64,000 nucleotides of DNA from Tribonema minus (taxonomy: Eukaryota > Sar > Xanthophyceae > Tribonematales > Tribonemataceae), in contig JAFCMP010000179.1 of NCBI GenBank assembly GCA_017506865.1, positions 186,001 to 250,000 on the forward strand. The letters are read 5' to 3'. Positions 1 to 64,000 of the stretch are shown here, piece by piece; the stretch's first letter is position 1; every line of letters starts with the position of its first letter. The translations under genes and the position numbers were made by a program. The notes beneath the pieces were generated by a model. The model was not told the DNA's origin. It searched no databases and worked only from the letters and a program-made list of their open reading frames with translations.

Positions 1-593
1 ACAACGCATGCCCCCTGACCGCAACCTCTAGATCTCTCATTGTGATGCCTGTCTTTGCTGCACTGCAACCCTTAACAATAAGCGCAGGCAGTCTGTTGAC
101 ACCAAATGTTCTGGCAATTTCGAGAGATTGGCTGCTGCAACCCACGCACACTGAGTAGCAGGAAGCAGCATGGGGTTCATCAGAAAGAGTTGTGAAATAG
201 CTGAGAGCTTCGGCGCAGCGCGTGCCTATGTTACAGTGGAGCAGCACGGCGCTTCCTATCGGGACACGGCAGAACTGTGAATAGGAAGTTACAGTGGTGA
301 CTTTCATGTGAAAAGCATACTCACTGACAACGTTCAGAGCTGTCACAAACCCTCTCATTTCTGTACTATGTGAACATTTAATAATTTGCCAGCCAGTTTC
401 GATGCAGATCGAAAGTACCAGTGCATTCTTGGAATGTGATGGTCCACTCCATATATGCGCACCAGTCCTATTACTTTATTGAATCAGATTCAAATAATAT
501 ACATAAATCACGTCAGACTGCGCAACAATTAAATAATGCACATCAGTGTGCAGAGCTCATTCACAACCTCTCTGACCGTCAGTCACTGCAATC
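1..593. other. Intergenic region with no gene seen
   Basis: No convincing coding region or RNA gene is visible here. The last 130 bases before the first gene are A+T-rich, with stretches such as TCAAATAATATACATAAATC near 489, and may hold its promoter. The left edge may belong to a gene outside the window, but no long open frame crosses it. Confidence 0.5.
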
Positions 594-1949
594 ATGACTA
601 AAGCACCACGCAAGACAGCCGAGGAGATCAAGAAGCAGAAACGGCTTTGTGAGAAGGCCAAGAAACCAGACATGCCCGCAAGTGACAAAGGCAAAATGCT
701 GACCCTTGTGAAAATGAAGAAAGCTTACATTTCCTGGGGCTTCAAGCTTGACCCTGATGACAACAAGCAGCAGGAGTTCATCGAAAGCCAGGGAAAGCGC
801 ATGTCTAAGTGCAAGATGCTCCTGGCTGACGGCACAGTCACCCCAAGCTACCACAACATCCAACAGGGCGCCATAAGGCCAGCAAACACGTCTGCTGAGG
901 TTATCAAAGCGCGTAAGGAGGCGGCTAATGCAAAGCGCAGCGCGTCACACAAAGCTCGGGGTCTCGGGCAGAAGCACCACTACGAGAAAGAAACATTCGA
1001 GGCGCTGCTGGATGTCACGGGTCTGCGCAGCGTGCTGGAGTACCATTGGATGCCGGACGGAGCCAATTGCGATGTGGCGCTGAAGAGTAACGACATGGCC
1101 GCGGGAACATACGGCGCGTGTGAGCTCAAGGCATCTGATACAACAGATGGAGGACAATTCAATTTCCACCTGTCAAAAACAGACATGGAGACCAAGTACA
1201 AGGGGAAGCTCATCATCGCGATCGGCTTCAAGCGCGTCAACGGTAAGATCAGAGTCACCCAAGTGTTCGTGCTGTCTGACCCAAAAGATATGCCGGGCCA
1301 ATCGCTGCAACCGATGGTCGATCCGAAGAGAACTGATGCCATTGCCAACCTTCGCATTCGCATGGATGGCGATGAGCAGTACAAGGTGTGCAAGAATACG
1401 ATCCTGGAGGGTGTGCTGAAGGTGCCTCACCACACGCTGGAGGACAACTGCTTCAGCCTTGAAGTCAACCGCAACCTGTCTAGCACTCACAAGACTGAGT
1501 TTATCGGACTTCAATTCATCCAGAATGCGCTGCCCTCGACCACAACAATGACTATGGCCAGCGACAAGAACAAAACTGTAGACTTCAAGTTGCACCGAGC
1601 TGGCGCTGCACTGGGCATATCAGCAAAGACTGCGGTCCTCACCTACAAAAAGTGTGATGGATCTTATTGGGGTTTTCAGTTTGGGACAAATGCTGGACGG
1701 GACCATCACAAGTGCGACTGGGTGTTGGTGGTGTACCTAGACGAGTCACGCACGCTCGTGGAAGGTTTCTCTGTGATCAAAGGCAGCGCAGTGTATACTG
1801 ATGCCAACAAGGGTAAAAAGTTCTATTGGAACAAGAAAGGCCGACAGAAGGGGTTCGATTATGTGATTGAGAAGCACCCAGCATCCGATCTGCCTCGTCT
1901 GGTGGACTTAATGTTCCAGAATCGTGGAGGACAGCAGATCATTCTGTAA
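594..1949 (+). CDS. Unknown protein, possibly two PD-(D/E)XK nuclease-like domains
   Basis: A 451-residue protein I do not recognise by name. The N-terminus is lysine-rich (about residues 1-40). Around residues 155-185 the pattern is an aspartate in CDVAL followed about 20 residues later by CELKAS, which resembles the D...(D/E)XK active site of restriction-endonuclease folds. Near residues 328-345 a second arrangement reads VDFKLHRAG then ISAK, with the same spacing style and similar flanking strands, as if the domain were duplicated. No DNA-binding domain is obvious. The nuclease idea is inference from short motifs; a non-catalytic fold is equally possible. It stands alone upstream of the thioredoxin-like gene on the same strand. 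Confidence 0.6.
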   Translation: MTKAPRKTAEEIKKQKRLCEKAKKPDMPASDKGKMLTLVKMKKAYISWGFKLDPDDNKQQEFIESQGKRMSKCKMLLADGTVTPSYHNIQQGAIRPANTSAEVIKARKEAANAKRSASHKARGLGQKHHYEKETFEALLDVTGLRSVLEYHWMPDGANCDVALKSNDMAAGTYGACELKASDTTDGGQFNFHLSKTDMETKYKGKLIIAIGFKRVNGKIRVTQVFVLSDPKDMPGQSLQPMVDPKRTDAIANLRIRMDGDEQYKVCKNTILEGVLKVPHHTLEDNCFSLEVNRNLSSTHKTEFIGLQFIQNALPSTTTMTMASDKNKTVDFKLHRAGAALGISAKTAVLTYKKCDGSYWGFQFGTNAGRDHHKCDWVLVVYLDESRTLVEGFSVIKGSAVYTDANKGKKFYWNKKGRQKGFDYVIEKHPASDLPRLVDLMFQNRGGQQIIL

Positions 1950-2017
1950 GCAAGAGACATGGACTGGTTAACGTTCTTGAAGTGCGTAATGCGGGTCATT
2001 AATAAAGTGTGCACTAT

Positions 2018-2404
2018 ATGATAACAGCGCAAATGCATTCCATTATGTCTGTCTGTGCCGTGCTCTTAACTATGCTTAGTCGGGCGCAGAGCTTTGCAAT
2101 GAGACCTGCAAGCTGTGTCAGCGACCTCACTAATGTTTATGGCAATCGCGTCGTGCTCTTCCACTCTCGGTACAGTAGTGAATATCGCAAACTTTTGCAG
2201 AATGTTGAGGCTCTTGCCCACTCTGTTCCATCAACCGTTGCCATCTGCGCTGCTTCTGTGGACGGCAATGAATCCCTGGCAATGGAAGCACAAAGGCTTG
2301 GTGTAAACATTCTCCCAGCATTCGCAGTACGCATAGGCACGGCCGAGTTTGTGCTCGAAAGTGATCAATTCGAAAAGTTGGCAACTTTTCTTCTCTCAAT
2401 ATAA
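2018..2404 (+). CDS. Small secreted thioredoxin-fold-like protein lacking CXXC
   Basis: A 128-residue protein with a hydrophobic N-terminus that looks like a signal peptide ending near AQSFA. The following body has a thioredoxin-like rhythm: a strand VVLFHS, then a helix, then a strand with VAICAASVD, then ILPAF, which matches the position of the cis-proline loop. The usual redox site after the first strand reads YSSEYR, so both catalytic cysteines are absent. If the fold is right it is probably a binding or scaffold domain rather than an oxidoreductase. The start is the first ATG in frame; an ATG at 2048 is also possible. Its 3' end overlaps the convergent metallopeptidase gene by nine bases. 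Confidence 0.55.
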   Translation: MITAQMHSIMSVCAVLLTMLSRAQSFAMRPASCVSDLTNVYGNRVVLFHSRYSSEYRKLLQNVEALAHSVPSTVAICAASVDGNESLAMEAQRLGVNILPAFAVRIGTAEFVLESDQFEKLATFLLSI

Positions 2405-3475
2405 GTTCATCCTCATCGAAGTAAACCTCGTGCATCTCACCCACCTCGTTTCTTCGATCAGGGATTGCATGAATGGCGAGTCTTTCGATCCGCACATGCG
2501 TTTTATAGTGTCAGCAAATGTGTCGATGAGTTGTGCGCAAGGTGCAGGCGGTTTCGATGCCATGCGTGTCAGCATGAGCTCCATGAGTGCTGCATCATCA
2601 CGCGCTGCGACCAGCATTGCAGTTTTGAATATGAAGTATTCTAGTGCGTACGTCGATTGCCGCCATGGCACTTGACCTCCACCGTTGAGCAGTAACAAAA
2701 GCGCTGACTGTTGCATGCCGTGCTGGATCTGTGCATCAAGTGCACTCATCACATCTTCACCTGTGTCACACGCATGTGCAATGCACATCAACAATTGCGC
2801 AATAGCTTCAGTCAAGCCTTCGACAGGATTGTAAGCCCCCTGAACCACAAACCAAGTCAGTTCACGCGACATCATGAGACGCCTGCCTTCAGTCATGCAG
2901 TCTGCACCTGTTACATGGATCATTTCGTGCATTATCACTTTTTCCACCTCCTCGCACCTGTACACAACAATGTTATTGGAGTCAGGTGTTACACCAGAGT
3001 TGAGCACTTCAGGTGAAGAAGGACTGTGACCACTGTAGCGGTCATACACTTTTGGGTGGTCGAGCAAAAACACGGTCACGCACAGAGGCTTCTGCAATGT
3101 TTGCGTGATCTCACGCATAAACGTTGTTACTGCAACGACACGGCGTATCAAATGCTGCTCACATGCCAAAGGTGCTGCTGCACCCTTGCAGTACACTCGC
3201 CACGTGCACTCTCCCTGTACAAGTTCAACATAGCCATTCAAGTCAAGCAGAATCGAATCAATCACATGAGGCACTGGAATATTCAAAAACACGAATGCTC
3301 CATTTGGCATATTCGGTGCGCATTTGCGTGCCTGTGCAGCTGCAAATACTTCTGTCACTCTGCTCATGTCATCCAGCGTGAAAGTATCGGTACCTGCGGG
3401 CAACCCCAGGTGATCTGCTACTGCCTCTGCATATGTGTCTTCACACAGCGGACGTGTCAAGCTGACATAAGCCAT
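2396..3475 (-). CDS. Zincin-type metallopeptidase-like protein
   Basis: A 359-residue protein with the zinc-protease signature HEMIHVTG around residue 181, where the two histidines would bind zinc and the glutamate would activate water. About 35-40 residues later EGLTEAIAQ offers a glutamate in the place where gluzincins carry the third ligand. A stretch just before the motif (SGVTPDSNNIVVYR) looks like a substrate-strand edge. No signal peptide or membrane segment is evident, so it would act inside the infected cell or in the particle. Family membership beyond the HExxH signature is not certain. The gene is convergent with the thioredoxin-like gene and lies 17 bases downstream of the start of nothing else, next to the Ig-like gene. 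Confidence 0.7.
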   Translation of the reverse strand: MAYVSLTRPLCEDTYAEAVADHLGLPAGTDTFTLDDMSRVTEVFAAAQARKCAPNMPNGAFVFLNIPVPHVIDSILLDLNGYVELVQGECTWRVYCKGAAAPLACEQHLIRRVVAVTTFMREITQTLQKPLCVTVFLLDHPKVYDRYSGHSPSSPEVLNSGVTPDSNNIVVYRCEEVEKVIMHEMIHVTGADCMTEGRRLMMSRELTWFVVQGAYNPVEGLTEAIAQLLMCIAHACDTGEDVMSALDAQIQHGMQQSALLLLLNGGGQVPWRQSTYALEYFIFKTAMLVAARDDAALMELMLTRMASKPPAPCAQLIDTFADTIKRMCGSKDSPFMQSLIEETRWVRCTRFTSMRMNLY

Positions 3476-3492
3476 GAAACACTATAGCAATA

Positions 3493-4419
3493 TCACGAGA
3501 CAATGACAGTGCATCGCTGCGAGTTGAGACTAAAAGTGTCACCATCACTATAAGTTACTCCACCGATCGTAATGTTGTTGGTGGTCTTGTCGTAGCTGAT
3601 GGACGCGCTTGAGGTGCCAAACGATAGTGTAGCCGTCTGAGAAGTCACTCCAGTGGTGCTGAACGGGATATAAACACTATCACCTTTAGTAGGAACAGTG
3701 GTAGTTGATCCGACTTGAGCCACCTTGGGAGTCACAGCCCTTAAACTGCTGCTTACTTGCGCCTTTACTGCTAGACGGTCTCCACTCGAAAACGCTGTCG
3801 CGACGACGGAAGCAACATTCACGGCGTTGGTGGTATTGGCAATGTATGAGAGATCGTAAACAGGTGCCGCCTGTGCAGGGACAAATGCTGTCTTTGTGAA
3901 ATTCCCTACCGAGTTCACCGCAGTGTTGGTGACTGCAGTGTACTTTAATGCATGAGGCGGGGCACCTGTTGAGGAGGAATACACTTTCACCGTATACTGA
4001 CTGGAAGGCAACAGACTTCGAATTATCAAAGTGTTTGCGCGTGTATTGCCTACCACCACCGTGTCGGTCAGGTCACCTGTCCTAGTGCACGTTACCTTGT
4101 AGGTCAGCTCCCCCGCAACCCTAGACCAAGAAGCATTTATGCTGACAGGAGTTGCTAGCAACACAAGACCAGGAGCGGGCTGAGTCAACGTCACGCTAGC
4201 TGAGCCTGTCGTACCATTTGAAGCAGTCACTGTGACAGAATACACGCCGGCAGCAAGATATGTCCTTGACTGCGACGTGACTGTAGAAGCTACGCCAGCA
4301 TCAGTCCAAGCATATGAGTACGGGCCAGAAGCGCCAGTAACACCACTAACTGTGACGGCGCCACTGTAGTTACCATATGACGTCAAGTTTGTGGCTGACA
4401 GTGTGACTGTAAGGGTCAT
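3493..4419 (-). CDS. Ig-like/fibronectin III surface protein
   Basis: A 308-residue Thr/Ser/Val-rich beta protein. Residues 1-80 have PKD/Ig-like features (PYSYAWTDAG, then YSVTVTASNGTTGSASVTLT). Residues 85-150 resemble a fibronectin type III domain (SINASWSRVAGELTYKV, then LLPSSQYTVKVYSSS). A third beta-rich domain of about 130 residues completes it. No signal peptide is visible, which is usual for giant-virus particle proteins assembled in the cytoplasm. The likely role is a capsid-surface fibre or adhesin. Similar composition recurs in the proteins at 47.9, 55.5 and 62.6 kb. Confidence 0.65.
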   Translation of the reverse strand: MTLTVTLSATNLTSYGNYSGAVTVSGVTGASGPYSYAWTDAGVASTVTSQSRTYLAAGVYSVTVTASNGTTGSASVTLTQPAPGLVLLATPVSINASWSRVAGELTYKVTCTRTGDLTDTVVVGNTRANTLIIRSLLPSSQYTVKVYSSSTGAPPHALKYTAVTNTAVNSVGNFTKTAFVPAQAAPVYDLSYIANTTNAVNVASVVATAFSSGDRLAVKAQVSSSLRAVTPKVAQVGSTTTVPTKGDSVYIPFSTTGVTSQTATLSFGTSSASISYDKTTNNITIGGVTYSDGDTFSLNSQRCTVIVS

Positions 4420-4548
4420 ACTTCAACGGCAGTGTTGCAAAGTGCAAAGATATTTTCAATGCAGTTTGTCACCAACAAACATGAAACAAGAGATTTTGTT
4501 GTACAACATGTATTGATGCGCAAGCGCGAGTGCTGTGTGTGTGCATGC

Positions 4549-7500
4549 CTACGCTGACTTCAACAGGTCTGTGTCGATGGTGTTTGCCGCAATGAAGCGC
4601 CATATTTGGACCGTCTTCGTCTGTCCGTACCTCAACACACGCCCTATGGCCTGCGTCTCCACCGCTGCGCGCTCCTGAGCAGTGGGCAGGAGGACCGGGT
4701 GCAGGAACATGGCGTGATTGGCGACAGTGAGGTTGGCGCCAGATGCGCTCTCCCCCGCAAGATCGAGAAGCAGCACGCGCACATCACCACCTTCCTTCTG
4801 AAACGCTTCCATCGCGGATGTCTTGGTGTGTACGCTGCCCTTGAGCTGAAGCGCCTTGATGCCAGAGTCCTCTAGAGCCGCAGTCACCACCTGCATCAGG
4901 TCCGCGAACTGCACGAACAGCAGTATGCGCTCCTCCGCTGGTATGCCGCGTATGGTTTCGATCAGGGTCGTCAGCTTGGCTCCGAAACGTCCTGAAGTAG
5001 TGGATGACTCGCACCCCAGGTCGGCTGCCTTCACCACGGAAGTGACTCGTGCAGGCGCGGCGCACCCCGCCGTGCAGCACTCCTGTTTCTCAGCGTGCTC
5101 GATGAGGCAGGAGAAGCAGCCACTGTGGCCGCAAGTTGAAAGTATGCTGAGCTCTGTGGGAATCTGGGCGCATGCAGGGCATGCCACCGCCTCCTGTGTG
5201 TTCTGCAGGTCCCTCACCGCTCTGAAGTACCGCAGGCTGCGCATGCGCCCCACCAGCTCCTTAGTGAGACGCCTCAGGTCGTGGACGACCTCTCGAAGGT
5301 TGTACTTCCTGTCCACCATATCGATCTTATCATCGTCCTCGTCGTATGGCAGCACCGCTGCAGACATGATGTTCTCGAGTTCTTTGCACAGAAAGGCTCC
5401 GCACTCCTTGTCTCCGACTCCGGCATCGCCGCGCAGGCTGGACACCCACCTCGAGAACGGGTCTGACACGTCGGTCTCATACTCGGGATCATGCTCAATG
5501 ATGGCCAGGCGCATGCCGCGTGCCTTCAGCGCCGACTTCTTGAGATCCTCAATGCATGACTTGAACTGCTCCAACCTCAGGTCGACTATGGCCTGGCACG
5601 CTTCCTCCGCTGACTCCGAGCCGCCCTCGATATCAAAGTGTGCGCACCGCTTGATGAGCGCTTCCTCTGGTGTGGCTGATGACCCCAGTATGCTGCGCAG
5701 GCGCACATCGCGATCCCCGGTGGCCACCTTGCCAGACTTGATCGTCTTGGCCGACTTCATGTCCAGCGCCTGAAGGTGAGCCTCTAGCTCAATGTAGATG
5801 GCCCTCTCCGCTGATGGCAGGGTGACAACAATGCGTGTCTCCTCATGTGGGATCTCATCTATCTCTGCAATGTTCTGCCGCACAAACCTGTCGAGAAAGG
5901 CCTGCGCAATGTCATGTCGCCGCCGGTGCCATGCTGGCGTGTTCACCTGCTCAAAGTACCGAAACTTCTCTGAAAGCGTCAAGTCCTTCCTGTTGCGCCG
6001 CGGCTCACTGACACCCAGCACCACTCCCAGAAAAGCAGCCGTGCCGTTGATGTCCTCGAAGCACGAGGTAGGCGGTGTTCCGCTGAGACACCACCTGTTG
6101 ACAGCACTGATGCTGGTGACCGCCATCCTGTCCTCACCTGCTAGGTATGTGTACTCATCCACCACAACGCGCTGCCACTTGAACATCTCAAGTGGGGGAC
6201 TGGTCATGAACTCCCATGACGCGAGCATTTTGTCCATGGCGAATGGGTCCACGCGCTTCGGCGTCTTGCGCGTGCGCCGCTGCTTCTCCGCAGGTACTGG
6301 CTGATCAGAGGCAGTGTTGTCGCTGTTGTCACGAGCGCCACCATCTCCGAGTGGGGCAGCTGTGTTCTGCTTCCTCTTGTCGCTGGCATATGCTGCTTTC
6401 TTGCTCTTGAAGTGCTGCACCTCACCGTCCTTTTCGTCAAGGTCCTCGGGCACATCGCGCTCTGCCTCATCCGCCCGCAGTGCATCTGCAAAGCGAGCGA
6501 CGCCCTCCTCTCCGCCTGTCTTCAGCCACTCGACCCTGGTGCGCATGCTCTCGAGATTTTCCCTGTATATGGCCTCAAACATGCGTCCATATCGGGCTGG
6601 CAGCTCTTTGCCCCCTGTGAACTTGATATACCTGTCAAAGTACAGGTCACTCCTGAACACTGTTGCAGCGACCACCACCACATCGCAGTGCTGCAGGTCG
6701 GACACTGTGAGCCTCGACAGGTCTGTCAGAGTCTTGATGAGCTTCACCCGCAGGCACGAGCCCGTGAACTTGATGATCTCTGAGGGCCACTGCTTCATGA
6801 GGTGAGGCGGGGCGATGATGAGGGTGGCGCTCAGGGACACGCGCCCGAACTCGTCAGGTGGGCATGTAGTAGGCATGGAATCGATCAAGGCGAGCGTCAC
6901 TGCAGTCTTACCGTAGCCGACTTGATCAGCTAGAACGCCACCCTTGATAGGTACCATGCGCTGCGCACGCCCCTCAGCCCTCCATCTTAGCGCACCCAGC
7001 TCCTCGCAGACCTCCTCCTCAACCCAAGGGTCCTCACTCCGCTCCTGATTGATCATCCAGCTCAAGCTACGCAGCTGCTCAGGGCGAAGCTGGAACCTGG
7101 AAAAGTGAGGAGGCTGGTCAGATGGAGGGTCGCTGCGGTTGCTGCTGAGAGCAAACACCGGCAGCGGTGTGGCCCTGTCGCAGTCCTCGACCACCCGCCA
7201 CGAGCTTGATATGGGCGTGTCCCCCCTCATCACCTTGCTGAGCGCGCCAGCCGCACGGTGCATCAAGGTGGCTCCGTTGATGGCTATGCGCAAGGTGCCG
7301 GTGCCAGCTTCATCATCGCGCATCATTTGCGCTATGAAAGCGGCAGGGCGCCTCTTGAGCGTCTGTTCGAAAACCCCGGCTTCCACAATGTCCTCCACCG
7401 GCTCAAGCTTGCCGCGGGACGTCCTCACCCACCGCAGGGACGGCTCCCGTGGTGCACACGAGGTGCACAGCGTGCCATCTGATGCATGCTCCTCTGACCA

Positions 7501-10500
7501 CTGGGTGACATGGGACGGCAGGCTGAGGCGCTCTGTGATATGGGCCAAGGAGGAAAACGTTGACCTGAAGCTCTTGGCGGCGATTGTTGTCCATGTGCCC
7601 GCTTCCCCCCATATGCATGCATCCTCCTCCGCCAGCAGCGGCACACTGCAGGTCAAGCAAACGATTGACTCCGCACATCCGCCGTCCGCCGCAGTGTGTG
7701 AGGCGACAGGAGGATGGAACACGACAGCCTCGCATGTGGAAGCACGCATGATCAGCGCGGGCGCTGCCTCCCAAGAGCTGTACCTGGTGGACAGCACCTC
7801 ATCTCCAGCGTCGTCTATGCGCCAGCCCGCCGGCAGGTGGGCGATGATGTCGCGGGTCTGGCTGTAGTCGAGGCGCTCTGGAGTGTGGGAGAACACAAAC
7901 TTGTCCTCCTGTGTCTGCTCGCAACGAGTTGGGTCAATGAACATGAACATGCTCTGCGTGTCATCACCCACACGCTTATGCAACATGCCCAGCGCACCAC
8001 CACACTTGTGCAGCAGCATATACCTTCCGCACACATCCTCAAGGTCACCTGACACAGTCACCGCGCTCCACCGCTGCCTGTCGGAGAAGCCGTCCCCCTG
8101 GAGCCCTAGTATAGTCTCCCATGAGTCCACACGCTCCCCAGTGCCCTCGATGCGCAGGGGGCGCTTCACAATTATGCCAGTATCGCGCACCTCCCATATG
8201 CCTCCGCTGATGAATGACGTGGCATCGTCACGCAGCTTCATCCTAGCGAATGCCGCACACTCCATATCGCCATGTCCTGTGCAAGCGTTCTCAGCGTACG
8301 CCATCCATTCGGCTTTGCCGCCGCGTATGATGAGCTCGAGCCGCGTTCCGCTTGATGGTGATGTGTATACCGCCCGCCAAGCGACCGTGCGCTCGAGGGT
8401 GGTAAAGTAGAAGTGGCCGCCGAGAGCACTGTGCGCGTCTTCTGTAATGTCAAAGCAGACGATCATGGGGATGTAGCGGGTCAGCGTCTTGCGAAAACTG
8501 TCAGGCGATACCCTCTCTACCTGTACCTCAGTGTAGGTATGCTCCGGGCGTCCGGCGCACCGCGAGCAGCACGTGTGGCCGCAGTCGGAGCAGAGCAGGA
8601 TGGAGCTGTCGCTGACGCTGTCCCTTCCCTCGCAGCAGCACATCCTCGCACTTCTGCACGCCATTTCGAAGATGGGAGCCAGAGGCGACAAGTCCGCAGG
8701 GCGCAGGTCCAACGACATTTTGTGCGTGGCACCATGTTCCTTGATCAGCAGCTGCGTCTGAGCACCATCAATGTCCATGGCTCTCTCAGCAGCTCGTACA
8801 GCTGCATTGGCCCAGGGGGCTGCCCTCAGGCCCTCAATGCACAGGCTGAGCGCAGCCACCATCACGGTTCCCACCACAGTCGTGGTCATGGCGTTGCCGG
8901 CAAGATCAGCAAGGTAATCCTCTGTCTCCCTGGTCAGAATGAGGTCATCAACAGGTATGCCCTGCAGCGACAGCGCCTCCAGCCCGATGACAGGGCCACC
9001 ACGGTTGGTTATGTACGGCACCATGGACGGCGTCAGGCACGGGCATATTCCCATCTTGCTGCTGGCAGTGCTCCTGTCAACATTTTGCGACAGGTTCCAC
9101 ACCAGCGTCTTGTAGCATGAATCGACTCCGGTCTTTGCCATCCTGATGTGATTGATGTCCATGAGGTCGAGCACGCGGTCTGTCTGCAAACCAACCAAGC
9201 GAAATCGAGCAAAAAATGTACACAAGAGGGGAAAGGGGGCTACGTCAGGAATGATCAAAACATTACATTACGGTTACGATGGTGCATGCTCTCTGAACGT
9301 GACTGATTGCTTGAGTGTGAGGGTACAGCGACTCGATGACCGTATGGCATGTGTATACTTTGTTGATGTGAATGGACAGGAAATGTCTCCTCCTGAAGCG
9401 TACGATATGGTGTGCTTACCACAGCTGACACCAGCTGCATACATGCAAGACAAGTTTATCATCATGAGAGACTGCACTTATGAGCTTCGACATGATGGCC
9501 ACTGCGCCATCAAATTTTCACCCTCACACCAGCACGTTATCGAATGTGCAGACAATGATCTGCACTTTTGATATGGACTCACCTGTGCTAGCCCCCAGTC
9601 ATGCCACGCAAAGTCGGGCAGCGTGCACAGTCCACCCTCCTCCCAGCCAGTCAGTGGGCGCTTGGAGCCGAGCTCCTCCTCCAGACGAGCCCTGTGGTGG
9701 CGGCTCTCGCACCTCGACCAGTCGACGCGAGCTCGCGTCTTGTTGGCATCCCAAGTCTTGGTGAGATTGGCACGAGCTGTTGCTATGCGCGGGTCGTCGT
9801 TAGGAAGCAAGAAAGCCTCCAGCGTGCTGTTGCTGGGGAACTCAAGCGTCTTGACCATCGACTTCCATGCACCAGGCACATCAGCGTCCCCCCCAAGGCT
9901 CGCGAACAGGTAGCCGCGAGTCCTCGTGTGGGGTATGTAGTAGTTCTTCGTGTCCAGGCGAGCAAAACCGGCACTGTAGCCGTTCTTCTTGAAACGCTGC
10001 ACGACGCTCTCCCAAGGGGCAGAGCAAACATTCTCCAAAATCACAATGGGAGGCTGGTGCTTCTTTACCCAGTTGAGCATACCGTGAAAGGTCTGTCCCG
10101 ACTCACCTCCACCGTCAATGCTCTTCTTCTCATTGTTGAGATTGCTGTAGTCAACACATGACGTCCCCGCAATGAGCATGTCCACCTCACCTGGAACACC
10201 CATCATAGCGCCATAGGCAGTGGTAGCCTTCTCATTCCCCAGCTCGCGCACGTCGCGGAACAGGAGAGGAGGCGCAAAGTTGCGCTGGATGTAGGAAGCT
10301 TTGAACGGCTCAATCTCGCAGCTGAATATGTGCTCGATCTTGAAGTCGACCCCATATACCTCCTTAGCTGCCCTGCTTATCATGCCCAGGGCCAGCAGGG
10401 GGGACTCCGTGCCGCTGCACATGGTGGCGACGCGCAGGGGGCGCCCGAGGGTTGAGATGGCCTCCACAAACTCGGGGCAGCGTGTCACCAGATCCTTGAA

Positions 10501-10632
10501 CATGTCGTACGGAGCCGTCAGTATCTTAGAATTCACATCGCTATCCGCCTTGCCAGCCGCCATAGGACGCGCGCGACCGATAGCCCTGGCTTTAGCCACC
10601 GCTCCAGACTTGACGCCACCAGCCTTGAGCAT
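4549..10632 (-). CDS. DNMT5-like C5 DNA methyltransferase-RING-SNF2 helicase, two exons
   Basis: Two exons, 10632-9583 and 9183-4549, join in phase 0 across a GT-AG intron to give about 1,894 residues. Exon 1 holds most of a C5-cytosine methyltransferase: SAM-binding motif I as MCSGTESP, motif IV as GTSCVDYSNLN with the catalytic cysteine, and ENV motif VI. The missing C-terminal motifs are in exon 2 (ALSLQGIP, then DLAGNAMTTTVVG, motif X). They follow directly after the splice, which supports the join. Next come a CxxC zinc cluster near residue 540 and a SNF2 helicase: Walker A in DQVGYGKTA (about 1105), DEYT box (about 1360), LSGTPPT. A RING (CPACAQIP...CGHSGCFSCL, about 1690) is inserted before the C-terminal lobe, which ends with QAIGRVLRYGQTKTVQIWRF. 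This is the domain set of DNMT5, the ATP-dependent maintenance methylase of fungi and algae. No chromodomain is visible. An upstream ATG at 10773 is possible. Confidence 0.85.
9184..9582 (-). other. Intron of the DNMT5-like gene (399 nt)
   Basis: On the minus strand the donor reads CAG|GTGAGT (exon ends at 9583) and the acceptor GGTTTGCAG|ACA (exon resumes at 9183). Both junctions are phase 0. Reading through the donor gives a stop in a low-quality tail, and reading back through the acceptor gives no methyltransferase sequence, whereas splicing restores a continuous methyltransferase C-terminus. The intron contains an intact open frame on the plus strand. Confidence 0.8.
9251..9571 (+). CDS. 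Small unknown protein nested in an intron
   Basis: A 106-residue open frame on the strand opposite to the DNMT5-like gene, lying wholly inside its intron. The protein has a balanced, coding-like composition with alternating strands (SVRVQRLDDRMACVYFVDVN, then KFIIMRDCTYELRHDGHCAI) and no low-complexity sequence. I do not recognise it. The upstream ATG at 9152 is in frame but lies inside the exon of the other gene, so 9251 is the better start. The size and the compact beta-like pattern resemble other small single-domain unknowns in the window. Confidence 0.55.
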   Translation: MIKTLHYGYDGACSLNVTDCLSVRVQRLDDRMACVYFVDVNGQEMSPPEAYDMVCLPQLTPAAYMQDKFIIMRDCTYELRHDGHCAIKFSPSHQHVIECADNDLHF

Positions 10633-10781
10633 CTTGAGCAGATCACGCAAGCAACACACTAGCAACGGTGCCAGAGGTTGTGAATGCATGTGCATGTGCT
10701 GCTGCTGCCCAATTAAATGCTGAATCTTCGGGGATCGGCAAATAATAATCAAACTCCGGACCCCGGGATTCAAGCGTTGGA

Positions 10782-11713
10782 ATGCAACTGCGTTCTAACG
10801 CATCCGACCGTTTGCTTCCAGCAACAAATTCATTGCAGCAGCAGCACCCTGACGCCATGGAGGTGACAAAGACCTACGATGCGGTGAAGATTGAAGAGAC
10901 ACTGCGCATCACACTAAAGGGGTGCGCCGGCGCCACGGGTAAGTGGTGCGATCGCTCGCTGTGTTGATAGCCGAAACACACATGCCAGCCATACTAACGC
11001 CGTGTCCCTCTCTCCTTGCAGAGGTCATTTACAGTGAAGGGCATATGGACCAGGATGAGATAGCCTACTATGACAAGGTCCAACGCACGGGCAAGACAGA
11101 CCGGCTTCTTCTGCCATTATACTGCGGGCTCCGACCTATACCTACAAGTTTGTTGTGCGAAGAAATGAGGAAGCGGTGCGAGGAGCACCAGAACTTTGTG
11201 CTGGAGCACAGGGACTCACATTACTTTTACACTGCTGACATCATCAAGGCAATGTGCAAAGCTGTCAAACTTCACCCCGGCACAGTTATGGCAAAGATCA
11301 CATTGACTCAGTGCAAGGAGTGCACAGTCAAAGAAGCGATGGAAGCCATTGCGAGCCAGGAGTTGCGAAACACCATGTGGAGTCAGGTGCTTCAATGCAT
11401 TCAAGATTTTGCATCGCTCGGCGGCTTTCACTGTGGTGAGACCCTCCTCCTCGATCACTTCATCCTGTCCAACGGCCGTGTCTACATGGACGTCGGTACG
11501 ACATGTTTCGACCTCAGCAAGTTTGCATATGCTCCTACACCGCACGAGGTGTATGAGTATCATGTGCAGGTCATGATGCCGCAAGTCCGGAAATTCGTCT
11601 CCGCAGAGTGCTTGCAGGGTCTGCTTCAGCCTGGCAGTGAACAGAAGTACAAACAGATGCAGGAGCTGCTGCCAACACTTGCGCCGTTGGGGCTCACAGA
11701 TAAGTGCCGATAA
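10782..11713 (+). CDS. Possible kinase-fold protein, two exons
   Basis: Exons 10782 (or 10857)-10938 and 11022-11713 join in phase 1 over an 83-nt intron, giving 257 residues from the inner ATG or 282 from the outer one. The intron has donor G|GTAAGT, a TACTAAC-type branch site at 10992-10998, a pyrimidine tract and CTTGCAG. The start of the second exon reads EVIYSEGH. Late in the protein a stretch GETLLLDHFILSNGRVYMD followed by VGTTCFDLSKF is reminiscent of a kinase catalytic loop and metal-binding aspartate, but no clear glycine-rich loop or DFG is present. Function is therefore unassigned. Its end overlaps the convergent next gene by 20 bases and it is divergent from the DNMT5-like gene. 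Confidence 0.6.
10939..11021 (+). other. Intron with yeast-like branch site (83 nt)
   Basis: The donor is GTAAGT, a TACTAAC box lies about 24 bases before the acceptor, and the acceptor is TCTCCTTGCAG. This is the most canonical spliceosomal intron in the window and serves as a model for the others. Confidence 0.8.
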
Positions 11714-12272
11714 GTACAAGCACGTCAGGCTGCAATCGCGAAAATAATGCATCACCGTCAACATGCTTCTTTTTTCTCTTTTTCGATTTTGTCTGGTTGT
11801 CGAGTTGCCATGTAGTCTCATCAATGTTGCAAATTCTCCCGTGCACGCCAGTCACCCATTTTCGATATGCCTTGTAAAAGTTTGACCTGTCTGCGCGTAG
11901 CTCAGATGCGCGTTTAAGGTGAGCTGCCATGACGTGTTCAGGTTGCATGTGAGCGTAGCGGTTGAGCTCAGGATAACAATACCAGAGGTAAGGGTGGATA
12001 CGAAAAACAGCATCACGAACCCAAGCTTTGAGCGTCTCCTCATCGAAAACAACGCCTTGCTTCAGCAACCAATTACGAGTGTTCCAGCTGCAGAATGGTG
12101 CTCTATGTGTCACTGGATTGCGCATTATATGCAATGGAACGCCGCGAAATTCATTAAACTTCTTGAGCCGTTCTTTTGTCAAGTATCGCTTCACATCCAT
12201 GGGCCGATCAGCGTAGGCGCATAGAAGGAAGCAGACGGGATCGTGGTGTGTTAGTTCAAGCAGCACTGACAT
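11694..12272 (-). CDS. Unknown protein with C-terminal F-box-like motif
   Basis: A 192-residue protein rich in aromatic and basic residues, with a lysine cluster (KSKKRKKKH) near residue 165 that may be a nuclear localisation signal. The last 20 residues, ALFSRLQPDVLVLIGTYL, resemble the start of an F-box (L..LP.dvl..I..yL). F-boxes at the C-terminus are known in poxviral PRANC proteins, where they recruit host ubiquitin ligases; here this is inference from a short motif. It is convergent with and overlaps the kinase-like gene. Confidence 0.55.
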   Translation of the reverse strand: MSVLLELTHHDPVCFLLCAYADRPMDVKRYLTKERLKKFNEFRGVPLHIMRNPVTHRAPFCSWNTRNWLLKQGVVFDEETLKAWVRDAVFRIHPYLWYCYPELNRYAHMQPEHVMAAHLKRASELRADRSNFYKAYRKWVTGVHGRICNIDETTWQLDNQTKSKKRKKKHVDGDALFSRLQPDVLVLIGTYL

Positions 12273-12397
12273 GCGTCAACTGCCCTAGAGTATATGACAT
12301 ATTATATCGTTGCGTTGAGCTTGCACGCACATGTAGCTGCAGCAGGTCAACGAAAGAGCTGCGGTGGTCACCTGTTGAGGGTGCAGAGACGCCTGCA

Positions 12398-12418
12398 GCG
12401 TTTATATATATATGTATT
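12398..12418 (+). promoter_or_regulatory. TATA-like element
   Basis: TTTATATATATATGTATTG lies about 20-30 bases before the ATG of the small gene at 12435. It is the longest TATA-like run close to a start in the window. Confidence 0.45.
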
Positions 12419-12434
12419 GACAGCTGAAACGCAG

Positions 12435-12668
12435 ATGGATGTTACTTACAGCGCCGATATCGAAGGCTATCGATTTGTCACTTTCGATCATGAGGGTTTC
12501 GGTCATGTTATAGGCATATTCCACACCCCCAGTCAAGCCAGACTTAACTTGCCTAAAGGGGACTTTATTTTTCAGACCTTGAGAGTCTGCACTGTCGAAG
12601 GACATGGTAGAACACAGAGTTGGGAAGCGTGGGTGAACGACACCGTAGAGGTGCTCAAGATGGCATGA
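12435..12668 (+). CDS. Small unknown protein
   Basis: A 77-residue protein beginning MDVTYSADIEGYRFVTFDHE. It appears to be a compact beta-rich domain (VIGIFHTPSQARL, FQTLRVCTVEGHG). No family is recognised. A TATA-like run lies directly upstream. Its stop overlaps the end of the convergent gene by 14 bases. Confidence 0.5.
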   Translation: MDVTYSADIEGYRFVTFDHEGFGHVIGIFHTPSQARLNLPKGDFIFQTLRVCTVEGHGRTQSWEAWVNDTVEVLKMA

Positions 12669-13317
12669 AATACTCATCGTCAGAAGTAGTAGCATCATCG
12701 TCTAGTACAGACAGCGCCCAGGAGGCCAAACCATCGTCATCACATTCAGTTTCGATCACAGCGCGGGCAAATGCATAGAGCTTGTAGTTTCTACTAGTAG
12801 CACTTTTGAATATCGTTATCAACTGCTTAAACAGTGCAGGTTCATTGAGCCTCGTCACCGCTTTAATGATAGCATGTGTGTCGTGCTGGCGCTGCACATA
12901 TTGCTGATCAGGCTGCATGACAAACGTAAGCCAGGCAACAAAGCCATGTTGCAGCGTCCACGTCCACTTTGCGTACTGAAAATAGTATTCATCGAAACAC
13001 TCTTGATTAGAGTCAAAACATGCACGCACAAGCTCACCAAGTCGTTCGAAATGGTTGATTGCATCTCGTTGACACAAGTGTTTCGTCAGTGCAGGTCGGC
13101 ACACGCAGCTAATAGCAGCAGACACCAGGGGCATCTCCTGGCGCACAGCCTCGATGAGATCGTCCAAGGTGTCTGGAAGCACGATTGTTGGGATTTTGTG
13201 GACTGCATGAGCACTGTTCCACTCTTTGCACACTAAGCAGGTAGTCGGGTGCCAATTAGGCTGCACATGGCGCAAGAAGTCGCTCTTCAGTGCTATCTGC
13301 ACTGCAAGTGATGCCAT
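12655..13317 (-). CDS. Unknown helical protein, F-box-like N-terminus
   Basis: A 220-residue alpha-helical protein with an acidic tail (DDDATTSDDEYF). The N-terminus SDFLRHVQPNWHPTTCLVCKEWNSA resembles the second half of an F-box, in which a W/L-rich turn is followed by VCKxW. No leucine-rich repeats or ankyrins follow. It could be an adaptor for host ubiquitin ligase; this is inference. Confidence 0.55.
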   Translation of the reverse strand: MASLAVQIALKSDFLRHVQPNWHPTTCLVCKEWNSAHAVHKIPTIVLPDTLDDLIEAVRQEMPLVSAAISCVCRPALTKHLCQRDAINHFERLGELVRACFDSNQECFDEYYFQYAKWTWTLQHGFVAWLTFVMQPDQQYVQRQHDTHAIIKAVTRLNEPALFKQLITIFKSATSRNYKLYAFARAVIETECDDDGLASWALSVLDDDATTSDDEYFMPS

Positions 13318-13498
13318 GTCTAGCCTTGCACACGCTGATGAAATAAATTTGCGTATACACAGTGCTTGATATGGCTCCGCAACATGTCTTGATGCCTTTG
13401 ATGTCCAATGTCAAATGCCAACTTTATCCATAGTCTGTGAGGCTCAGTATGCAATCGCTAGCAGATATAGAAATGCACCTTTCTGACACTGATCTCAG

Positions 13499-14206
13499 CT
13501 ACTCATCCAGCATGAAAATTTTGCTTGTGAGTCGTTGCACTTCGGTGACGGGTGTAGAAGTAGTTAGCCTCCTCAGCACGTCTCGATGCCCACGCTTTTC
13601 AATGTCTACAAATAACAGGGTGATCCATGGTGCAAAAGCAGCAAGAAAACACCATTGAGCCCCCACATTCTTTGTCGCACCGTATACCCAGTAGCTGAAG
13701 GCGTAGCTGATGAAGTTCATACTAGTGAAGAAGAGGGCATACTCGAGGCCGTATGCAGCCATCATGCCAAGACAGCATAAGAAGAACATGTAGTATACCC
13801 TTGAGTGAGCTGCATTGTTCCATGCCCAGTACAAGTGACCACCTGAGTCTGGAGTAACCACAGTGCAGGCATCATTGGTGACAAAGCTCGTATAAACTGC
13901 AGACACCACAAGGAAGATGCACATTATGATGTGTACAAAAGCCGGCATGGTGCGCCGCCTCGCCAGCAGTATGCCAATCCAGAGTGATATCGGCTCAAAG
14001 TGGTTGACTAGGATCAGACAATGTGTGGTTATCACATTCAAGTCGTTGCAAGAATTGTTCATGTGCAAGATGAACTCACCGAGCTGCATTTGAACTACAC
14101 ATGCAAAAAACATTGCTTCAGCATGAAGTCTGTACCTGTACAGCGCATAGCAGCCGAGCATGCCAACTGTATACGCTGCGATCGAAGTTGGAGCGTTGTA
14201 GCACAT
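13499..14206 (-). CDS. Polytopic membrane protein
   Basis: A 235-residue protein starting MCYNAPTSIAAY, with about six or seven hydrophobic segments (for example MLGCYALYRY, IIMCIFLVVSAVYTSF, YYMFFLCCLGMMAAYGLEY, WCFLAAFAPWITLLFVDI). The tail is basic and cytosolic-looking (EKRGHRDVLRR). The MC(Y/F)-A--S- opening recalls a family of uncharacterised membrane proteins also found in bacteria and algal viruses (DUF6629-like, recalled rather than searched). Role unknown; a virion or host membrane location is likely. Confidence 0.65.
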   Translation of the reverse strand: MCYNAPTSIAAYTVGMLGCYALYRYRLHAEAMFFACVVQMQLGEFILHMNNSCNDLNVITTHCLILVNHFEPISLWIGILLARRRTMPAFVHIIMCIFLVVSAVYTSFVTNDACTVVTPDSGGHLYWAWNNAAHSRVYYMFFLCCLGMMAAYGLEYALFFTSMNFISYAFSYWVYGATKNVGAQWCFLAAFAPWITLLFVDIEKRGHRDVLRRLTTSTPVTEVQRLTSKIFMLDE

Positions 14207-14254
14207 GATGTGCTACAGAGCTAACATTTGTTTTACTCAAAAAGGCACTTTGCA

Positions 14255-14545
14255 CTACATGTCAGCCATTTGAGCTTCTGTGTGCTTGATCAGTGCCGTG
14301 CTGGCATTCTGTAATTTTTCTGACATGGCCTTGATGTTCTTAGGGTTCTTGAGCTCCTTTCTGAGCTCATGAGCGACTGCATCAGCTGCTTCCTTTGCCG
14401 CCTTTGTCAGCATGGTCACGGCGCTATGAGTGCGAGGGGTGGCGTTTCGACCCTTACGTGATGACTTTGGTGTCGTGCGAGAGGACCTGCGGGGCTTGCG
14501 GGGTGACTTGCTGGCTAATCGGCGAGGCGACTTGCGCGGCGCCAT
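14255..14545 (-). CDS. Small basic SPRK-motif DNA-binding protein
   Basis: A 96-residue protein. The first 45 residues are densely basic with repeated SPR/SPRK-type units (MAPRKSPRRLASKSPRKPRR), a pattern that in histones, histone H1-like proteins and viral condensing proteins binds the DNA minor groove. The second half is an amphipathic helix (KAAKEAADAVAHELRKEL). The likely role is packaging or compacting viral DNA. No histone fold is visible. It lies 13 bases after the membrane protein gene at 14559, on the same strand. Confidence 0.65.
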   Translation of the reverse strand: MAPRKSPRRLASKSPRKPRRSSRTTPKSSRKGRNATPRTHSAVTMLTKAAKEAADAVAHELRKELKNPKNIKAMSEKLQNASTALIKHTEAQMADM

Positions 14546-14558
14546 TTTAGCATCTACT

Positions 14559-14843
14559 CTATTGCAACAATATTTTGTCTCCAAAGCACGTTTTGAAGCA
14601 CATTCTCTTGCGGAATTGACAAGTACTGGTCATGAGCTTGAACAAGGCATGGCCAGCAGTTGCAGCACTGATACCCAGCGAGCTGATGCCCTTTTTACCA
14701 AGTGAAGCAAACGGCGTCATAGATTGTGCCGTCAAGTACTTGACTGATGCAAAGCTTGAGTTGCAACCCACCAGTAGCCACATGACTCCAGCAGCACCAG
14801 AGCAGATAAAAGGTTTAATGAGAATAGAAATTGATGCTGTCAA
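14559..14843 (-). CDS. Small membrane-associated protein
   Basis: A 94-residue protein with one clear hydrophobic segment (ICSGAAGVMWLLVGC) and a second weaker one (ISSLGISAATAGHALF), separated by a polar loop and ending with a basic Cys-rich tail. It looks like a small virion membrane protein. A plus-strand frame of 74 residues (14632-14856) overlaps it; I prefer the minus strand because of its hydrophobic pattern and its tight spacing to the next gene on that strand. Confidence 0.45.
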   Translation of the reverse strand: MTASISILIKPFICSGAAGVMWLLVGCNSSFASVKYLTAQSMTPFASLGKKGISSLGISAATAGHALFKLMTSTCQFRKRMCFKTCFGDKILLQ

Positions 14844-15489
14844 AATTTACATCTGACCTGAGCGCAGCCCAGTGTGCCACGCGCAGTGCCACCGCCATCT
14901 CAGCTCCAGCGGCCGCTCTTTAGCAGTAGCTGATGGGGGTATGTGGCACATCTTCAGCCTAAACCAGCTGATGCAAAGATTACTACAGCCCCACCACCTA
15001 CCGCAGCAGCAGCCTCATGTAGGGGGTGACGTGACTGTAGATAACGGTGCGGGCTCACCGATTGCCACCAGTGCTTGAGGGGGTGAACAGCTTCGTAGAA
15101 GGTCAAAACTGTTGCATTGGCAGCAGTCTTTGTTGTGCGTCGCGCTTGTACTGGTGTTTCTGTCGTACTTCTTTCGTGTTGAGGTTTGGAGGTTTTTAGC
15201 TGACGTGTTGAGGTTTGGAGGTTTGGAGGTTTGAGAACAAAGTGGGGATGGTGGTGTGTGCTAAGGCCGAAAACAACCACCTGCTTGACTAGGCATCAAG
15301 GAATAGGAGGTGGAACATTTGGAGCAGCGGCTTTCAGTGCAGCCTTAAAGGAGGGGTCGCGCACTGAGAGGTTTGTGCAACTCGCTAGGTAAGATGAGTC
15401 GTGTAGCAGCATAGAATGGCAGCTGCAGACGCCAACATCCAATACCCATTGCGCTTTTGTATCTGGTTACCCAGGCTGCAAGGGGAAAC
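14844..15489. other. Intergenic region
   Basis: No gene is supported. It contains a short run of TTTGGAGG-type repeats around 15180-15235 (GAGGTTTGGAGGTTTGGAGG). The next gene on the plus strand may have an unrecognised upstream exon here, since its first in-frame ATG is internal-looking. Confidence 0.4.
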
Positions 15490-16071
15490 ATGCTGCCATG
15501 GTCGGCCGGCCGAGCTCAGTACGAGAGGGAAACAGCGGCCACATATGACGCCACACTGCCACTGTTGGCACAGCTCAAGCCGGTCTCTGGCCTGGGTATG
15601 ATGCGACCGTTCCTCTTTCATACTTTGCAGCTCAGAGTATCAGTGCAGGCGGGTTGGTACGTGCACTGTGCATTTACTACAGATGACGGTGTACGGCATT
15701 CATATCCGTTCCTGACAGCAATGACAGCATGGTCTGCTGAGCAACCTCCATTCGAAGTGATGCGGTCGTCTCACTTAGAGATGATGATCTCAGACACAGG
15801 TACGGGTGCAGCTATCAGGCCAACCGCCATCAGCCACCTGCTGGAAGATGGCCTGTCTGACAAGATAGATCAGTACTGGAACGAAGATGTGCTGTCGTTT
15901 GTGTCGCTGCAAGATGCTACAGAACTGTTGAGAGTCTTGGCAACGCGCGACAGCCTTGCGGATCAGCAGAGCAGGAGTCATACGACAGAACGGCTCAAAC
16001 TTTATGAGGAGGAGCTCATGTCGGTGATGTGGCATCCTAGCCGGCACAACGAATGGAAGCATACCGTTTGA
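15490..16071 (+). CDS. Unknown protein
   Basis: A 193-residue protein from the ATG at 15490. The frame is open upstream to 15457 without an ATG, so the true start may lie in an upstream exon. Residues 25-100 look beta-rich (QLRVSVQAGWYVHCAFTT). The C-terminus is helical and ends MWHPSRHNEWKHTV, a W-H-P ending that I associate with giant-virus ankyrin and BTB proteins. No domain is recognised. Confidence 0.5.
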   Translation: MLPWSAGRAQYERETAATYDATLPLLAQLKPVSGLGMMRPFLFHTLQLRVSVQAGWYVHCAFTTDDGVRHSYPFLTAMTAWSAEQPPFEVMRSSHLEMMISDTGTGAAIRPTAISHLLEDGLSDKIDQYWNEDVLSFVSLQDATELLRVLATRDSLADQQSRSHTTERLKLYEEELMSVMWHPSRHNEWKHTV

Positions 16072-16480
16072 CTCTTACCCAACGCTGTGTCTCTGCTGTC
16101 TTGCACTTTTGCACTTATCTAGGTCAGCATTGTGATAGCTAATGCAGAGGAAGGTTTGATTTATCTGAGTTGATATAACAGCAGGTTTGAAACTGCATTC
16201 CTACAGGCAACTGTAGCATACCAGCAGATTCACCCAGAAGCAGCAATTGCCGTAGGAAAGCACAGGAGGATAGTTGTTGCCGTTGGACACGGCTGTCAAC
16301 ATCACCACAGGATGAGCACTTGTAGAGCAGCACCTGCTGTTGGTTTGATCATTTTCCCCTCTGGGCTTCAGGAGTTATTGCCTGCTGGCAATGTCAATGT
16401 CACCCGAGATTAAGCCTGCACCGTCACTCGTTGTTTCGCCAGCGCTGCCTAGCCTCAAGTCTCTCAGCAGAGGCTTACAT
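16072..16480. other. Intergenic region
   Basis: No gene is supported. It leads into the degenerate left edge of the tandem repeat array. Confidence 0.4.
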
Positions 16481-19255
16481 TTGTGTCATGAGGCTTAGTA
16501 TGGCTACACACAGTGCAGGGGAAGTTAGAACCTGGCTTGACCTCACCTACACGTTCAATATTGATTTATGATAATTTGCTGATCTTGACAGGCCCAGCCT
16601 CAGGGACTTCAATCTTAGCATAAGCTCAACTTTGTGCTGTATGACTCAGCAAGGTGGCAGAGTCAAGGACTTCAAGTACACACACAAGTGCAAGTGTGGG
16701 ACCTCAGGCTCAGTATGGTCGCTGCTCGTGTAGGGAAAGCTTGAACCCGCACTAGACTGATCTCACCTACACTTTCGATCAGGAGCCTGATTTATTTGCA
16801 CTTTACGAAAATCTAGCGAGCGTCGTACCGGCGCCATTTAGGGTCAGCCTCTGAGAAATACTTTTTTCGACAGGCCCGGCCTCAGGAACTTCAACTTTCA
16901 ACATCAGTTCAAGTTCAAGCACAAAGGCTTAGTGTGAGCAGCACTCGTGTAGGGACAGTTAGAACCTGCATCAGACTGATCTCACCTACACTGTTGATGT
17001 TGAGCCATGATTGTTGGGCATTCAAAGTAAGTTCAAGTGTACACAAAAGTTCAAGTGTGGGCCTCAAGGCTTGGTATGGTGACTTCTCATGTAGGTAAGG
17101 GTTGCACCTGCATCAGACTGATCTCACCTACACTTTCGATCAGGAGCCTGATTTATTTGCACTTTACGAAAATCTAGCGAGCGTCGTACCGGCGCCATTT
17201 AGGGTCAGCCTCTGAGAAATACTTTTTTCGACAGGCCCGGCCTCAGGAACTTCAACTTTCAGCATAAGTGCAAGTGTGGGCCTCAGCTCTTTGTATGGCT
17301 AGCATTCTTGTAGGGACCGCTTGAACCTGCAGCAGACTGATCTCACCTACACTGTTGATATTGCGCCATCATTGTTGCCTTCAAAGTAACTTCAAGTATA
17401 TACTAAAGTTCAAGTGTGGGCCTCAGGGCTCAGTATGGTCGCTGCTCATGTAGGGAAAGCTTGAACCCGCACTAGACTGATCTCACCTACACTTTCGATC
17501 AGGAGCCTGATTTATTTGCACTTTACGAAAATCTAGCGAGCGTCGTACCGGCGCCATTTAGGGTCAGCCTCTGAGAAATACTTTTTTCGACAGGCCCAGG
17601 ATCAGGAACTTCAACTTTCAGCATAAGTTCAAGTTTGGGCCTCAAGGCTCAGTATGGCTAGTACTCGTGTAGGGACAGTTAGAACCTGCATCAGACTGAT
17701 CTCACCTACACTGTTGATGTTGCGCCATGATTGTTGGGCATTCAAAGTAACTTCAAGTATATACTAAAGTTCAAGTGTGGGCCTCAAGGCTTGGTATGGC
17801 GACTTCTCATGTAGGTAAGGGTTGAACCTGCATCAAACTGATCTCACCTACACTTTCGATCAGCAGCCTGATTTATTTGCACTTTACGAAAATCTAGCGA
17901 GCGTCGTACAGGCGCCATTTAGGGTCAGCCTCTGAGAAATACTTTGTTCGACAGGCCCAGGATCAGGAACTTCAACTTTCAACATAAGTTCAAGTTCAAG
18001 CACAAAGGCTTAGTGTGAGCAGCACTCGTGTAGGGACAGTTAGAACCTGCATCAGACTGATCTCACCTACACTGTTGATGTTGAGCCATGATTGTTGGGC
18101 ATTCAAAGTAACTTCAAGTGTACACAAAAGTTCAAGTGTGGGCCTCAGGGCTCAGTATGGTCGCTGCTCATGTAGGTAAGGGTTGAACCTGCATCAGACT
18201 GATCTCACCTACACTTTCGATCAGGAGCCTGATTTATTTGCACTTTACGAAAATCTAGCGAGCGTCGTACCGGCGCCATTTAGGGTCAGCCTCTGAGAAA
18301 TACTTTTTTCGACAGGCCCAGGATCAGGAACTTACACTTTCAGCATAAGTTCAAGTGTGGGCCTCAAGGCTCAGTATGGCGAGTACTCGTGTAGGGACAG
18401 CTTGAACCTGCATCAGACTGATCTCACCTACACTGTTGATGTTGCGCCATGATTGTTGGGCATTCAAAGTAACTTCAAGTATATACTAAAGTTCAAGTGT
18501 GGGCCTCAAGGCTTGGTATGGCGACTTCTCATGTAGGTAAGGGTTGAACCTGCATCAGACTGATCTCACCTACACTTTCGATCAGCAGCCTGATTTATTT
18601 GCACTTTACGAAAATCTAGCGAGCGTCGTACCGGCGCCATTTAGGGTCAGCCTCTGAGAAATACTTTTTTCGACAGGCCCAGGATCAGGAACTTCAACTT
18701 TCAACATAAGTTCAAGTTCAAGCACAAAGGCTTAGTGTGAGCAGCACTCGTGTAGGGACAGTTAGAACCTGCATCAGACTGATCTCACCTACACTGTTGA
18801 TGTTGAGCCATGATTGTTGGGCATTCAAAGTAACTTCAAGTGTACACAAAAGTTCAAGTGTGGGCCTCAGGGCTCAGTATGGTCGCTGCTCATGTAGGTA
18901 AGGGTTGAACCTGCATCAGACTGATCTCACCTACACTTTCGATCAGCAGCCTGATTTATTTGCACTTTACGAAAATCTAGCGAGCGTCGTACCGGCGCCA
19001 TTTAGGGTCAGCCTCTGAGAAATACTTTTTTCGACAGGCCCAGGATCAGGAACTTCAACTTTCAACATAAGTTCAAGTTTGTGTCACAAGGCTGAGTATG
19101 GTGAGTACTCGTGTAGGGACAGCTTGAACCTGCATCAGACTCATCTCACCTACGCTGTTTAACATATTGAGACGTCATTAATGGGCACTCTAACGAACTT
19201 CAAGTACACACACAAGTGCAAGTGTGAGCCTCAGGGCTCAGTATGGTGCAATGCC
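16481..19255 (+). repeat. Array of about 360-bp tandem repeats (left array)
   Basis: A marker within the unit, TTTATTTGCACTTTACGAAA, starts at 16791, 17152, 17511, 17872, 18233, 18593 and 18954, so the period is 359-361 bases with high identity. Each unit is itself a diverged dimer. Both halves carry GATCTCACCTACAC; one continues into TTTCGATCAGGAGCCTGAT (a near-palindrome) and the other into TGTTGATGTTGCGCCATG. Outer copies are degenerate. No long open frame is kept through the array, so it is probably non-coding: a structural, origin-like or recombination element. Confidence 0.9.
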
Positions 19256-19582
19256 GTGATGCATGCTCTCTGCCTCGTGAATTGGTGCATCGCAAGTCAA
19301 TGTGACACCAAGTGAGCCCCTGTATCATTCCGTCCTGCTGCACCTGGCGAGCTGTCAGATACTGACTTCCCCATGCGCTTAGCATCGTACTCCATTGTTG
19401 AAACTGAACATGCTCACATGGTAGTACTACGAGCTTTGTCTGCCTGACGTTTGCAGGTGGTGACCATATACTGAATTGCCTTTATGTAAAATGTCAAAGA
19501 CTGAGAGTGCTTTTGCTCGTTGCTGTTGCTCGCTGTGCACATCACCTTCACGCTAAAGACCTATGTGTGCCTGACCCGTATA
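19256..19582. other. Unique sequence between array and ADP-ribosyltransferase gene
   Basis: Non-repeat sequence with no supported gene. A 61-residue minus-strand frame exists but has no recognisable features and runs into the repeat. It probably holds the 3' flank of the ADP-ribosyltransferase gene. Confidence 0.4.
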
Positions 19583-21361
19583 CTACTGAGGCAATGGTTT
19601 TAGGCCACCATAGCGTACAGGAATGTGCCGACCTCTGCATGCTACCTTGAGCTTGTGCCACACCGAGTGAGCACAACGGCGCACCTCGTCAGGGCTAGCG
19701 CTGCCCAAGAAAAGGTGCTTTGCACACGTCACCGCCTCCTGCATGGTGACAATCTTGTGAACGTCGCCCGACTCGTACATGTACCGTGTCACCGGCACCG
19801 AGCCACCGAATCTCAGCGCCACTTCGTAGGGCGATGACCCTTCATCAAGTACCAATTTTGCCCCTGGTAGGAGTGCGATCTCGGACTCCTGTGCGAACAC
19901 AGACCTCAAAACAAACGGTATGATTGGCTGGCCGGCACGGACAACAATCTCGATCACGTGCGCCACGGCTTTGCGCCCACCCCCATGTGTAAATCGAATA
20001 GCAACATCCTTGTCCATGCTACAACTGTAGAACCCCCTAACACAGATATTGCTGGGAAGAGGCTTGTTGACTGTTTGGCCCCTGTACAGGACCAGATCTC
20101 GTGGCGCCCTGAACCAGAAGAACAGAATGAGCGCCACATTTACGATGCTCCTGATTGAGTGCGCATTGTCAACAAACATATCGCTCCGCAGTGCCGCGTT
20201 CGCGTTCTCAAACCCGGGGCCCGTGTAGTATTTGTACACTTTGGTGAGCACACTCTTGACCTCGTCAGGGAACAAGGCGTCGCACGCATTAAGGACTTTG
20301 TCGCCCTGGTCATTCATGTCTGCGGCACCCATTCTTGTCGATTGCAGGAACATGTCAGTAAAGTTCTTCTGCAGGAAGGACCGAAGCGACTCATCCAATG
20401 ACGTCTCTGCTGCACTGAGTTGTTCCCCACACCCAGCCGCCAGCTCGTAGTAGCGTTGCAGAAGGAATGGAGTCTCTGTCGTTGCCGCAAGGCCTACCGC
20501 GTAGGCGGCGTTTACGAATCCCCGCTTCCACTGGTAAGTTGGGACGTGGTTCTTGATGCCCGGAAATATTTCATACAGCAACGTGGCCAGAGTCGGTTCA
20601 TTTTGCACAATCCACGGCAGCGACGGGCGAAGCACTGTGGAAGTGACTTCGAACAAGGTTTCAAGTTCCACTGCGACACTCGTGCCCGCCGCAAAGTACA
20701 GGGCCACGACAGCAATCTCTTTCCAGAACTTGCGCGGGTCCAACAAGCCCCGCCAGTGGTTGAACTCGCGCCAGTGGGAATTTTCGTCAATGGCGCGCTT
20801 GTAGTGCTCCTCCATCTTCTCCATCTGCTCGCTCGTCAATCGCACGTAGTCGGCATATCTGTAGAGCAAAAGGGTGGGCTGCAGACCCTCTAAGTCCAGC
20901 GTCGGCTCTCCCACATGCGCGCTCTCAGCAGTCACCGCAATCGCGGACGTCAGCAGCACTTGCGCGAGCGACAACTTACTGATGCCGCTCTCAGTTGCAT
21001 CTTCTGTCGGCGTTGCGGCTCTGCTTGCGGTGCCTACGCACCCTGTCTCGATGTGATTCTCGAGGGCATATAGCAGGTCTGGGGTGTAGGACAATGTAGA
21101 CTGGCTCCCCCGTCTGAACTTGTGTTGTGCAACATCGGAGTCGTTGTCAGATCGTCGACGCTTGCATATCGTCCCCTGTGTTGCCTCAAAAAGCCGTGAC
21201 GCCACAGTGGGCTCGTTCTCCACCACTAACGACTTGAACACCTCTGCCAGCTCCACCAACATGCTATTTGGCCATTGCCACATATTATTTAGTGCACAAA
21301 TCACTGCAGAGTAAAGGGCAGCTGTGACGGGTTTTATTAGACTTGAATGCTGGTGATGCAC
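19583..21361 (-). CDS. ADP-ribosyltransferase-domain protein
   Basis: A 592-residue protein. Its C-terminal third has the R-S-E signature of arginine-type ADP-ribosyltransferases: LVLYRGQTV (about residue 428), GFYSCSMDKDVAIRF (about 443) and the ExE turn QESEIALLPGAKL (about 488). It would transfer ADP-ribose from NAD to a protein or nucleic acid. The N-terminal part contains an internal duplication: LVVENEPTVASRLFE near residue 50 matches WIVQNEPTLATLLYE near residue 260, each after an ALY helix. This supports the upstream start. No signal peptide is present, so it probably acts inside the host cell. The gene sits inside the repeat array next to a macro-like fragment. Target unknown. Confidence 0.8.
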   Translation of the reverse strand: MHHQHSSLIKPVTAALYSAVICALNNMWQWPNSMLVELAEVFKSLVVENEPTVASRLFEATQGTICKRRRSDNDSDVAQHKFRRGSQSTLSYTPDLLYALENHIETGCVGTASRAATPTEDATESGISKLSLAQVLLTSAIAVTAESAHVGEPTLDLEGLQPTLLLYRYADYVRLTSEQMEKMEEHYKRAIDENSHWREFNHWRGLLDPRKFWKEIAVVALYFAAGTSVAVELETLFEVTSTVLRPSLPWIVQNEPTLATLLYEIFPGIKNHVPTYQWKRGFVNAAYAVGLAATTETPFLLQRYYELAAGCGEQLSAAETSLDESLRSFLQKNFTDMFLQSTRMGAADMNDQGDKVLNACDALFPDEVKSVLTKVYKYYTGPGFENANAALRSDMFVDNAHSIRSIVNVALILFFWFRAPRDLVLYRGQTVNKPLPSNICVRGFYSCSMDKDVAIRFTHGGGRKAVAHVIEIVVRAGQPIIPFVLRSVFAQESEIALLPGAKLVLDEGSSPYEVALRFGGSVPVTRYMYESGDVHKIVTMQEAVTCAKHLFLGSASPDEVRRCAHSVWHKLKVACRGRHIPVRYGGLKPLPQ

Positions 21362-21425
21362 AAATCGAATTCCACACTCTCCTTAACTTGTCGATGGCTG
21401 AAGTTCATGCCATTGACGAGTATGG

Positions 21426-21683
21426 TCATGTGCAACAAGCAGCATCGATCATGCGCGCCATGTGCGCATCGACACTGCGGTAGTGACAAACGTGCACATC
21501 CAGACCCGCTCCTTCCGCGTGAAGCACCTGTACTGCGCGCCCAATAGCCTCAGCGATCCAGCTCTGGGGATTGGCGTAGACACCGCCACCTACAAAGGTC
21601 AAAAACACTTGGCGCACGCCACTCACCTGCGCGTTCAGGACAGCTGCCCACAGTGTGGCTTCGTATATAGCGTCAAGCACCAC
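21426..21683 (-). pseudogene. 5'-truncated macro-domain-like fragment
   Basis: An 85-residue frame with IYEATLWAAVL, then VFLTFVGGGVYANPQSWI and AIGRAV. The block 'hhLT-hGGGhFxN--xWI--AI--A' is what I recall from the C-terminal half of macro-like ADP-ribose-binding or hydrolase domains in large viruses and protists. The first half of such a domain is missing. The frame begins exactly where the 360-bp repeat sequence resumes (about 21690), so the gene appears cut by the repeat. Placement next to an ADP-ribosyltransferase fits a writer-eraser pair. Assignment is from memory of the motif. Confidence 0.45.
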
Positions 21684-21689
21684 GTGCGC

Positions 21690-22335
21690 CAGGGTCAGCC
21701 TCTGAGAAATTCTTTTTTAGACAGGCCCAGCATCAGGAACTTCAACTTTCAGCATAAGTTATAGTGTGGGCCTCAGGCTCAGTATGGTGAGTTGCCATGT
21801 AGGGACAGCTTGAACCCGCACCGGACTGATCTCACCTACACTGTTGATGTTGCGTCATGATTGTTGGGCACTCTAAAGAACTTCAAGTACACACACAAGT
21901 GCAAGTGTGGGCCTCAGGCTCAGTATGGTGAGTTGCCATGTAGGGACAGCTTGAACCCACACTAGACTGATCTCACCTACACTTTCGATCAGGAGCCTGA
22001 TTTATTTGCACTTTACGAAAATCTAGCGAGCGTCGTACCAACCCCATTTAGGGTCAGCCTCTGAGAAATACTTTTTTCGACAGGCCCAGCATCAGGAACT
22101 TCAACTTTCAGCATAACTTCAAGTTGTGTCACAAGGCTCAGTATGGTGAGTTGCCATGTAGGGACAGCTTGAACCTCCCTTAGCTTGATCTCACCTACAC
22201 TGTGATGTTGCGCCAAGATTGTTTACACTGCGTGGTCATTCTGCAACTCCAGGCTCATCACAAGTTCAAGTTCACTATGGTGACAAACAGTTTAGGGACA
22301 GCTTGGAGCTCTGCACGCCTGACCTCACCTACGCT
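21690..22335 (+). repeat. 360-bp-type tandem repeats (second block, same orientation)
   Basis: The sequence resumes with GGGTCAGCCTCTGAGAAAT and carries one full core copy (TTTATTTGCACTTTACGAAA at 22001) and several half-units with CTCACCTACAC. It ends in degenerate copies shortly before the polymerase promoter. Orientation matches the 16.5-19.3 kb array, so the ADP-ribosyltransferase segment looks like an insertion into one array. Confidence 0.85.
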
Positions 22336-22444
22336 TTCGATCCGAGCAACAATTGATCTGGTACAATAAAGTACAGCTTTCGAACCAGGATTCGATGGTG
22401 AATCTGGGCGCAATTAACGGCGCAAAATTCGAATCACCTTAAAT
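22336..22444 (+). promoter_or_regulatory. Promoter region of DNA polymerase with TTCGAT/TTCGAA motifs
   Basis: Within 110 bases before the first ATG there are TTTCGATCC, TTTCGAACC, ATTCGATGG and ATTCGAATC, followed by an A+T-rich TTAAATATG at the start. The same hexamer family clusters upstream of other genes in the window. Confidence 0.45.
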
Positions 22445-25400
22445 ATGTATGGTACTCTATGTGCAGCACAGAGTGTGTCCATCACAACCCAAATGAAGCT
22501 CTTCTTGCTTCATGCAGCTTATGAGAAGGTGCTGAGGGAGGATGGGACGCTGAGTTGGGACCGCATCATACAAATCGTTGCCAGGACATCCGATGGTGAC
22601 ACAGCTCTGGTCACTGTCTGCGACTGGTCCCCGTATGGATACATCAAAGTGCCACAGTCAGACCTCAAGTGCTCCAAGCTGTTTGCCAAGAAGGTGCAGG
22701 AGAAGTTCAAAGCGGAGTCAGTGAAGGTGGTCGAGCGCAAGCAGTTCATTGGTTTCACCAATCTCAAGCAGCAGAGGTACATCATGTTCAGGACAAAACG
22801 GTGGCCAGTGTGGCAGTGGGAGCGTGAGAATGTGCTAGAGGGTGGCGTGAAACCCTTCCACAAGTTTTTCCATGAAACAGGGTTGCGCTCGGGGGCGTGG
22901 TTCGAAGTATCTGATGCAACATTGCAGATCAAGACCCGTGATAACCCACAGAGTACGTGCAAGCGCCACTACGAGTGCAGAGTGGATCAGCTCGTGCCCC
23001 GTACAGAGGACACAACACCACCAAAGCTCACCATCATGGCATACGACCTGGAGACAACGGGCCTTGACCCGGAGAAATGCACCATCAACCAGGTGTGCCT
23101 CATTTTCTGGGACACGACGCAAGCCCAAATACCAGAGATAGGCGACCACGGCGAAGGACGCTCTGTTGTCATCTGCACGCAGCCGACTGCTGTAGTGAAG
23201 GGCACCAATGTCGTGGAGGTCAAAAACGAGAGGGAGCTGTTGATCACAATGAGGCAACACATCTTGCAGCACGACCCCGACATCATGACAGGCTACAATT
23301 TGACTTTCGACAACAAGTTCCTAATGTTGAAAGCAGCCAAATACAAGAGCGAGTGGGAGAGCCGCTCAGGAGCGGCAAGGATGACAGACAAGTTCAGCTT
23401 TTACAACGCTGGCAGATTCCCACATATCGCGTCATACTTTCAAGAGTCTCAGATCACAAACGCCGCCATGGGCTGCAACGATCGCGTCCTGTGGACAGTG
23501 TCTGGCAGGGCTGTGATTGATCTCATGATGTACGCGAAAGCAAACTTCACGTCCATGCCCGACTACAAGCTCAACACCATGTCCGACATGTTCATCCACG
23601 AGCATAAAGAGGACATCGTCTTTGGCCAGATCTTCGAGGGGTTCAACAATGCAGACAAATATGACCTGCGGGGCGAGGTGAGACTAACGCCAATGCTGAG
23701 CCTGTCAAGCTGACGTTTCGATAACCGTGACGTGCAAAACTAACACAGTTCATATTGTTGTCGTGTTGCTGCTGCAGATTGCTTACTACTGCGCCATCGA
23801 TGGACGTCTGTGCCTTCAGCTGATGAAGCACTGGTCTGCCCATGTGTCGTGCATGGAGGAGGCGGCGGTGGCGTGCATGAACTATGCAGACATATCCACC
23901 ACAGGGCGGCAGATCAAGGTGGTGTCTATGATCCAAGGTGATATATACGGAGAGTGGGTGTTCAACACTCCACCGCCCGCTCCGGCAGGAGGATACCAGG
24001 GTGCCACAGTCATCGAGCCCACAACAGGCTTCTATGGGGGTCCCACTGACCAAGTCGTGCTTCTTGACTTTGCGTCGCTCTACCCCAACTTGATGCGCTC
24101 TCATGGCGTGTGTCCCTCGCGGTACGTGAGAGATAGCATGCCAGATGAATTGGCGGCATCTGTGGAGGAGGGTGTTGAGATCGTGCGTCACCATGTCGGT
24201 GAAGGTAAGGTTGTGAAGCTGGCAAGGCCTTCAGACAAGGCTGATGTGCCGGTCTTCACAAAGATTCTGACGCGGCTCCTCGAAGAGAGGAAGAAGGTGC
24301 GCAAGCAGATGAAGACAGTGACAGACCCAGATGAGCTCAACGTGTTGGACAAGCGGCAACTCGCCAAGAAAGTTGCATGCAACTCCGCCTACGGAATTCT
24401 GGGCACAACAACCGGCATGATGCCTCTGCCTGACCTCGCAGCGGTGACCACCTACCAAGGGCGCATGGCTCTGCAAAACACCATTGACATTGCCAGCAAC
24501 CAGTATGGCGCGAAGATCATCGGCGGCGACACAGACTCTGTGTTTGTGCTGCTGCCACACCCAGATGTTGTGCCAGACCACCCGGATGATGAGTGGCTGG
24601 CAAAGCGCATGGAGTACGTGTTCAAGATGTCTGACATCATCGGCGACCACGTGACCAGCTACCTGCACGAGACATTGGGAAGCGATGCCATGTGCCTGGA
24701 GGGTGAGGGGGTGATGTGGCCTATGCTTTACTACAAGAAGAAGGTAAGCACCTTCAGGTGGATGAAATGCATTTCCTCAACCACTTATTGCTCCCTCCCC
24801 CCGATGCAGATTACTTACCTGCTTGCACTTGCGTGTTGTGTTTGCTGTTGTTGCCATTGCAGAACTATGCGGCCATGCTCTATGAGCCTGGCAAGCCCCC
24901 CAAGATGAAGATGCGTGGCGTGGTGGCCATTCGCAATGACTGGAGCCGCCTCACCAAGGAGCTGGCGGGAGACGTGCTGCGCATGGCCATACAAGAAAAC
25001 AATCCCACCGGAGCGCTGGCCCACTTGCGCGAGACACTTACCAAAATGAGAAATGGTGAGATCCCCAGCGAAATGTTTGTCATCAAGAAACAGCTGCACA
25101 GCTATGAGCCCAAGACAAAGTCACCCCACACGCAGATGGCTGTTCGCATCAGAAACAAGGACCCCGCAGCAGCGCCAATTCTGGGCAGCAAGGTTGCTTA
25201 CGTCTTTAGGAAGGGACCTCAAGACATCTCAGACCGTGCTTACCCGCCAGAGGAGGTTGCGCCTGCAGACATCGACACGACTTACTACTTTGAGCGCCAA
25301 CTGCTGAAGCCAATGTCAGAGCTGCTGTCGCCAATGATAGCAGGAGGCATCGACAAGCTGCGGCGTTTGCTGGAGAATGAGCAGGCACGCCAGCCGGAGA

Positions 25401-25672
25401 TATCCGGGTTCATTGAGGGATACACTGAGAAACATGAACAATACAGTGCGAGGCCCACGGCTGTGCTGACGCCTCCAGAGGGAGAGGAGTCAAAGAAAAG
25501 GCCACGTCAGGCAGGGTTGGGGATGTTCGGAATGACAAGCAGCAGTGGCGCTAGCAAGTGGGCAGTGGAGGTAGTCAAGCCAAAGCGCAAGCCGGCACAA
25601 TCCAGCGGAGGGGGGGCAGCCAAGAAGTGTAAGCAGCAGACGACCTTGGTGTGGCACACCGCCGTGAATTGA
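22445..25672 (+). CDS. polB: DNA polymerase family B catalytic subunit, three exons
   Basis: Exons 22445-23677, 23778-24743 and 24863-25672 join in phase 0 to 1,002 residues; the ATG at 22493 (MKLFLLHAAY) is an alternative start. Exonuclease motifs are YDLETTG (about 200), GYNLTFDNKF (about 283) and YYCAID (about 414). The last is created by the first splice (RGE|IAYYCAID). Polymerase motifs are DFASLYPNLM (about 508, with N where S is usual), KKVACNSAYG (about 612) and GGDTDSVF (about 661). The second splice restores the thumb-proximal KKK|NYAAM. The tail is Lys/Ser-rich with QAGLGMFG, which could be a weak PCNA-binding motif. This is the replicative polymerase of Nucleocytoviricota, normally intronless in most families. 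No intein is seen. Confidence 0.95.
23678..23777 (+). other. PolB intron 1 (100 nt)
   Basis: Donor GAG|GTGAGA, an AAACTAAC branch-like box about 35 bases before the acceptor, and acceptor TTGCTGCTGCAG|ATT. Phase 0 on both sides. Reading through meets a stop after CTGTCAAGC. Confidence 0.9.
24744..24862 (+). other. PolB intron 2 (119 nt)
   Basis: Donor AAG|GTAAGC, a long T/G-rich tract, and acceptor TTGCCATTGCAG|AAC. Phase 0. The intron is open in frame for part of its length, but its translation (hydrophobic and Cys-rich) has no counterpart in family B polymerases. Confidence 0.85.
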
Positions 25673-25682
25673 CATTTGCACT

Positions 25683-26807
25683 TTACTGCTCCTGTGTGCT
25701 CTCACTGCTGCTATCCTCATGCTCTAGTTGCCGTGCTGTAGTCAAATGCCTGAAATTACGCAGTCCGTTGATGAATGCTTGCACTTCTCTTGAAGTATGC
25801 AGGTTCCAATGCCTCTTGCCGCCCTTGTCCTCAAGAAACCAGTTTACAATGGCGATCTTGGGAAAGTAAACGGCCAAGTCGTGCCAAGCATCATATACCC
25901 ACTTGGCCTTGTCGAGGCCCTTGTCAGTACACGACACCTCCCCTATGAAAATCGGCTTGCCGAACTGTGTGAGCTGAGAGTAGACATTGTCCTGTAATCG
26001 AAGTTTTAGGGACACCAGGCGTGAGCCGGCGTTGACGTATACGTCGACCCCTACTTGATCCACATATTTGCTACCCGGGTATAAATGCGCAAATGGCATG
26101 TCATCATTATGAGGGTTCTTGGCCATGAAAGTCAGCTGAAACTTCACAGGAGCCTTCTCTTGCCGGTATATGTTGACCAAACGGCGCCATGCGCGCTTGA
26201 ATGCTCTTATCTTGGCATTTGTGTAAGGGTATAGGCAGTATGGGTACGTGTTTTCAGAGTTGAACTCGTGAAGCTGACGTATCCAGACCATTTTGCCCTT
26301 AATTGCAATGGCCTTAGCTAGTTTGCGCACTGCGGAATCGAAACGTCCATTGGCAATCTCTTCTATGGTGCCATCGAATTCTGTCACAAGCTGCAGTCGC
26401 TTGCCATCTGTACGTATGTACTTGTAGCCCACATCACCGATGGGACGATAAACAGTGACAGTGTCAAATTGTATCTCCCAGTCTCGCTGTTTTTCGAACA
26501 CTGTGCTGTCACCATGAAAGTATGCACCAGCATATGTCTTGCGCTTCACACCGTTGCCTTGTCCATATTCAATCTGGCTACTGTGACTATCATAGTACGT
26601 GCTGCTGCTGCCATTGACGAGGTCATTGTACAGTGCTTCTTGAGACGTGCTGCTGTCACCACCGCTATCACTGCTGCTATCACTGCTGCTTGACACACTT
26701 GCGGCGGCCTCATCTGATGTTGATGTGGTCGTTGTTGTGTAAGGCGGCGACAGCGCGCGCATGCATGGCAGACCGAACGCAAGTAGTAGCACAGACAAGC
26801 GTATCAT
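25683..26807 (-). CDS. Secreted GH26-like glycoside hydrolase
   Basis: A 374-residue protein with a signal peptide (MIRLSVLLLAFGLPCMRA), a Ser/Asp-rich linker to about residue 55, then a TIM-barrel-like catalytic domain. IRQLHEFNSENTYPY (about 178-192) resembles the GH26 acid/base segment (HE followed by a W/Y-rich turn). KYVDQVGVDVYVN marks a central strand, and KPIFIGEVSC (about 282) would supply the nucleophile glutamate. GH26 enzymes cleave beta-mannans and related polymers. A role in loosening host wall or mucilage is likely. It is convergent with polB (10 bases apart) and divergent from the HSF-like gene. Confidence 0.7.
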   Translation of the reverse strand: MIRLSVLLLAFGLPCMRALSPPYTTTTTSTSDEAAASVSSSSDSSSDSGGDSSTSQEALYNDLVNGSSSTYYDSHSSQIEYGQGNGVKRKTYAGAYFHGDSTVFEKQRDWEIQFDTVTVYRPIGDVGYKYIRTDGKRLQLVTEFDGTIEEIANGRFDSAVRKLAKAIAIKGKMVWIRQLHEFNSENTYPYCLYPYTNAKIRAFKRAWRRLVNIYRQEKAPVKFQLTFMAKNPHNDDMPFAHLYPGSKYVDQVGVDVYVNAGSRLVSLKLRLQDNVYSQLTQFGKPIFIGEVSCTDKGLDKAKWVYDAWHDLAVYFPKIAIVNWFLEDKGGKRHWNLHTSREVQAFINGLRNFRHLTTARQLEHEDSSSESTQEQ

Positions 26808-26945
26808 TGTGCTTAGCTGCTTGACTCTATCGAAATAAAAAAGACATTTGCAGTTTAGCGCAGTAACATTGTAGCGTGCACACGCTGTTGTCCACCAGTG
26901 ACATTGTTTATTCTATTATATTTGCTGTTTCACAGCAAGCAAGTG
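26808..26945. promoter_or_regulatory. Divergent promoter between GH26-like and HSF-like genes
   Basis: A short A+T-rich spacer between divergent genes. On the left, CTATCGAAATAAAAAAG faces the glycosidase; on the right, TTTATTCTATTATATTTGC faces the HSF-like gene. The ATCGAA hexamer recurs in other promoters of the window. Confidence 0.4.
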
Positions 26946-27773
26946 ATGCCACGCCCTCAAACTTTCTTGGTGCAGCTGAAGAAGTATGCAGATGAGGGGC
27001 AGCACGTCAGGTGGATACATGTGCCTGCCCAACCCTTACACTCGTGCGACGGCATCGCATTTGTTTTGAGCGCGGCCGCTAGTCAGCCAGGCATTACCAG
27101 TATAAAGCGAAGCCTCAATCTGTACAATTTCGAGCGTGTCACCGATGTGCAAGGTTTGCGTGCCCGTGAGATTGCTTACCATCATCCAGGGTTTCAGCAA
27201 AGAGGAATTGAAATCAACAATGTAAAGCGACAAGTCCAGCCTGCCAGTGTGAAAGCCAACAATGCTAAGACGCTGCGAAGGGCAGAAGCGAGAGCAGCTG
27301 CCGCTCAGCGAGGTGCAGCTCCAATGGAAGTTGGTGATGCAGCCATGGCTGCACTGCGGGACCCATTGCCAGCTGAGGCGCTCGGGCTGCATGAGCATGG
27401 AGAGCAGCCCATGATTTTGCCGCATGAAATACACGAGCAGCACTTGGGCATTGATTTTGCTCATGTAGGTTTAGCACAGGATCACGTGCCTCATGACCTG
27501 CATGCAAATGACGACTTTCATGCATTGGCAGGAGCTGTTGAAGCTGCAGGGTTGCACTTTAACGAGGATCAATTCGATCTGGCTGAAGACATAGTGCATG
27601 ATGACGAGATCAATGCCCTGCTAAACGAGGGTGAAATGTATGCGCTCATTGCCAATGTGCCGCAAGTTGAGGAGGCGTTAGGGGGTGACGATGCTGATGA
27701 GCTTCAGAATATATTGGCCGTTATTTTCGATCCACGAGATGAGATACCGACGCCAACACAATACGATCCGTGA
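26946..27773 (+). CDS. HSF-type DNA-binding transcription factor
   Basis: A 275-residue protein. Residues 2-95 follow the heat-shock-factor DNA-binding domain: PQTFLVQLKKYADE (helix 1), a strand HVRWIHV, the recognition helix segment ITSIKRSLNLYNFERV (cellular HSFs have SSFVRQLNTYGFRKV here), then HHPGFQQRGIEINNVKRQ in place of the F-rich wing and N-I-K-R end. An Ala/Arg stretch follows. From about residue 150 the protein is acidic with spaced hydrophobics (EDQFDLAEDIVHDDEINALL), like an activation region. No clear trimerising heptad repeat is visible. It probably binds GAA-type sites as a viral gene regulator, and an Hsp70 gene lies 8 kb away. Confidence 0.8.
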   Translation: MPRPQTFLVQLKKYADEGQHVRWIHVPAQPLHSCDGIAFVLSAAASQPGITSIKRSLNLYNFERVTDVQGLRAREIAYHHPGFQQRGIEINNVKRQVQPASVKANNAKTLRRAEARAAAAQRGAAPMEVGDAAMAALRDPLPAEALGLHEHGEQPMILPHEIHEQHLGIDFAHVGLAQDHVPHDLHANDDFHALAGAVEAAGLHFNEDQFDLAEDIVHDDEINALLNEGEMYALIANVPQVEEALGGDDADELQNILAVIFDPRDEIPTPTQYDP

Positions 27774-27955
27774 CGAATTATAGACTCCAAATTCGAATAT
27801 CACCATCTTCGATAAGTTATTACATTATAAGCCATGTACAAGCCCACTTTCGATTTCTACTTCAGATTCGTGGTTCTTAAATTCGACATCGAATCTTGAT
27901 GCCGCTTAATTATATAGACCACTGACGGCAGCGGCTTGTTATCACTTAGCGTGCA
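27774..27955 (+). promoter_or_regulatory. Promoter with clustered TTCGAT/TTCGAA motifs and TATA-like box
   Basis: Between the HSF-like and helicase genes are AAATTCGAATATC, ATCTTCGATAAG, CTTTCGATTTC, AGATTCGTGG, AAATTCGACATCGAATC, then TAATTATATAG at 27907-27917, about 40 bases before the helicase ATG. Confidence 0.5.
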
Positions 27956-29278
27956 ATGCTCAGATTCCTGAAGCCCCAACCGCCACCATCGCCGGTCCAA
28001 GCTCCAGAAGATGACCAAGGGGAGCTGAAGGTCACCGATGCGCGCAGCCGTGAGGCCTTTTTGTCCACAGATTTGAGTGACACAAAGGCAGTAGTCAGCT
28101 TGCAGGCATGCCCTGGGGCAGGGAAAACAACACTGGTGCTTGACATGATGCAGCGAAACCATGATAAAACCTTCATCCTGCTGTACTACAACAAGGCCAT
28201 GGCCGTTGATGCAGAGGCAAGAGTCAAAGAGCGCAACCTGGTAAACGTGACGGTGCGTACGCTGGACTCCATCGCATACGGCGTGTACAAGGGCCTCCTC
28301 ACCAAACGCGCATCAGCAACAGCACGTGAGCTGGATCAGTTTTTCAGCGCAAGGTTCAAGCATGCTGGAGCACGTCTTACCTGGTCTAACTTTGCAAGGT
28401 CAGCTGATGATGTTCCAGCTTTCGATCCAAGCGCCGAAGAAAACGACGGCAATAACCGCATCTCAGAAGTTGTTGCGTACGCCATCAGCGGTGTGAAGAC
28501 GGGAGCATGGTGGGACTACTCATCCCTTAGGAAAATGATGCACATCGAAAACCAGTGGCCGGAGGCACTGGCGAACTATCAATGCGTGGTGATTGATGAG
28601 GCGCAGGACATCAAGCCAGCAGTGATGGCAGGGCTGTCACGCCTGCACGGTACCAAGCCGGTGTTTTACGTCGGGGATACTGACCAGGCACTATATGCAT
28701 ATGACGGTGCAGTGAACGCCTTATCGTCGCTTTCCGAATCCTTCACCGATAAGCTAGTGCTGCACGGCAGTTACAGGTGCGGGCAGCAGGTGTGCAATTT
28801 GGTCAATGAGAATGGCTGGGCTAGCCACGATATGGTCAGCCTGACGGACCGGTGCACCGTGATAGCTCCTCAGCTTCCACATGCCTTCAGTGCCTCATAC
28901 ACCTATCTGTTCCGTTCAAACATGGCCATGCTGGAACGAGCTGCAATCACACCAAACTGCTACTTTCCGGACTTCAACAAGAAAGTGGATCAGCTTCTGA
29001 GCAGCAAACGGCAAGCGCTGGAGAGTGCGCTTCAACCAGATTGGGGAAAGTACCTCACGTTCAAAAGGAAGGTCACAGAGCTAACAAAGCGAGTAGACCG
29101 GATGCGAGTCAAGCGACGGCGAAAGGATCAGCAGTGTGTGGTGTTCTCAACAGTGCACGGCTTTAAAGGGTGTGAGGCGGATGTAGTGCGCCTGGGCGCA
29201 GACATCATGGCAGATGAAGACCGGAAAATCAAGTTGGTGGCAGCAACGAGGGCTAAGAAGATGCTCATAATGACATAG
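27956..29278 (+). CDS. UvrD/Rep-like superfamily 1 helicase
   Basis: A 440-residue protein with all main SF1 motifs: Walker A CPGAGKTTLV (about residue 52), Walker B VVIDEAQD (about 213), motif III VGDTDQALYAYDGA (about 239), motif IV-like YRCGQQV, motif V VFSTVHGFKG, and motif VI VAATRAKKMLI (about 428). It is short compared with bacterial UvrD (about 700) and lacks the large 1B/2B insertions, as in viral and fungal F-box-helicase-like relatives. It would unwind DNA in replication or repair. A TTCGAT-rich promoter lies upstream. Confidence 0.88.
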   Translation: MLRFLKPQPPPSPVQAPEDDQGELKVTDARSREAFLSTDLSDTKAVVSLQACPGAGKTTLVLDMMQRNHDKTFILLYYNKAMAVDAEARVKERNLVNVTVRTLDSIAYGVYKGLLTKRASATARELDQFFSARFKHAGARLTWSNFARSADDVPAFDPSAEENDGNNRISEVVAYAISGVKTGAWWDYSSLRKMMHIENQWPEALANYQCVVIDEAQDIKPAVMAGLSRLHGTKPVFYVGDTDQALYAYDGAVNALSSLSESFTDKLVLHGSYRCGQQVCNLVNENGWASHDMVSLTDRCTVIAPQLPHAFSASYTYLFRSNMAMLERAAITPNCYFPDFNKKVDQLLSSKRQALESALQPDWGKYLTFKRKVTELTKRVDRMRVKRRRKDQQCVVFSTVHGFKGCEADVVRLGADIMADEDRKIKLVAATRAKKMLIMT

Positions 29279-29479
29279 GCGGGTGTGATACGCCTGTGTA
29301 CCGAGTGCACACAAGCAACAAGCTTACACGCACAACAGCAGAATGAAGCAAATGAATGCACTTGTGTGTGACATCGATTTGCATACTGCACACGCCCCTA
29401 CACATCCGTGATGACCTGCATTGCTTGCTTGTGACCATTCGCATTCATTTAATGTTTACATCGTATGTACTTGTATAGT

Positions 29480-30382
29480 TTACAGTGCAATGTGCTCGCA
29501 AATACTGTTCTTGAGGTCAAATTGCGTGGTTGTCACGAGGTGAGTGCATTGTGGCACTTCGATGACTGTGCAAAATGGCATGAGACTTTGTAGATATTTG
29601 GCTTCCTGTTGTGATGGAAAAAGTGCATCACTGCCACCTGCAACCACAAGAGCTTTCACAGGGAAATTGGCCAGCTTTCTTTGTGTGATATGATTGACGC
29701 CTTCAACGAGCCAGTTGTCAACCCTTTGAAGCAGCGTAACCTTTTTCCATAGCAGCATGTTGATCATCATGTACAACATGATCTGAGTGTTGACTGATAC
29801 TCCTGGTGCATTGAGTGTCATTACCTGCAGAATGGCCAACTTGTACTGCCACTCATCCATTTCACGAGCCTTGACAACAGCCGCTACTACTGGCGACCTT
29901 GGGTATGCTGTGGCGGAATTGAGCAAGACAACCCCTCTTGTCTTGTGTGGTCTGCGAGAAGCAGCCTCAATTGCTAGCAATGCGCCGAAGGACTCGCCAA
30001 CAATCACCACCTTTTTGTGACAACTCACATAATCTGTGACAGCAGCTGCCAATTGAGTGAAATGAGTGCTGTCGTCGCTGCCGGAACAAGCAAACGCCAA
30101 ATTGAAGTGTGGCGACATTGCTTCAGTGTATTGCACTAAACTCAAGCTGGAAAACTCAAGACCCGGTAGAAACACCACGGTCGATTTTCGATGGTCAAAT
30201 GTTTGCTCTACTGGTGTGCAAAACGTCAAGTCAGCATCTGCATAGTAGGTACTGTTTGCATATTCTGGAAGATCTGAGATGGTCCTTCTCTGTAGAATGT
30301 CGTTCGTCACAAGCAGCTGGGGTGCAGGCATGAAAGCTGCTGCACCGCATACAAAGGCCGTCAATGGCACCGAAACGTACAT
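29480..30382 (-). CDS. Secreted or membrane alpha/beta hydrolase (lipase/esterase-like)
   Basis: A 300-residue protein with an N-terminal hydrophobic signal (VPLTAFVCGAAAFM). It shows the alpha/beta-hydrolase order: oxyanion strand TVVFLPGLEFSS (about 70), nucleophile elbow VVIVGESFGALLAIEAA (Ser near 132), acid GGSDALFPS (about 252) and histidine QCTHLVT (about 280). A lid-like helical insertion lies between residues 165 and 235. The layout resembles plastid phytyl-ester-synthase/esterase proteins of algae, which suggests a lipid ester substrate and capture from an alga; that origin is inference. Confidence 0.8.
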   Translation of the reverse strand: MYVSVPLTAFVCGAAAFMPAPQLLVTNDILQRRTISDLPEYANSTYYADADLTFCTPVEQTFDHRKSTVVFLPGLEFSSLSLVQYTEAMSPHFNLAFACSGSDDSTHFTQLAAAVTDYVSCHKKVVIVGESFGALLAIEAASRRPHKTRGVVLLNSATAYPRSPVVAAVVKAREMDEWQYKLAILQVMTLNAPGVSVNTQIMLYMMINMLLWKKVTLLQRVDNWLVEGVNHITQRKLANFPVKALVVAGGSDALFPSQQEAKYLQSLMPFCTVIEVPQCTHLVTTTQFDLKNSICEHIAL

Positions 30383-30623
30383 ATCACTTACAAAGGTGGA
30401 TGCACATAAAAACGAAACTGTGCTTTACACACCCGGCTGCGCGCGCATGCGAGCTGCTGCATCTCACAATTGCAAGCGTACACAGCATGCAAATGTACAA
30501 GCAATGGTCACCTCGGGAAATGCATACATGAGCAGACAAATATTGAGGCGGAGAGAAGATCAAGGCACACGCTCAATAATGGCTCACACAAACTTTATGT
30601 GCAGGTGACATTTTGCATCCAGT

Positions 30624-33600
30624 TCAAGTTCGTCTCGTAGTGAAGTGCACCCATGCTGTGTTTGCCGGTCCACCAGCACTGATATGCTGCTGCAACCGCA
30701 AGTACGCTGCGTTGACAAGTTCTTCATTGCCGTGCAGTCTGCGTACCTCGTTCAGCTGCTCAAGAGTGAGGCTGTGGTCTTTGATACATGACAAACTTAG
30801 TACGTGCAATGGACACTCGCCACCCTGCTCAGCTGGGCGCTTGGCCGAGTCATGCATGAACTTACAGCACTTGGGGCATCCGTGAGTCAGAGAATTGATC
30901 GGAGCAGCTGCCGTCACTTGAGCTTTAAACAATCTCCTCTGCTCGTTATGCCGCTCTTGAACCTCGTCTTCTTCTTGCTGTCTTAACTGTGAGCGGCGCC
31001 GTCTTTCCCGCTCTTTGCGCGCTCTAGTGTCTGCCTCCTCTGTTGCCCTAGCGGCAGCCTCCTGTGCAGCCTTAGCAGCGGCAGCCTCCTGTGCAGCCTT
31101 AGCAGCGGCAGCCTCCTCTGCCGCCTTAGCAGCGGCAGCCTCCCGTGCGGCCTTAGCAGCGGCAGCCTCCCGTGCGGCCTTAGCAGCGGCAGCCTCCTCT
31201 GCCGCCTTAGCAGCGGCAGCCTCCTCTGCCGCCTTAGCAGCGGCAGCCTCCCGTGCGGCCTTAGCAGCGGCAGCCTCCCGTGCGGCCTTAGCAGCGGCAG
31301 CCTCCCGTGCGGCCTTAGCAGCGGCAGCCTCCCGTGCGGCCTTAGCAGCGGCAGCCTCCTGTGCAGCCTTAGCAGCGGCAGCCTCCTCTGCCGCCTTAGC
31401 AGCGGCAGCCTCCCGTGCGGCCTTAGCAGCGGCAGCCTCCCGTGCGGCCTTAGCAGCGGCAGCCTCCTCTGCCGCCTTAGCAGCGGCAGCCTCCTCTGCC
31501 GCCTTAGCAGCGGCAACCTCCTGCATACGCCGCTGTATAGTGCCCTTGGCAACCTGCACAGCCCCGTCGTGTGCCGATTTAATGTCGTTGACATGTGCTG
31601 CTTCGGCTTCCCGCATGAGCGCCTGTGCACGGTGCTCCTTCTCCTGCTGGTACCGTTGTGTGGCCTCTTTGCGGGCTGCGTCCACGTCTGCACGGCGCCG
31701 CTCACGGATGCGCGCAAGCATTGCTTCAAGCTCGTCCTCCTGCCGCTGATACACAGCACCTGCCGTTGCCGCCGCAGCATTGCCGATGAAAGCCAATGTG
31801 TCGTGGTCGACCGCTTGCATGTTTGAAGCCTTTGCTGCAGCGACGGTGCGGTTGCGGTCGGCTGCAGATGTTGCGCGATCCAAGGCGTCCGAGAATGCGC
31901 GGCTAGCTTCTTGTAGTATGGTGGGGGGTATGCTGGTATCGCCTGCCAGGCCCATGCATTCGATGAAATTGTGCATGGCTTCATCCCCTTCGGCGCCGCC
32001 TGCGTGCAAAGCGGACGTCATCACCGAGCGAGCTACAATCATATCACAAATCAGCAAGTCAGACGACTTGAAGTATTGGGGATCACCTACATGGTTGGGA
32101 TGACAAGAGAGAGCATTGGCAGCTAATGGAGCGCGATGATCAAACACAGTTGAACATTTGGTCAGCGTGCGCCAGTAAGGTGCTGCAATTGGGAGTGTCA
32201 GCATCAGTGTGAGTGTCCGCGTCAGTGTGGGTGTCAACGTAAGCGTGAGTGTCAGGGTAAGCGGGTGCAAGTGTCAGCGCAAGCAAGTGTCGCTGCAGCT
32301 GGAAATGTGGGTGTCAGCGTAAGCGTGAGTGCCAGGGTAAGCGGGTGCAAGTGTAAACCTGCTGCGTGTGTGAGTGTCAGCCTGGAGCCGGTCCGAGTGT
32401 GAATGCTGAAGCAAGTGTGAGTGCAAGTGTAAGTGCTGATGCAATTGTGAGTGCAAGGTGTGATGATGCAAGTGTGAGTGCAAGTGTAAGCGCTGATCAA
32501 GTGTGAGTGCGTGTGGAAGTGTGAGTGTTAGTGCTGATGCAAGTGTAAGTCCTGCGTGTGTGAGTGTCAGCATTTAGCCGGTGCAACTGTGAACCTGAGT
32601 GTCAGCCTGAAGCCGGTGCGAGTGTAAGTGCTGAAGCAAGTGTGAGTGCAAGTGTAGTCCTGCTTGCAAGTATGAGTGCAAGTGTAAGTGCTGATGCAAG
32701 TGTGATGCAAGTGTGAGTGCTGATGCAAGTGTAAGTCCTGCGTGTGTGAGTGTCAGCATAAGCGGGTGCAAGTGTGAGTGCAAGTGTAATCCTGCTTGCA
32801 AGTATGAGTGCAAGTGTTAAGTGCTGATGCAAGTGTGAGTGCAAGTGTAGGTCCTGAGTGTACAAGTGTGAGTGCAAGTGTAAGTGCTGATGCAAGTGTG
32901 AGTGCTAGGGTGAGTGCAAGCGTGAGCGCTGATGAGTACAAGTGTGAATGCTGATGAGTAAACGTGAGTGCAAATGTGAGTGCGTGCAAGTGTGTATATG
33001 CTGAAGTGTTGATGCCAACAAGTGTAAATGCTGATGAAAGTGTGCTGAAGCGGCAATGCTAACAACAATATGTTCTGACGTAACTGTATATGCTGAAGTG
33101 CTTATGCTAACAAGCATATCTGCTGACGCATGTTTATATGCTGAAGTGCTTATGCTAGCAAGTATAAATGCTGCCAGTGCAAGCGTGAGTGTCATGTTGC
33201 TGCCGGTGCAAGCGTGAGTGTCATGTTGCTGCCGGTGCAAGTGTGAGTGTAATGTTGCTGCTTTTGCAGGTGAGGGTTGCAATTCTAAGGGTAAGGGTCG
33301 GTGCAGATGCGTACATCTCGACCCGTAAGCGCTCATGCCTTGCACGCGCAACAGCCACTCACCTTCGCTATTGCTGTTGTTGATGTTGCCACCCTGCCCC
33401 CCACTCTCCACGCCTCCATCTGCTGTACTGGCAGCGCCACCCCCGCTGGTGTCTGTACTAGCAGCACTGCGCCGTACATCACCGGTCACCCCCCCATGCG
33501 CTGCAGTGCCAGCCGCTCCTCCATGCGCTGCACCAACACCCCTATCCGCGTCGCTCCTGTTGCTGCGTCCGCCTGCGCTGTGCCCCCCGCCATCTCCATG

Positions 33601-35081
33601 GTCTTCGTCCTCCTCATCGGTATCGTCGCTGGCCAAATTGACTAAGTCAATATGTGATGTGGCAGTGGAGCCTGGTATAGGCGCGGGGGTGCACTGCTCC
33701 CCATGATCGGCCAGGAGGTGAGAGTCTCCACCACCATCGCCGATGTGCTGCCCCCCTTGCACAGCCACGTTATACTGCACCCCATGGCTGCCAACCAGGT
33801 GCGGCGGCCCGCGCCCCGCCAAGATACGGGGATCCCTGGTGCGCTTGACCACATGGGAGGCCCCTCCCTGGCTGCTACCCCCTGCATCTTTGCCTCCACC
33901 CCCATTCCCGTTATCTGTGCTCGACCCTCCCTGTGCATGAGCACCAGCTGCTGCATCGCCATGAGCACCGCCCGCTGCATCGCCATCAGTGTGATGGACA
34001 GGCTGTTTCAGCGCGCGCTTTCGCTGCGCGGCGCTGTGATCATCACGTTGAAGGAGCGCTTCAATGTAAGTCATGACAGACCTCACGGCGCCCTTGAGCG
34101 TCGCCTGAAGCCTCTCATCACTGGGCGATTTGCTTGCGGCGGCGGCTATCAAATGATGGTCCACGGCCCTTATGGCACGCATACTGGGCAGGTTGGTTGG
34201 AGTAGCCGGCAATGTGGTGGTGCCCACAAGCCTCATGGTGTGTGTGAGGCTGAACTTGCTGACAAGCTGTTTGTGTTCGCTGCATGTGACACGCGCGTAC
34301 TCCAAGCCAAACTCGCTGAATATGGCTGCCGCTCCCGCTCTGAATGCACATGACCCATGCACCACCTGCCCACAGCCTGGTGCGGAGCATGGAGCGGTCA
34401 GGCCACTTCTGCCGCACTCATGGCAGGCCTTGTCGAACATACCGTTCTTGGCTTTTGCGAGATTGCAGCGGTGCAACCCACCCTCCGCCACCTGCTCCAG
34501 TGGTATGACGCATGCTAAGATGCATGTGCTATGAACTGCGCCGTCTATTCTAGGCCGTGATTTCAAGCGCGAAGGCAGTGCGGGCTCGCCTGCGGTTATG
34601 CGGCGCTTGCAGGCTCGGCAGCTGGCGAGGTCAAGGCCACGTTGCTCTCTGCACTCATCACTGGCTTGCCAACAGCGAAAGCAGATGAAATCACGTGCCT
34701 CGATCTGCCCACAGCAGGCCAGCACCTGTGTGCAAGAAAGTATTTGACACAGGTATTTCAGCATATTTAAAATGTCACACAGCTTCAAGTAGTAAACTTT
34801 CCTGCAGCTGTTCAGCATTTAAGCTAGGCAGGCAGCAGTGGAGCGTTCTTTGAGTATGGCGCTGGTGTTAACGCTCTCTGGTTTTACGTTGATGATGATG
34901 TTCAAGCTCGAGCTCCCTGACTACACACAACTGCAAGGCCAGAAATTGCGCAAGTCCGGTTGCAATGGCAAAGGCAGATTACATTACAAGTAGATGACGA
35001 TGTGACGCACCTTCACAAACGCCGAGTTGCAAACTTTGCATGCAACCTGAGCCGGCTGTGGGTCGCCTTCATCTCCGCGTT
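30624..35081 (-). CDS. PHD-like zinc-finger protein with nonapeptide helix, three or more exons
   Basis: Exon B 34725-33363 and exon C 32086-30624 join in phase 1 (GAAG|GTGAGT to CATGTAG|GTGATC). A 5' exon at 35081-35011 joins in phase 0 and adds CKVCNSAFVK before ACCGQIEARDFICFRCW, completing a zinc knuckle. The start codon is not located. Exon B has an extended-PHD-like cluster (CHECGRSGLTAPC, then CGQVVHGSCAFRAG and CSEHK), then a Gly/His/Ser-rich disordered region with DLVNLASDDTDEEDED, a possible SUMO-interaction motif. Exon C has a helical region, 17 copies of AAAKAA(E/R/Q)EA, a basic stretch and a last Cys/His cluster (HGCPKCCKFMHD). The likely role is a chromatin or nucleic-acid scaffold. 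The join of B and C rests on phase, the polypyrimidine acceptor and strand; cDNA is needed to prove it. Confidence 0.6.
31037..31516 (-). repeat. 27-bp coding tandem repeat, 17 copies
   Basis: Each unit encodes AAAKAAxEA with x = E, R or Q. In coding order x reads E E R R E Q R R R R E E R R E Q Q, so the block EERREQ appears twice, pointing to segmental duplication. The peptide should form a long single alpha helix with an i to i+9 pattern of charges. The antisense strand is also open but is a by-product. Confidence 0.9.
32088..33362. repeat. Degenerate GTGAGTGCAAGT microsatellite filling an intron
   Basis: From about 32190 to 33260 the plus strand is built of GTGAGTG, CAAGTGT and GTAAGTG-type hexamers with interspersed unique bases. 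The region coincides with the proposed 1,275-nt intron between exons B and C of the minus-strand PHD-like gene. Frames in it (Thr/Leu or His/Leu strings) are repeat artefacts. Confidence 0.75.
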
Positions 35082-35574
35082 CTGCAGCAGCACAGCACGC
35101 GCAGGCAAGGAAACCAGACTATGAGTTGAAGATTGCACAAGGCTCCCAGGCACCAGCAAGCTGAATGACTCCGAGTACCACCAATCATCCTAGGTATCAT
35201 CAATCCTTATAAGACGTTCCATGGTGGCACTGCAGCTGCGATAGCGAGTAACTTTGATCAACTGAACTTGAAGTGCATTTACACGCCCTCTAAGCAGCGG
35301 AACGCGGTTGAGATTTCCACATTGGTCAATGCATATCAGGCCATCGCTCACCTGCCATTTGAAGGCAGCAACAGCGTCGACGGGTGTGCGGCAGAGTAAA
35401 AATGCGGCGGATATTTCCGGGGCGTCACAACCGACGTGGTCAACGAAAGGGCTTCGGAGCCTGGTTCAGATGTGCTCGGGGTTCTGTCACGTTTTTCGGA
35501 GCTCACTTTGGTCAGCCCACCAGTTTGTATCCAGTCTAGCAGAGCAGCGCCATCGCCTCCCTTCTCAGCAGATA
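35082..35574. other. Spacer between divergent PHD-like and Hsp70 genes
   Basis: This should contain the promoter and first exon(s) of the minus-strand PHD-like gene; a CCACCATGG context lies on the minus strand near 35223, but its frame stops after ten codons. It also contains the promoter of Hsp70. The plus-strand frame is open from 35308, but that part is not Hsp70-like. Confidence 0.4.
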
Positions 35575-38500
35575 ATGAGCGTTGCAGCCAGTGGAGATGG
35601 GGCCAGCGCCAGCGCCAGCGCCAGCGCGTGGAAGAACTGCAAAGGCGGCGTCATCGGGCTCGACCTCGGCACCACAAGGTCCTGCGTTGGCGGTGCTTCC
35701 ATGGCTGACAACGAGCCGGCTGCGCATATCCTCGACCTTGAGGGCGGGCTCACCACCACACCGACCTGCATTGGCTTCATGCCCGACAACACCATGCTCT
35801 TCGGCAACCAGGCCAAGGAGGAGACGCTCCTGGAGTGCCCCCAGAATCTGATCTACAACGTGAAGCGCATCATCGGCAGGAAGTACAGCGACAACGCAGT
35901 GCAGGAGGACATACGTGCTGGCACCATCTCATTCACCTTGAGGGCTGACGACAATGACGACATCCTCATCAAGGTCAGCAGCTCACTATTCTCCGCCATA
36001 TCGCGCTTCGCTGTAGCTGATGCTTCTGCTGAAGCGTTGCATCCACGATGATGCCTTCCGGCGCCGTACGGTGCACGCTCTCTGCTGGTTGTATGTCTAG
36101 GTGAAGTGGTAGCATCATGACGGACACTACTATGCTGACCGGGCTGCCATGCTGCTGCTGGTGGTGTCGGTACTGTGCCGCACTTGCTGATCCTTACTTG
36201 CCCCATTTTCTTTGCTGCTTCAAAACTGTCATGTTCATGTGCTAGGACACAAGTGTCAGCATATGGAAACAAACTCTCTATGTTTACAAAAAAGCTGCTT
36301 CAGAGTAAATTTCACATGGTTGCATATTCTGTGACCTAACGGTTGTGCTCATTGCACTGTTGTCGATCGCGTCCAGGTGATGGAAGAGAACGGGGAGCCA
36401 GTCTGGATGTCGCCCATAGTCTACACGTCAATCTTCATCCGCCACTTGGTGGAGTGGGCCACCCAGAAGCTCGGGACCAAGGTCACGCACGCGGTCATCA
36501 CTGTGCCGGCCAACTTCAAGGACGCTCAGAGGACGGCCACTCTCCAAGCCGCCTATTTGAGCGGATTCGAGGAGAACCATGTGCGCCTACTTCAAGAGCC
36601 CACCGCCGCCGCATACGCCTTTGGCCTCGACAAGAACGGCACTTCTACCAACGTCGTGTACGACCTCGGCGGCGGCACTTTCGACGTGTCGGTGGTCTTC
36701 AGCGACAACGGCGACTGCACGGTGAAGGCCACCAAGGGGGACATGAACCTGGGGGGGGACAACTTCACGCAGGACATCGTTGATTGGTGCCTCAGCGAGA
36801 TCAGGGTGCAGGCCAGCGCTCAAGTCGCCGAAAGCGTCAGGAGTAACGCGGAAAGCATGGCGATGCTGCGGGAAGCTTCCAACAAGGCGAAGCACACCCT
36901 ATCCGATAGCACGACCGCAACCATCCAGGTCCGCGCGCTGTGGGAAGATGCAGACGGCAAGGCAGTCAACTTCAAGTTCAACATCAGCCGTGCAGACTTC
37001 GAGGACCGCAACAAGCTGCTCTTCGATGAGTGCCGCGAGACCGTCACCGCTGCGCTCAAGGACGCGGGGCTCAACAAGGGCGACATCGACCACGTCATCC
37101 TGGTCGGCGGCAGCACTCGAATCTGGGGCATTCGCCAGCTACTGTCAGACTACTTCGGCAAGCCCCCCAACCGCCAGGTCCACCCCGACGAGGCAGTGGC
37201 GATGGGAGCGGCGACATATGCTCTCAGTCTCGCCAGCAGCCAGCTCAGCACTCCTTCGCTGAAGGACGTCATCCCACTGTCCCTGGGCATCGCCCTCAGC
37301 GACGGCTCCATGAGCTTCATCATCGAGCGCAACACGCAGTACCCCATCTCCGTCCGTCATCCCGTCACCAACAGCGAAGCCAACCAGAAAGCCGTGCGCA
37401 TCGACGTGTACGAGGGCGAGCGGAGCTGGGCGGAGCAGAACACCTTGCTCGACTCCTTCATCCTGCACATCACACCACTGCCGCTGGCGACTGCCAAACT
37501 CATGGTGACCTTCACCGTGAACGAGCACGGCATCCTCATTGCTTCAGCGGAGGAGCTCTTCAGCAACAACAAGACGGAGCTGCGCGTCATCAAGCGCACC
37601 AACAGCATATCTCCAGAGAGACTTCAGCTGATGCTCGAGCAGGTGAGATGCAGCAGCATAAATGTTTCATGTGTTTGTATTTTGTTGTAATTTCAACTTG
37701 GCATTGCCAGCACTCTTGAAACCCGCTTTTCTTATCATATGACATTATCGCCAGAGAGACTTCAGCTTATGCTCGAGCAGGTGCGAAGCAGCAGCAGGTT
37801 CTTGAATCTCACTTTCCTATGACATGTAAGTTACAAGTTATAATTCATGCACTGTATGTTGCTGCATATGCTGTAGATGTGTTCATAAGCCTATGCACTG
37901 TTGTAGAACAGAAGCGCTTGTGCCACCAATTTACGTTCAGCTCCCTTGCCTACTTGTACTTCAATGCAGAAAATTGTCTGTTTATGTAAGGGCTATTGCA
38001 TTCCCGTCACATATCATAGCCATACGATAGATCTTTCCTACCTTGCCACGATGCTCAACTCTAACCCCGACCTACCCAAACATACCATTCATTTCGATTC
38101 GATTCCTCTGTCTAATTGTATTTGATTGCAGCAGGTTGATATGTGTTCTATGTGCATGATCATCATCAATCAAGCCATGCAACAAAACCTACTGGTTTCA
38201 TGTTGCTTGTCGCATGTTGTTGTATGAAGCATACCTCAGCCTTTGCTTTGAGCAACTATGGTTGTGATGTGAGTGAATTACTCTCCTCCTTGTCTTGCAG
38301 GTTCATGATGCCATCTCATCTCTACATGCTGCCACCTCGCTGTACATTTCTGATATATACCTTGCTTCAGTTTGTATTTGGCAAGTGTCTTTTGGATGTT
38401 GCTGGTGCTCATCACCTGATACATGATCCACCATTGCCACTGACCGTTTTCGATGCACAGCGCGTACTTGTGATGGCGTCATGCGTACTCATTCATGTTG

Positions 38501-39041
38501 CTTGTGCTCGTCTCATTTTATGGTCCTGCAGGCCGCGCACTTTGCCGAGAGGGATGCTGCTGCGGTACGGCTGAACCTCGCCAAGCGCGACCTTGGCAGT
38601 ATCATCTCCGCCAGCACGAAGCTGATCCAGTACGCCTCAGAGGATCAGAAGTCTGCCATCGCCGAGGTGCGCGACTGGCTTGCCGCAAACAAGAACTCCA
38701 CAGAGCTGGAAGCGGCGGACGTCGACACCAAGATCGCGGAGCTGACGCCCATACGCGATCAGCTGGAGGGCGCTCGTGCTGCCACGTGCGTCAAGGTCGA
38801 GAAGGACTCCGGCAGCGGCGCAGCTGTTGACGCCAAGATGGACGACGGCACCAGCGTTAATGATGACGCAGACAGCAGCGACAATGGCGATGAGGGGGAG
38901 GGCGAGCAGCAGCAGACACTGACACCTCGCAAGCGGGCCACGTGCGCAAAGGTGGTGAGTGATGAGTCAGGGGGTAAGCGTGCAACACGCAGTGCACAGA
39001 CTACGCCCGCAGGCAAGCGCACTCGCGCAAGCTGCCACTAA
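35575..39041 (+). CDS. Hsp70-family chaperone, three exons
   Basis: Exons 35575-35973, 36377-37642 and 38532-39041 join in phase 0 to 724 residues. Nucleotide-binding motifs: GLDLGTTRSCVGG (start), EPTAAAYAFGLDK, VYDLGGGTFDVSVV, and ILVGGSTRIWGIRQLL. The substrate-binding domain follows (IPLSLGIALSDGS, then FTVNEHGILIASAEE), and the helical lid is in exon 3. The tail is unusual: an acidic stretch (DDADSSDNGDEGEGEQQQ), then a basic stretch with KRATRSAQTTPAGKRTRAS, in place of the EEVD of cytosolic Hsp70. The basic end could be a nuclear signal. The first intron has a weak donor (AAG|GTCAGC). It would fold viral proteins or act in assembly. Confidence 0.92.
35974..36376 (+). other. Hsp70 intron 1 (403 nt)
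   Basis: Donor AAG|GTCAGC and acceptor GCGTCCAG|GTG, phase 0. Stops interrupt the frame soon after the donor. The donor is weaker than others in the window. Confidence 0.75.
37643..38531 (+). other. Hsp70 intron 2 (889 nt) with duplicated exon end
   Basis: Donor CAG|GTGAGA and acceptor TGGTCCTGCAG|GCC, phase 0. Positions 37608-37658 (exon end plus donor) are repeated with few changes at 37746-37796, sharing CCAGAGAGACTTCAGCT and GCTCGAGCAGGTG. The intron therefore contains a second, diverged donor (GTGCGA). Confidence 0.75.
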
Positions 39042-39659
39042 CTGCCCCCCGCAGCAGTCACAGCAACCAACATCACTGCATCATGCATGCATGGCTAGCG
39101 CACGCCATGGATATGCTGCACTTCAAGTGCACGGAAAGGGGTACGTAGTGGGGTTAAGTCAGCAACGCGCGCATACACGCCGTTGGGGTGGGTCTTACAA
39201 GTGATACCAGTACGTTTGCAGCAAGGAGCTTCTGTAGTGGTATTGCAAGAACTGCGTGTGTGTCATCACTGGACCTAGCATAGTGCGTGGCATGGCCGGA
39301 TGTGGCACAGCGCGTGGCCTTTGAGGTGCCCGTTTGCAGCAGTGTCATCGTTAGACCTAGCTTAGTGCGTAGCATCGCGCGGACATGGGTGGCCTGTGAG
39401 GTGCCCGGTTGCAGCATTGTGAAATACATGCATCGCTGTCAGTAAGTTCGACATGTGCACCAGGGCGTCTTCTGCCTGTATGATGCTACATGTGCTTGTT
39501 GGTGTGTTGCATGCATTTGAGTGCTGGCGTCAATGGAGTGTGCATGTGATGCTGCAGTCCAAACCTTGCGCAGTCATTCCCACTTTACACGATCATCACG
39601 CATTGTTGGTGTACCGTTGTATCATGTGTGTGCAAGTTCAAAGGCAGGCCCTTGCAGGT
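39042..39659. other. Intergenic region
   Basis: No gene is supported. Two diverged copies of a segment around CTTAGTGCGT, CAGTGTCATCGTTAGACCTAG and GGTGCCCG(T/G)TTGCAGCA occur at about 39250-39420, which is a local tandem duplication. Confidence 0.4.
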
Positions 39660-40965
39660 ACAAGTAGTAGTGTCAGTGTGAACGCGCATACCGAGTGTGT
39701 GTGAGTGATAGTGATAGTGTGAGAGCTTGTGCAGTCAGTGTAAGTGTAATGTCAGTGTACGTCTCGGTGTAAGAGAGAGTGTGATAGTAATTGTGAGTGT
39801 CATAATAGGTAAGAGTGTGAATTTGCAAGTGAGTGTAAGAGTCAGTTGTAGTTGAGTGTGAGCATGAGTGCCCGAGTAATTGGAGGCGCCAGTCAGTGTC
39901 AGAGTAAAGTTGGAGTGTAAGTGCGAGTGTGAGTGTAAGTGTAAGTGCGAGTGTAAGTGTAAGTGTCAGTGTCAGAGTAAAGTTGGAGTGTAAGTGTAAG
40001 TGTGTAAGTGTATGTGTAAGTGTAAGTGTAAGTGTCAGAGTAAAGTTGGAGTGTCAGAGTAAAGTTGGAGTGTAAGTGCGAGTGTAAGTGTAAGTGTCAG
40101 TGTCAGAGTAAAGTTGGAGTGTAAGTGTAAGTGTGTAAGTGTATGTGTAAGTGTAAGTGTAAGTGTATGTGTAAGTGTAAGTGTAAATTGGAGTGTGTAA
40201 GCGCGAGTGTAAGTGTGTAAGTGTATGTAAGTGTCAGAGTAAAGTTGGAGTGTAAGTGCGAGTGTAAGTGTAAGTGCGAGTGTAAGTGTGTAAGTGTAAG
40301 TGTCAGTGTCAGAGTAAAGTTGGAGTGTAAGTGCGAGTGTAAGTGTAAGTGTAAGTGTAGGTGTAAGAGTAAGCTAGTGTCAGTGTAAGTGTAAGTGTCA
40401 GTGTCAGAGTAATGTTGGCAAGTCAGAGTGTCAGTGTCAGTGTAAGTGTAAGTGTCAGTGTAAGTCGCAGTGTCAGAGTAAAGTTGGAGTGTAAGTGCGA
40501 GTGTAAGTGTAAGTGCGAGTGTAAGTGTGTAAGTGTAAGTGTCAGTGTCAGAGTAAAGTTGGAGTGTAAGTGCGAGTGTAGGTGTAAGTGTAAGCTAGTG
40601 TCAGTGTAAGTGTCAAGTGTCAGTGTCAGTGTCAGAGTAATGTTGGCAAGGGAAGTGCGAGTGTAAGTGTCAGTGTCAAGTTTCAAGTGTGAGTGTAAGT
40701 GTGAGTATGAGTGTAAGTGTCAGTGTCAGTGTCAGAGTAAAGTTGGCAAGTGTCAGCGTCAAGTGTGGTGTAAGTGTGAGTGTAAGTGTGTAAGTGTCAG
40801 AGTAAAGTTGGCAGGGGCAGAGCAGATCAAGTGCAAGTGTGAGTGTAAGTGTGAGTGTACGTGTCAGGGTAAAATTTGCAGAGACAGTGTAAGTGTTAAA
40901 CGTTAAATGTTCGTGTGAGCGTTGTCAGCGTAAGTGTAGTTGTAAGTATACTATCCTTTTCGCAT
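39660..40965 (+). repeat. GTGTAA/GTGTCA hexanucleotide microsatellite
   Basis: About 1.3 kb of degenerate hexamers (GTGTAAGTGTAAGTGTCAG) with recurring punctuating phrases CAGAGTAAAGTTGGAGTG and TGTTGGCAAG, which give a higher-order period. Short frames inside it (Cys/Lys or Thr/Leu strings) are artefacts. It lies between the 3' ends of Hsp70 and the histidine kinase. Confidence 0.9.
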
Positions 40966-40987
40966 TCTGAAGTGTCGGCACTGCGGA

Positions 40988-42862
40988 CTATGTCACCTGT
41001 GGAAGCCAACGCAGAAGCATGGCCTTGAGCGCCAACATGTCAAATGGTTTTGAGAGGTGATCGTTCATACCACTATTCACGCTGTTTTGCACATCTGCAT
41101 CTAAAGCGCTAGCACTAATAGCAATGATGGGAACAGTCAGCCCAGCCTGCCGTAGCTGTCGTGTAGCTTGCAACCCGTCCAAGTTAGGCATCTGAATGTC
41201 CATCAGGACTACATCTACTTTCTCACCGTCTTTGAAAAATGCTATGGCTTCCAGCCCATCCCCAGCCGTATGCACTTTTAAGCCCAATGAAATGGCCATC
41301 TTGCTTGCGATAGCCAAATTGATTCGATTATCATCGACGAGCAAAACACTCCCTCTTAACTTTGCAGCGTGAAGCTCTGGACGCTTTACAACCAGCTCAC
41401 CACGGCTTAAAGGAATACAGCATCGAAATGCTGAACCTGTCAGCGGTGTGCTCTTGTACGACAAGCTTCCATTCATCAGCTCTACCAGCTTTCTGGCGAT
41501 TGCTAACCCTAAACCAGTGCCTCCATACTTTCTATCATTAGAATGGTCCAGTTGAGTAAAAACTTGGAAAATGAGTTCGCTGTCAGTTTCAGCGATTCCT
41601 ATGCCAGTATCTTCGACGGTGATGACAAGGCCTGGCGCCTCCACCTCATAAGTAATTTGCACGCTTCCTCTTTCAGTAAACTTTACAGCATTGCTGACCA
41701 GGTTCAAAATCACTTGGCGTAAGCGCTCAAAATCCCCCATGATAACAAACGGAGTCGGTAGGTCCACCTCCTTGCACACTTCGACTGGTTTGCCCCTTGC
41801 AAGCACTGTTGCAATGTTGTGGACTGTATTGATGAGATCATGCAAATCGAAAGGCTCCACTTTGAGCTCGAACTTACCTGAATCCATCTTCGAAACATCA
41901 AGAATGTCGTTAATGATTGTCATCAGGGATGAAGCGCTCTGCTGCAAGTTACTGAGACACTGCTTTTGCTCCTCGTCAACAAGCTTTTCACTCAGTATAT
42001 CCGCCCAGCCGATGACACCGTGCATTGGAGTGCGAATCTCATGAGACATGTTTGCTACAAATGCACTCTTAGCATTTGATGCAGCGACTGCCTCTTCGCG
42101 CGCCTTCAGCAGCTCTTGCTCATATTGTTTTTGCATGGTGACATCTCGCACAATAGCAATAGTATGGGTCATGAGGTCAATTTTGACGGGTGACAGTGAG
42201 ACATCAACATCCATGATGCGTCCATCTTTGTGCTGGCCGATGAGTGGCATGCCGGCACTCATCATTTTCCGCCTGCTGGGCTGACTTGCATATTTGACAC
42301 GATGTTTGACGTGCATATCACGGTACTTGGGGGGCATTAGCATCTCGACTTTGGTGCCCAGCATTTCTGTCTTGGTGTAGCCAAATATGTTCTCCATCTC
42401 TGTGTTTGTCAGGACAATGCGACCCTCTCTGTCAACCATGGCCACCCCGTCCGGGGCCGCTTCCAGTACACTGCTGAGGTTCTGCTCTAGTACGCGGCGG
42501 TCTGTTATGTCACGAATTACTGCCATAGTTACATAGACACCAGCAGACAGGATCTGAGGGGAGAGTGAAATGTCAACAGGGAACTCGCTTCTGTCTCGTT
42601 TCAATCCAGAGAGCGCCTTGCCAAGGCCCATGGGGCGGCGCTTCGGACACGATGAATATTGCACCCTGTGAGCCACATGCGCTGTGCGATACCGCTCTGG
42701 TACCAAATCTTCCAGGAGCATGCCTACGACCGTCTCATACCCAAACATTGCGTCAGCCAACTGGTTGGAGTGCACCACATGCCCGCTGGAGTCTATAGCA
42801 ATCACCGCGTCAGGAGAGAGTTCCAGAAATGAGGCAAGTGCTGGCATGCCTTTTACACTCAT
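40988..42862 (-). CDS. Hybrid sensor histidine kinase: PAS-PAS-HisKA-HATPase-REC
   Basis: About 624 residues from MSVKGMPALA (an ATG at 42928 adds 22). Two PAS domains are clearly related: PERYRTAHVAHRVQY and PPKYRDMHVKHRVKY occupy the same place, each followed by a K-R-(P/K)-M-G and a D/V-I/V-SLSP strand, a style typical of bacterial FixL-like PAS. Then come the H box FVANMSHEIRTPMHGVIG (about 275), N box NLVSNAVKF, G1 DTGIGI and G2 GGTGLGLAIA. A receiver follows with LLVDDNRIN, phospho-acceptor in VVLMDIQMPNLDG (about 550), ISASA and the LSKPF lysine. All catalytic residues are kept, and no membrane segment is present, so it is a soluble, probably active, phosphorelay sensor. No partner HPt or second receiver is in the window. 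Confidence 0.93.
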   Translation of the reverse strand: MSVKGMPALASFLELSPDAVIAIDSSGHVVHSNQLADAMFGYETVVGMLLEDLVPERYRTAHVAHRVQYSSCPKRRPMGLGKALSGLKRDRSEFPVDISLSPQILSAGVYVTMAVIRDITDRRVLEQNLSSVLEAAPDGVAMVDREGRIVLTNTEMENIFGYTKTEMLGTKVEMLMPPKYRDMHVKHRVKYASQPSRRKMMSAGMPLIGQHKDGRIMDVDVSLSPVKIDLMTHTIAIVRDVTMQKQYEQELLKAREEAVAASNAKSAFVANMSHEIRTPMHGVIGWADILSEKLVDEEQKQCLSNLQQSASSLMTIINDILDVSKMDSGKFELKVEPFDLHDLINTVHNIATVLARGKPVEVCKEVDLPTPFVIMGDFERLRQVILNLVSNAVKFTERGSVQITYEVEAPGLVITVEDTGIGIAETDSELIFQVFTQLDHSNDRKYGGTGLGLAIARKLVELMNGSLSYKSTPLTGSAFRCCIPLSRGELVVKRPELHAAKLRGSVLLVDDNRINLAIASKMAISLGLKVHTAGDGLEAIAFFKDGEKVDVVLMDIQMPNLDGLQATRQLRQAGLTVPIIAISASALDADVQNSVNSGMNDHLSKPFDMLALKAMLLRWLPQVT

Positions 42863-43336
42863 CAAGATTAAAGTGCGCAGTGCAGGAACATAGCAATAAC
42901 TACAGGGCACCACTTTCGATTTGTACAATTTCTACCAAGATGCGTATCAGTTTCGATTTTTGCACACATGTGACACAATGACAGATTCGATATTTGAACA
43001 CCTATTACAAACTTCGATTTGACAAATTTTAGAAAGGCAAAAACTTGGTTGTATTCGATAGTGGTGCCTATTTGTCCTGCACAGAAATGATCACCAGATG
43101 TAAATTACTGCTCACGCTAGTTCAACGAATGCCAATGTTCGATTTTCACACATTGCAAAAGTACATGGAGTATCGAATTTGCTCTCGTTGCAGCAGCTGA
43201 GGATCGAATTTGCTCACTTGTTAAGGAGAAACTATAATGAATGTTTGCTGTTGAATTCGATTTGATTCGGGCACAAGCTTAAAAACACTGTCGAAATTCG
43301 GCATTATTCGTTGCAAAGTTCACAGCTTTATTACTT
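42863..43336. promoter_or_regulatory. Divergent promoter region with nine TTCGAT/ATCGAA motifs
   Basis: The hexamer TTCGAT or its complement begins at 42915, 42952, 42986, 43013, 43054, 43138, 43172, 43203 and 43256, often as CTTCGATTT or ATTCGAT. Random expectation for 400 bases is about 0.2 on both strands. The stretch lies between the divergent histidine kinase and coiled-coil genes and has no coding potential. Confidence 0.55.
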
Positions 43337-43453
43337 TTGGAGAGTAGATTCAAGGCGGAGATTCAAGCTTGCATAATTAATTACAACTCTCGAATTCAGG
43401 CAGCTGAAAGGACTGATGCTCACACGCTCACACTTCATTCACTCTTTGCAAAC

Positions 43454-44188
43454 ATGAACACTCCGCCGCAGTGGCCGCCGTGTGCACCATGGCCTGATGT
43501 GTCCCAGCACATTGGCAATACTTACCTTCAGGTTGCTTCTATGCAGCCCATCATAACAGACCTGCAACAGCAAAAGGAGGCTGCAGAGCTCAAGGTGAAC
43601 GGCCTGAGGGCATCAATGGAAGCACTGGCCAAGGATGTGACGTTCACTGAAGATGCTGTAGAATACCTTTCACAGAAGCGAGATGTGCTGGGTCTGGAGA
43701 TGAACAACCTTGACACTTGTGTGTCGCAGATTACAGAGCAGCGCATCAGCAAACAGAAGCGACTAGCCGAGGCCAGGGAGATGCTCAGCACAGCGCAGGG
43801 TGATGTTCAGTCTCTGACGTCAAAAGTGAAGAGCGAGCAGGCCCGTTTGGCGCAGGCACAGGGCGAGCTGACGGCAATCACCATGACCCGGCTTCAGCTT
43901 CAGACTGATATTGCAAGTATTTCAGAGGAGATCAAAACGCTGCGAAACACCTTGGAACAGGTACGATGCACCAAACAAGAGCTTGCTGACCAAGCTGCTG
44001 GAGTGTCCATAGCGATGCTTCCGGGTGCGGGGAAAACAGCAACTGTCACAGAGCTGCTGAATGCGAACCCCATGTACGGTGTTGTCCTGGGCTCGAGGAC
44101 GTGGCGCAATAATAACAAGAAGGGGGGGCACTACCGTTCTCGAAACAAGCAGCGCAAGGACACTGCAGCGCCTGCGGTGCCTAAATAA
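43454..44188 (+). CDS. Coiled-coil protein with C-terminal orphan P-loop
   Basis: A 244-residue protein from the ATG at 43454. Residues 35-170 form a long coiled coil (QQQKEAAELKVNGLRAS, EAREMLSTAQGDVQSL). The end has a perfect Walker A, SIAMLPGAGKTATVTELL, then MYGVVLGS and a basic tail (RNNNKKGGHYRSRNKQRKD). No Walker B or other NTPase motif follows. The P-loop block resembles the N-terminus of the SF1 helicase at 28.1 kb (QACPGAGKTTLVLDMM, followed by FILLYYN), so this may be a coiled-coil protein fused to the remnant of a helicase start. Confidence 0.6.
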   Translation: MNTPPQWPPCAPWPDVSQHIGNTYLQVASMQPIITDLQQQKEAAELKVNGLRASMEALAKDVTFTEDAVEYLSQKRDVLGLEMNNLDTCVSQITEQRISKQKRLAEAREMLSTAQGDVQSLTSKVKSEQARLAQAQGELTAITMTRLQLQTDIASISEEIKTLRNTLEQVRCTKQELADQAAGVSIAMLPGAGKTATVTELLNANPMYGVVLGSRTWRNNNKKGGHYRSRNKQRKDTAAPAVPK

Positions 44189-44212
44189 ACCGTGCAAAAT
44201 GGCGTTAGGACC

Positions 44213-44587
44213 ATGCGTGTTTTAATGCTGCTCCTGTTGAAGCGCATGGCAATGATGCTGGATGCCTTGATGTGCTTATCACCAGAAGTTGTAAATGTAA
44301 TCACCTCGTACTGTGACATAGATGCCAAACGCAACCTTGGCATGAGTCCATCTCATCTCTGTGCACGTCATCCTTCGCTCAGGCCTGTTTCAAACTGCAT
44401 TGTGCGAAATCGAAGATGCACCGCAGCAGGGAGACTGCGCACATATCGACTGCTTTACCTGCGCGGAACGAGCAAGGCGCTATGCACTTTGGTCACTTAC
44501 AACTACACGGCACATTGGTTGCGCATTTGGCAAGGTGGAACACTCAGTTTGGTAGATCAAGACGAGATCCAATTTGAGCATGCATGA
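44213..44587 (+). CDS. Small F-box-like protein
   Basis: A 124-residue protein. Near residue 20, ALMCLSPEVVNVITSYCDIDAKRNL matches the F-box pattern (L..L..evv..I..y.d..a...L). The rest is basic with no repeats. Many giant viruses carry F-box proteins that attach to the host SCF ubiquitin ligase; that role is inferred. Confidence 0.5.
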   Translation: MRVLMLLLLKRMAMMLDALMCLSPEVVNVITSYCDIDAKRNLGMSPSHLCARHPSLRPVSNCIVRNRRCTAAGRLRTYRLLYLRGTSKALCTLVTYNYTAHWLRIWQGGTLSLVDQDEIQFEHA

Positions 44588-44611
44588 TTCCAATGAGGAG
44601 GTATTCCCACC

Positions 44612-44850
44612 TTACGTTTGATGTTGGGTAACACTGATGAGATTTGCTCGCGTATGCATGCATGAAAGCAATTGAAACTCATCCTTCGGCTTGTGAGCAT
44701 GGTACATGTGTCCATCGTGGAATAAGGCTTGCTTGTCCACAAGCATGTCTGGCATAACGATCAGATCCATTCCCAAGGAATTGCGAACCTACATCTTCAC
44801 CGGCTCTGCTACCGCTGGCGCCGCAAAGTACAAGTTGGTAACAGAGAAAA
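44612..44850 (-). pseudogene. Decayed Vsr-like nuclease fragment
   Basis: A 52-codon frame (44770-44612) reads PDMLVDKQALFHDGHMYH, which matches PDLLVGTQAFFHDGWMWH in the neighbouring EsV-1-7 gene at 12 of 18 positions. Upstream homology continues weakly for about 25 codons but is broken by a TAG, and the downstream part of the domain is missing. It is read as a broken partial duplication of the nuclease domain. A plus-strand frame of 87 codons over the same stretch is probably its shadow, though a small gene there cannot be excluded. Confidence 0.5.
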
Positions 44851-45018
44851 GTGGTGAAGTGGATGAGGCGCTGTGGAGGTACGCAGTCAGGGTTGACGAC
44901 GATGTGCATGAGACGCAGACAGACGTAAATGACATCAGTTTTACATGTTCATTGGTTGTCAGGCTGTAACACAGAATTGTGTGATGCTTGTTTGCTGGTG
45001 GAAATGCGTGGTATCCAA

Positions 45019-47502
45019 CTAGAACAAAAAGTCGTCCATGGTGCGCTGCTTGGTCTGCGCGTGCCGCTGAGACAGCTCGAGGATGGCGCGGCGCGCGAGG
45101 CTGTCGGCGCTACGCCACAGGTTCGGCCACTCGGCGTCTCCGACTCCTAGTGCCTGCGCCACATCGCGGGATATTGCCTGTGCGCCCCTCCTCGAGTCTA
45201 CCTCCACGTTTACTGCTCGGGGGATGGGGTCGAGCTGGTCGCGGGTGCGCAGAACGCTGTAACCTGCATTTACTAGCGCCGCCGTCTTGACCGTGTCTTT
45301 GGCGATGATATCCCTGTGCCACATCCAGCCGTCGTGGAAGAAGGCCTGTGTGCCGACGAGCAGGTCCGGGTGCACCCTCACGCCTCCCAGCGTGATCCTG
45401 TGCTCGATGGCCTTGGTGAAGTCGCTGAGGTCGTCGCCACCACTCCACAGTATGAAAACGGTCGCGTCAGAGAACATTTCTTCGAACGATCGGCTGCCAA
45501 TGTTGTTGATGTGACAGATGTCGCCGCGACATTTCCACAGTCTCCTCCCGTGGGCGCACCTCCGGTTCTTGACATCGACGGCGTCGGGGCCGGCGCAGCC
45601 GCGGCAGTAGAGCACACCCGGCTCGTCAGCCCTTTCGAAGATTGGTGTCGTGTCGCACCCGTCCGTTGCGCACCTCCTCTTCATACGGTTGAAGCCGTCG
45701 GGGCCGGCGCATCCACGGCAGTAAAGGACGCCCGGCTCGTCGGGCTTCTCGAATGCCGGCTGCTTATTGCACCCGTCGGCCGCGCACCTCCGGCTCCTGA
45801 TATCGACGGCGCCGGGGCCGGCGCAGGCACGGCAGTAGAGCACGCCCGGCTCGTTAGGCTTCTCGAATGATGGGCTCTTGTCACATCCATCGCCCGCGCA
45901 CCGTTTGTTGCGGATGTTGACAGCGTCAGGGCCGGCACAGCCACGACAGTAGAGCACATCGGGCTCGTCGGGCTTCTCGAATGCCGGCTGCTTATTGCAC
46001 CCGTCGGCCGCGCACCTCCGGCTCCTGATATCGACGGCGCCGGGGCCGGCGCAGGCACGGCAGTAGAGCACGCCCGGCTCGTCAGGCTTCTCGAATGACG
46101 GTCCCTTATCGCACCCGTCAGCCGCACACTTCGTATGTCTGACATCGACGGCGTCGGGGCCGGCGCAGGCACGGCAGTAGAGCACGCCTGGCTCATTGGG
46201 GTTCTCAAAGCTCGGTCGCTTTTCACACCCGTCAACCGCACACGCCCGGTTCTTGACATCGACGGCGTCGGGGCCGGCGCAGCCGCGGCAGTAGAGCACA
46301 TCCGGCTCCTCGGGCTTCTCGAATGCCGGGTATTTATTGCACCCGTCGGCCGCGCACCTCCGGTTCTTGACATTGACGCCGTCGGGGCCAGTGCAGCCAC
46401 GGCAGTAGAGCACGCCCGGCTCGTCGGGATTCTCGTATGCCGGCCGCTTATTGCACCCGTCGGCCGCGCACTTTTTCGAGGTGACATCGACGCCGTCGGG
46501 GCCGGCGCAGCCACGGCAGTAAAGCACACCCGGCTCGTCGCGCTTCTCAAAAACCGGCTGCTTATTGCACCCGTGGGCCGCGCACTTTTTCGAGGCGACA
46601 TTGACGCCGTCGGGGCCGGCGCAGCCACGGCAGTAAAGCACACCCGGCTCGTCGCGCTTCTCAAAAGCCGGATGCTTATTGCACCCGTCAGCCGCGCATC
46701 TCCGGCTCTTGACGTCTACGGCATCATCACCGCCGCATCCGCGGCAGTATAGCACGCCCGGCTCGTCGGGCTTCTCAAACGACGGTCCCTTATTGCATCC
46801 TTCGGCCGCACACCTCCGGCTCTTGACGTCGACGGCATCATCACCGCCGCATCCGCGGCAGTATAGCACGCCCGGCTCGTCGGGCTTCTCAAACACCGGC
46901 TGCTTGTTGCACCCGACGCCCGCACACCTCCGGCTCTTGACGTCGACGGCATCATCACCGCCGCATCCGCGGCAGTAGAGCACACCTGGCTCGTCGGGCT
47001 TCTCAAACGTCGGCTTCTTAACGCACCCGTCAGCCGCGCATTTTGCACTGAGGACGTCGACCATGGCGTCGGTCTTGTGTGAGCGACACCACTGCGCGCC
47101 CGCCCCGGGCACGTTGTGTGTGGTCCGCCTGGTGCAGCCCTCGGCACGACACAGCTTGTGGTGTTTGTGTTCCGCACACCACTTGCATTTGGCGAGCTTG
47201 CCACATCCAGGCCTGGTGCAGTATCGCACCACCGGCTGCTGGGTCGTCTTGGCAGCAGGAGGTGCAGTGCGAGCCGAGAGGAGCGTAGACTCAAAGGGGT
47301 TGCTAACCTCGAGGGGGTTGAGCTGCTCCCAGAAGCGCATGACGTAGTGGCGAGCAGCAAACTTCTCCCTCAGGCGCAGCATGATGAGCGCCCGCTTGTC
47401 AATCTGCGGAGTCTCATATGCGCCGTCATCAATGCGAGCGCGCTTTGCAGGCTGCGCCTCATCGTCTCCAAAAGCACATATGGTGGCATTGATAGGCTCC
47501 AT
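45019..47502 (-). CDS. EsV-1-7 repeat array fused to Vsr-like endonuclease domain
   Basis: About 827 residues from MEPINATICAF (frame open to 47634). After a 120-residue N-terminus with a Lys/Arg-Ala-Arg nuclear-signal-like stretch come 14 zinc-binding repeats. The pattern C-X4-C-X16-C-X2-(H/C)-X12 is that of the EsV-1-7 repeat, named from a brown-algal virus and found in the Ectocarpus IMM regulator. The first unit ends CRSH; the next 13 have CRGC or CRAC, so the fourth ligand is Cys. Units are 38 residues and very similar. The C-terminal 165 residues have PDLLV, then FFHDGWMWHRDIIAKDTVK and YSVLRTRDQL, the D...WH...D..K...V-R-R pattern of Vsr/DUF559-type nucleases. It is probably a DNA-directed nuclease with a modular binding array. 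Confidence 0.85.
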   Translation of the reverse strand: MEPINATICAFGDDEAQPAKRARIDDGAYETPQIDKRALIMLRLREKFAARHYVMRFWEQLNPLEVSNPFESTLLSARTAPPAAKTTQQPVVRYCTRPGCGKLAKCKWCAEHKHHKLCRAEGCTRRTTHNVPGAGAQWCRSHKTDAMVDVLSAKCAADGCVKKPTFEKPDEPGVLYCRGCGGDDAVDVKSRRCAGVGCNKQPVFEKPDEPGVLYCRGCGGDDAVDVKSRRCAAEGCNKGPSFEKPDEPGVLYCRGCGGDDAVDVKSRRCAADGCNKHPAFEKRDEPGVLYCRGCAGPDGVNVASKKCAAHGCNKQPVFEKRDEPGVLYCRGCAGPDGVDVTSKKCAADGCNKRPAYENPDEPGVLYCRGCTGPDGVNVKNRRCAADGCNKYPAFEKPEEPDVLYCRGCAGPDAVDVKNRACAVDGCEKRPSFENPNEPGVLYCRACAGPDAVDVRHTKCAADGCDKGPSFEKPDEPGVLYCRACAGPGAVDIRSRRCAADGCNKQPAFEKPDEPDVLYCRGCAGPDAVNIRNKRCAGDGCDKSPSFEKPNEPGVLYCRACAGPGAVDIRSRRCAADGCNKQPAFEKPDEPGVLYCRGCAGPDGFNRMKRRCATDGCDTTPIFERADEPGVLYCRGCAGPDAVDVKNRRCAHGRRLWKCRGDICHINNIGSRSFEEMFSDATVFILWSGGDDLSDFTKAIEHRITLGGVRVHPDLLVGTQAFFHDGWMWHRDIIAKDTVKTAALVNAGYSVLRTRDQLDPIPRAVNVEVDSRRGAQAISRDVAQALGVGDAEWPNLWRSADSLARRAILELSQRHAQTKQRTMDDFLF
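45560..47060 (-). repeat. 114-bp coding tandem repeats (EsV-1-7 units)
   Basis: Thirteen near-identical 114-bp units encode the 38-residue zinc repeats; GAGCCGGGCGTGCT-type (minus-strand) blocks are almost invariant. The antisense strand stays open over much of the array because of this, giving several shadow frames. Confidence 0.85.
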
Positions 47503-47898
47503 GGGCTCTGGTGTTGTGTTGTGGTGACAAAGCTTGGTGGTGGTTGTGAGAGGTTGTGAAGGTGCTGCAGCTTCTGACCTTTGTTGCGCATTATTAATCC
47601 ACACCACAGATTCGAACACACGATCCGAACTCACGAATCCTGTTTTAAATATATCACATGATTTGGAAAATATTCGAATCTTGCTGTTATATTCGATTCA
47701 TGCCTTTGTTGAATCACTTGTAAAACAGATTGAAATTCGAAAACGGAAGCAGCATTCACCAAGCGCCAAGTTGCTTTGAAGATTTTGGCGCACCACTTGT
47801 AACACAAAATTGTAACCGAATGCGGAAGCAGTGTTCAATGAGCACCAGCTTGTACAAGTGCGCATCAACATATGCTGATGGTGAAAAAGCAGTCCGGT
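47503..47898. promoter_or_regulatory. Promoter region with TTCGAA/TTCGAT motifs
   Basis: Upstream of the EsV-1-7 gene are AGATTCGAACAC, TTTTAAATATATCACATG, ATATTCGAATC and ATATTCGATTC at about 47610-47700, and more degenerate copies to 47750. It also holds the 3' flank of the gene at 47899. No coding region is supported. Confidence 0.4.
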
Positions 47899-48786
47899 TC
47901 ACAACGCGAACATACTCGATTTCGATTGCCACGTCCCCCCGCTACGTGTCTCGAAGTGAAGCGAAGTGCTGTTGGCCAAGCCACCACCACCATACACAAC
48001 TATACGCCATGCCCCATCAGCATCAGAGCCGAACTGAAGTGACATGGCCGGCGTCGAGTTACTGAGAGTTGCAAGATTGCGGTCATCAAGCACAATGGCA
48101 GCGAGGTCATCTCCTGTTGTGCTAGTCGTCCCCCCACTGAACGTCTCAGGGGCAGTGAAAGTGATGGCCTGACCGCGTATCGCCTCCACAGTCATTTGAC
48201 TAGTAGCGGCCCCGAGAGCTCCTACGTAACGGTAGAACGAAATCTTCGGAGGGGCAGCAGCAGACACACCAGTTATGGTCGAAATGGTATAGAATGTCAA
48301 GGTCCCCCCCTCACAGTCCACGACCCAGGCGCCGGACCCAAACGGTATCTGAGCTCCTGTGCTCTTGTATACAGTGACCATGTAACTCCCTGCAGAATCG
48401 TAATTGAAAGGAACACTGTTCTGCAGGACTCGGCCATAAGTTGCATCCAGAGCACATTCATATGCAGCACCATTAGAACCAGTAACCTCTGTGAGTGGAA
48501 CTTTCGAATAGCGCTTGATCTGCGGGTAGAGGGTGCTTGACTTGCCGACGAGCGATCCATCAAGCGAAGCACCTAAGTCATCAAGGGTTACGTTGGCGAG
48601 GTCAGATGGTGCGACGTCAGGAATGGCCTCGCTGTAGAACTGCGATTGGAACACGGCGGGACGGCTGGGCCTGCTGGGTTCAGAGTAGAAAGCAGAATTT
48701 TCATTGGTGGACGGCTTGCCCATCAATTTCTTGAACAACAGCCCAGTCTGCTGCGCAGTGCTGAACGATGTAGCCGTGGTGCTCAT
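47899..48786 (-). CDS. Putative virion surface/structural protein
   Basis: A 295-residue protein from MSTTATSFSTAQQ. After a polar N-terminal 80 residues it is beta-rich. The segment FGSGAWVVDCEGGTLTFYT followed by PPKISFYRYVGALG is a pattern I associate with repeated surface or structural proteins of Mimiviridae-like algal viruses (W-h-hD---G-LTF ... PPKISF-(K/R)YhG). The C-terminus is another beta domain (WRIVVYGGGGLANSTSLHF). No signal peptide; probably part of the particle. Confidence 0.6.
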   Translation of the reverse strand: MSTTATSFSTAQQTGLLFKKLMGKPSTNENSAFYSEPSRPSRPAVFQSQFYSEAIPDVAPSDLANVTLDDLGASLDGSLVGKSSTLYPQIKRYSKVPLTEVTGSNGAAYECALDATYGRVLQNSVPFNYDSAGSYMVTVYKSTGAQIPFGSGAWVVDCEGGTLTFYTISTITGVSAAAPPKISFYRYVGALGAATSQMTVEAIRGQAITFTAPETFSGGTTSTTGDDLAAIVLDDRNLATLSNSTPAMSLQFGSDADGAWRIVVYGGGGLANSTSLHFETRSGGTWQSKSSMFAL

Positions 48787-49007
48787 GATGACACAATCGC
48801 CTTGTTGTATAATACAGGACAAACAAAAAAAATACACCATATCATGCACAGGTTGATGTATTACATGTACGGATCTTGAGTGGTGATACAATTGAACTCT
48901 TATGCCACTGCCTCCTACTGCCCGCTCATACACGCAAACCGAGGTCAACATCGGCATGCAGAATACCCCCCATGATACCCTCCCTGCTACCCCATACACG
49001 CATGCTT

Positions 49008-49130
49008 ATGGCACTACACTCATCACACACACAAGGCGACCTGGGCGTGCTTATGGCACCACCCTCATCATACACACAATGGCGACCATGACGTGCTTAG
49101 GGCGCCACCCTCAACACCCTGCTGGCACGT
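49008..49130 (+). repeat. Degenerate 46-bp tandem repeat
   Basis: Three diverging units begin GCTTATGGCACTACACTCAT, GCTTATGGCACCACCCTCAT and GCTTAGGGCGCCACCCTCAA, about 46 bases apart. They overlap the 3' end of the minus-strand Zn2Cys6 gene. Confidence 0.6.
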
Positions 49131-52100
49131 ACACAGAGGGGTGCAGTGCACTGCTCTGGCACACAGTTCAGGTGTTCGATATCCGGAATTCTGTCATGCA
49201 CAGGTCGCGGCTGTGGGATATGCCGGTGGAGGTGGTTGCGGATGGTGCCGAAGCAGTGCGGCGTCTCGTCGGTGTTCTCCATTTTCTTCAGAAGCATCAG
49301 AGCAGTGTGGCAGCCATGCCTCACAAGAGGGATGCGGCACAAACCTGGCATGTCCCTGATGGACTCGCGGAGTCCGTGGATCGTTTTCCAGGTGTCCTTG
49401 GCGTCCTGCCACACGAGAACCAGAACTGCAGTCAGTAAACTGAACGTGTGGCAACGGAAGCACTCTCAGGCACGGTCAGCAGTGCTCATCCTTGCCAAAG
49501 TGCCATCAGCTCAAGCACCAGCAGTAAAGTCTACCAATTGAACATTTAGCAATGAATGCACCTTGAAGCATGAGAAACAGTGCTCATTTACTTACCAATA
49601 TGCCATCACGCAAGGTGCCAGAGGTGATGAGGGACCAGGAGCAGACAGCTCCCCTGATGGCAAGGTTTGTCGGGCTGTTTGCCTTGAGCATCTCCAGCAG
49701 GTATTCGACGTGTTGGAGACCATCCTTGAACTCCGCTGTGGTCTCGTCAACGCTTTGCAGTATGGCCATCAGCAGCAGCTTTGGGTAGCTGCCAGCTTCT
49801 TCGGGCGCAGTCGACGCCTCCTTGATCATCCTCCTGATGTCTGTGAGCAGGACGCCTGTGGGTGACAGATCACAATACAATGTTCACATGAGCACATGAC
49901 ACCAACAGCTCAGAAAGAACAGGTGTGGTCGGCAGCAACAAACAATCGCAAGCAATCATCAAACACCAACAGCAAGGCTGATCAAAAACTTACCACTAGT
50001 CCCCGAAGCCACCCGCTTCAGGATGTCGGAGACCTGCTTGGTGTTGACTGCGCCGTGCATGCGCAGCATCGACCAAAACATGACGTATGACAGCAGTAGA
50101 CCATCATGGCCATCCGGCAGGCCCACCCATATCGAAATCGACTGTCCCGCCCAGTGGAGAGCAGTGCTGATGTCGTCGCACATCATGTAGTAGATGGCCT
50201 GCGGACACACAATGCACAAGCGACAATGTGTCAGGGATCATACACTGTGCAGGGCATGCGCAGGGCATGTCAGAAGCATTCAGGGATCATACACTGTGCA
50301 GGGCATGCGCAGGGCATGTCAGAAGCATTAACATTCACGCATCCGAAATGTATGGACCGGCATCTGCATGGCATGCATGACAACACTCACCAACAGCATG
50401 TAGCACTTGCCCACGAGCAAATGACTCTGTGCGTGGAGCGGGAGTTCATCCCTCACAATGTCTTGTGCTCTCTTGATGTATGTGGCCGCAGAGTCCGGGT
50501 CGGATTCGCATAGCAAGACGCCGAGGCCGTATGCGCTCTGGATGGCCATGCTGCGCCTCATCGCAGCGTACTCGTCTGAGAGGAAGCACGACATGACAGC
50601 ACGTGCATGTCAGCACTGGCACAGAAGTACAGGCACAGAAACACAGGCACAGGATGACAGGACAGGCAAAGGAGGACAGGTACACATGGAACGTCATGTG
50701 GATGCTGACTCAAATCATGACCTGTGTTGAAGCTGCTGCTGTGACAACTCATTGGATTTTTCACCTTCTTCGTTGTTGTCTATCAGGTCGTTGGTGGTCA
50801 TGACAGGGAAGACGAGACTCAGGTTCTTGACCACCGTGAACAGCACCCTGCTGCGCCAGTTAGTGTCGGTGACGTCGGCGACCGGTACGACGGCAAGCGA
50901 TAACCAGGGCACAGGGGCTGCTCCGGCCAACGAAATGCCGCGCCAGGGGCCATTCTGCTTCAGTTCCATCATCGCTCGAGCTGCCGCAGTCTGCTGAGGC
51001 AGGAAGAATTCTGGGTCGTCCTGCACCTGCGGACCTGCGCCCGCGCCCTCCCCAGCCGCATTGGCGTCCACACCGTGCTCAGGTGCGGTGATGTACTGCA
51101 GTCCATGGTTGGGCTCAATGCGGATCTGTGGCTGGGCTGCCTGAGGTGCAGTGGCCTGCTGAAAGGTGGGCTCAGGTGGTTCGCGGCGGTTGAGGACGGC
51201 CTGTCGGGCGGCGGCCTGTCGGGGGGCCGCTTGTATGGGGGCTGTGTGCTGGGGGGCAGATCGCTGAACGCAACGCGCATAGGCTGAGCGGATGCCCTCG
51301 GCGGCCTCCGTGAATGCCGCCATGTCGCCTGCATTGCCATGGCGTGCACCGGAGCGCTGAGGTTGGAACGGGGGGGTGAAACCGTGAGGACCGGCAGCCT
51401 GGTGTGCAAAGCCTTCCTGGCCGCTGTGAGCGGCACCGCCGCCATTGTAGGCGCCTCCAGGCGCCATGGAATGGTACATGCGGTCACCACATCCCTGAGC
51501 TGATGCCATGCTCAGATCAATCGGGCACTGAAGCGACTGAGGCGGTAGCGGAAACCCCATGTGCGATGCAGCTGCCGTTTGGCCCTGCTGGGGATAGGGA
51601 GGGTGGGCATGCGCACGTGTCGCTAGCGTGAGCATAGGCACGCTGTGCTGAGTAAAGCCCAACGCCGCAGCTTGGTGAGCCGGTGCGACGGGTGGAAATG
51701 GCATGTCTGAGACTGCCGGCTCGGCCTTTGCCGCTGTGCGGCGACGCCTCCGAGGCTGGAGCTCTGCCTTCACGGAGGATCCGTTAGGTCTGGGAGACTT
51801 TGCTGGCTTCTTGCGCTTCTCAGAGAGGCAGGCGCGCCCCACCTTTTTCATGCACTGGTTGCAGGGTCGCTGGCCGTTGCACCTCAGCTTCTTCTTAAAG
51901 CAGAAGTTGCAAGACTGCACAGAGCACGATGAAGTACCATGTGGGTCAGAAGAAATGTGACCAAAGCGAGCGTTGACTTCCAACACAAGTTATCTTACAA
52001 CAATCGGTGGCCTCACCTTTCTCTCTTCTGCCTCGGAGGATTCGGAACCTGAATCGTGTCCGCTTCCCTCACCACCACCGCTTCCATCTTCGTCAGGGGA

Positions 52101-52166
52101 GTGCTGAAGCTCCTGTTCGGGCACAAAGGCTGGTACCCCTGCCTCAGCTTTGACTAGACCGCTCAT
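49097..52166 (-). CDS. Zn(II)2Cys6 binuclear-cluster transcription factor, six exons
   Basis: Exons 52166-52017, 51914-50765, 50575-50391, 50198-49994, 49855-49596 and 49405-49097. The phases are 0, 1, 0, 1, 0 and every junction keeps frame, giving 752 residues. Exon 1 is an acidic leader. Exon 2 opens exactly at the zinc cluster, C-X2-C-X6-C-X5-C-X2-C-X7-C (SCNFCFKKKLRC, RPCNQCMKK), followed by a basic linker and a Pro/Gln/Ala-rich middle. Exons 2-6 then encode a helical domain (WLSLAVVPVADV, AIQSAYGLGVLLCESDP, HWAGQSISIWVGLPDG) comparable in place to the fungal-specific regulatory domain. GAL4-type clusters are typical of fungi and occur in some algae. This would be a DNA-binding regulator, probably host-derived. 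The acceptor of exon 6 was chosen to keep frame; a nearby AG 21 bases upstream would not. Confidence 0.85.
50232..50329. repeat. Exact 49-bp tandem duplication
   Basis: CAGGGATCATACACTGTGCA... at 50232-50280 is repeated without change at 50281-50329. It lies in the intron between exons 3 and 4 of the Zn2Cys6 gene and so is likely a recent, neutral duplication. Confidence 0.95.
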
Positions 52167-53628
52167 GTCACTTCAACTACGAGGGCTATCGATGTCTCGT
52201 GTGTACTGGTTTGGCTTTAAGCCAAAGACACTCTCTGTGAGCGCACTCTCTGTGAGCACTGGTGAGCGCCCGAAGTGACATGCCTCCTCGCAAGACGACG
52301 ACGTCACAGATCGTTCTATCGTAGTGAACCATCCCCGAAAGGTCGCGATGGTCGAGCTCAAACACCCTGAGCTGAAGTATTCTGTATAGAGCACCCCTTG
52401 GTAACTTATTAGGGGTCAGTTGAGCACGACGCAGAGTGCATGACTGGCCATGCCCGACGCATGCTCCAGTACACCCTGAGCTGACTAGTATAATTTGCAA
52501 TTACTCCGCATTTTTAAAATGTCCTGAGTCAGAGAGACATCAGAGATCTGAAGTGTGACGGACTCTTCTGGACCTAAGGCAGCTGTCAATTGACCCGAGT
52601 CAAAAAAGGGGATGGGCCGACCCCCCGCTGCAGTTTCAACTTCAACGTTGAAGCAAACCCAACTCAAGTTGAGAGGCGTGCGTGGTGGGCGGCGGACAGA
52701 TGCGAATGAAGCCAGCCCGTGCTGTCATAATGGACGATGTGCCGGGCAGGGGCGCAATGAGTGATCATGATGATCATTGCTGAGCTGCACAGGCTTGGCA
52801 GTCAATTTCCAAACAACTGCTGGCGCATACAACGCTGCTGGAGATGCGGAAAGGTGCAGGAGATGCGGAAAGCTGCAACAGGAAGGTGAGCATGCTTTCA
52901 TGAAGAGATGTCACCCCAAGCACAGCACACAGCTGACTGTGTTGACAAGTGGCATGCACCCTTTCCGCAACAATGAGATACAGCGAATGCAAGCTCTGGG
53001 CAAATTCGATTGTAATACACACAGCTGCAACAACTTAATAGCAGCATGCATCAGACACAAGAGTGCAGAATGCAGAAAGAAACAGTCGACAGGGCTTGTA
53101 TGATAGAGTGGTATTATAGGGGACATCAATGTGCCAGTGCTGCATTCTTTGCATTGCGTTATACATGTAGTGGGGGACCGCCAATGTGCGCCTGCATCAT
53201 TGCGATTACATGAAGGTCATCTTTTTCACATCGACAACAGTCCAAGTAATGCAGGAATAAGCAAATCTAAAACTTTCCACGATAACATAGCTCTCTTTAA
53301 GAGATGCCATACCTAGGAGAGTCTACCAATCTCAATGCTAGTACTCAGTACATTGCATTGTGCTATATGGAGCTGTAATATGATGCTTCATCGTAAAGTT
53401 GCACAGGGGACAAATCCCCTTACAGTCTCCAACAGGCGGATTGAGAATCTGCATACGGACAGCGAGCTAGGCAGCAGCAAGCGCTGTGTGGGGAGCATAC
53501 AAGTGCACGCACTCAAAACAACAATTCGCCAACGCACAAGTCGGTGTTCATAGTTCATGTATTGTGCATATACAAGTCGTACAACAACGCCTCCTCCACA
53601 TTATCCCAGTATCACTGACTCGTCCCAC
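52167..53628. other. Intergenic region, no gene seen
   Basis: About 1.46 kb with only short, unconvincing frames (for example 60 codons at 52667-52485 and 108 codons at 52777-53103). It contains a tandem GGAGATGCGGAAAG pair near 52840-52870. At 53297 it has TAAGAGATGCCATACCTAGG, an element that recurs at 55432. Confidence 0.45.
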
Positions 53629-55071
53629 TCACGGGGCAAATAGATGTACACAGCCCTTCATCTGCTCCGGAAAGTCCGGGTCGTTGCAGACACATGGAAC
53701 ACAGCCCTCCATGTCATATCCCAAGTAGGCAATGTTTAGCGTCTCAGTGAACACGACGTTGCCTTCCGCAACATCTGACAAAAATGTCATCAGCTCGGAC
53801 TCCTTCTCCCTCCTCTTGGTCGCCTGCGGTGTGCCGTCAATGGTGCGCATGTCCGGATTGTATCGGACGAACAGAACTGGAGGAGCACCATCGGGGCAAG
53901 CTTTCAGGATCGCCTCGTGGATCTGCTCCATGCGTGAAAGCTCGCAGGTCAGCATGTAATCAGCGTGCCCCCCCTCATCACATTCCACGATGACGATGGT
54001 GTGCGTAATGCCAACGATGTGGAAATCGATCCTGGCATAGTGCTTATCCGGGTCGGGCACGCACCCGTTCCGATATTTGATGTGGCACTCAGAGTCGACG
54101 GCGTACACCTCCTCCAGAATCTGGCGCACCCGGTCCTGCTTCGTGATCTTCTTAGCCTTCCCCTCCTTGGTGTGCCAACACTGGATGTGTGCTTTCAAAG
54201 TGCCGGCATATGCTGCGGAGTATTCGCAGTTCTCCTCCGAGCAGATGAAAGGCTTTAAGCCAGTATGACGAAACTCATGAATGTCCAGCGTGGCCTTTTG
54301 GGCGCATGTGTAAGGACACTCGGGATATGAGCATGCATATGGACGCTCCCCGGTGTGCGTCCTTATGTGTATTTTCAACACGTCTCCTCTCGCAAACGAG
54401 CTGCTGCAATAGGTGCATTGAAACATTTTGACACCAGTGTGTGTCAGCAGGTGACGCTCTAGGCCAGCCTTCTGAGCGCATTTGAAGTCGCAGTCTGCCT
54501 CTGTGCAGTGGAAAGGTTTTGCGCCGGTGTGCGTGTTCATGTGCTCATCAAGGTCCTGCTGGTGCACAGAGGCGAAGCTGCAATCCTCCTCTTGACACCG
54601 AAATGGTTTCGAGTCGGCGTTGTGGGTGTACATGTGTGTCTTGAGTGTATCTGTAGAAGCGCTGGTGTAGCCACAGTCCTCCATAGGGCAGGCAAATGGA
54701 CGTTCCCCGCTGTGTGTCCTCATGTGCCGGACCAGGTTGCCCTTTATGCACGTCGCAAAGTCGCAATCCGGCTCGCTGCAGCGGAAATTTTTCTCATCCG
54801 TGTGTTTCAGCATTTTGTGACTTTGTAGGTGCGCTTTCTGCTTGAAAGCGCTTTCGCATTCATCACACTTGAATGGTCGCTCGTTTGTGTGTGTTCTCGT
54901 GTGCTGAGCTAACTGTGCCGGCCCTACACAGGTGAATGGGCATCCATCTTGCGGGCATGCCAGCTTTGCCTTCTTGGTTGCTCCTGTGCTGGTCATCCGC
55001 AGTGATGTCGTATTGAGAAGAGGGGGAACGCTTGCTGCTGAAGCTGTACCATCGGTCAACATTATTTCCAT
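53629..55071 (-). CDS. Nine C2H2 zinc fingers fused to restriction-endonuclease-like domain
   Basis: A 480-residue protein from MEIMLTDGTAS. Residues about 36-305 hold nine consecutive C2H2 fingers with TFIIIA-style linkers (HTGERP, HTGAKP); most have the C-X4-C form (CSEPDCDF, CTEADCDF), and the seventh has C-X2-C. The final 175 residues form a separate domain: HYARIDFHIVG, then IVIVECDEGGHADY, CELSRM and LFVRYNPDMRT. The pattern D-F...hVE-DE-xH..Y....E..RM...RYNPD is one I recall from nuclease-like domains shared by giant viruses and haptophyte or brown algae. The layout is that of a sequence-guided nuclease. Fingers of this number could read about 27 bp. Catalysis is inferred. Confidence 0.85.
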   Translation of the reverse strand: MEIMLTDGTASAASVPPLLNTTSLRMTSTGATKKAKLACPQDGCPFTCVGPAQLAQHTRTHTNERPFKCDECESAFKQKAHLQSHKMLKHTDEKNFRCSEPDCDFATCIKGNLVRHMRTHSGERPFACPMEDCGYTSASTDTLKTHMYTHNADSKPFRCQEEDCSFASVHQQDLDEHMNTHTGAKPFHCTEADCDFKCAQKAGLERHLLTHTGVKMFQCTYCSSSFARGDVLKIHIRTHTGERPYACSYPECPYTCAQKATLDIHEFRHTGLKPFICSEENCEYSAAYAGTLKAHIQCWHTKEGKAKKITKQDRVRQILEEVYAVDSECHIKYRNGCVPDPDKHYARIDFHIVGITHTIVIVECDEGGHADYMLTCELSRMEQIHEAILKACPDGAPPVLFVRYNPDMRTIDGTPQATKRREKESELMTFLSDVAEGNVVFTETLNIAYLGYDMEGCVPCVCNDPDFPEQMKGCVHLFAP

Positions 55072-55129
55072 TATCAGCTGTACGCTGTTTTGGAGAGTGA
55101 TGCTGTGTGTGAGTGTGGTGGGTTTGATT

Positions 55130-55290
55130 CTAGCAATATTCAGTCGAATCTCCGCAACACATCGAATCGAATACTCTTGTCTTGAATCACCGCAACAAAT
55201 CGATACTTCCGAATCACCGCACAAATCGATACTTCCGAATCACCACAACAAATCGAATACTCCCGAATCACTGCAACAAATCGAGTTTGC
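55130..55290 (-). promoter_or_regulatory. Upstream tandem ATCGAAT/CGAATCAC repeats
   Basis: About five units of roughly 26 bp, built on CAACAAATCGATACTTCCG and AATCACCG, lie 60-220 bases upstream of the minus-strand zinc-finger nuclease gene. They are a tandem version of the TTCGAT/ATCGAA motif found in other promoters here. Confidence 0.55.
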
Positions 55291-55460
55291 ATCCTAAAAC
55301 ACCAAATCGAAAATGGTGCAAATCATCAAATCGAAACATGTTGAATAAACAAGCTCTTATTAAGACACCAAATCGAAAATGGTCCAAGAAAGAATGAGCA
55401 AATTGTAACATTGAAGAAACAAGCTCTTATTAAGAGATGCCACGCCTAGGAGAGTTGAAA
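55291..55460. repeat. 70-bp direct repeat with palindromic CTCTTATTAAGAG
   Basis: CACCAAATCGAAAATGGT and ACAAGCTCTTATTAAGA each occur twice, about 70 bases apart. The second copy continues into AGATGCCACGCCTAGGAGAG, about 40-65 bases downstream of the stop of the fibre gene on the minus strand, and may form its 3' end signal. A similar AAGAGATGCCATACCTAGG occurs at 53298. Confidence 0.55.
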
Positions 55461-55497
55461 TAAGTCAAAATCAGTAAGTCGCCCTCCTTAAAGTACC

Positions 55498-57228
55498 TTA
55501 GGTGCTCCCAACACTGAACTTCGTCGTATACGACACGCCTGCATCAGCACTGTACTGCATCGAAAAGTAGTCCTGCCCCCCCACGTTCTGAATGGCTAGC
55601 TTCCACTGCTTCTGGGCACCAAACGTCAGGGCGAAATCATCAGAGAGCGCCCCGAGGCCATCCTTGGTGATGACAGCCGCCGTGCCGAACGCAATGGCGG
55701 CATTGTCAGAGCCGAACGAGATGCCATTCTCATTGATGGTGACTCCACTGTCAGTGGTGGTGTTGAAGCCTCCCGCAATCGTAATGTCCTTAGCAGTTGG
55801 GATGTTTAGGCCGATGCTAGAGTCCCAGGCAACCAACGTGTTGTTGTAGTCAAAGGTAGCAGCGGACGCGCCCGTGCCCACAGAAATGCCGCCACCATCA
55901 AACAGCGAGGGGTCCGAAACATTGTAAGCCATCGTAACGTTCTTGTCCTCCACCTGCACCGTAGCAGTGTCAAGCGTCGTAGTGACACCGCTGACCACCA
56001 GGTCACCAGTGATGGTCAGATCACCGCCAACACGAGAGTTGCCGCTCACATCGAGGCGGTACGTCGTGGTCGGCGTGGTGTTGACACCCAGGTACGAGTT
56101 GGAGAACTGGACAGTCTGCTGCCCAGCAGCGGCACCCGCCCCCATTGCCAGGAGCGTCTGATTAGCGCCGTCAGCGTCATAGGACTTGAAGGTGTAACCA
56201 CCAGTGCCCATAGTGTTCAGCGAGGCATTCTGAGCATCGAGGTTGAAGTTCATATACCCGGTCGAGGTGTTGGCTGTGCCTGCATTGTGGACGTAGTTAT
56301 ACTCCACATTAGCCGCCGACTTCCGCGCAGCAGGGGTGCCTTCGGTGGTGCCTGCCTGGTACCAGTTGGCACGGTTGCCTTGCACAGTGATCTCCCCCGT
56401 CGTGTCAACATTTGAGGCCTTCAGCTTCAGGTTGTCTGAAGTGGCGGTGAGAACGACATCACCAACGCCGCCAGACGCCGTGGCAAAAGTCTGGACAACT
56501 GCGCCTCCCGTGCCAGTGGTGGAAACTGCGTGGTTCGAGCCAAAGTCCGAAACGACCTTTGCAGTGGTCGACTTGATCTCGCTGGCCGCGCTCACGTTGA
56601 GCTTGTTAGCGGTAGCCGCGAGCGTGACGTTCTCAGCGCTCGTGGCGCTTGTGCTGATGGTCTGAGTGACCGCGCCAGCCGTTCCGATAGTGCTCACAGC
56701 ATGGCTGCTGCCAAAGTCGGAAGTGACCTTAGCAGTAGAGGACTTGATCTCCGCCGCGGCGAGGATCTGAAGGTTGTCAGAAGTAACCTTGAGCTGGACA
56801 TCATTGCCCGATGTGGCGCTCGTCTTGAAAGTCTGCGTGACAGCTGCACCGCCGCTGGTGATGTTCATGGCATAGTTGGAACCAAAGTCAGCAGAGAGCG
56901 TGGCAGCAACAAACTTGGCATTGGCGGACGAAAGCTCCGCGACCTTGACGCCTGCAGTGGCATTGGTGCCGTCGTTGATTGTGATATCAAGGCGACCCGC
57001 GAGGCCATCAGCCGCGCTCTCAACAGCTTGCATCTTGACGAGCTCAAACTGAGTCGAAGTGCCGATGGCATTCACAGAGTTGGCGGCCGTGATGCCGTAG
57101 AAAGAGTGATTGACGCTGACTGCGCTTGCCTTGTCGCTCGCTGCAGCTACCTGGTATGCGTTGCGGTGGAAGACATCGCGAGTGCGGCTGTCACCGAACG
57201 TTTGCATGTCAGCGACAGTGATCGACAT
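55498..57228 (-). CDS. Fibre-like surface protein with internal repeats
   Basis: A 576-residue, Ala/Thr/Ser/Gly-rich protein. Residues 100-280 contain three repeats of about 58 residues around KVTSDFGSSHAVST and TISTSATSAENVTL. The middle carries phage-tail-fibre language: YRLDVSGNSRVGGDLTITGD, LVVSGVTTTLDTATVQVED, and a W-rich end. Such text is typical of beta-helical trimeric fibres. It has no signal peptide. The role is most likely capsid-surface fibre or attachment. The G+C-rich, codon-regular sequence leaves the complementary strand open as well. Confidence 0.75.
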   Translation of the reverse strand: MSITVADMQTFGDSRTRDVFHRNAYQVAAASDKASAVSVNHSFYGITAANSVNAIGTSTQFELVKMQAVESAADGLAGRLDITINDGTNATAGVKVAELSSANAKFVAATLSADFGSNYAMNITSGGAAVTQTFKTSATSGNDVQLKVTSDNLQILAAAEIKSSTAKVTSDFGSSHAVSTIGTAGAVTQTISTSATSAENVTLAATANKLNVSAASEIKSTTAKVVSDFGSNHAVSTTGTGGAVVQTFATASGGVGDVVLTATSDNLKLKASNVDTTGEITVQGNRANWYQAGTTEGTPAARKSAANVEYNYVHNAGTANTSTGYMNFNLDAQNASLNTMGTGGYTFKSYDADGANQTLLAMGAGAAAGQQTVQFSNSYLGVNTTPTTTYRLDVSGNSRVGGDLTITGDLVVSGVTTTLDTATVQVEDKNVTMAYNVSDPSLFDGGGISVGTGASAATFDYNNTLVAWDSSIGLNIPTAKDITIAGGFNTTTDSGVTINENGISFGSDNAAIAFGTAAVITKDGLGALSDDFALTFGAQKQWKLAIQNVGGQDYFSMQYSADAGVSYTTKFSVGST

Positions 57229-57603
57229 TGTAAGGAGTCAGGTAACCTATTGAGTGTAAACAATATTTTTTTTCACCTGATTTACACATAGGGCCTGCGT
57301 ACACAATAAGACAACTCTTGAAAGGCAACATTCGTCACACGACATCGTCTTTAGGTTGCCGTCCACAGCACGCGGCAGGTGTTGTGCTTCGGCCACTCAT
57401 AGCAACATGCATAACGCATCTCAGCATACACATTTGCAAGACAGGAGGCATCACAGTTGGCAAGAAGCAAACAACACACCGGTCAAAGCACAGGCCACAG
57501 GCAGCTTGCATGCACAGCGGCAAACATCAACCACAGCTGAGATCTCTGGACAACAACGTCAATGTGTCATGTAAATCCTCCCGCTCTTCGATTTGCCCTT
57601 ATT
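57229..57603. other. Spacer between two minus-strand genes
   Basis: No gene supported. An A/T run (CAATATTTTTTTTCACC) at 57261-57280 lies just upstream of the fibre gene. Confidence 0.4.
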
Positions 57604-59136
57604 TCACACACCGAGCATCTTGGCATATGCGCATTCAATATTGCCAAACATGGGGCGCCTGTTTGGCGTCTTTGTCCTCAGCTCGGAAGTATGGTCCAGC
57701 GCGACATACACCTTGCACTTGCCACAGAGGGCCTTCAGGTTGGTGTGGTGAGAAAACGCCGCCGTCCACGCGTCCTCCAGAGGCACGCATGTCCAAAAGC
57801 CCTTGCCTGGAACTTTGACGCAACAAAGAAACATCAATATGCTCTTCAGCTGGTCCTTGTCGCCGCTGAACTCGCTCACGTATCGCTCGGCCTCTTGGAG
57901 CGAATACCTGACAGGTTTCTTATCAGGAGACAGTCGCAGCACTTGCACATATTCCTCCGGGTTGCGTGGGAAGTCGCCCCCCATGATGCCGCTGTGGCCG
58001 CAGTATGATGTCCACGTGAGCACATCATCGTGAGCAGGGGGTGCAGTGCCATCGAGGGTGCCAACAGCGTTTTCTGACGCCACATCACCGGCGTTCCTAA
58101 GCTGCGTGGTCACTGTGGACTCAATCTGCATATCGGTCGCACTTGGCCTCACCTCATCACTGCTTGTGTCCTGCATGAGGTTGTCGGTGGGCGCAGTATC
58201 CGTGTCCTGCGCCATTGTGTCCTGCTGCGCCAGTATGTCCGCATTGCGTTGCTGAGTTGCTGTGTGCAGGTCCTGGAAAGCTGCGTCCCTCTCCTTGAGT
58301 GCCGTCTCTCGCTGCTGCAGCAATATATCACGCTGCTGCTTCAGGACATCGACCTCCTGCAGCGCCATGTCCCTCTCTGTTAGTGCTGTCTCCCTCTGTT
58401 GCATCAGTATGTTTCGCTGGCGCACCACAGTGTCCATATCCTCCGCCATTGTGCGCCTCTCGTTGGTCAGGCAGGCCAGCTGCTGCAGTGCAGTGTCCCT
58501 GTCATTGAGGGCGGCCCTAAGTTTCTGCTCAAGGTTTGTCGCACGCTGCATTGACCGGTTCAGATCGAGTCGTACGAGGTTCACCTTGTCTGTGGTCATC
58601 TGGTCCTTGTTGTGCAGCTCCCGCGATATGCCTTCTAGTGAGTTCTCCAGTTCGACGATGACTTTGTCCTTGTCTGCAATATCGGTGGCCAGTTTCTTGT
58701 AGCGCTGCTGCATGGAGGCATGCAAAGCTTCGAGACCCTTTACCTTGCACAGCGCTGCATCCAGCTGTCCCCTGGCGCTATCTCGCTCTCTCCACATGCG
58801 CATGCTATCAGCTTTTGAGCGCTGCGCGTCTCTCAGAGCCGTCTTGCAAACATCGTCGATGCGTGCCACCTTACCCTGCAGTTCCCGCATCTCCCGGAGA
58901 CCGGAGTTTTTGTCGGTTATGACGCGCTCGAGCCTCAGGCGAGTCTCTTTATGCTGCTCCTGCTCCTGACTTAGCCTCTGCACCATCTCAATCCTCTCAC
59001 ACAGTAGAGCCTCTTTGCCCTGCACTGCGGCTGCCTCGGATGCCTCCTTCGCGGCCACGTATTGGGACAGTTTGCCGAACATGTCGGTGAGGACGGCTGG
59101 GCCTTGAGCGGGCTTTGTGGAGCTGGTGGTAGTCAT
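57604..59136 (-). CDS. Large coiled-coil protein with C-terminal globular domain
   Basis: A 510-residue protein. Residues 20-300 form an almost continuous coiled coil with a repeated phrase (QQRETALTERDMALQEVDVL, QQRETALKERDAAFQDL). An acidic linker to about residue 390 follows, then a folded domain with several Cys/Trp (LTWTSYCGHSGIMGG, FLCCVKVPGKGFWTC, LCGKCKVYVALDH). No family is recognised. The architecture suits a structural or tethering protein. Confidence 0.7.
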   Translation of the reverse strand: MTTTSSTKPAQGPAVLTDMFGKLSQYVAAKEASEAAAVQGKEALLCERIEMVQRLSQEQEQHKETRLRLERVITDKNSGLREMRELQGKVARIDDVCKTALRDAQRSKADSMRMWRERDSARGQLDAALCKVKGLEALHASMQQRYKKLATDIADKDKVIVELENSLEGISRELHNKDQMTTDKVNLVRLDLNRSMQRATNLEQKLRAALNDRDTALQQLACLTNERRTMAEDMDTVVRQRNILMQQRETALTERDMALQEVDVLKQQRDILLQQRETALKERDAAFQDLHTATQQRNADILAQQDTMAQDTDTAPTDNLMQDTSSDEVRPSATDMQIESTVTTQLRNAGDVASENAVGTLDGTAPPAHDDVLTWTSYCGHSGIMGGDFPRNPEEYVQVLRLSPDKKPVRYSLQEAERYVSEFSGDKDQLKSILMFLCCVKVPGKGFWTCVPLEDAWTAAFSHHTNLKALCGKCKVYVALDHTSELRTKTPNRRPMFGNIECAYAKMLGV

Positions 59137-59349
59137 GTCTGCTGCTGCTACAAGTGTGCTGTGTTGGTTGTGATGGATAGCTCACGACTGAGAGTGGTGC
59201 CAATTTCTGCATCTTGAATCTCCGGGTGGCCCCGAAACCCGGAACCCCGAGGATTGTTGAATCTTTTGATTCGGATGCTTACGTAGACCTCCGAGACAGT
59301 CCGAGACAGTCGGCATGACACGGATGCGGTGTTCACAGTCTGCACAAGT
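59137..59349. promoter_or_regulatory. Divergent promoter, coiled-coil and deaminase genes
   Basis: Spacer between divergent genes with a short perfect duplication (AGACCTCCGAGACAGTCCGAG at 59286 carries GAGACAGTC twice) and GAATCT/GATTC-type words. No strong TATA box is visible. Confidence 0.3.
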
Positions 59350-59787
59350 ATGGACTTGCTGGAGCTAGCTCGCCAGGCAGCAGTCTTCTCTACGGACCCT
59401 GTGACACAGGTCGGAGTGGTGTTTGTGAGGGACGGCATTGTCCTGGCGTCGGGATCCAATCATGTGCCTGAAGGGGTAACAATTACCGCTGACAGAACTG
59501 GAGGTGCAGTGAAGGCTTTCTACCAAGAGCACGCAGAGCGAGATGCAATCTATACTGCGGGCCGCACCGGCGTATCGCTGCTAAGAAGCACGTGCATATC
59601 GACTTTGTATCCTTGCGCCGACTGTGCGAGAGCTATCATCGCATGTGGTGCAATCAAGCTGATCACCAAAAGACCGGATTTTGACACACCCTCGAAGTGG
59701 CGCGACAGCTGGGCACATGCTAGGCAGATGTTTAAGGAAGCAGGCGTTGAAATGCAATATGATCACTCTTCTTTCTCCTTTTATTGA
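59350..59787 (+). CDS. Deoxycytidylate deaminase
   Basis: A 145-residue zinc-dependent deaminase starting MDLLELARQAAVFS. The catalytic pair is EHAERDAIY (His and Glu near residue 61) and STLYPCADCAR (Cys pair near 89). The stretch ASGSNHVPEGV is the N-G-loop of dCMP deaminases. The enzyme turns dCMP into dUMP to feed dTMP synthesis for viral DNA. Length fits the family. An ATG at 59329 is also in frame. Confidence 0.88.
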   Translation: MDLLELARQAAVFSTDPVTQVGVVFVRDGIVLASGSNHVPEGVTITADRTGGAVKAFYQEHAERDAIYTAGRTGVSLLRSTCISTLYPCADCARAIIACGAIKLITKRPDFDTPSKWRDSWAHARQMFKEAGVEMQYDHSSFSFY

Positions 59788-59935
59788 TGCAATTTGAATG
59801 CACACACACAGGTGGCGTGTGTAAGCTCGTGATTTTCATGCATGTTAGTTTCGATTTTGATGGTACACCTGTCGAGAAAAGCTTGTGTCAGGCGCCGGCG
59901 CTTAATGGGGTCCGCACAGTGTTCACTCCGTTTGC

Positions 59936-60199
59936 TCAAGGCTTCAGCTTGAGAGTATTTCCAGGCACAAGGTATTCAGGCTCCTGTAGGCCGCCCTTCA
60001 TGGCGGTGGCCTTTTTGGCGGCAGCCTTCACCTTGTCTGGCAACATTTTAAATTTCTCTGCGACCGACTCTATAGTGTCCCTGCGCTGTGTAATGTATGT
60101 GTACACTGCCTCGTGAGGTGGAGTCTTGCTCTGCTTGCTCACAACCTTTGAGTGCATTATGCTGCCGTCAAGTGATGCGCAACAAATAAACAGCTGCAC
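59936..60199 (-). CDS. LysM-domain small protein
   Basis: An 87-residue protein. The C-terminal 50 residues follow LysM: YTYITQRRDTIESVAEKFKM (strand, D-T-hxxhA-x-F), a second helix DKVKAAAKKA, and a closing VPGNTLKLKP. LysM domains bind N-acetylglucosamine polymers such as chitin or peptidoglycan. The two helices are separated by a longer loop than usual. The start could also be the ATG at 60157. Its upstream end touches the inverted repeat array. Confidence 0.65.
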   Translation of the reverse strand: MQLFICCASLDGSIMHSKVVSKQSKTPPHEAVYTYITQRRDTIESVAEKFKMLPDKVKAAAKKATAMKGGLQEPEYLVPGNTLKLKP

Positions 60200-60224
60200 T
60201 CACAAACACATGATGCGGTTGGAA

Positions 60225-61300
60225 GGTGTACCTACATGAGAACTCACCATACTGAGCCTAGAGGCACTAACTTGAACTTGTGTCAAGACTTGAAGTTCCT
60301 GAGGCCGAGCCTGTCAAAAAAAGAATTTCTCAGAGGCTGACCCTAAATGGGGTCTGTACGACGCTCGCTAGATTTTCGTAAAGTGCAAATAAATCAGGCT
60401 CCTGATCGAAAGTGTAGGTGAGATCAGTCTGATGCAGGTTCAAGCTGTCCCTACATGAGCAGTCGCCATACTGAGCCTCTGAGATCACAGTTGCACTTGT
60501 GATGGCTCAAGATCAACAGTGTAGGTGAGATCAGTCTGATGCAGGTTCAAGCTGTCCCTACACGAGTACTCGCTGTTCTAAGCCTTGTGACACAAAACTT
60601 GAAGTTAGGTGTAATTTGAAGTTCCTAAGGCCGAGCCTGTCGAAAAAAGTATTTCTCAGAGGCTGACCCTAAATGGGGTCGGTACGACGCTCGCTAGATT
60701 TTTGTAAAGTGCAAATAAATCAGGCTCCTGATCGAAAGTGTAGGTGAGATCAGTCTGATGCAGGTTCAAGCCTCCCCTACACGAGAACTCACCATACCGA
60801 CCCTCTAGGCCAACACTTGCACTTTTGTGTGTACTTGAAGTTTATTTGAATGCCCAACAATCATGGCTCAAGATCAACAGTGTAGGTGAGATCTATGTGA
60901 TGAAGGTTCAAGCGGTCCCTACATTGCAAATCACCATACTGAGCCTTGAGACCCACACTTGCACTTATGCTGAAACTTGAAGTTCCTGAGGCCGGGCCTG
61001 TCGAAAAAGGTATTTCTCAGAGGCTGACCCTAAATGGGGTCGGTACGACGCTCGCTAGATTTTCGTAAAGTGCAAATAAATCAGGCTCCTGATCGAAAGT
61101 GTAGGTGAGATCAGTCTAGTTCGGGTTCAAGCTGTCCCTAGATGAGCAGTCGCCAAACTGAGCCTCTGTGAACACAGTGGCACTTGTGTGTGTACTTGAA
61201 GTTCCTTAACTGCCCAATATTGATGGCTCAAGCTCAAAAGTGTAGGTGAGGTCAGTCTGATGCAGGTTCAAGCTCTCCCTGCATGAGTGCTCGCTATAAG
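60225..61300 (-). repeat. 360-bp-type repeats in inverted orientation (right array)
   Basis: The complement of the 16.5-22.3 kb unit. TGCAAATAAATCAGGCTCC starts at about 60384, 60710 and 61071 (spacing about 326 and 361), each preceded by GACGCTCGCTAGATTTT and followed by GTGTAGGTGAGATCAG. Half-units with TCAAGATCAACAGTGTAGG lie between. Relative to the left arrays the orientation is reversed, so the 22.3-60.2 kb segment lies between inverted repeats. Confidence 0.9.
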
Positions 61301-61380
61301 AAGCCCTTCTGTTCACGGTTGAAGTTATCACGTCCTTCACCAAAAAAAATGTATTGTACAAGACAGACAGCACACATCAC

Positions 61381-61818
61381 ATGGCTGCTGATCTGTTGGA
61401 AAGGCGGCGGGCTGTGCTTGAGGCGGCCTTGGCCAGTCAGGGCCTCACCATACGACCTGATTCAGGTCTGTGTCGCGCATACATTCATGGCATGCTCGAG
61501 GCGTACTACACTCCTGAGCTGATTTCTTTCATATGTGGGCTGCACAAGTACCTGTATGAGTATACAGATTACGGACTGCGCTGTTCAGACATTATACCCC
61601 GCCTAGCACGCATGCTGGCTCCGTCAATGGGCAGCTATGAGGCAGCATTGACTTACGCCAAGAAGCATGAGGTGCCCATCATCAAAGCAGAGACCTTGTC
61701 CAAGTATGGGCTGCCTGAGATTTGGCCTTGGCTGCAGACCTCACCCAAGGCAGTAGCACCTGGCAGCACATGTGTGTTTCACAACGACTTGAGCAGCGCG
61801 ACCAATTGTGTACGCTAA
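61381..61818 (+). CDS. Unknown small protein
   Basis: A 145-residue helical protein starting MAADLLERRRAVLEAALASQ. Notable pieces are RPDSGLCRAYIHG and LHKYLYEYTDY, which look like a conserved helical core; I have an impression of similar proteins in algal giant viruses but cannot name the family. It starts 80 bases after the repeat array. Confidence 0.55.
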   Translation: MAADLLERRRAVLEAALASQGLTIRPDSGLCRAYIHGMLEAYYTPELISFICGLHKYLYEYTDYGLRCSDIIPRLARMLAPSMGSYEAALTYAKKHEVPIIKAETLSKYGLPEIWPWLQTSPKAVAPGSTCVFHNDLSSATNCVR

Positions 61819-61885
61819 GAGCCGACATGTGCAAGTGTAACATGACGCTTGCTTTTTATGTATCCTCAATCAAAGAGGTGCAGGC

Positions 61886-62287
61886 ATGTGTGACAGCGCA
61901 GAGCTCGATCCTCTCAGGAACCCATGGGCCGATCCACCACGCCTGTATATCATGAATGAACCGACCAGCAGGAAGAAGAGACGGACATTTCACCCCTCTG
62001 CCTCCTGTCAAGCAGCGCACAATGCGGGTTCAAACGAAGGCGACACCAACAACCTCACAAAGCGTGTCATGCGTCCTGCTATATCTGACATGTCCGTTCG
62101 AGAGGAGCGCAAAGCCCTGCAGGAAATCAGGAGCATGACTAATCCACGCCCCTGCGATGTGCTACAATGTAACGGCATGTCTGTTGCGGAATTTGCCCTG
62201 CGTTACACTAACGGGCATCATTCGAAACGTCTCAAAAAGAACCAACTCAAGCAAGAGAAAAAGAAGGGGTCGCCGATTTCTACATAA
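61886..62287 (+). CDS. Unknown basic protein
   Basis: A 133-residue protein with a basic N-terminal patch (SRKKRRTF, a candidate nuclear signal) and a basic tail (SKRLKKNQLKQEKKK). The middle has REERKALQEIRSM. No domain is recognised. It follows the previous gene by 68 bases. Confidence 0.5.
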   Translation: MCDSAELDPLRNPWADPPRLYIMNEPTSRKKRRTFHPSASCQAAHNAGSNEGDTNNLTKRVMRPAISDMSVREERKALQEIRSMTNPRPCDVLQCNGMSVAEFALRYTNGHHSKRLKKNQLKQEKKKGSPIST

Positions 62288-62591
62288 TGATCATGTTCAT
62301 TATTTTTGCAACAGTACAGGTAAGAGAGAGCAATGCCTTCGACTGGTGCTACACAAGTGTCTCCTTTCTTTGATACTGTCATTGACTTCCAGAGTGTGTG
62401 CAAACCTGAGTGTTGCCAGCAACGAACGCCGCTTGTGAACGCAGCACTCGATTTGGCAACCACTGACTGTATTGCCGTGTCCACACACGCAAATTCGATC
62501 TGTTGATGGCTGCAGTAACATGCTCAATCATCAGAGCCTCACCATTTATGCTCTTCACAAAGGAGTACCTTTAACATGTCAGATTCCGTCA
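62288..62591. other. Spacer, no gene seen
   Basis: The 3' ends of two convergent genes meet here. Only shadow frames are present. Confidence 0.4.
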
Positions 62592-64000
62592 CTAGACCTT
62601 TATGATGTAATACAACACCAGGTATGGCGGCAAGATGGACACAGCCGACCCTGATCCCGTGTTGCCGAGGGTAATGCCAGTGGAGGCAGCGTAGATACCG
62701 ATCCCTGTGGTCTTTGAACCAGTAGTGACATCGGTCGCATTGAGGTTTGTATCCCAATTTGACAAAGTTGCCGGGTTCGTAGAACCATTGTCGGTGTTGG
62801 TCGGCACTGAGTGGGTGTGCCCGGGGTCATATATAGTGTGAGCGTGTGTCGGATCCGACACTGTGTGGCTATGAGATGGTAGCTGTGCTACGCTCAGAGT
62901 CACAGAGGTCGCGCCACCCGACTTGGCAAGGGCATTAAAAGTTGTGACGGTAGTGTCTCGCATGATAGGTACCCGGCCTCGCATGTCAGGGAGCATGAAG
63001 TGTGTTGATGCGGGTGTACCCACGTTGTAAGTAGTCCCTATCACCGCAAACAGTGTTGAATACGTTGTCCGCGACACTGTGGATCCATCGCAGGCCAGAA
63101 ATCCAGCAGGTGCCGTCCCCGCCGCATATTGAAGTATCGTCCCCGTCGGCATATAATTGAAAGTCCCTCCAAAGCTGACATTACCACTGAGAGACGTGTT
63201 ACCGTCGACGGTGAGATTGGACGGCAGTGACAGGGAACTCATGCTCAGCGTCCCCGTGGTTAGTACCCCGCCAACAGTCAGATTGTTCTTCACGTACACG
63301 GAAGGAGCGTAATTGATGCCCTCCGTAGTAGACAGAGAATGTGTCGCGCCTGCGTTTACAGGAGTTACAGCCCCGGTGCCAAAACTGATGGTGAACGTGC
63401 CGGCTCCGTACGCCGTCGCCTTGTTGAGGACGCTCACGTACCCCGTGCACGTCTCTCCGAGGGCGCTCGTTACGTGCACGTAATGCGTCGTAGTCGAAAA
63501 AGCGAGGTCGGTCAGTGTCACGGTCGATATCCCGAGACCGTTCGATCCATTAGAACCTGAGCACTCTACCCACCAGCACCTCATGTTGCTCGAGTCCCCA
63601 TACGTGCTCGCTGAATAGTTGATGTGGATGATAGCCCTACACTGCTTTGTCGCCCCCACTAAATGAATGACAACTTCTCCGTTAAAATCGTCACCGAAGT
63701 AGCCCAGCCGCAAGATTCCGCCTATTCCCAGGTAGTTGGCCGTTGTGTTTGCCGTAGACCCGAGCAGCCTGCCCGTCACCGCCAGATCAGAAGACATCGT
63801 AGCCGCGCCCGTCACATTCAAAGCCCCCCCTAAACTGGTGGCGCCAGTGCCCACTGTTAATGTCTTTGCGTCCGCCACGACCACATTGTCTGCAAAGGTT
63901 GTTGTACCTGTGACACCGAGAGTGCTGCTCAGGACCGTCGCACCCGTCACATTCAGAGCCCCCCCCAGATTGGTGGTGCCAGTGCCGACCGTTAACGTCT
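62592..64000 (-). CDS. Tail-collar fibre protein, partial (runs off the right edge)
   Basis: The frame is open to the window edge, so the N-terminus is missing. The visible N-terminal part is a repeat of about 50 residues with TLTVGTGATSLGGALNVTGA and phage-fibre words (VTGTTTFADNVVV). The C-terminal third is a phage tail collar domain: GTILQYAAGTAPAGFLACDG, then FMLPDMRGRVPIMRD. A His-rich stretch (LPSHSHTVSDPTHAHTIYDP, then GHTH) and a hydrophobic end (ILPPYLVLYYIIKV) follow, the pattern of T4 gp12-like receptor-binding fibres in which His pairs bind metal ions inside the trimer. A virion attachment fibre is likely. Confidence 0.85.
   Translation of the reverse strand, partial: TLTVGTGTTNLGGALNVTGATVLSSTLGVTGTTTFADNVVVADAKTLTVGTGATSLGGALNVTGAATMSSDLAVTGRLLGSTANTTANYLGIGGILRLGYFGDDFNGEVVIHLVGATKQCRAIIHINYSASTYGDSSNMRCWWVECSGSNGSNGLGISTVTLTDLAFSTTTHYVHVTSALGETCTGYVSVLNKATAYGAGTFTISFGTGAVTPVNAGATHSLSTTEGINYAPSVYVKNNLTVGGVLTTGTLSMSSLSLPSNLTVDGNTSLSGNVSFGGTFNYMPTGTILQYAAGTAPAGFLACDGSTVSRTTYSTLFAVIGTTYNVGTPASTHFMLPDMRGRVPIMRDTTVTTFNALAKSGGATSVTLSVAQLPSHSHTVSDPTHAHTIYDPGHTHSVPTNTDNGSTNPATLSNWDTNLNATDVTTGSKTTGIGIYAASTGITLGNTGSGSAVSILPPYLVLYYIIKV

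Follow-up and report, generated by a model that had tools for sequence, protein, structure and literature searches.

Two neighbouring reverse-strand frames in the genome of the yellow-green alga Tribonema minus, one resembling a C5 DNA methyltransferase and the other an SNF2 helicase, raise the question of whether they form one enzyme, whether that enzyme belongs to the alga or to a virus residing in its genome, and what it would be used for. The window, meaning the whole stretch of 64,000 nucleotides that was analysed, is C179:186001-250000 of an assembly of 158 Mb in 554 contigs. An earlier note on this DNA had read the two frames as a single protein interrupted by a 399-nt phase-0 intron that splits the methyltransferase. 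The gene has the following parts:

9583..10632, minus strand: DNMT5 exon 1 (350 codons), N-terminus and methyltransferase motifs I, IV, VI and VIII (7r76, PF00145, motif patterns)
9184..9582, minus strand: intron of 399 nt, GT-AG (GTGAGT...TTTGCAG), phase 0, with in-frame stops inside; homologous introns of 395 nt in C90 and 378 nt in C21; the host gene on C14 is interrupted at this site too
4549..9183, minus strand: DNMT5 exon 2 (1544 codons, 4552-9183), methyltransferase end (motif X), SNF2 ATPase, RING-like cysteines, stop codon at 4549-4551
9251..9571, plus strand: gene of 106 aa inside the DNMT5 intron, on the opposite strand; conserved frame in C179, C90 and C21

Architecture of the encoded protein

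Each exon was searched alone. Residues 43-350 of exon 1 matched residues 294-606 of the Cryptococcus Dnmt5 structure PDB 7r76 (E 4.1e-120), and exon 2 matched residues 607-848 and 891-2261 of the same chain (E 3.5e-290). The exon boundary thus corresponds to residues 606|607 of the solved enzyme and, since separate searches meet at this point of one chain, the join of the two frames is not due to chance. A deposited Tribonema minus protein, P0001 (JKP88DRAFT_161808), which is 97% identical to exon 2, joins both parts identically, with the junction sequence DWGLAQTDRVLDLM. We therefore take the frames 9583-10632 and 4549-9183 on the minus strand to be two exons of a single DNMT5 gene, the splicing being predicted from homology and from the P0001 model. 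The proposed intron was borne out in this way, and so was the split within the methyltransferase, with motif X in exon 2 and the other motifs in exon 1. A bacterial methylase adjoining a Rad5-like helicase was ruled out as an explanation of the two frames because both exons match one DNMT5 chain; the trees described below likewise gave DNMT5 instead of unrelated bacterial methylase and Rad5 placements, in agreement with the identity first suggested. The 7r76 entry is itself named 'DNA repair protein Rad8'. The start at 10632 (MLKAGG) is backed by the start of a second deposited protein, P0002 (MLKSGK), and leaves 42 residues before the matched region, versus 293 in the Cryptococcus chain.

Pfam searches detected the C5 methylase family PF00145 in the exon 1 frame (52.1 bits, cut-off 22) and the SNF2 family PF00176 in the exon 2 frame (61.5 bits, cut-off 24.9); Helicase_C stayed below its cut-off in the latter (22.9 bits against 23.5). 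Of the RING/SNF2 helicase described earlier, the SNF2 part was upheld, and the RING part reached 10.6 bits against a cut-off of 21, with a CGHxGC pattern present. Pattern searches located all of the methyltransferase motifs I, IV, VI, VIII and X, together with Walker A, Walker B and helicase motifs III, V and VI. Motif IV reads GTSCVDYSNLNN and not the usual PCQ, as had been pointed out, and this form is common to the cellular relatives examined. No Pfam match to a chromodomain was found in the protein, again as expected from the earlier reading, and none to the BAH and replication-foci domains of the DNMT1 type. Among the matches listed (best 120 of 515), precomputed PF00385 was shown in some relatives only, so the absence of a chromodomain does not exclude membership of the DNMT5 family. 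According to the available text of PMC9998398 and PMC10538959, DNMT5 is a maintenance methylase whose activity requires its SNF2 ATPase, and knock-out of diatom DNMT5a leads to loss of CG methylation. We infer that the window protein is a putative ATP-dependent CG maintenance methyltransferase.

Genomic setting of the DNMT5 copies

To which genome the gene belongs is indicated by its surroundings. Matches to the NCLDV capsid protein (n = 10 in the genome) include C179 at 470 kb, C90 at 1095 kb, C21 at 307 kb and C112 at 1104 kb, and the eight VLTF3 matches include the same four contigs. DNA polymerase B (PolB) lies at 210 kb on C179, 821 kb on C90, 118 kb on C21 and 1310 kb on C112, in each case 10-31 kb to the right of DNMT5. 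The three hallmarks occur together on C179, C90, C21, C112 and C223, and DNMT5 matches were found on the first four of these five contigs; there was no DNMT5 match on C223. On C179 DNMT5 sits between PolB and an 810-aa gene 7.7 kb to its left. In the genome search this gene gave 17 matches on nine contigs, seven of which carry capsid or VLTF3 matches (C179, C90, C21, C112, C223, C9 and C144), the others being C359, a near-copy of part of the window, and C467, where no hallmark match was seen. The surrounding features are:

594..1949, plus strand: ORF of 451 aa, conserved neighbour, 60-61% in C90 and C21
2396..3475, minus strand: ORF of 359 aa, six matches, only on C179, C359, C90, C21 and C112
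3493..4419, minus strand: SprB/fn3-like ORF of 308 aa (weak Pfam matches), conserved neighbour, 96% in C90 and 77% in C21
10943-11713, plus strand: ORF, conserved neighbour in C90 and C21; the C90 match holds one stop
11694-12272, minus strand: ORF, conserved neighbour in C90 and C21, ordered match
12294-12668, plus strand: ORF, conserved neighbour in C90 and C21, ordered match
12655-13317, minus strand: ORF, conserved neighbour matched in C90 only
13499-14206, minus strand: ORF, conserved neighbour in C90 and C21, ordered match
22445..25672, plus strand: DNA polymerase B, split over three frames, with two candidate GT-AG introns (PF03104, PF00136); same split in C90

Seven ORFs around DNMT5 have counterparts next to it, in unchanged order, on both C90 and C21, ORF 15457-16071 was matched in C90 only, and the genome search confined ORF 2396-3475 to the five contigs bearing a viral-type DNMT5. 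The window ORFs tested between 19583 and 34818 had no match in the fetched C90 and C21 stretches, which stop short of PolB. The C90 and C179 contigs were 91-97% alike over the stretches compared, including 95-97% over the 10 kb left of the window; ORF 594-1949 is only about 61% alike in C90 though its neighbours exceed 88%, a sign of exchange. Because virus-restricted genes flank DNMT5 and the gene order is kept across elements, the gene seems to be embedded in viral DNA, away from its edge.

The polymerase by itself is less telling, since its top match among solved structures was Pol delta (106 bits, in one piece), which alone cannot separate virus from host. On C490, C516 and C520 the PolB matches are split into many short pieces in the host-like manner of genes with introns. 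The C112 polymerase is a single open frame of 967 aa, and its best relatives are other T. minus elements and metagenomic proteins, including P0159, a 55% relative on a 30-kb contig; a scan of viral contigs, based on a few exact peptide patterns and with no positive control, found no relative of it. The available text of PMC13236599 and PMC12993054 assigns capsid and PolB genes in Tribonema to a sister group of phaeoviruses, and the name xanthovirus used here rests on those portions of the two papers. Phaeovirus-like tyrosine recombinases are reported in Tribonema in the accessible part of PMC13236599; PF00589 gave 0 matches genome-wide, with a Pfam model that may be too distant. On the genomic context, the window DNMT5 is, as we read it, a gene of an endogenous giant virus (the xanthovirus of the literature) in Tribonema minus. 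The giant-virus-like genome of the earlier note is accordingly giant-virus DNA, though not a free virus genome: it is an endogenous element in an algal contig.

Exon 2 had 17 matches in the genome, on C179 (3), C359, C90, C21, C112 and C14 (10), and exon 1 had 12, on C179 (2), C359, C90, C21 and C14 (6), with a fragment on C547. Identity of exon 2 to the window is 97% for C90 and 72% for C21. The 18.7-kb contig C359 is 99.98% identical to window 1454-11355 and is perhaps an alternative haplotype. A second small DNMT5 relic lies on C179:301796-302409. The C112 element retains only a 600-aa SNF2 C-terminal frame, situated between VLTF3 and PolB, and has lost the methyltransferase half and Walker A, which implies that DNMT5 is not essential to all these viruses. 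These positions bear on the idea that DNMT5 is an ordinary host gene beside a viral insertion, or part of duplicated host segments. The similarity of C90 and C179 where compared, and the unmapped element borders, would suit it; the virus-restricted genes on both sides, the conserved order and the C112 remnant between two viral hallmarks disfavour it to the point that we find it scarcely credible.

Host DNMT5, the intron and selection on the viral copies

The alga was found to have, by its sequence, its own DNMT5 on C14, separate from the viral copies. It is spread in many exons over about 20 kb, is 48% identical to P0001, and had no capsid, VLTF3 or PolB match on its contig and no viral neighbours found. 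No deposited protein equal to it was present among the best 120 of 364 hits, where only 0.55-1.75 times the query length was considered. Relatives were taken from the best 120 of 515 and the best 120 of 364 hits, 154 together besides P0001 and P0002; 30 of them entered a first tree, 19 a second one and 29 an invariance count. In the first tree (35 rows) the C14 copy was sister to the viral clade with SH-aLRT 99, and in the second, careful tree (22 rows) it was sister to the viral copies with support 99/99. The second tree was made after dropping the C112 fragment, P0122 and P0017 (long branches), nine rows thinning groups and the window exon. The tree program flagged unusual composition in a handful of rows, C14 and C90 among them, and a long C112 branch; several rows were unnamed metagenome proteins, taken as cellular, and with no named diatom or pelagophyte row and thin ochrophyte sampling the donor is not pinned down.

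The C14 gene reads DWGRSQ, GT...AG, VDRVLD, which is the phase-0 site of the viral intron. The shared intron site alone is no proof of a host origin, because the element PolB also seems to have introns. In the simplest history, DNMT5 may have passed from an alga of this lineage into a forebear of these viruses, bringing with it one intron or more, this one included.

The earlier note had missed a conserved gene in this intron. A frame that agrees with 9251-9571 in start, end and length is present in the introns of C90 and C21. Between C179 and C21 the mismatches by codon position were 32/20/61, and dN/dS was 0.20 in frame and 1.26 and 2.40 in the two shifted frames. An equally long open stretch arose in 6 of 2000 shuffled window introns. 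The four genome matches of the 106-aa gene all fall within these introns or C359, and its product matched no Pfam family at E 0.05. The nested gene may explain why this intron stayed while other host-gene introns are absent from the viral copies; with a second small viral gene on its opposite strand, the lone intron may have been protected from loss.

Both exons are stop-free in C179, C90 and C21. For C179 versus C21, dN/dS was 0.127 in exon 1 (dS 0.93, 343 codons) and 0.162 in exon 2 (dS 1.11, 1538 codons); for C179 versus C90 it was 0.171 (dS 0.037) and 0.129 (dS 0.094), respectively. The viral copies are therefore under purifying selection (dN/dS 0.12-0.17, dS up to 1.1). A pattern search found the catalytic motifs kept in them and, of 245 columns invariant in 29 relatives, C90 keeps 236 and C21 keeps 234; the window keeps 93 of the 97 compared in exon 1 and 144 of the 148 compared in exon 2. 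These results make it very improbable that DNMT5 is an inert passenger, picked up from a host by one virus, functionless and in decay. The remnants on C112, C547 and C179:301796-302409 are what such decay would leave, but three full copies are open, constrained and intact in their motifs. We also consider improbable, if somewhat less so, that the virus employs the SNF2/RING half in the manner of Rad5, for DNA replication or repair, with methylation secondary. The C112 element, which retains just the SNF2 C-terminal frame, would fit such a use, but that frame begins at exon 2 residue 960, past Walker A at residue 756, and is thus unlikely to hydrolyse ATP, and of the two halves it is the methyltransferase that is better conserved in C179, C90 and C21 (exon 1 dN/dS 0.12-0.17).

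A further alternative is that the element-borne DNMT5 has been domesticated, so that the alga uses it as one among its maintenance methylases and selection acts on the host and not on the virus. The copies are intact and lie on host-sized contigs of 0.48 to 1.36 Mb (C179 1195936 bases, C90 1361928 bases, C21 483246 bases), and DNMT5 in T. minus was already known from PMC10538959, in the available text of which the survey has the alga without DNMT1 and with DNMT5. However, a separate host DNMT5 is present on C14, the viral gene order around the copies is conserved, and copies in different elements differ at dS of about 1, indicating constraint through a long separate history. We regard domestication as unlikely, while giving it more weight than the other alternatives.

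Proposed role and comparison with known systems

The reading we prefer, and hold to be probable, is that an endogenous giant virus captured DNMT5 from its host and uses it to maintain CG methylation on viral or proviral DNA. Its observed parts are the architecture, the virus-restricted context, the same order in three elements, the sister relation to the host DNMT5 and the purifying selection. The viral enzyme would preserve CG methylation when the virus's own or integrated DNA is replicated, and latent viral DNA might thereby stay quiet but heritable. The CpG observed/expected ratio, used as a methylation proxy, was only mildly lower in C179 and C90 (0.68-0.94) than in host C14 (0.94-1.10), and was 0.92-1.05 in C21; it speaks neither for nor against methylation. 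Several points count against this explanation: the DNMT5 that the alga has on C14 could fulfil this role without the viral copy, the C112 element does without the methyltransferase half, PF00589 matched no tyrosine recombinase, and the IMG/VR scans found no DNMT5. More speculatively, and on balance doubtfully, a lineage of latent giant viruses might have acquired the complete maintenance-methylation machinery of its host and might rely on it to pass on its silent state when the algal cell divides. Latency would then have an epigenetic memory encoded by the virus itself, with the intron gene on the other strand perhaps opposed to DNMT5 in expression.

In research on endogenous giant viruses, CG methylation is seen mostly as something that the host imposes on the virus. 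If the preferred reading is true, a complete eukaryotic maintenance methyltransferase in a virus would make methylation a viral tool and open a direct test of how latent giant viruses remain silent and are still inherited. The host DNMT5, viral copies that differ in age and copies that have decayed all occur in one genome. A survey that lists DNMT5 among algal genes may in fact have scored a viral copy, because both deposited T. minus DNMT5 proteins seen, P0001 and P0002, come from viral regions; the C14 host gene exists regardless. Brown algae are without DNMT1, 3 and 5 according to the available text of PMC13076208.

We found no report of a viral DNMT5 in a literature search mostly of papers outside subscription, nor in the accessible text of PMC12344493, PMC11244446, PMC13236599, PMC12993054, PMC10538959, PMC9998398, PMC13076208, PMC12477816 and PMC5890265. 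Scans of IMG/VR viral contigs with the exons or an alignment, based on a few exact peptide patterns and with no positive control, gave none either. The xanthoviruses and phaeoviruses resemble the elements described here in the NCLDV capsid and PolB genes in the Tribonema genome and in being long-term endogenous elements (available text of PMC13236599 and PMC12993054); a term search of the accessible portion of PMC13236599 found no mention of DNMT or methyltransferase. Other C5 methyltransferases linked to giant viruses are those of giant viruses themselves and of endogenous elements in Amoebidium and Acanthamoeba. In the available text of PMC12344493 and PMC11244446 these are orphans outside the DNMT families, mostly without companion domains, and the giant-virus DNMTs included in PMC12344493 have no robust support there as sisters of eukaryotic families, whereas the window holds a full DNMT5 fusion. 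Phaeodactylum DNMT5a and other stramenopile DNMT5s have the same fusion of methyltransferase and SNF2 helicase, with RING variably present (available text of PMC9998398), but those are cellular genes. The T. minus host gene, sister in the trees and sharing the intron site, differs in its many exons and in that no viral neighbours were found beside it. Cryptococcus neoformans Dnmt5 (PDB 7r76, 7r77, 7r78, 7t02) is collinear over most of the length as a methyltransferase-SNF2 fusion, its RING facing RING-like cysteines in the window protein, and has the TSCVDYS motif IV, while the window gene has a viral context, a short N-terminus without chromodomain, and one intron with a nested gene. What is new here is thus a known enzyme, DNMT5, in a viral setting, together with a conserved gene nested in its intron.

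Nested intron gene and remnants of DNMT5

The intron of the DNMT5 gene was found to hold a conserved nested gene in antisense orientation:
Window 9251-9571, + strand, 106-aa gene

No Pfam family was matched by this gene, and its matches in the genome were confined to the DNMT5 introns of C179 (the contig containing the window), of the virus-bearing contigs C90 and C21, and of C359, a near-copy of the C179 stretch. DNMT5 remnants were also detected:
C112:1298152-1299810, C-terminal frame of 600 aa
C179:301796-302409 (contig coordinates), relic of the exon junction region
C547:342486-342596, small fragment of exon 1

DNA polymerase B and other features of the window

The DNA polymerase B gene (PolB) of C179 contains candidate introns with GT-AG ends. 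The PolB of C90 is split in the same manner, and that of C112 is a single open frame of 967 aa. The following features were identified in the window:
23678-23777 and 24744-24862, + strand, PolB intron candidates
35308-37690, + strand, HSP70, in two frames
40988-42928, - strand, PAS hybrid histidine kinase
45019-47634, - strand, EsV-1-7 cysteine-rich repeat protein, 871 aa
62592-63950, - strand, phage tail-collar domain protein
16669-19247, tandem array of a 361-bp unit, 7.1 copies
60502-61286, tandem array of a 361-bp unit, 2.2 copies

Units similar to this repeat are also present in C90. Hybrid histidine kinases are described as a trait of phaeoviruses in the cited portion of PMC12993054.

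Other C5 methyltransferases of T. minus

Stand-alone C5 methyltransferases, whose layout bears no relation to that of DNMT5, lie on contigs with giant-virus hallmark genes:
L001 and L002 on C223 (capsid, VLTF3, PolB) and L003 on C181 (PolB), open frames of 367-390 aa

Among the C5-methyltransferase candidates scored in the genome (123 of 378), many are located within open frames longer than 1000 aa. Domain layout was examined solely in candidate locus L030:
L030 (C84:57500-66500), 6-5708, - strand, frame of a Gypsy-like retrotransposon, 1901 aa or longer

In this frame the C5 methyltransferase is followed by reverse transcriptase, RNase H and integrase. Retrotransposon-borne DNMTs are already on record, in the cited part of PMC5890265, from dinoflagellates and one charophyte, beside which the L030 element may represent a third lineage.
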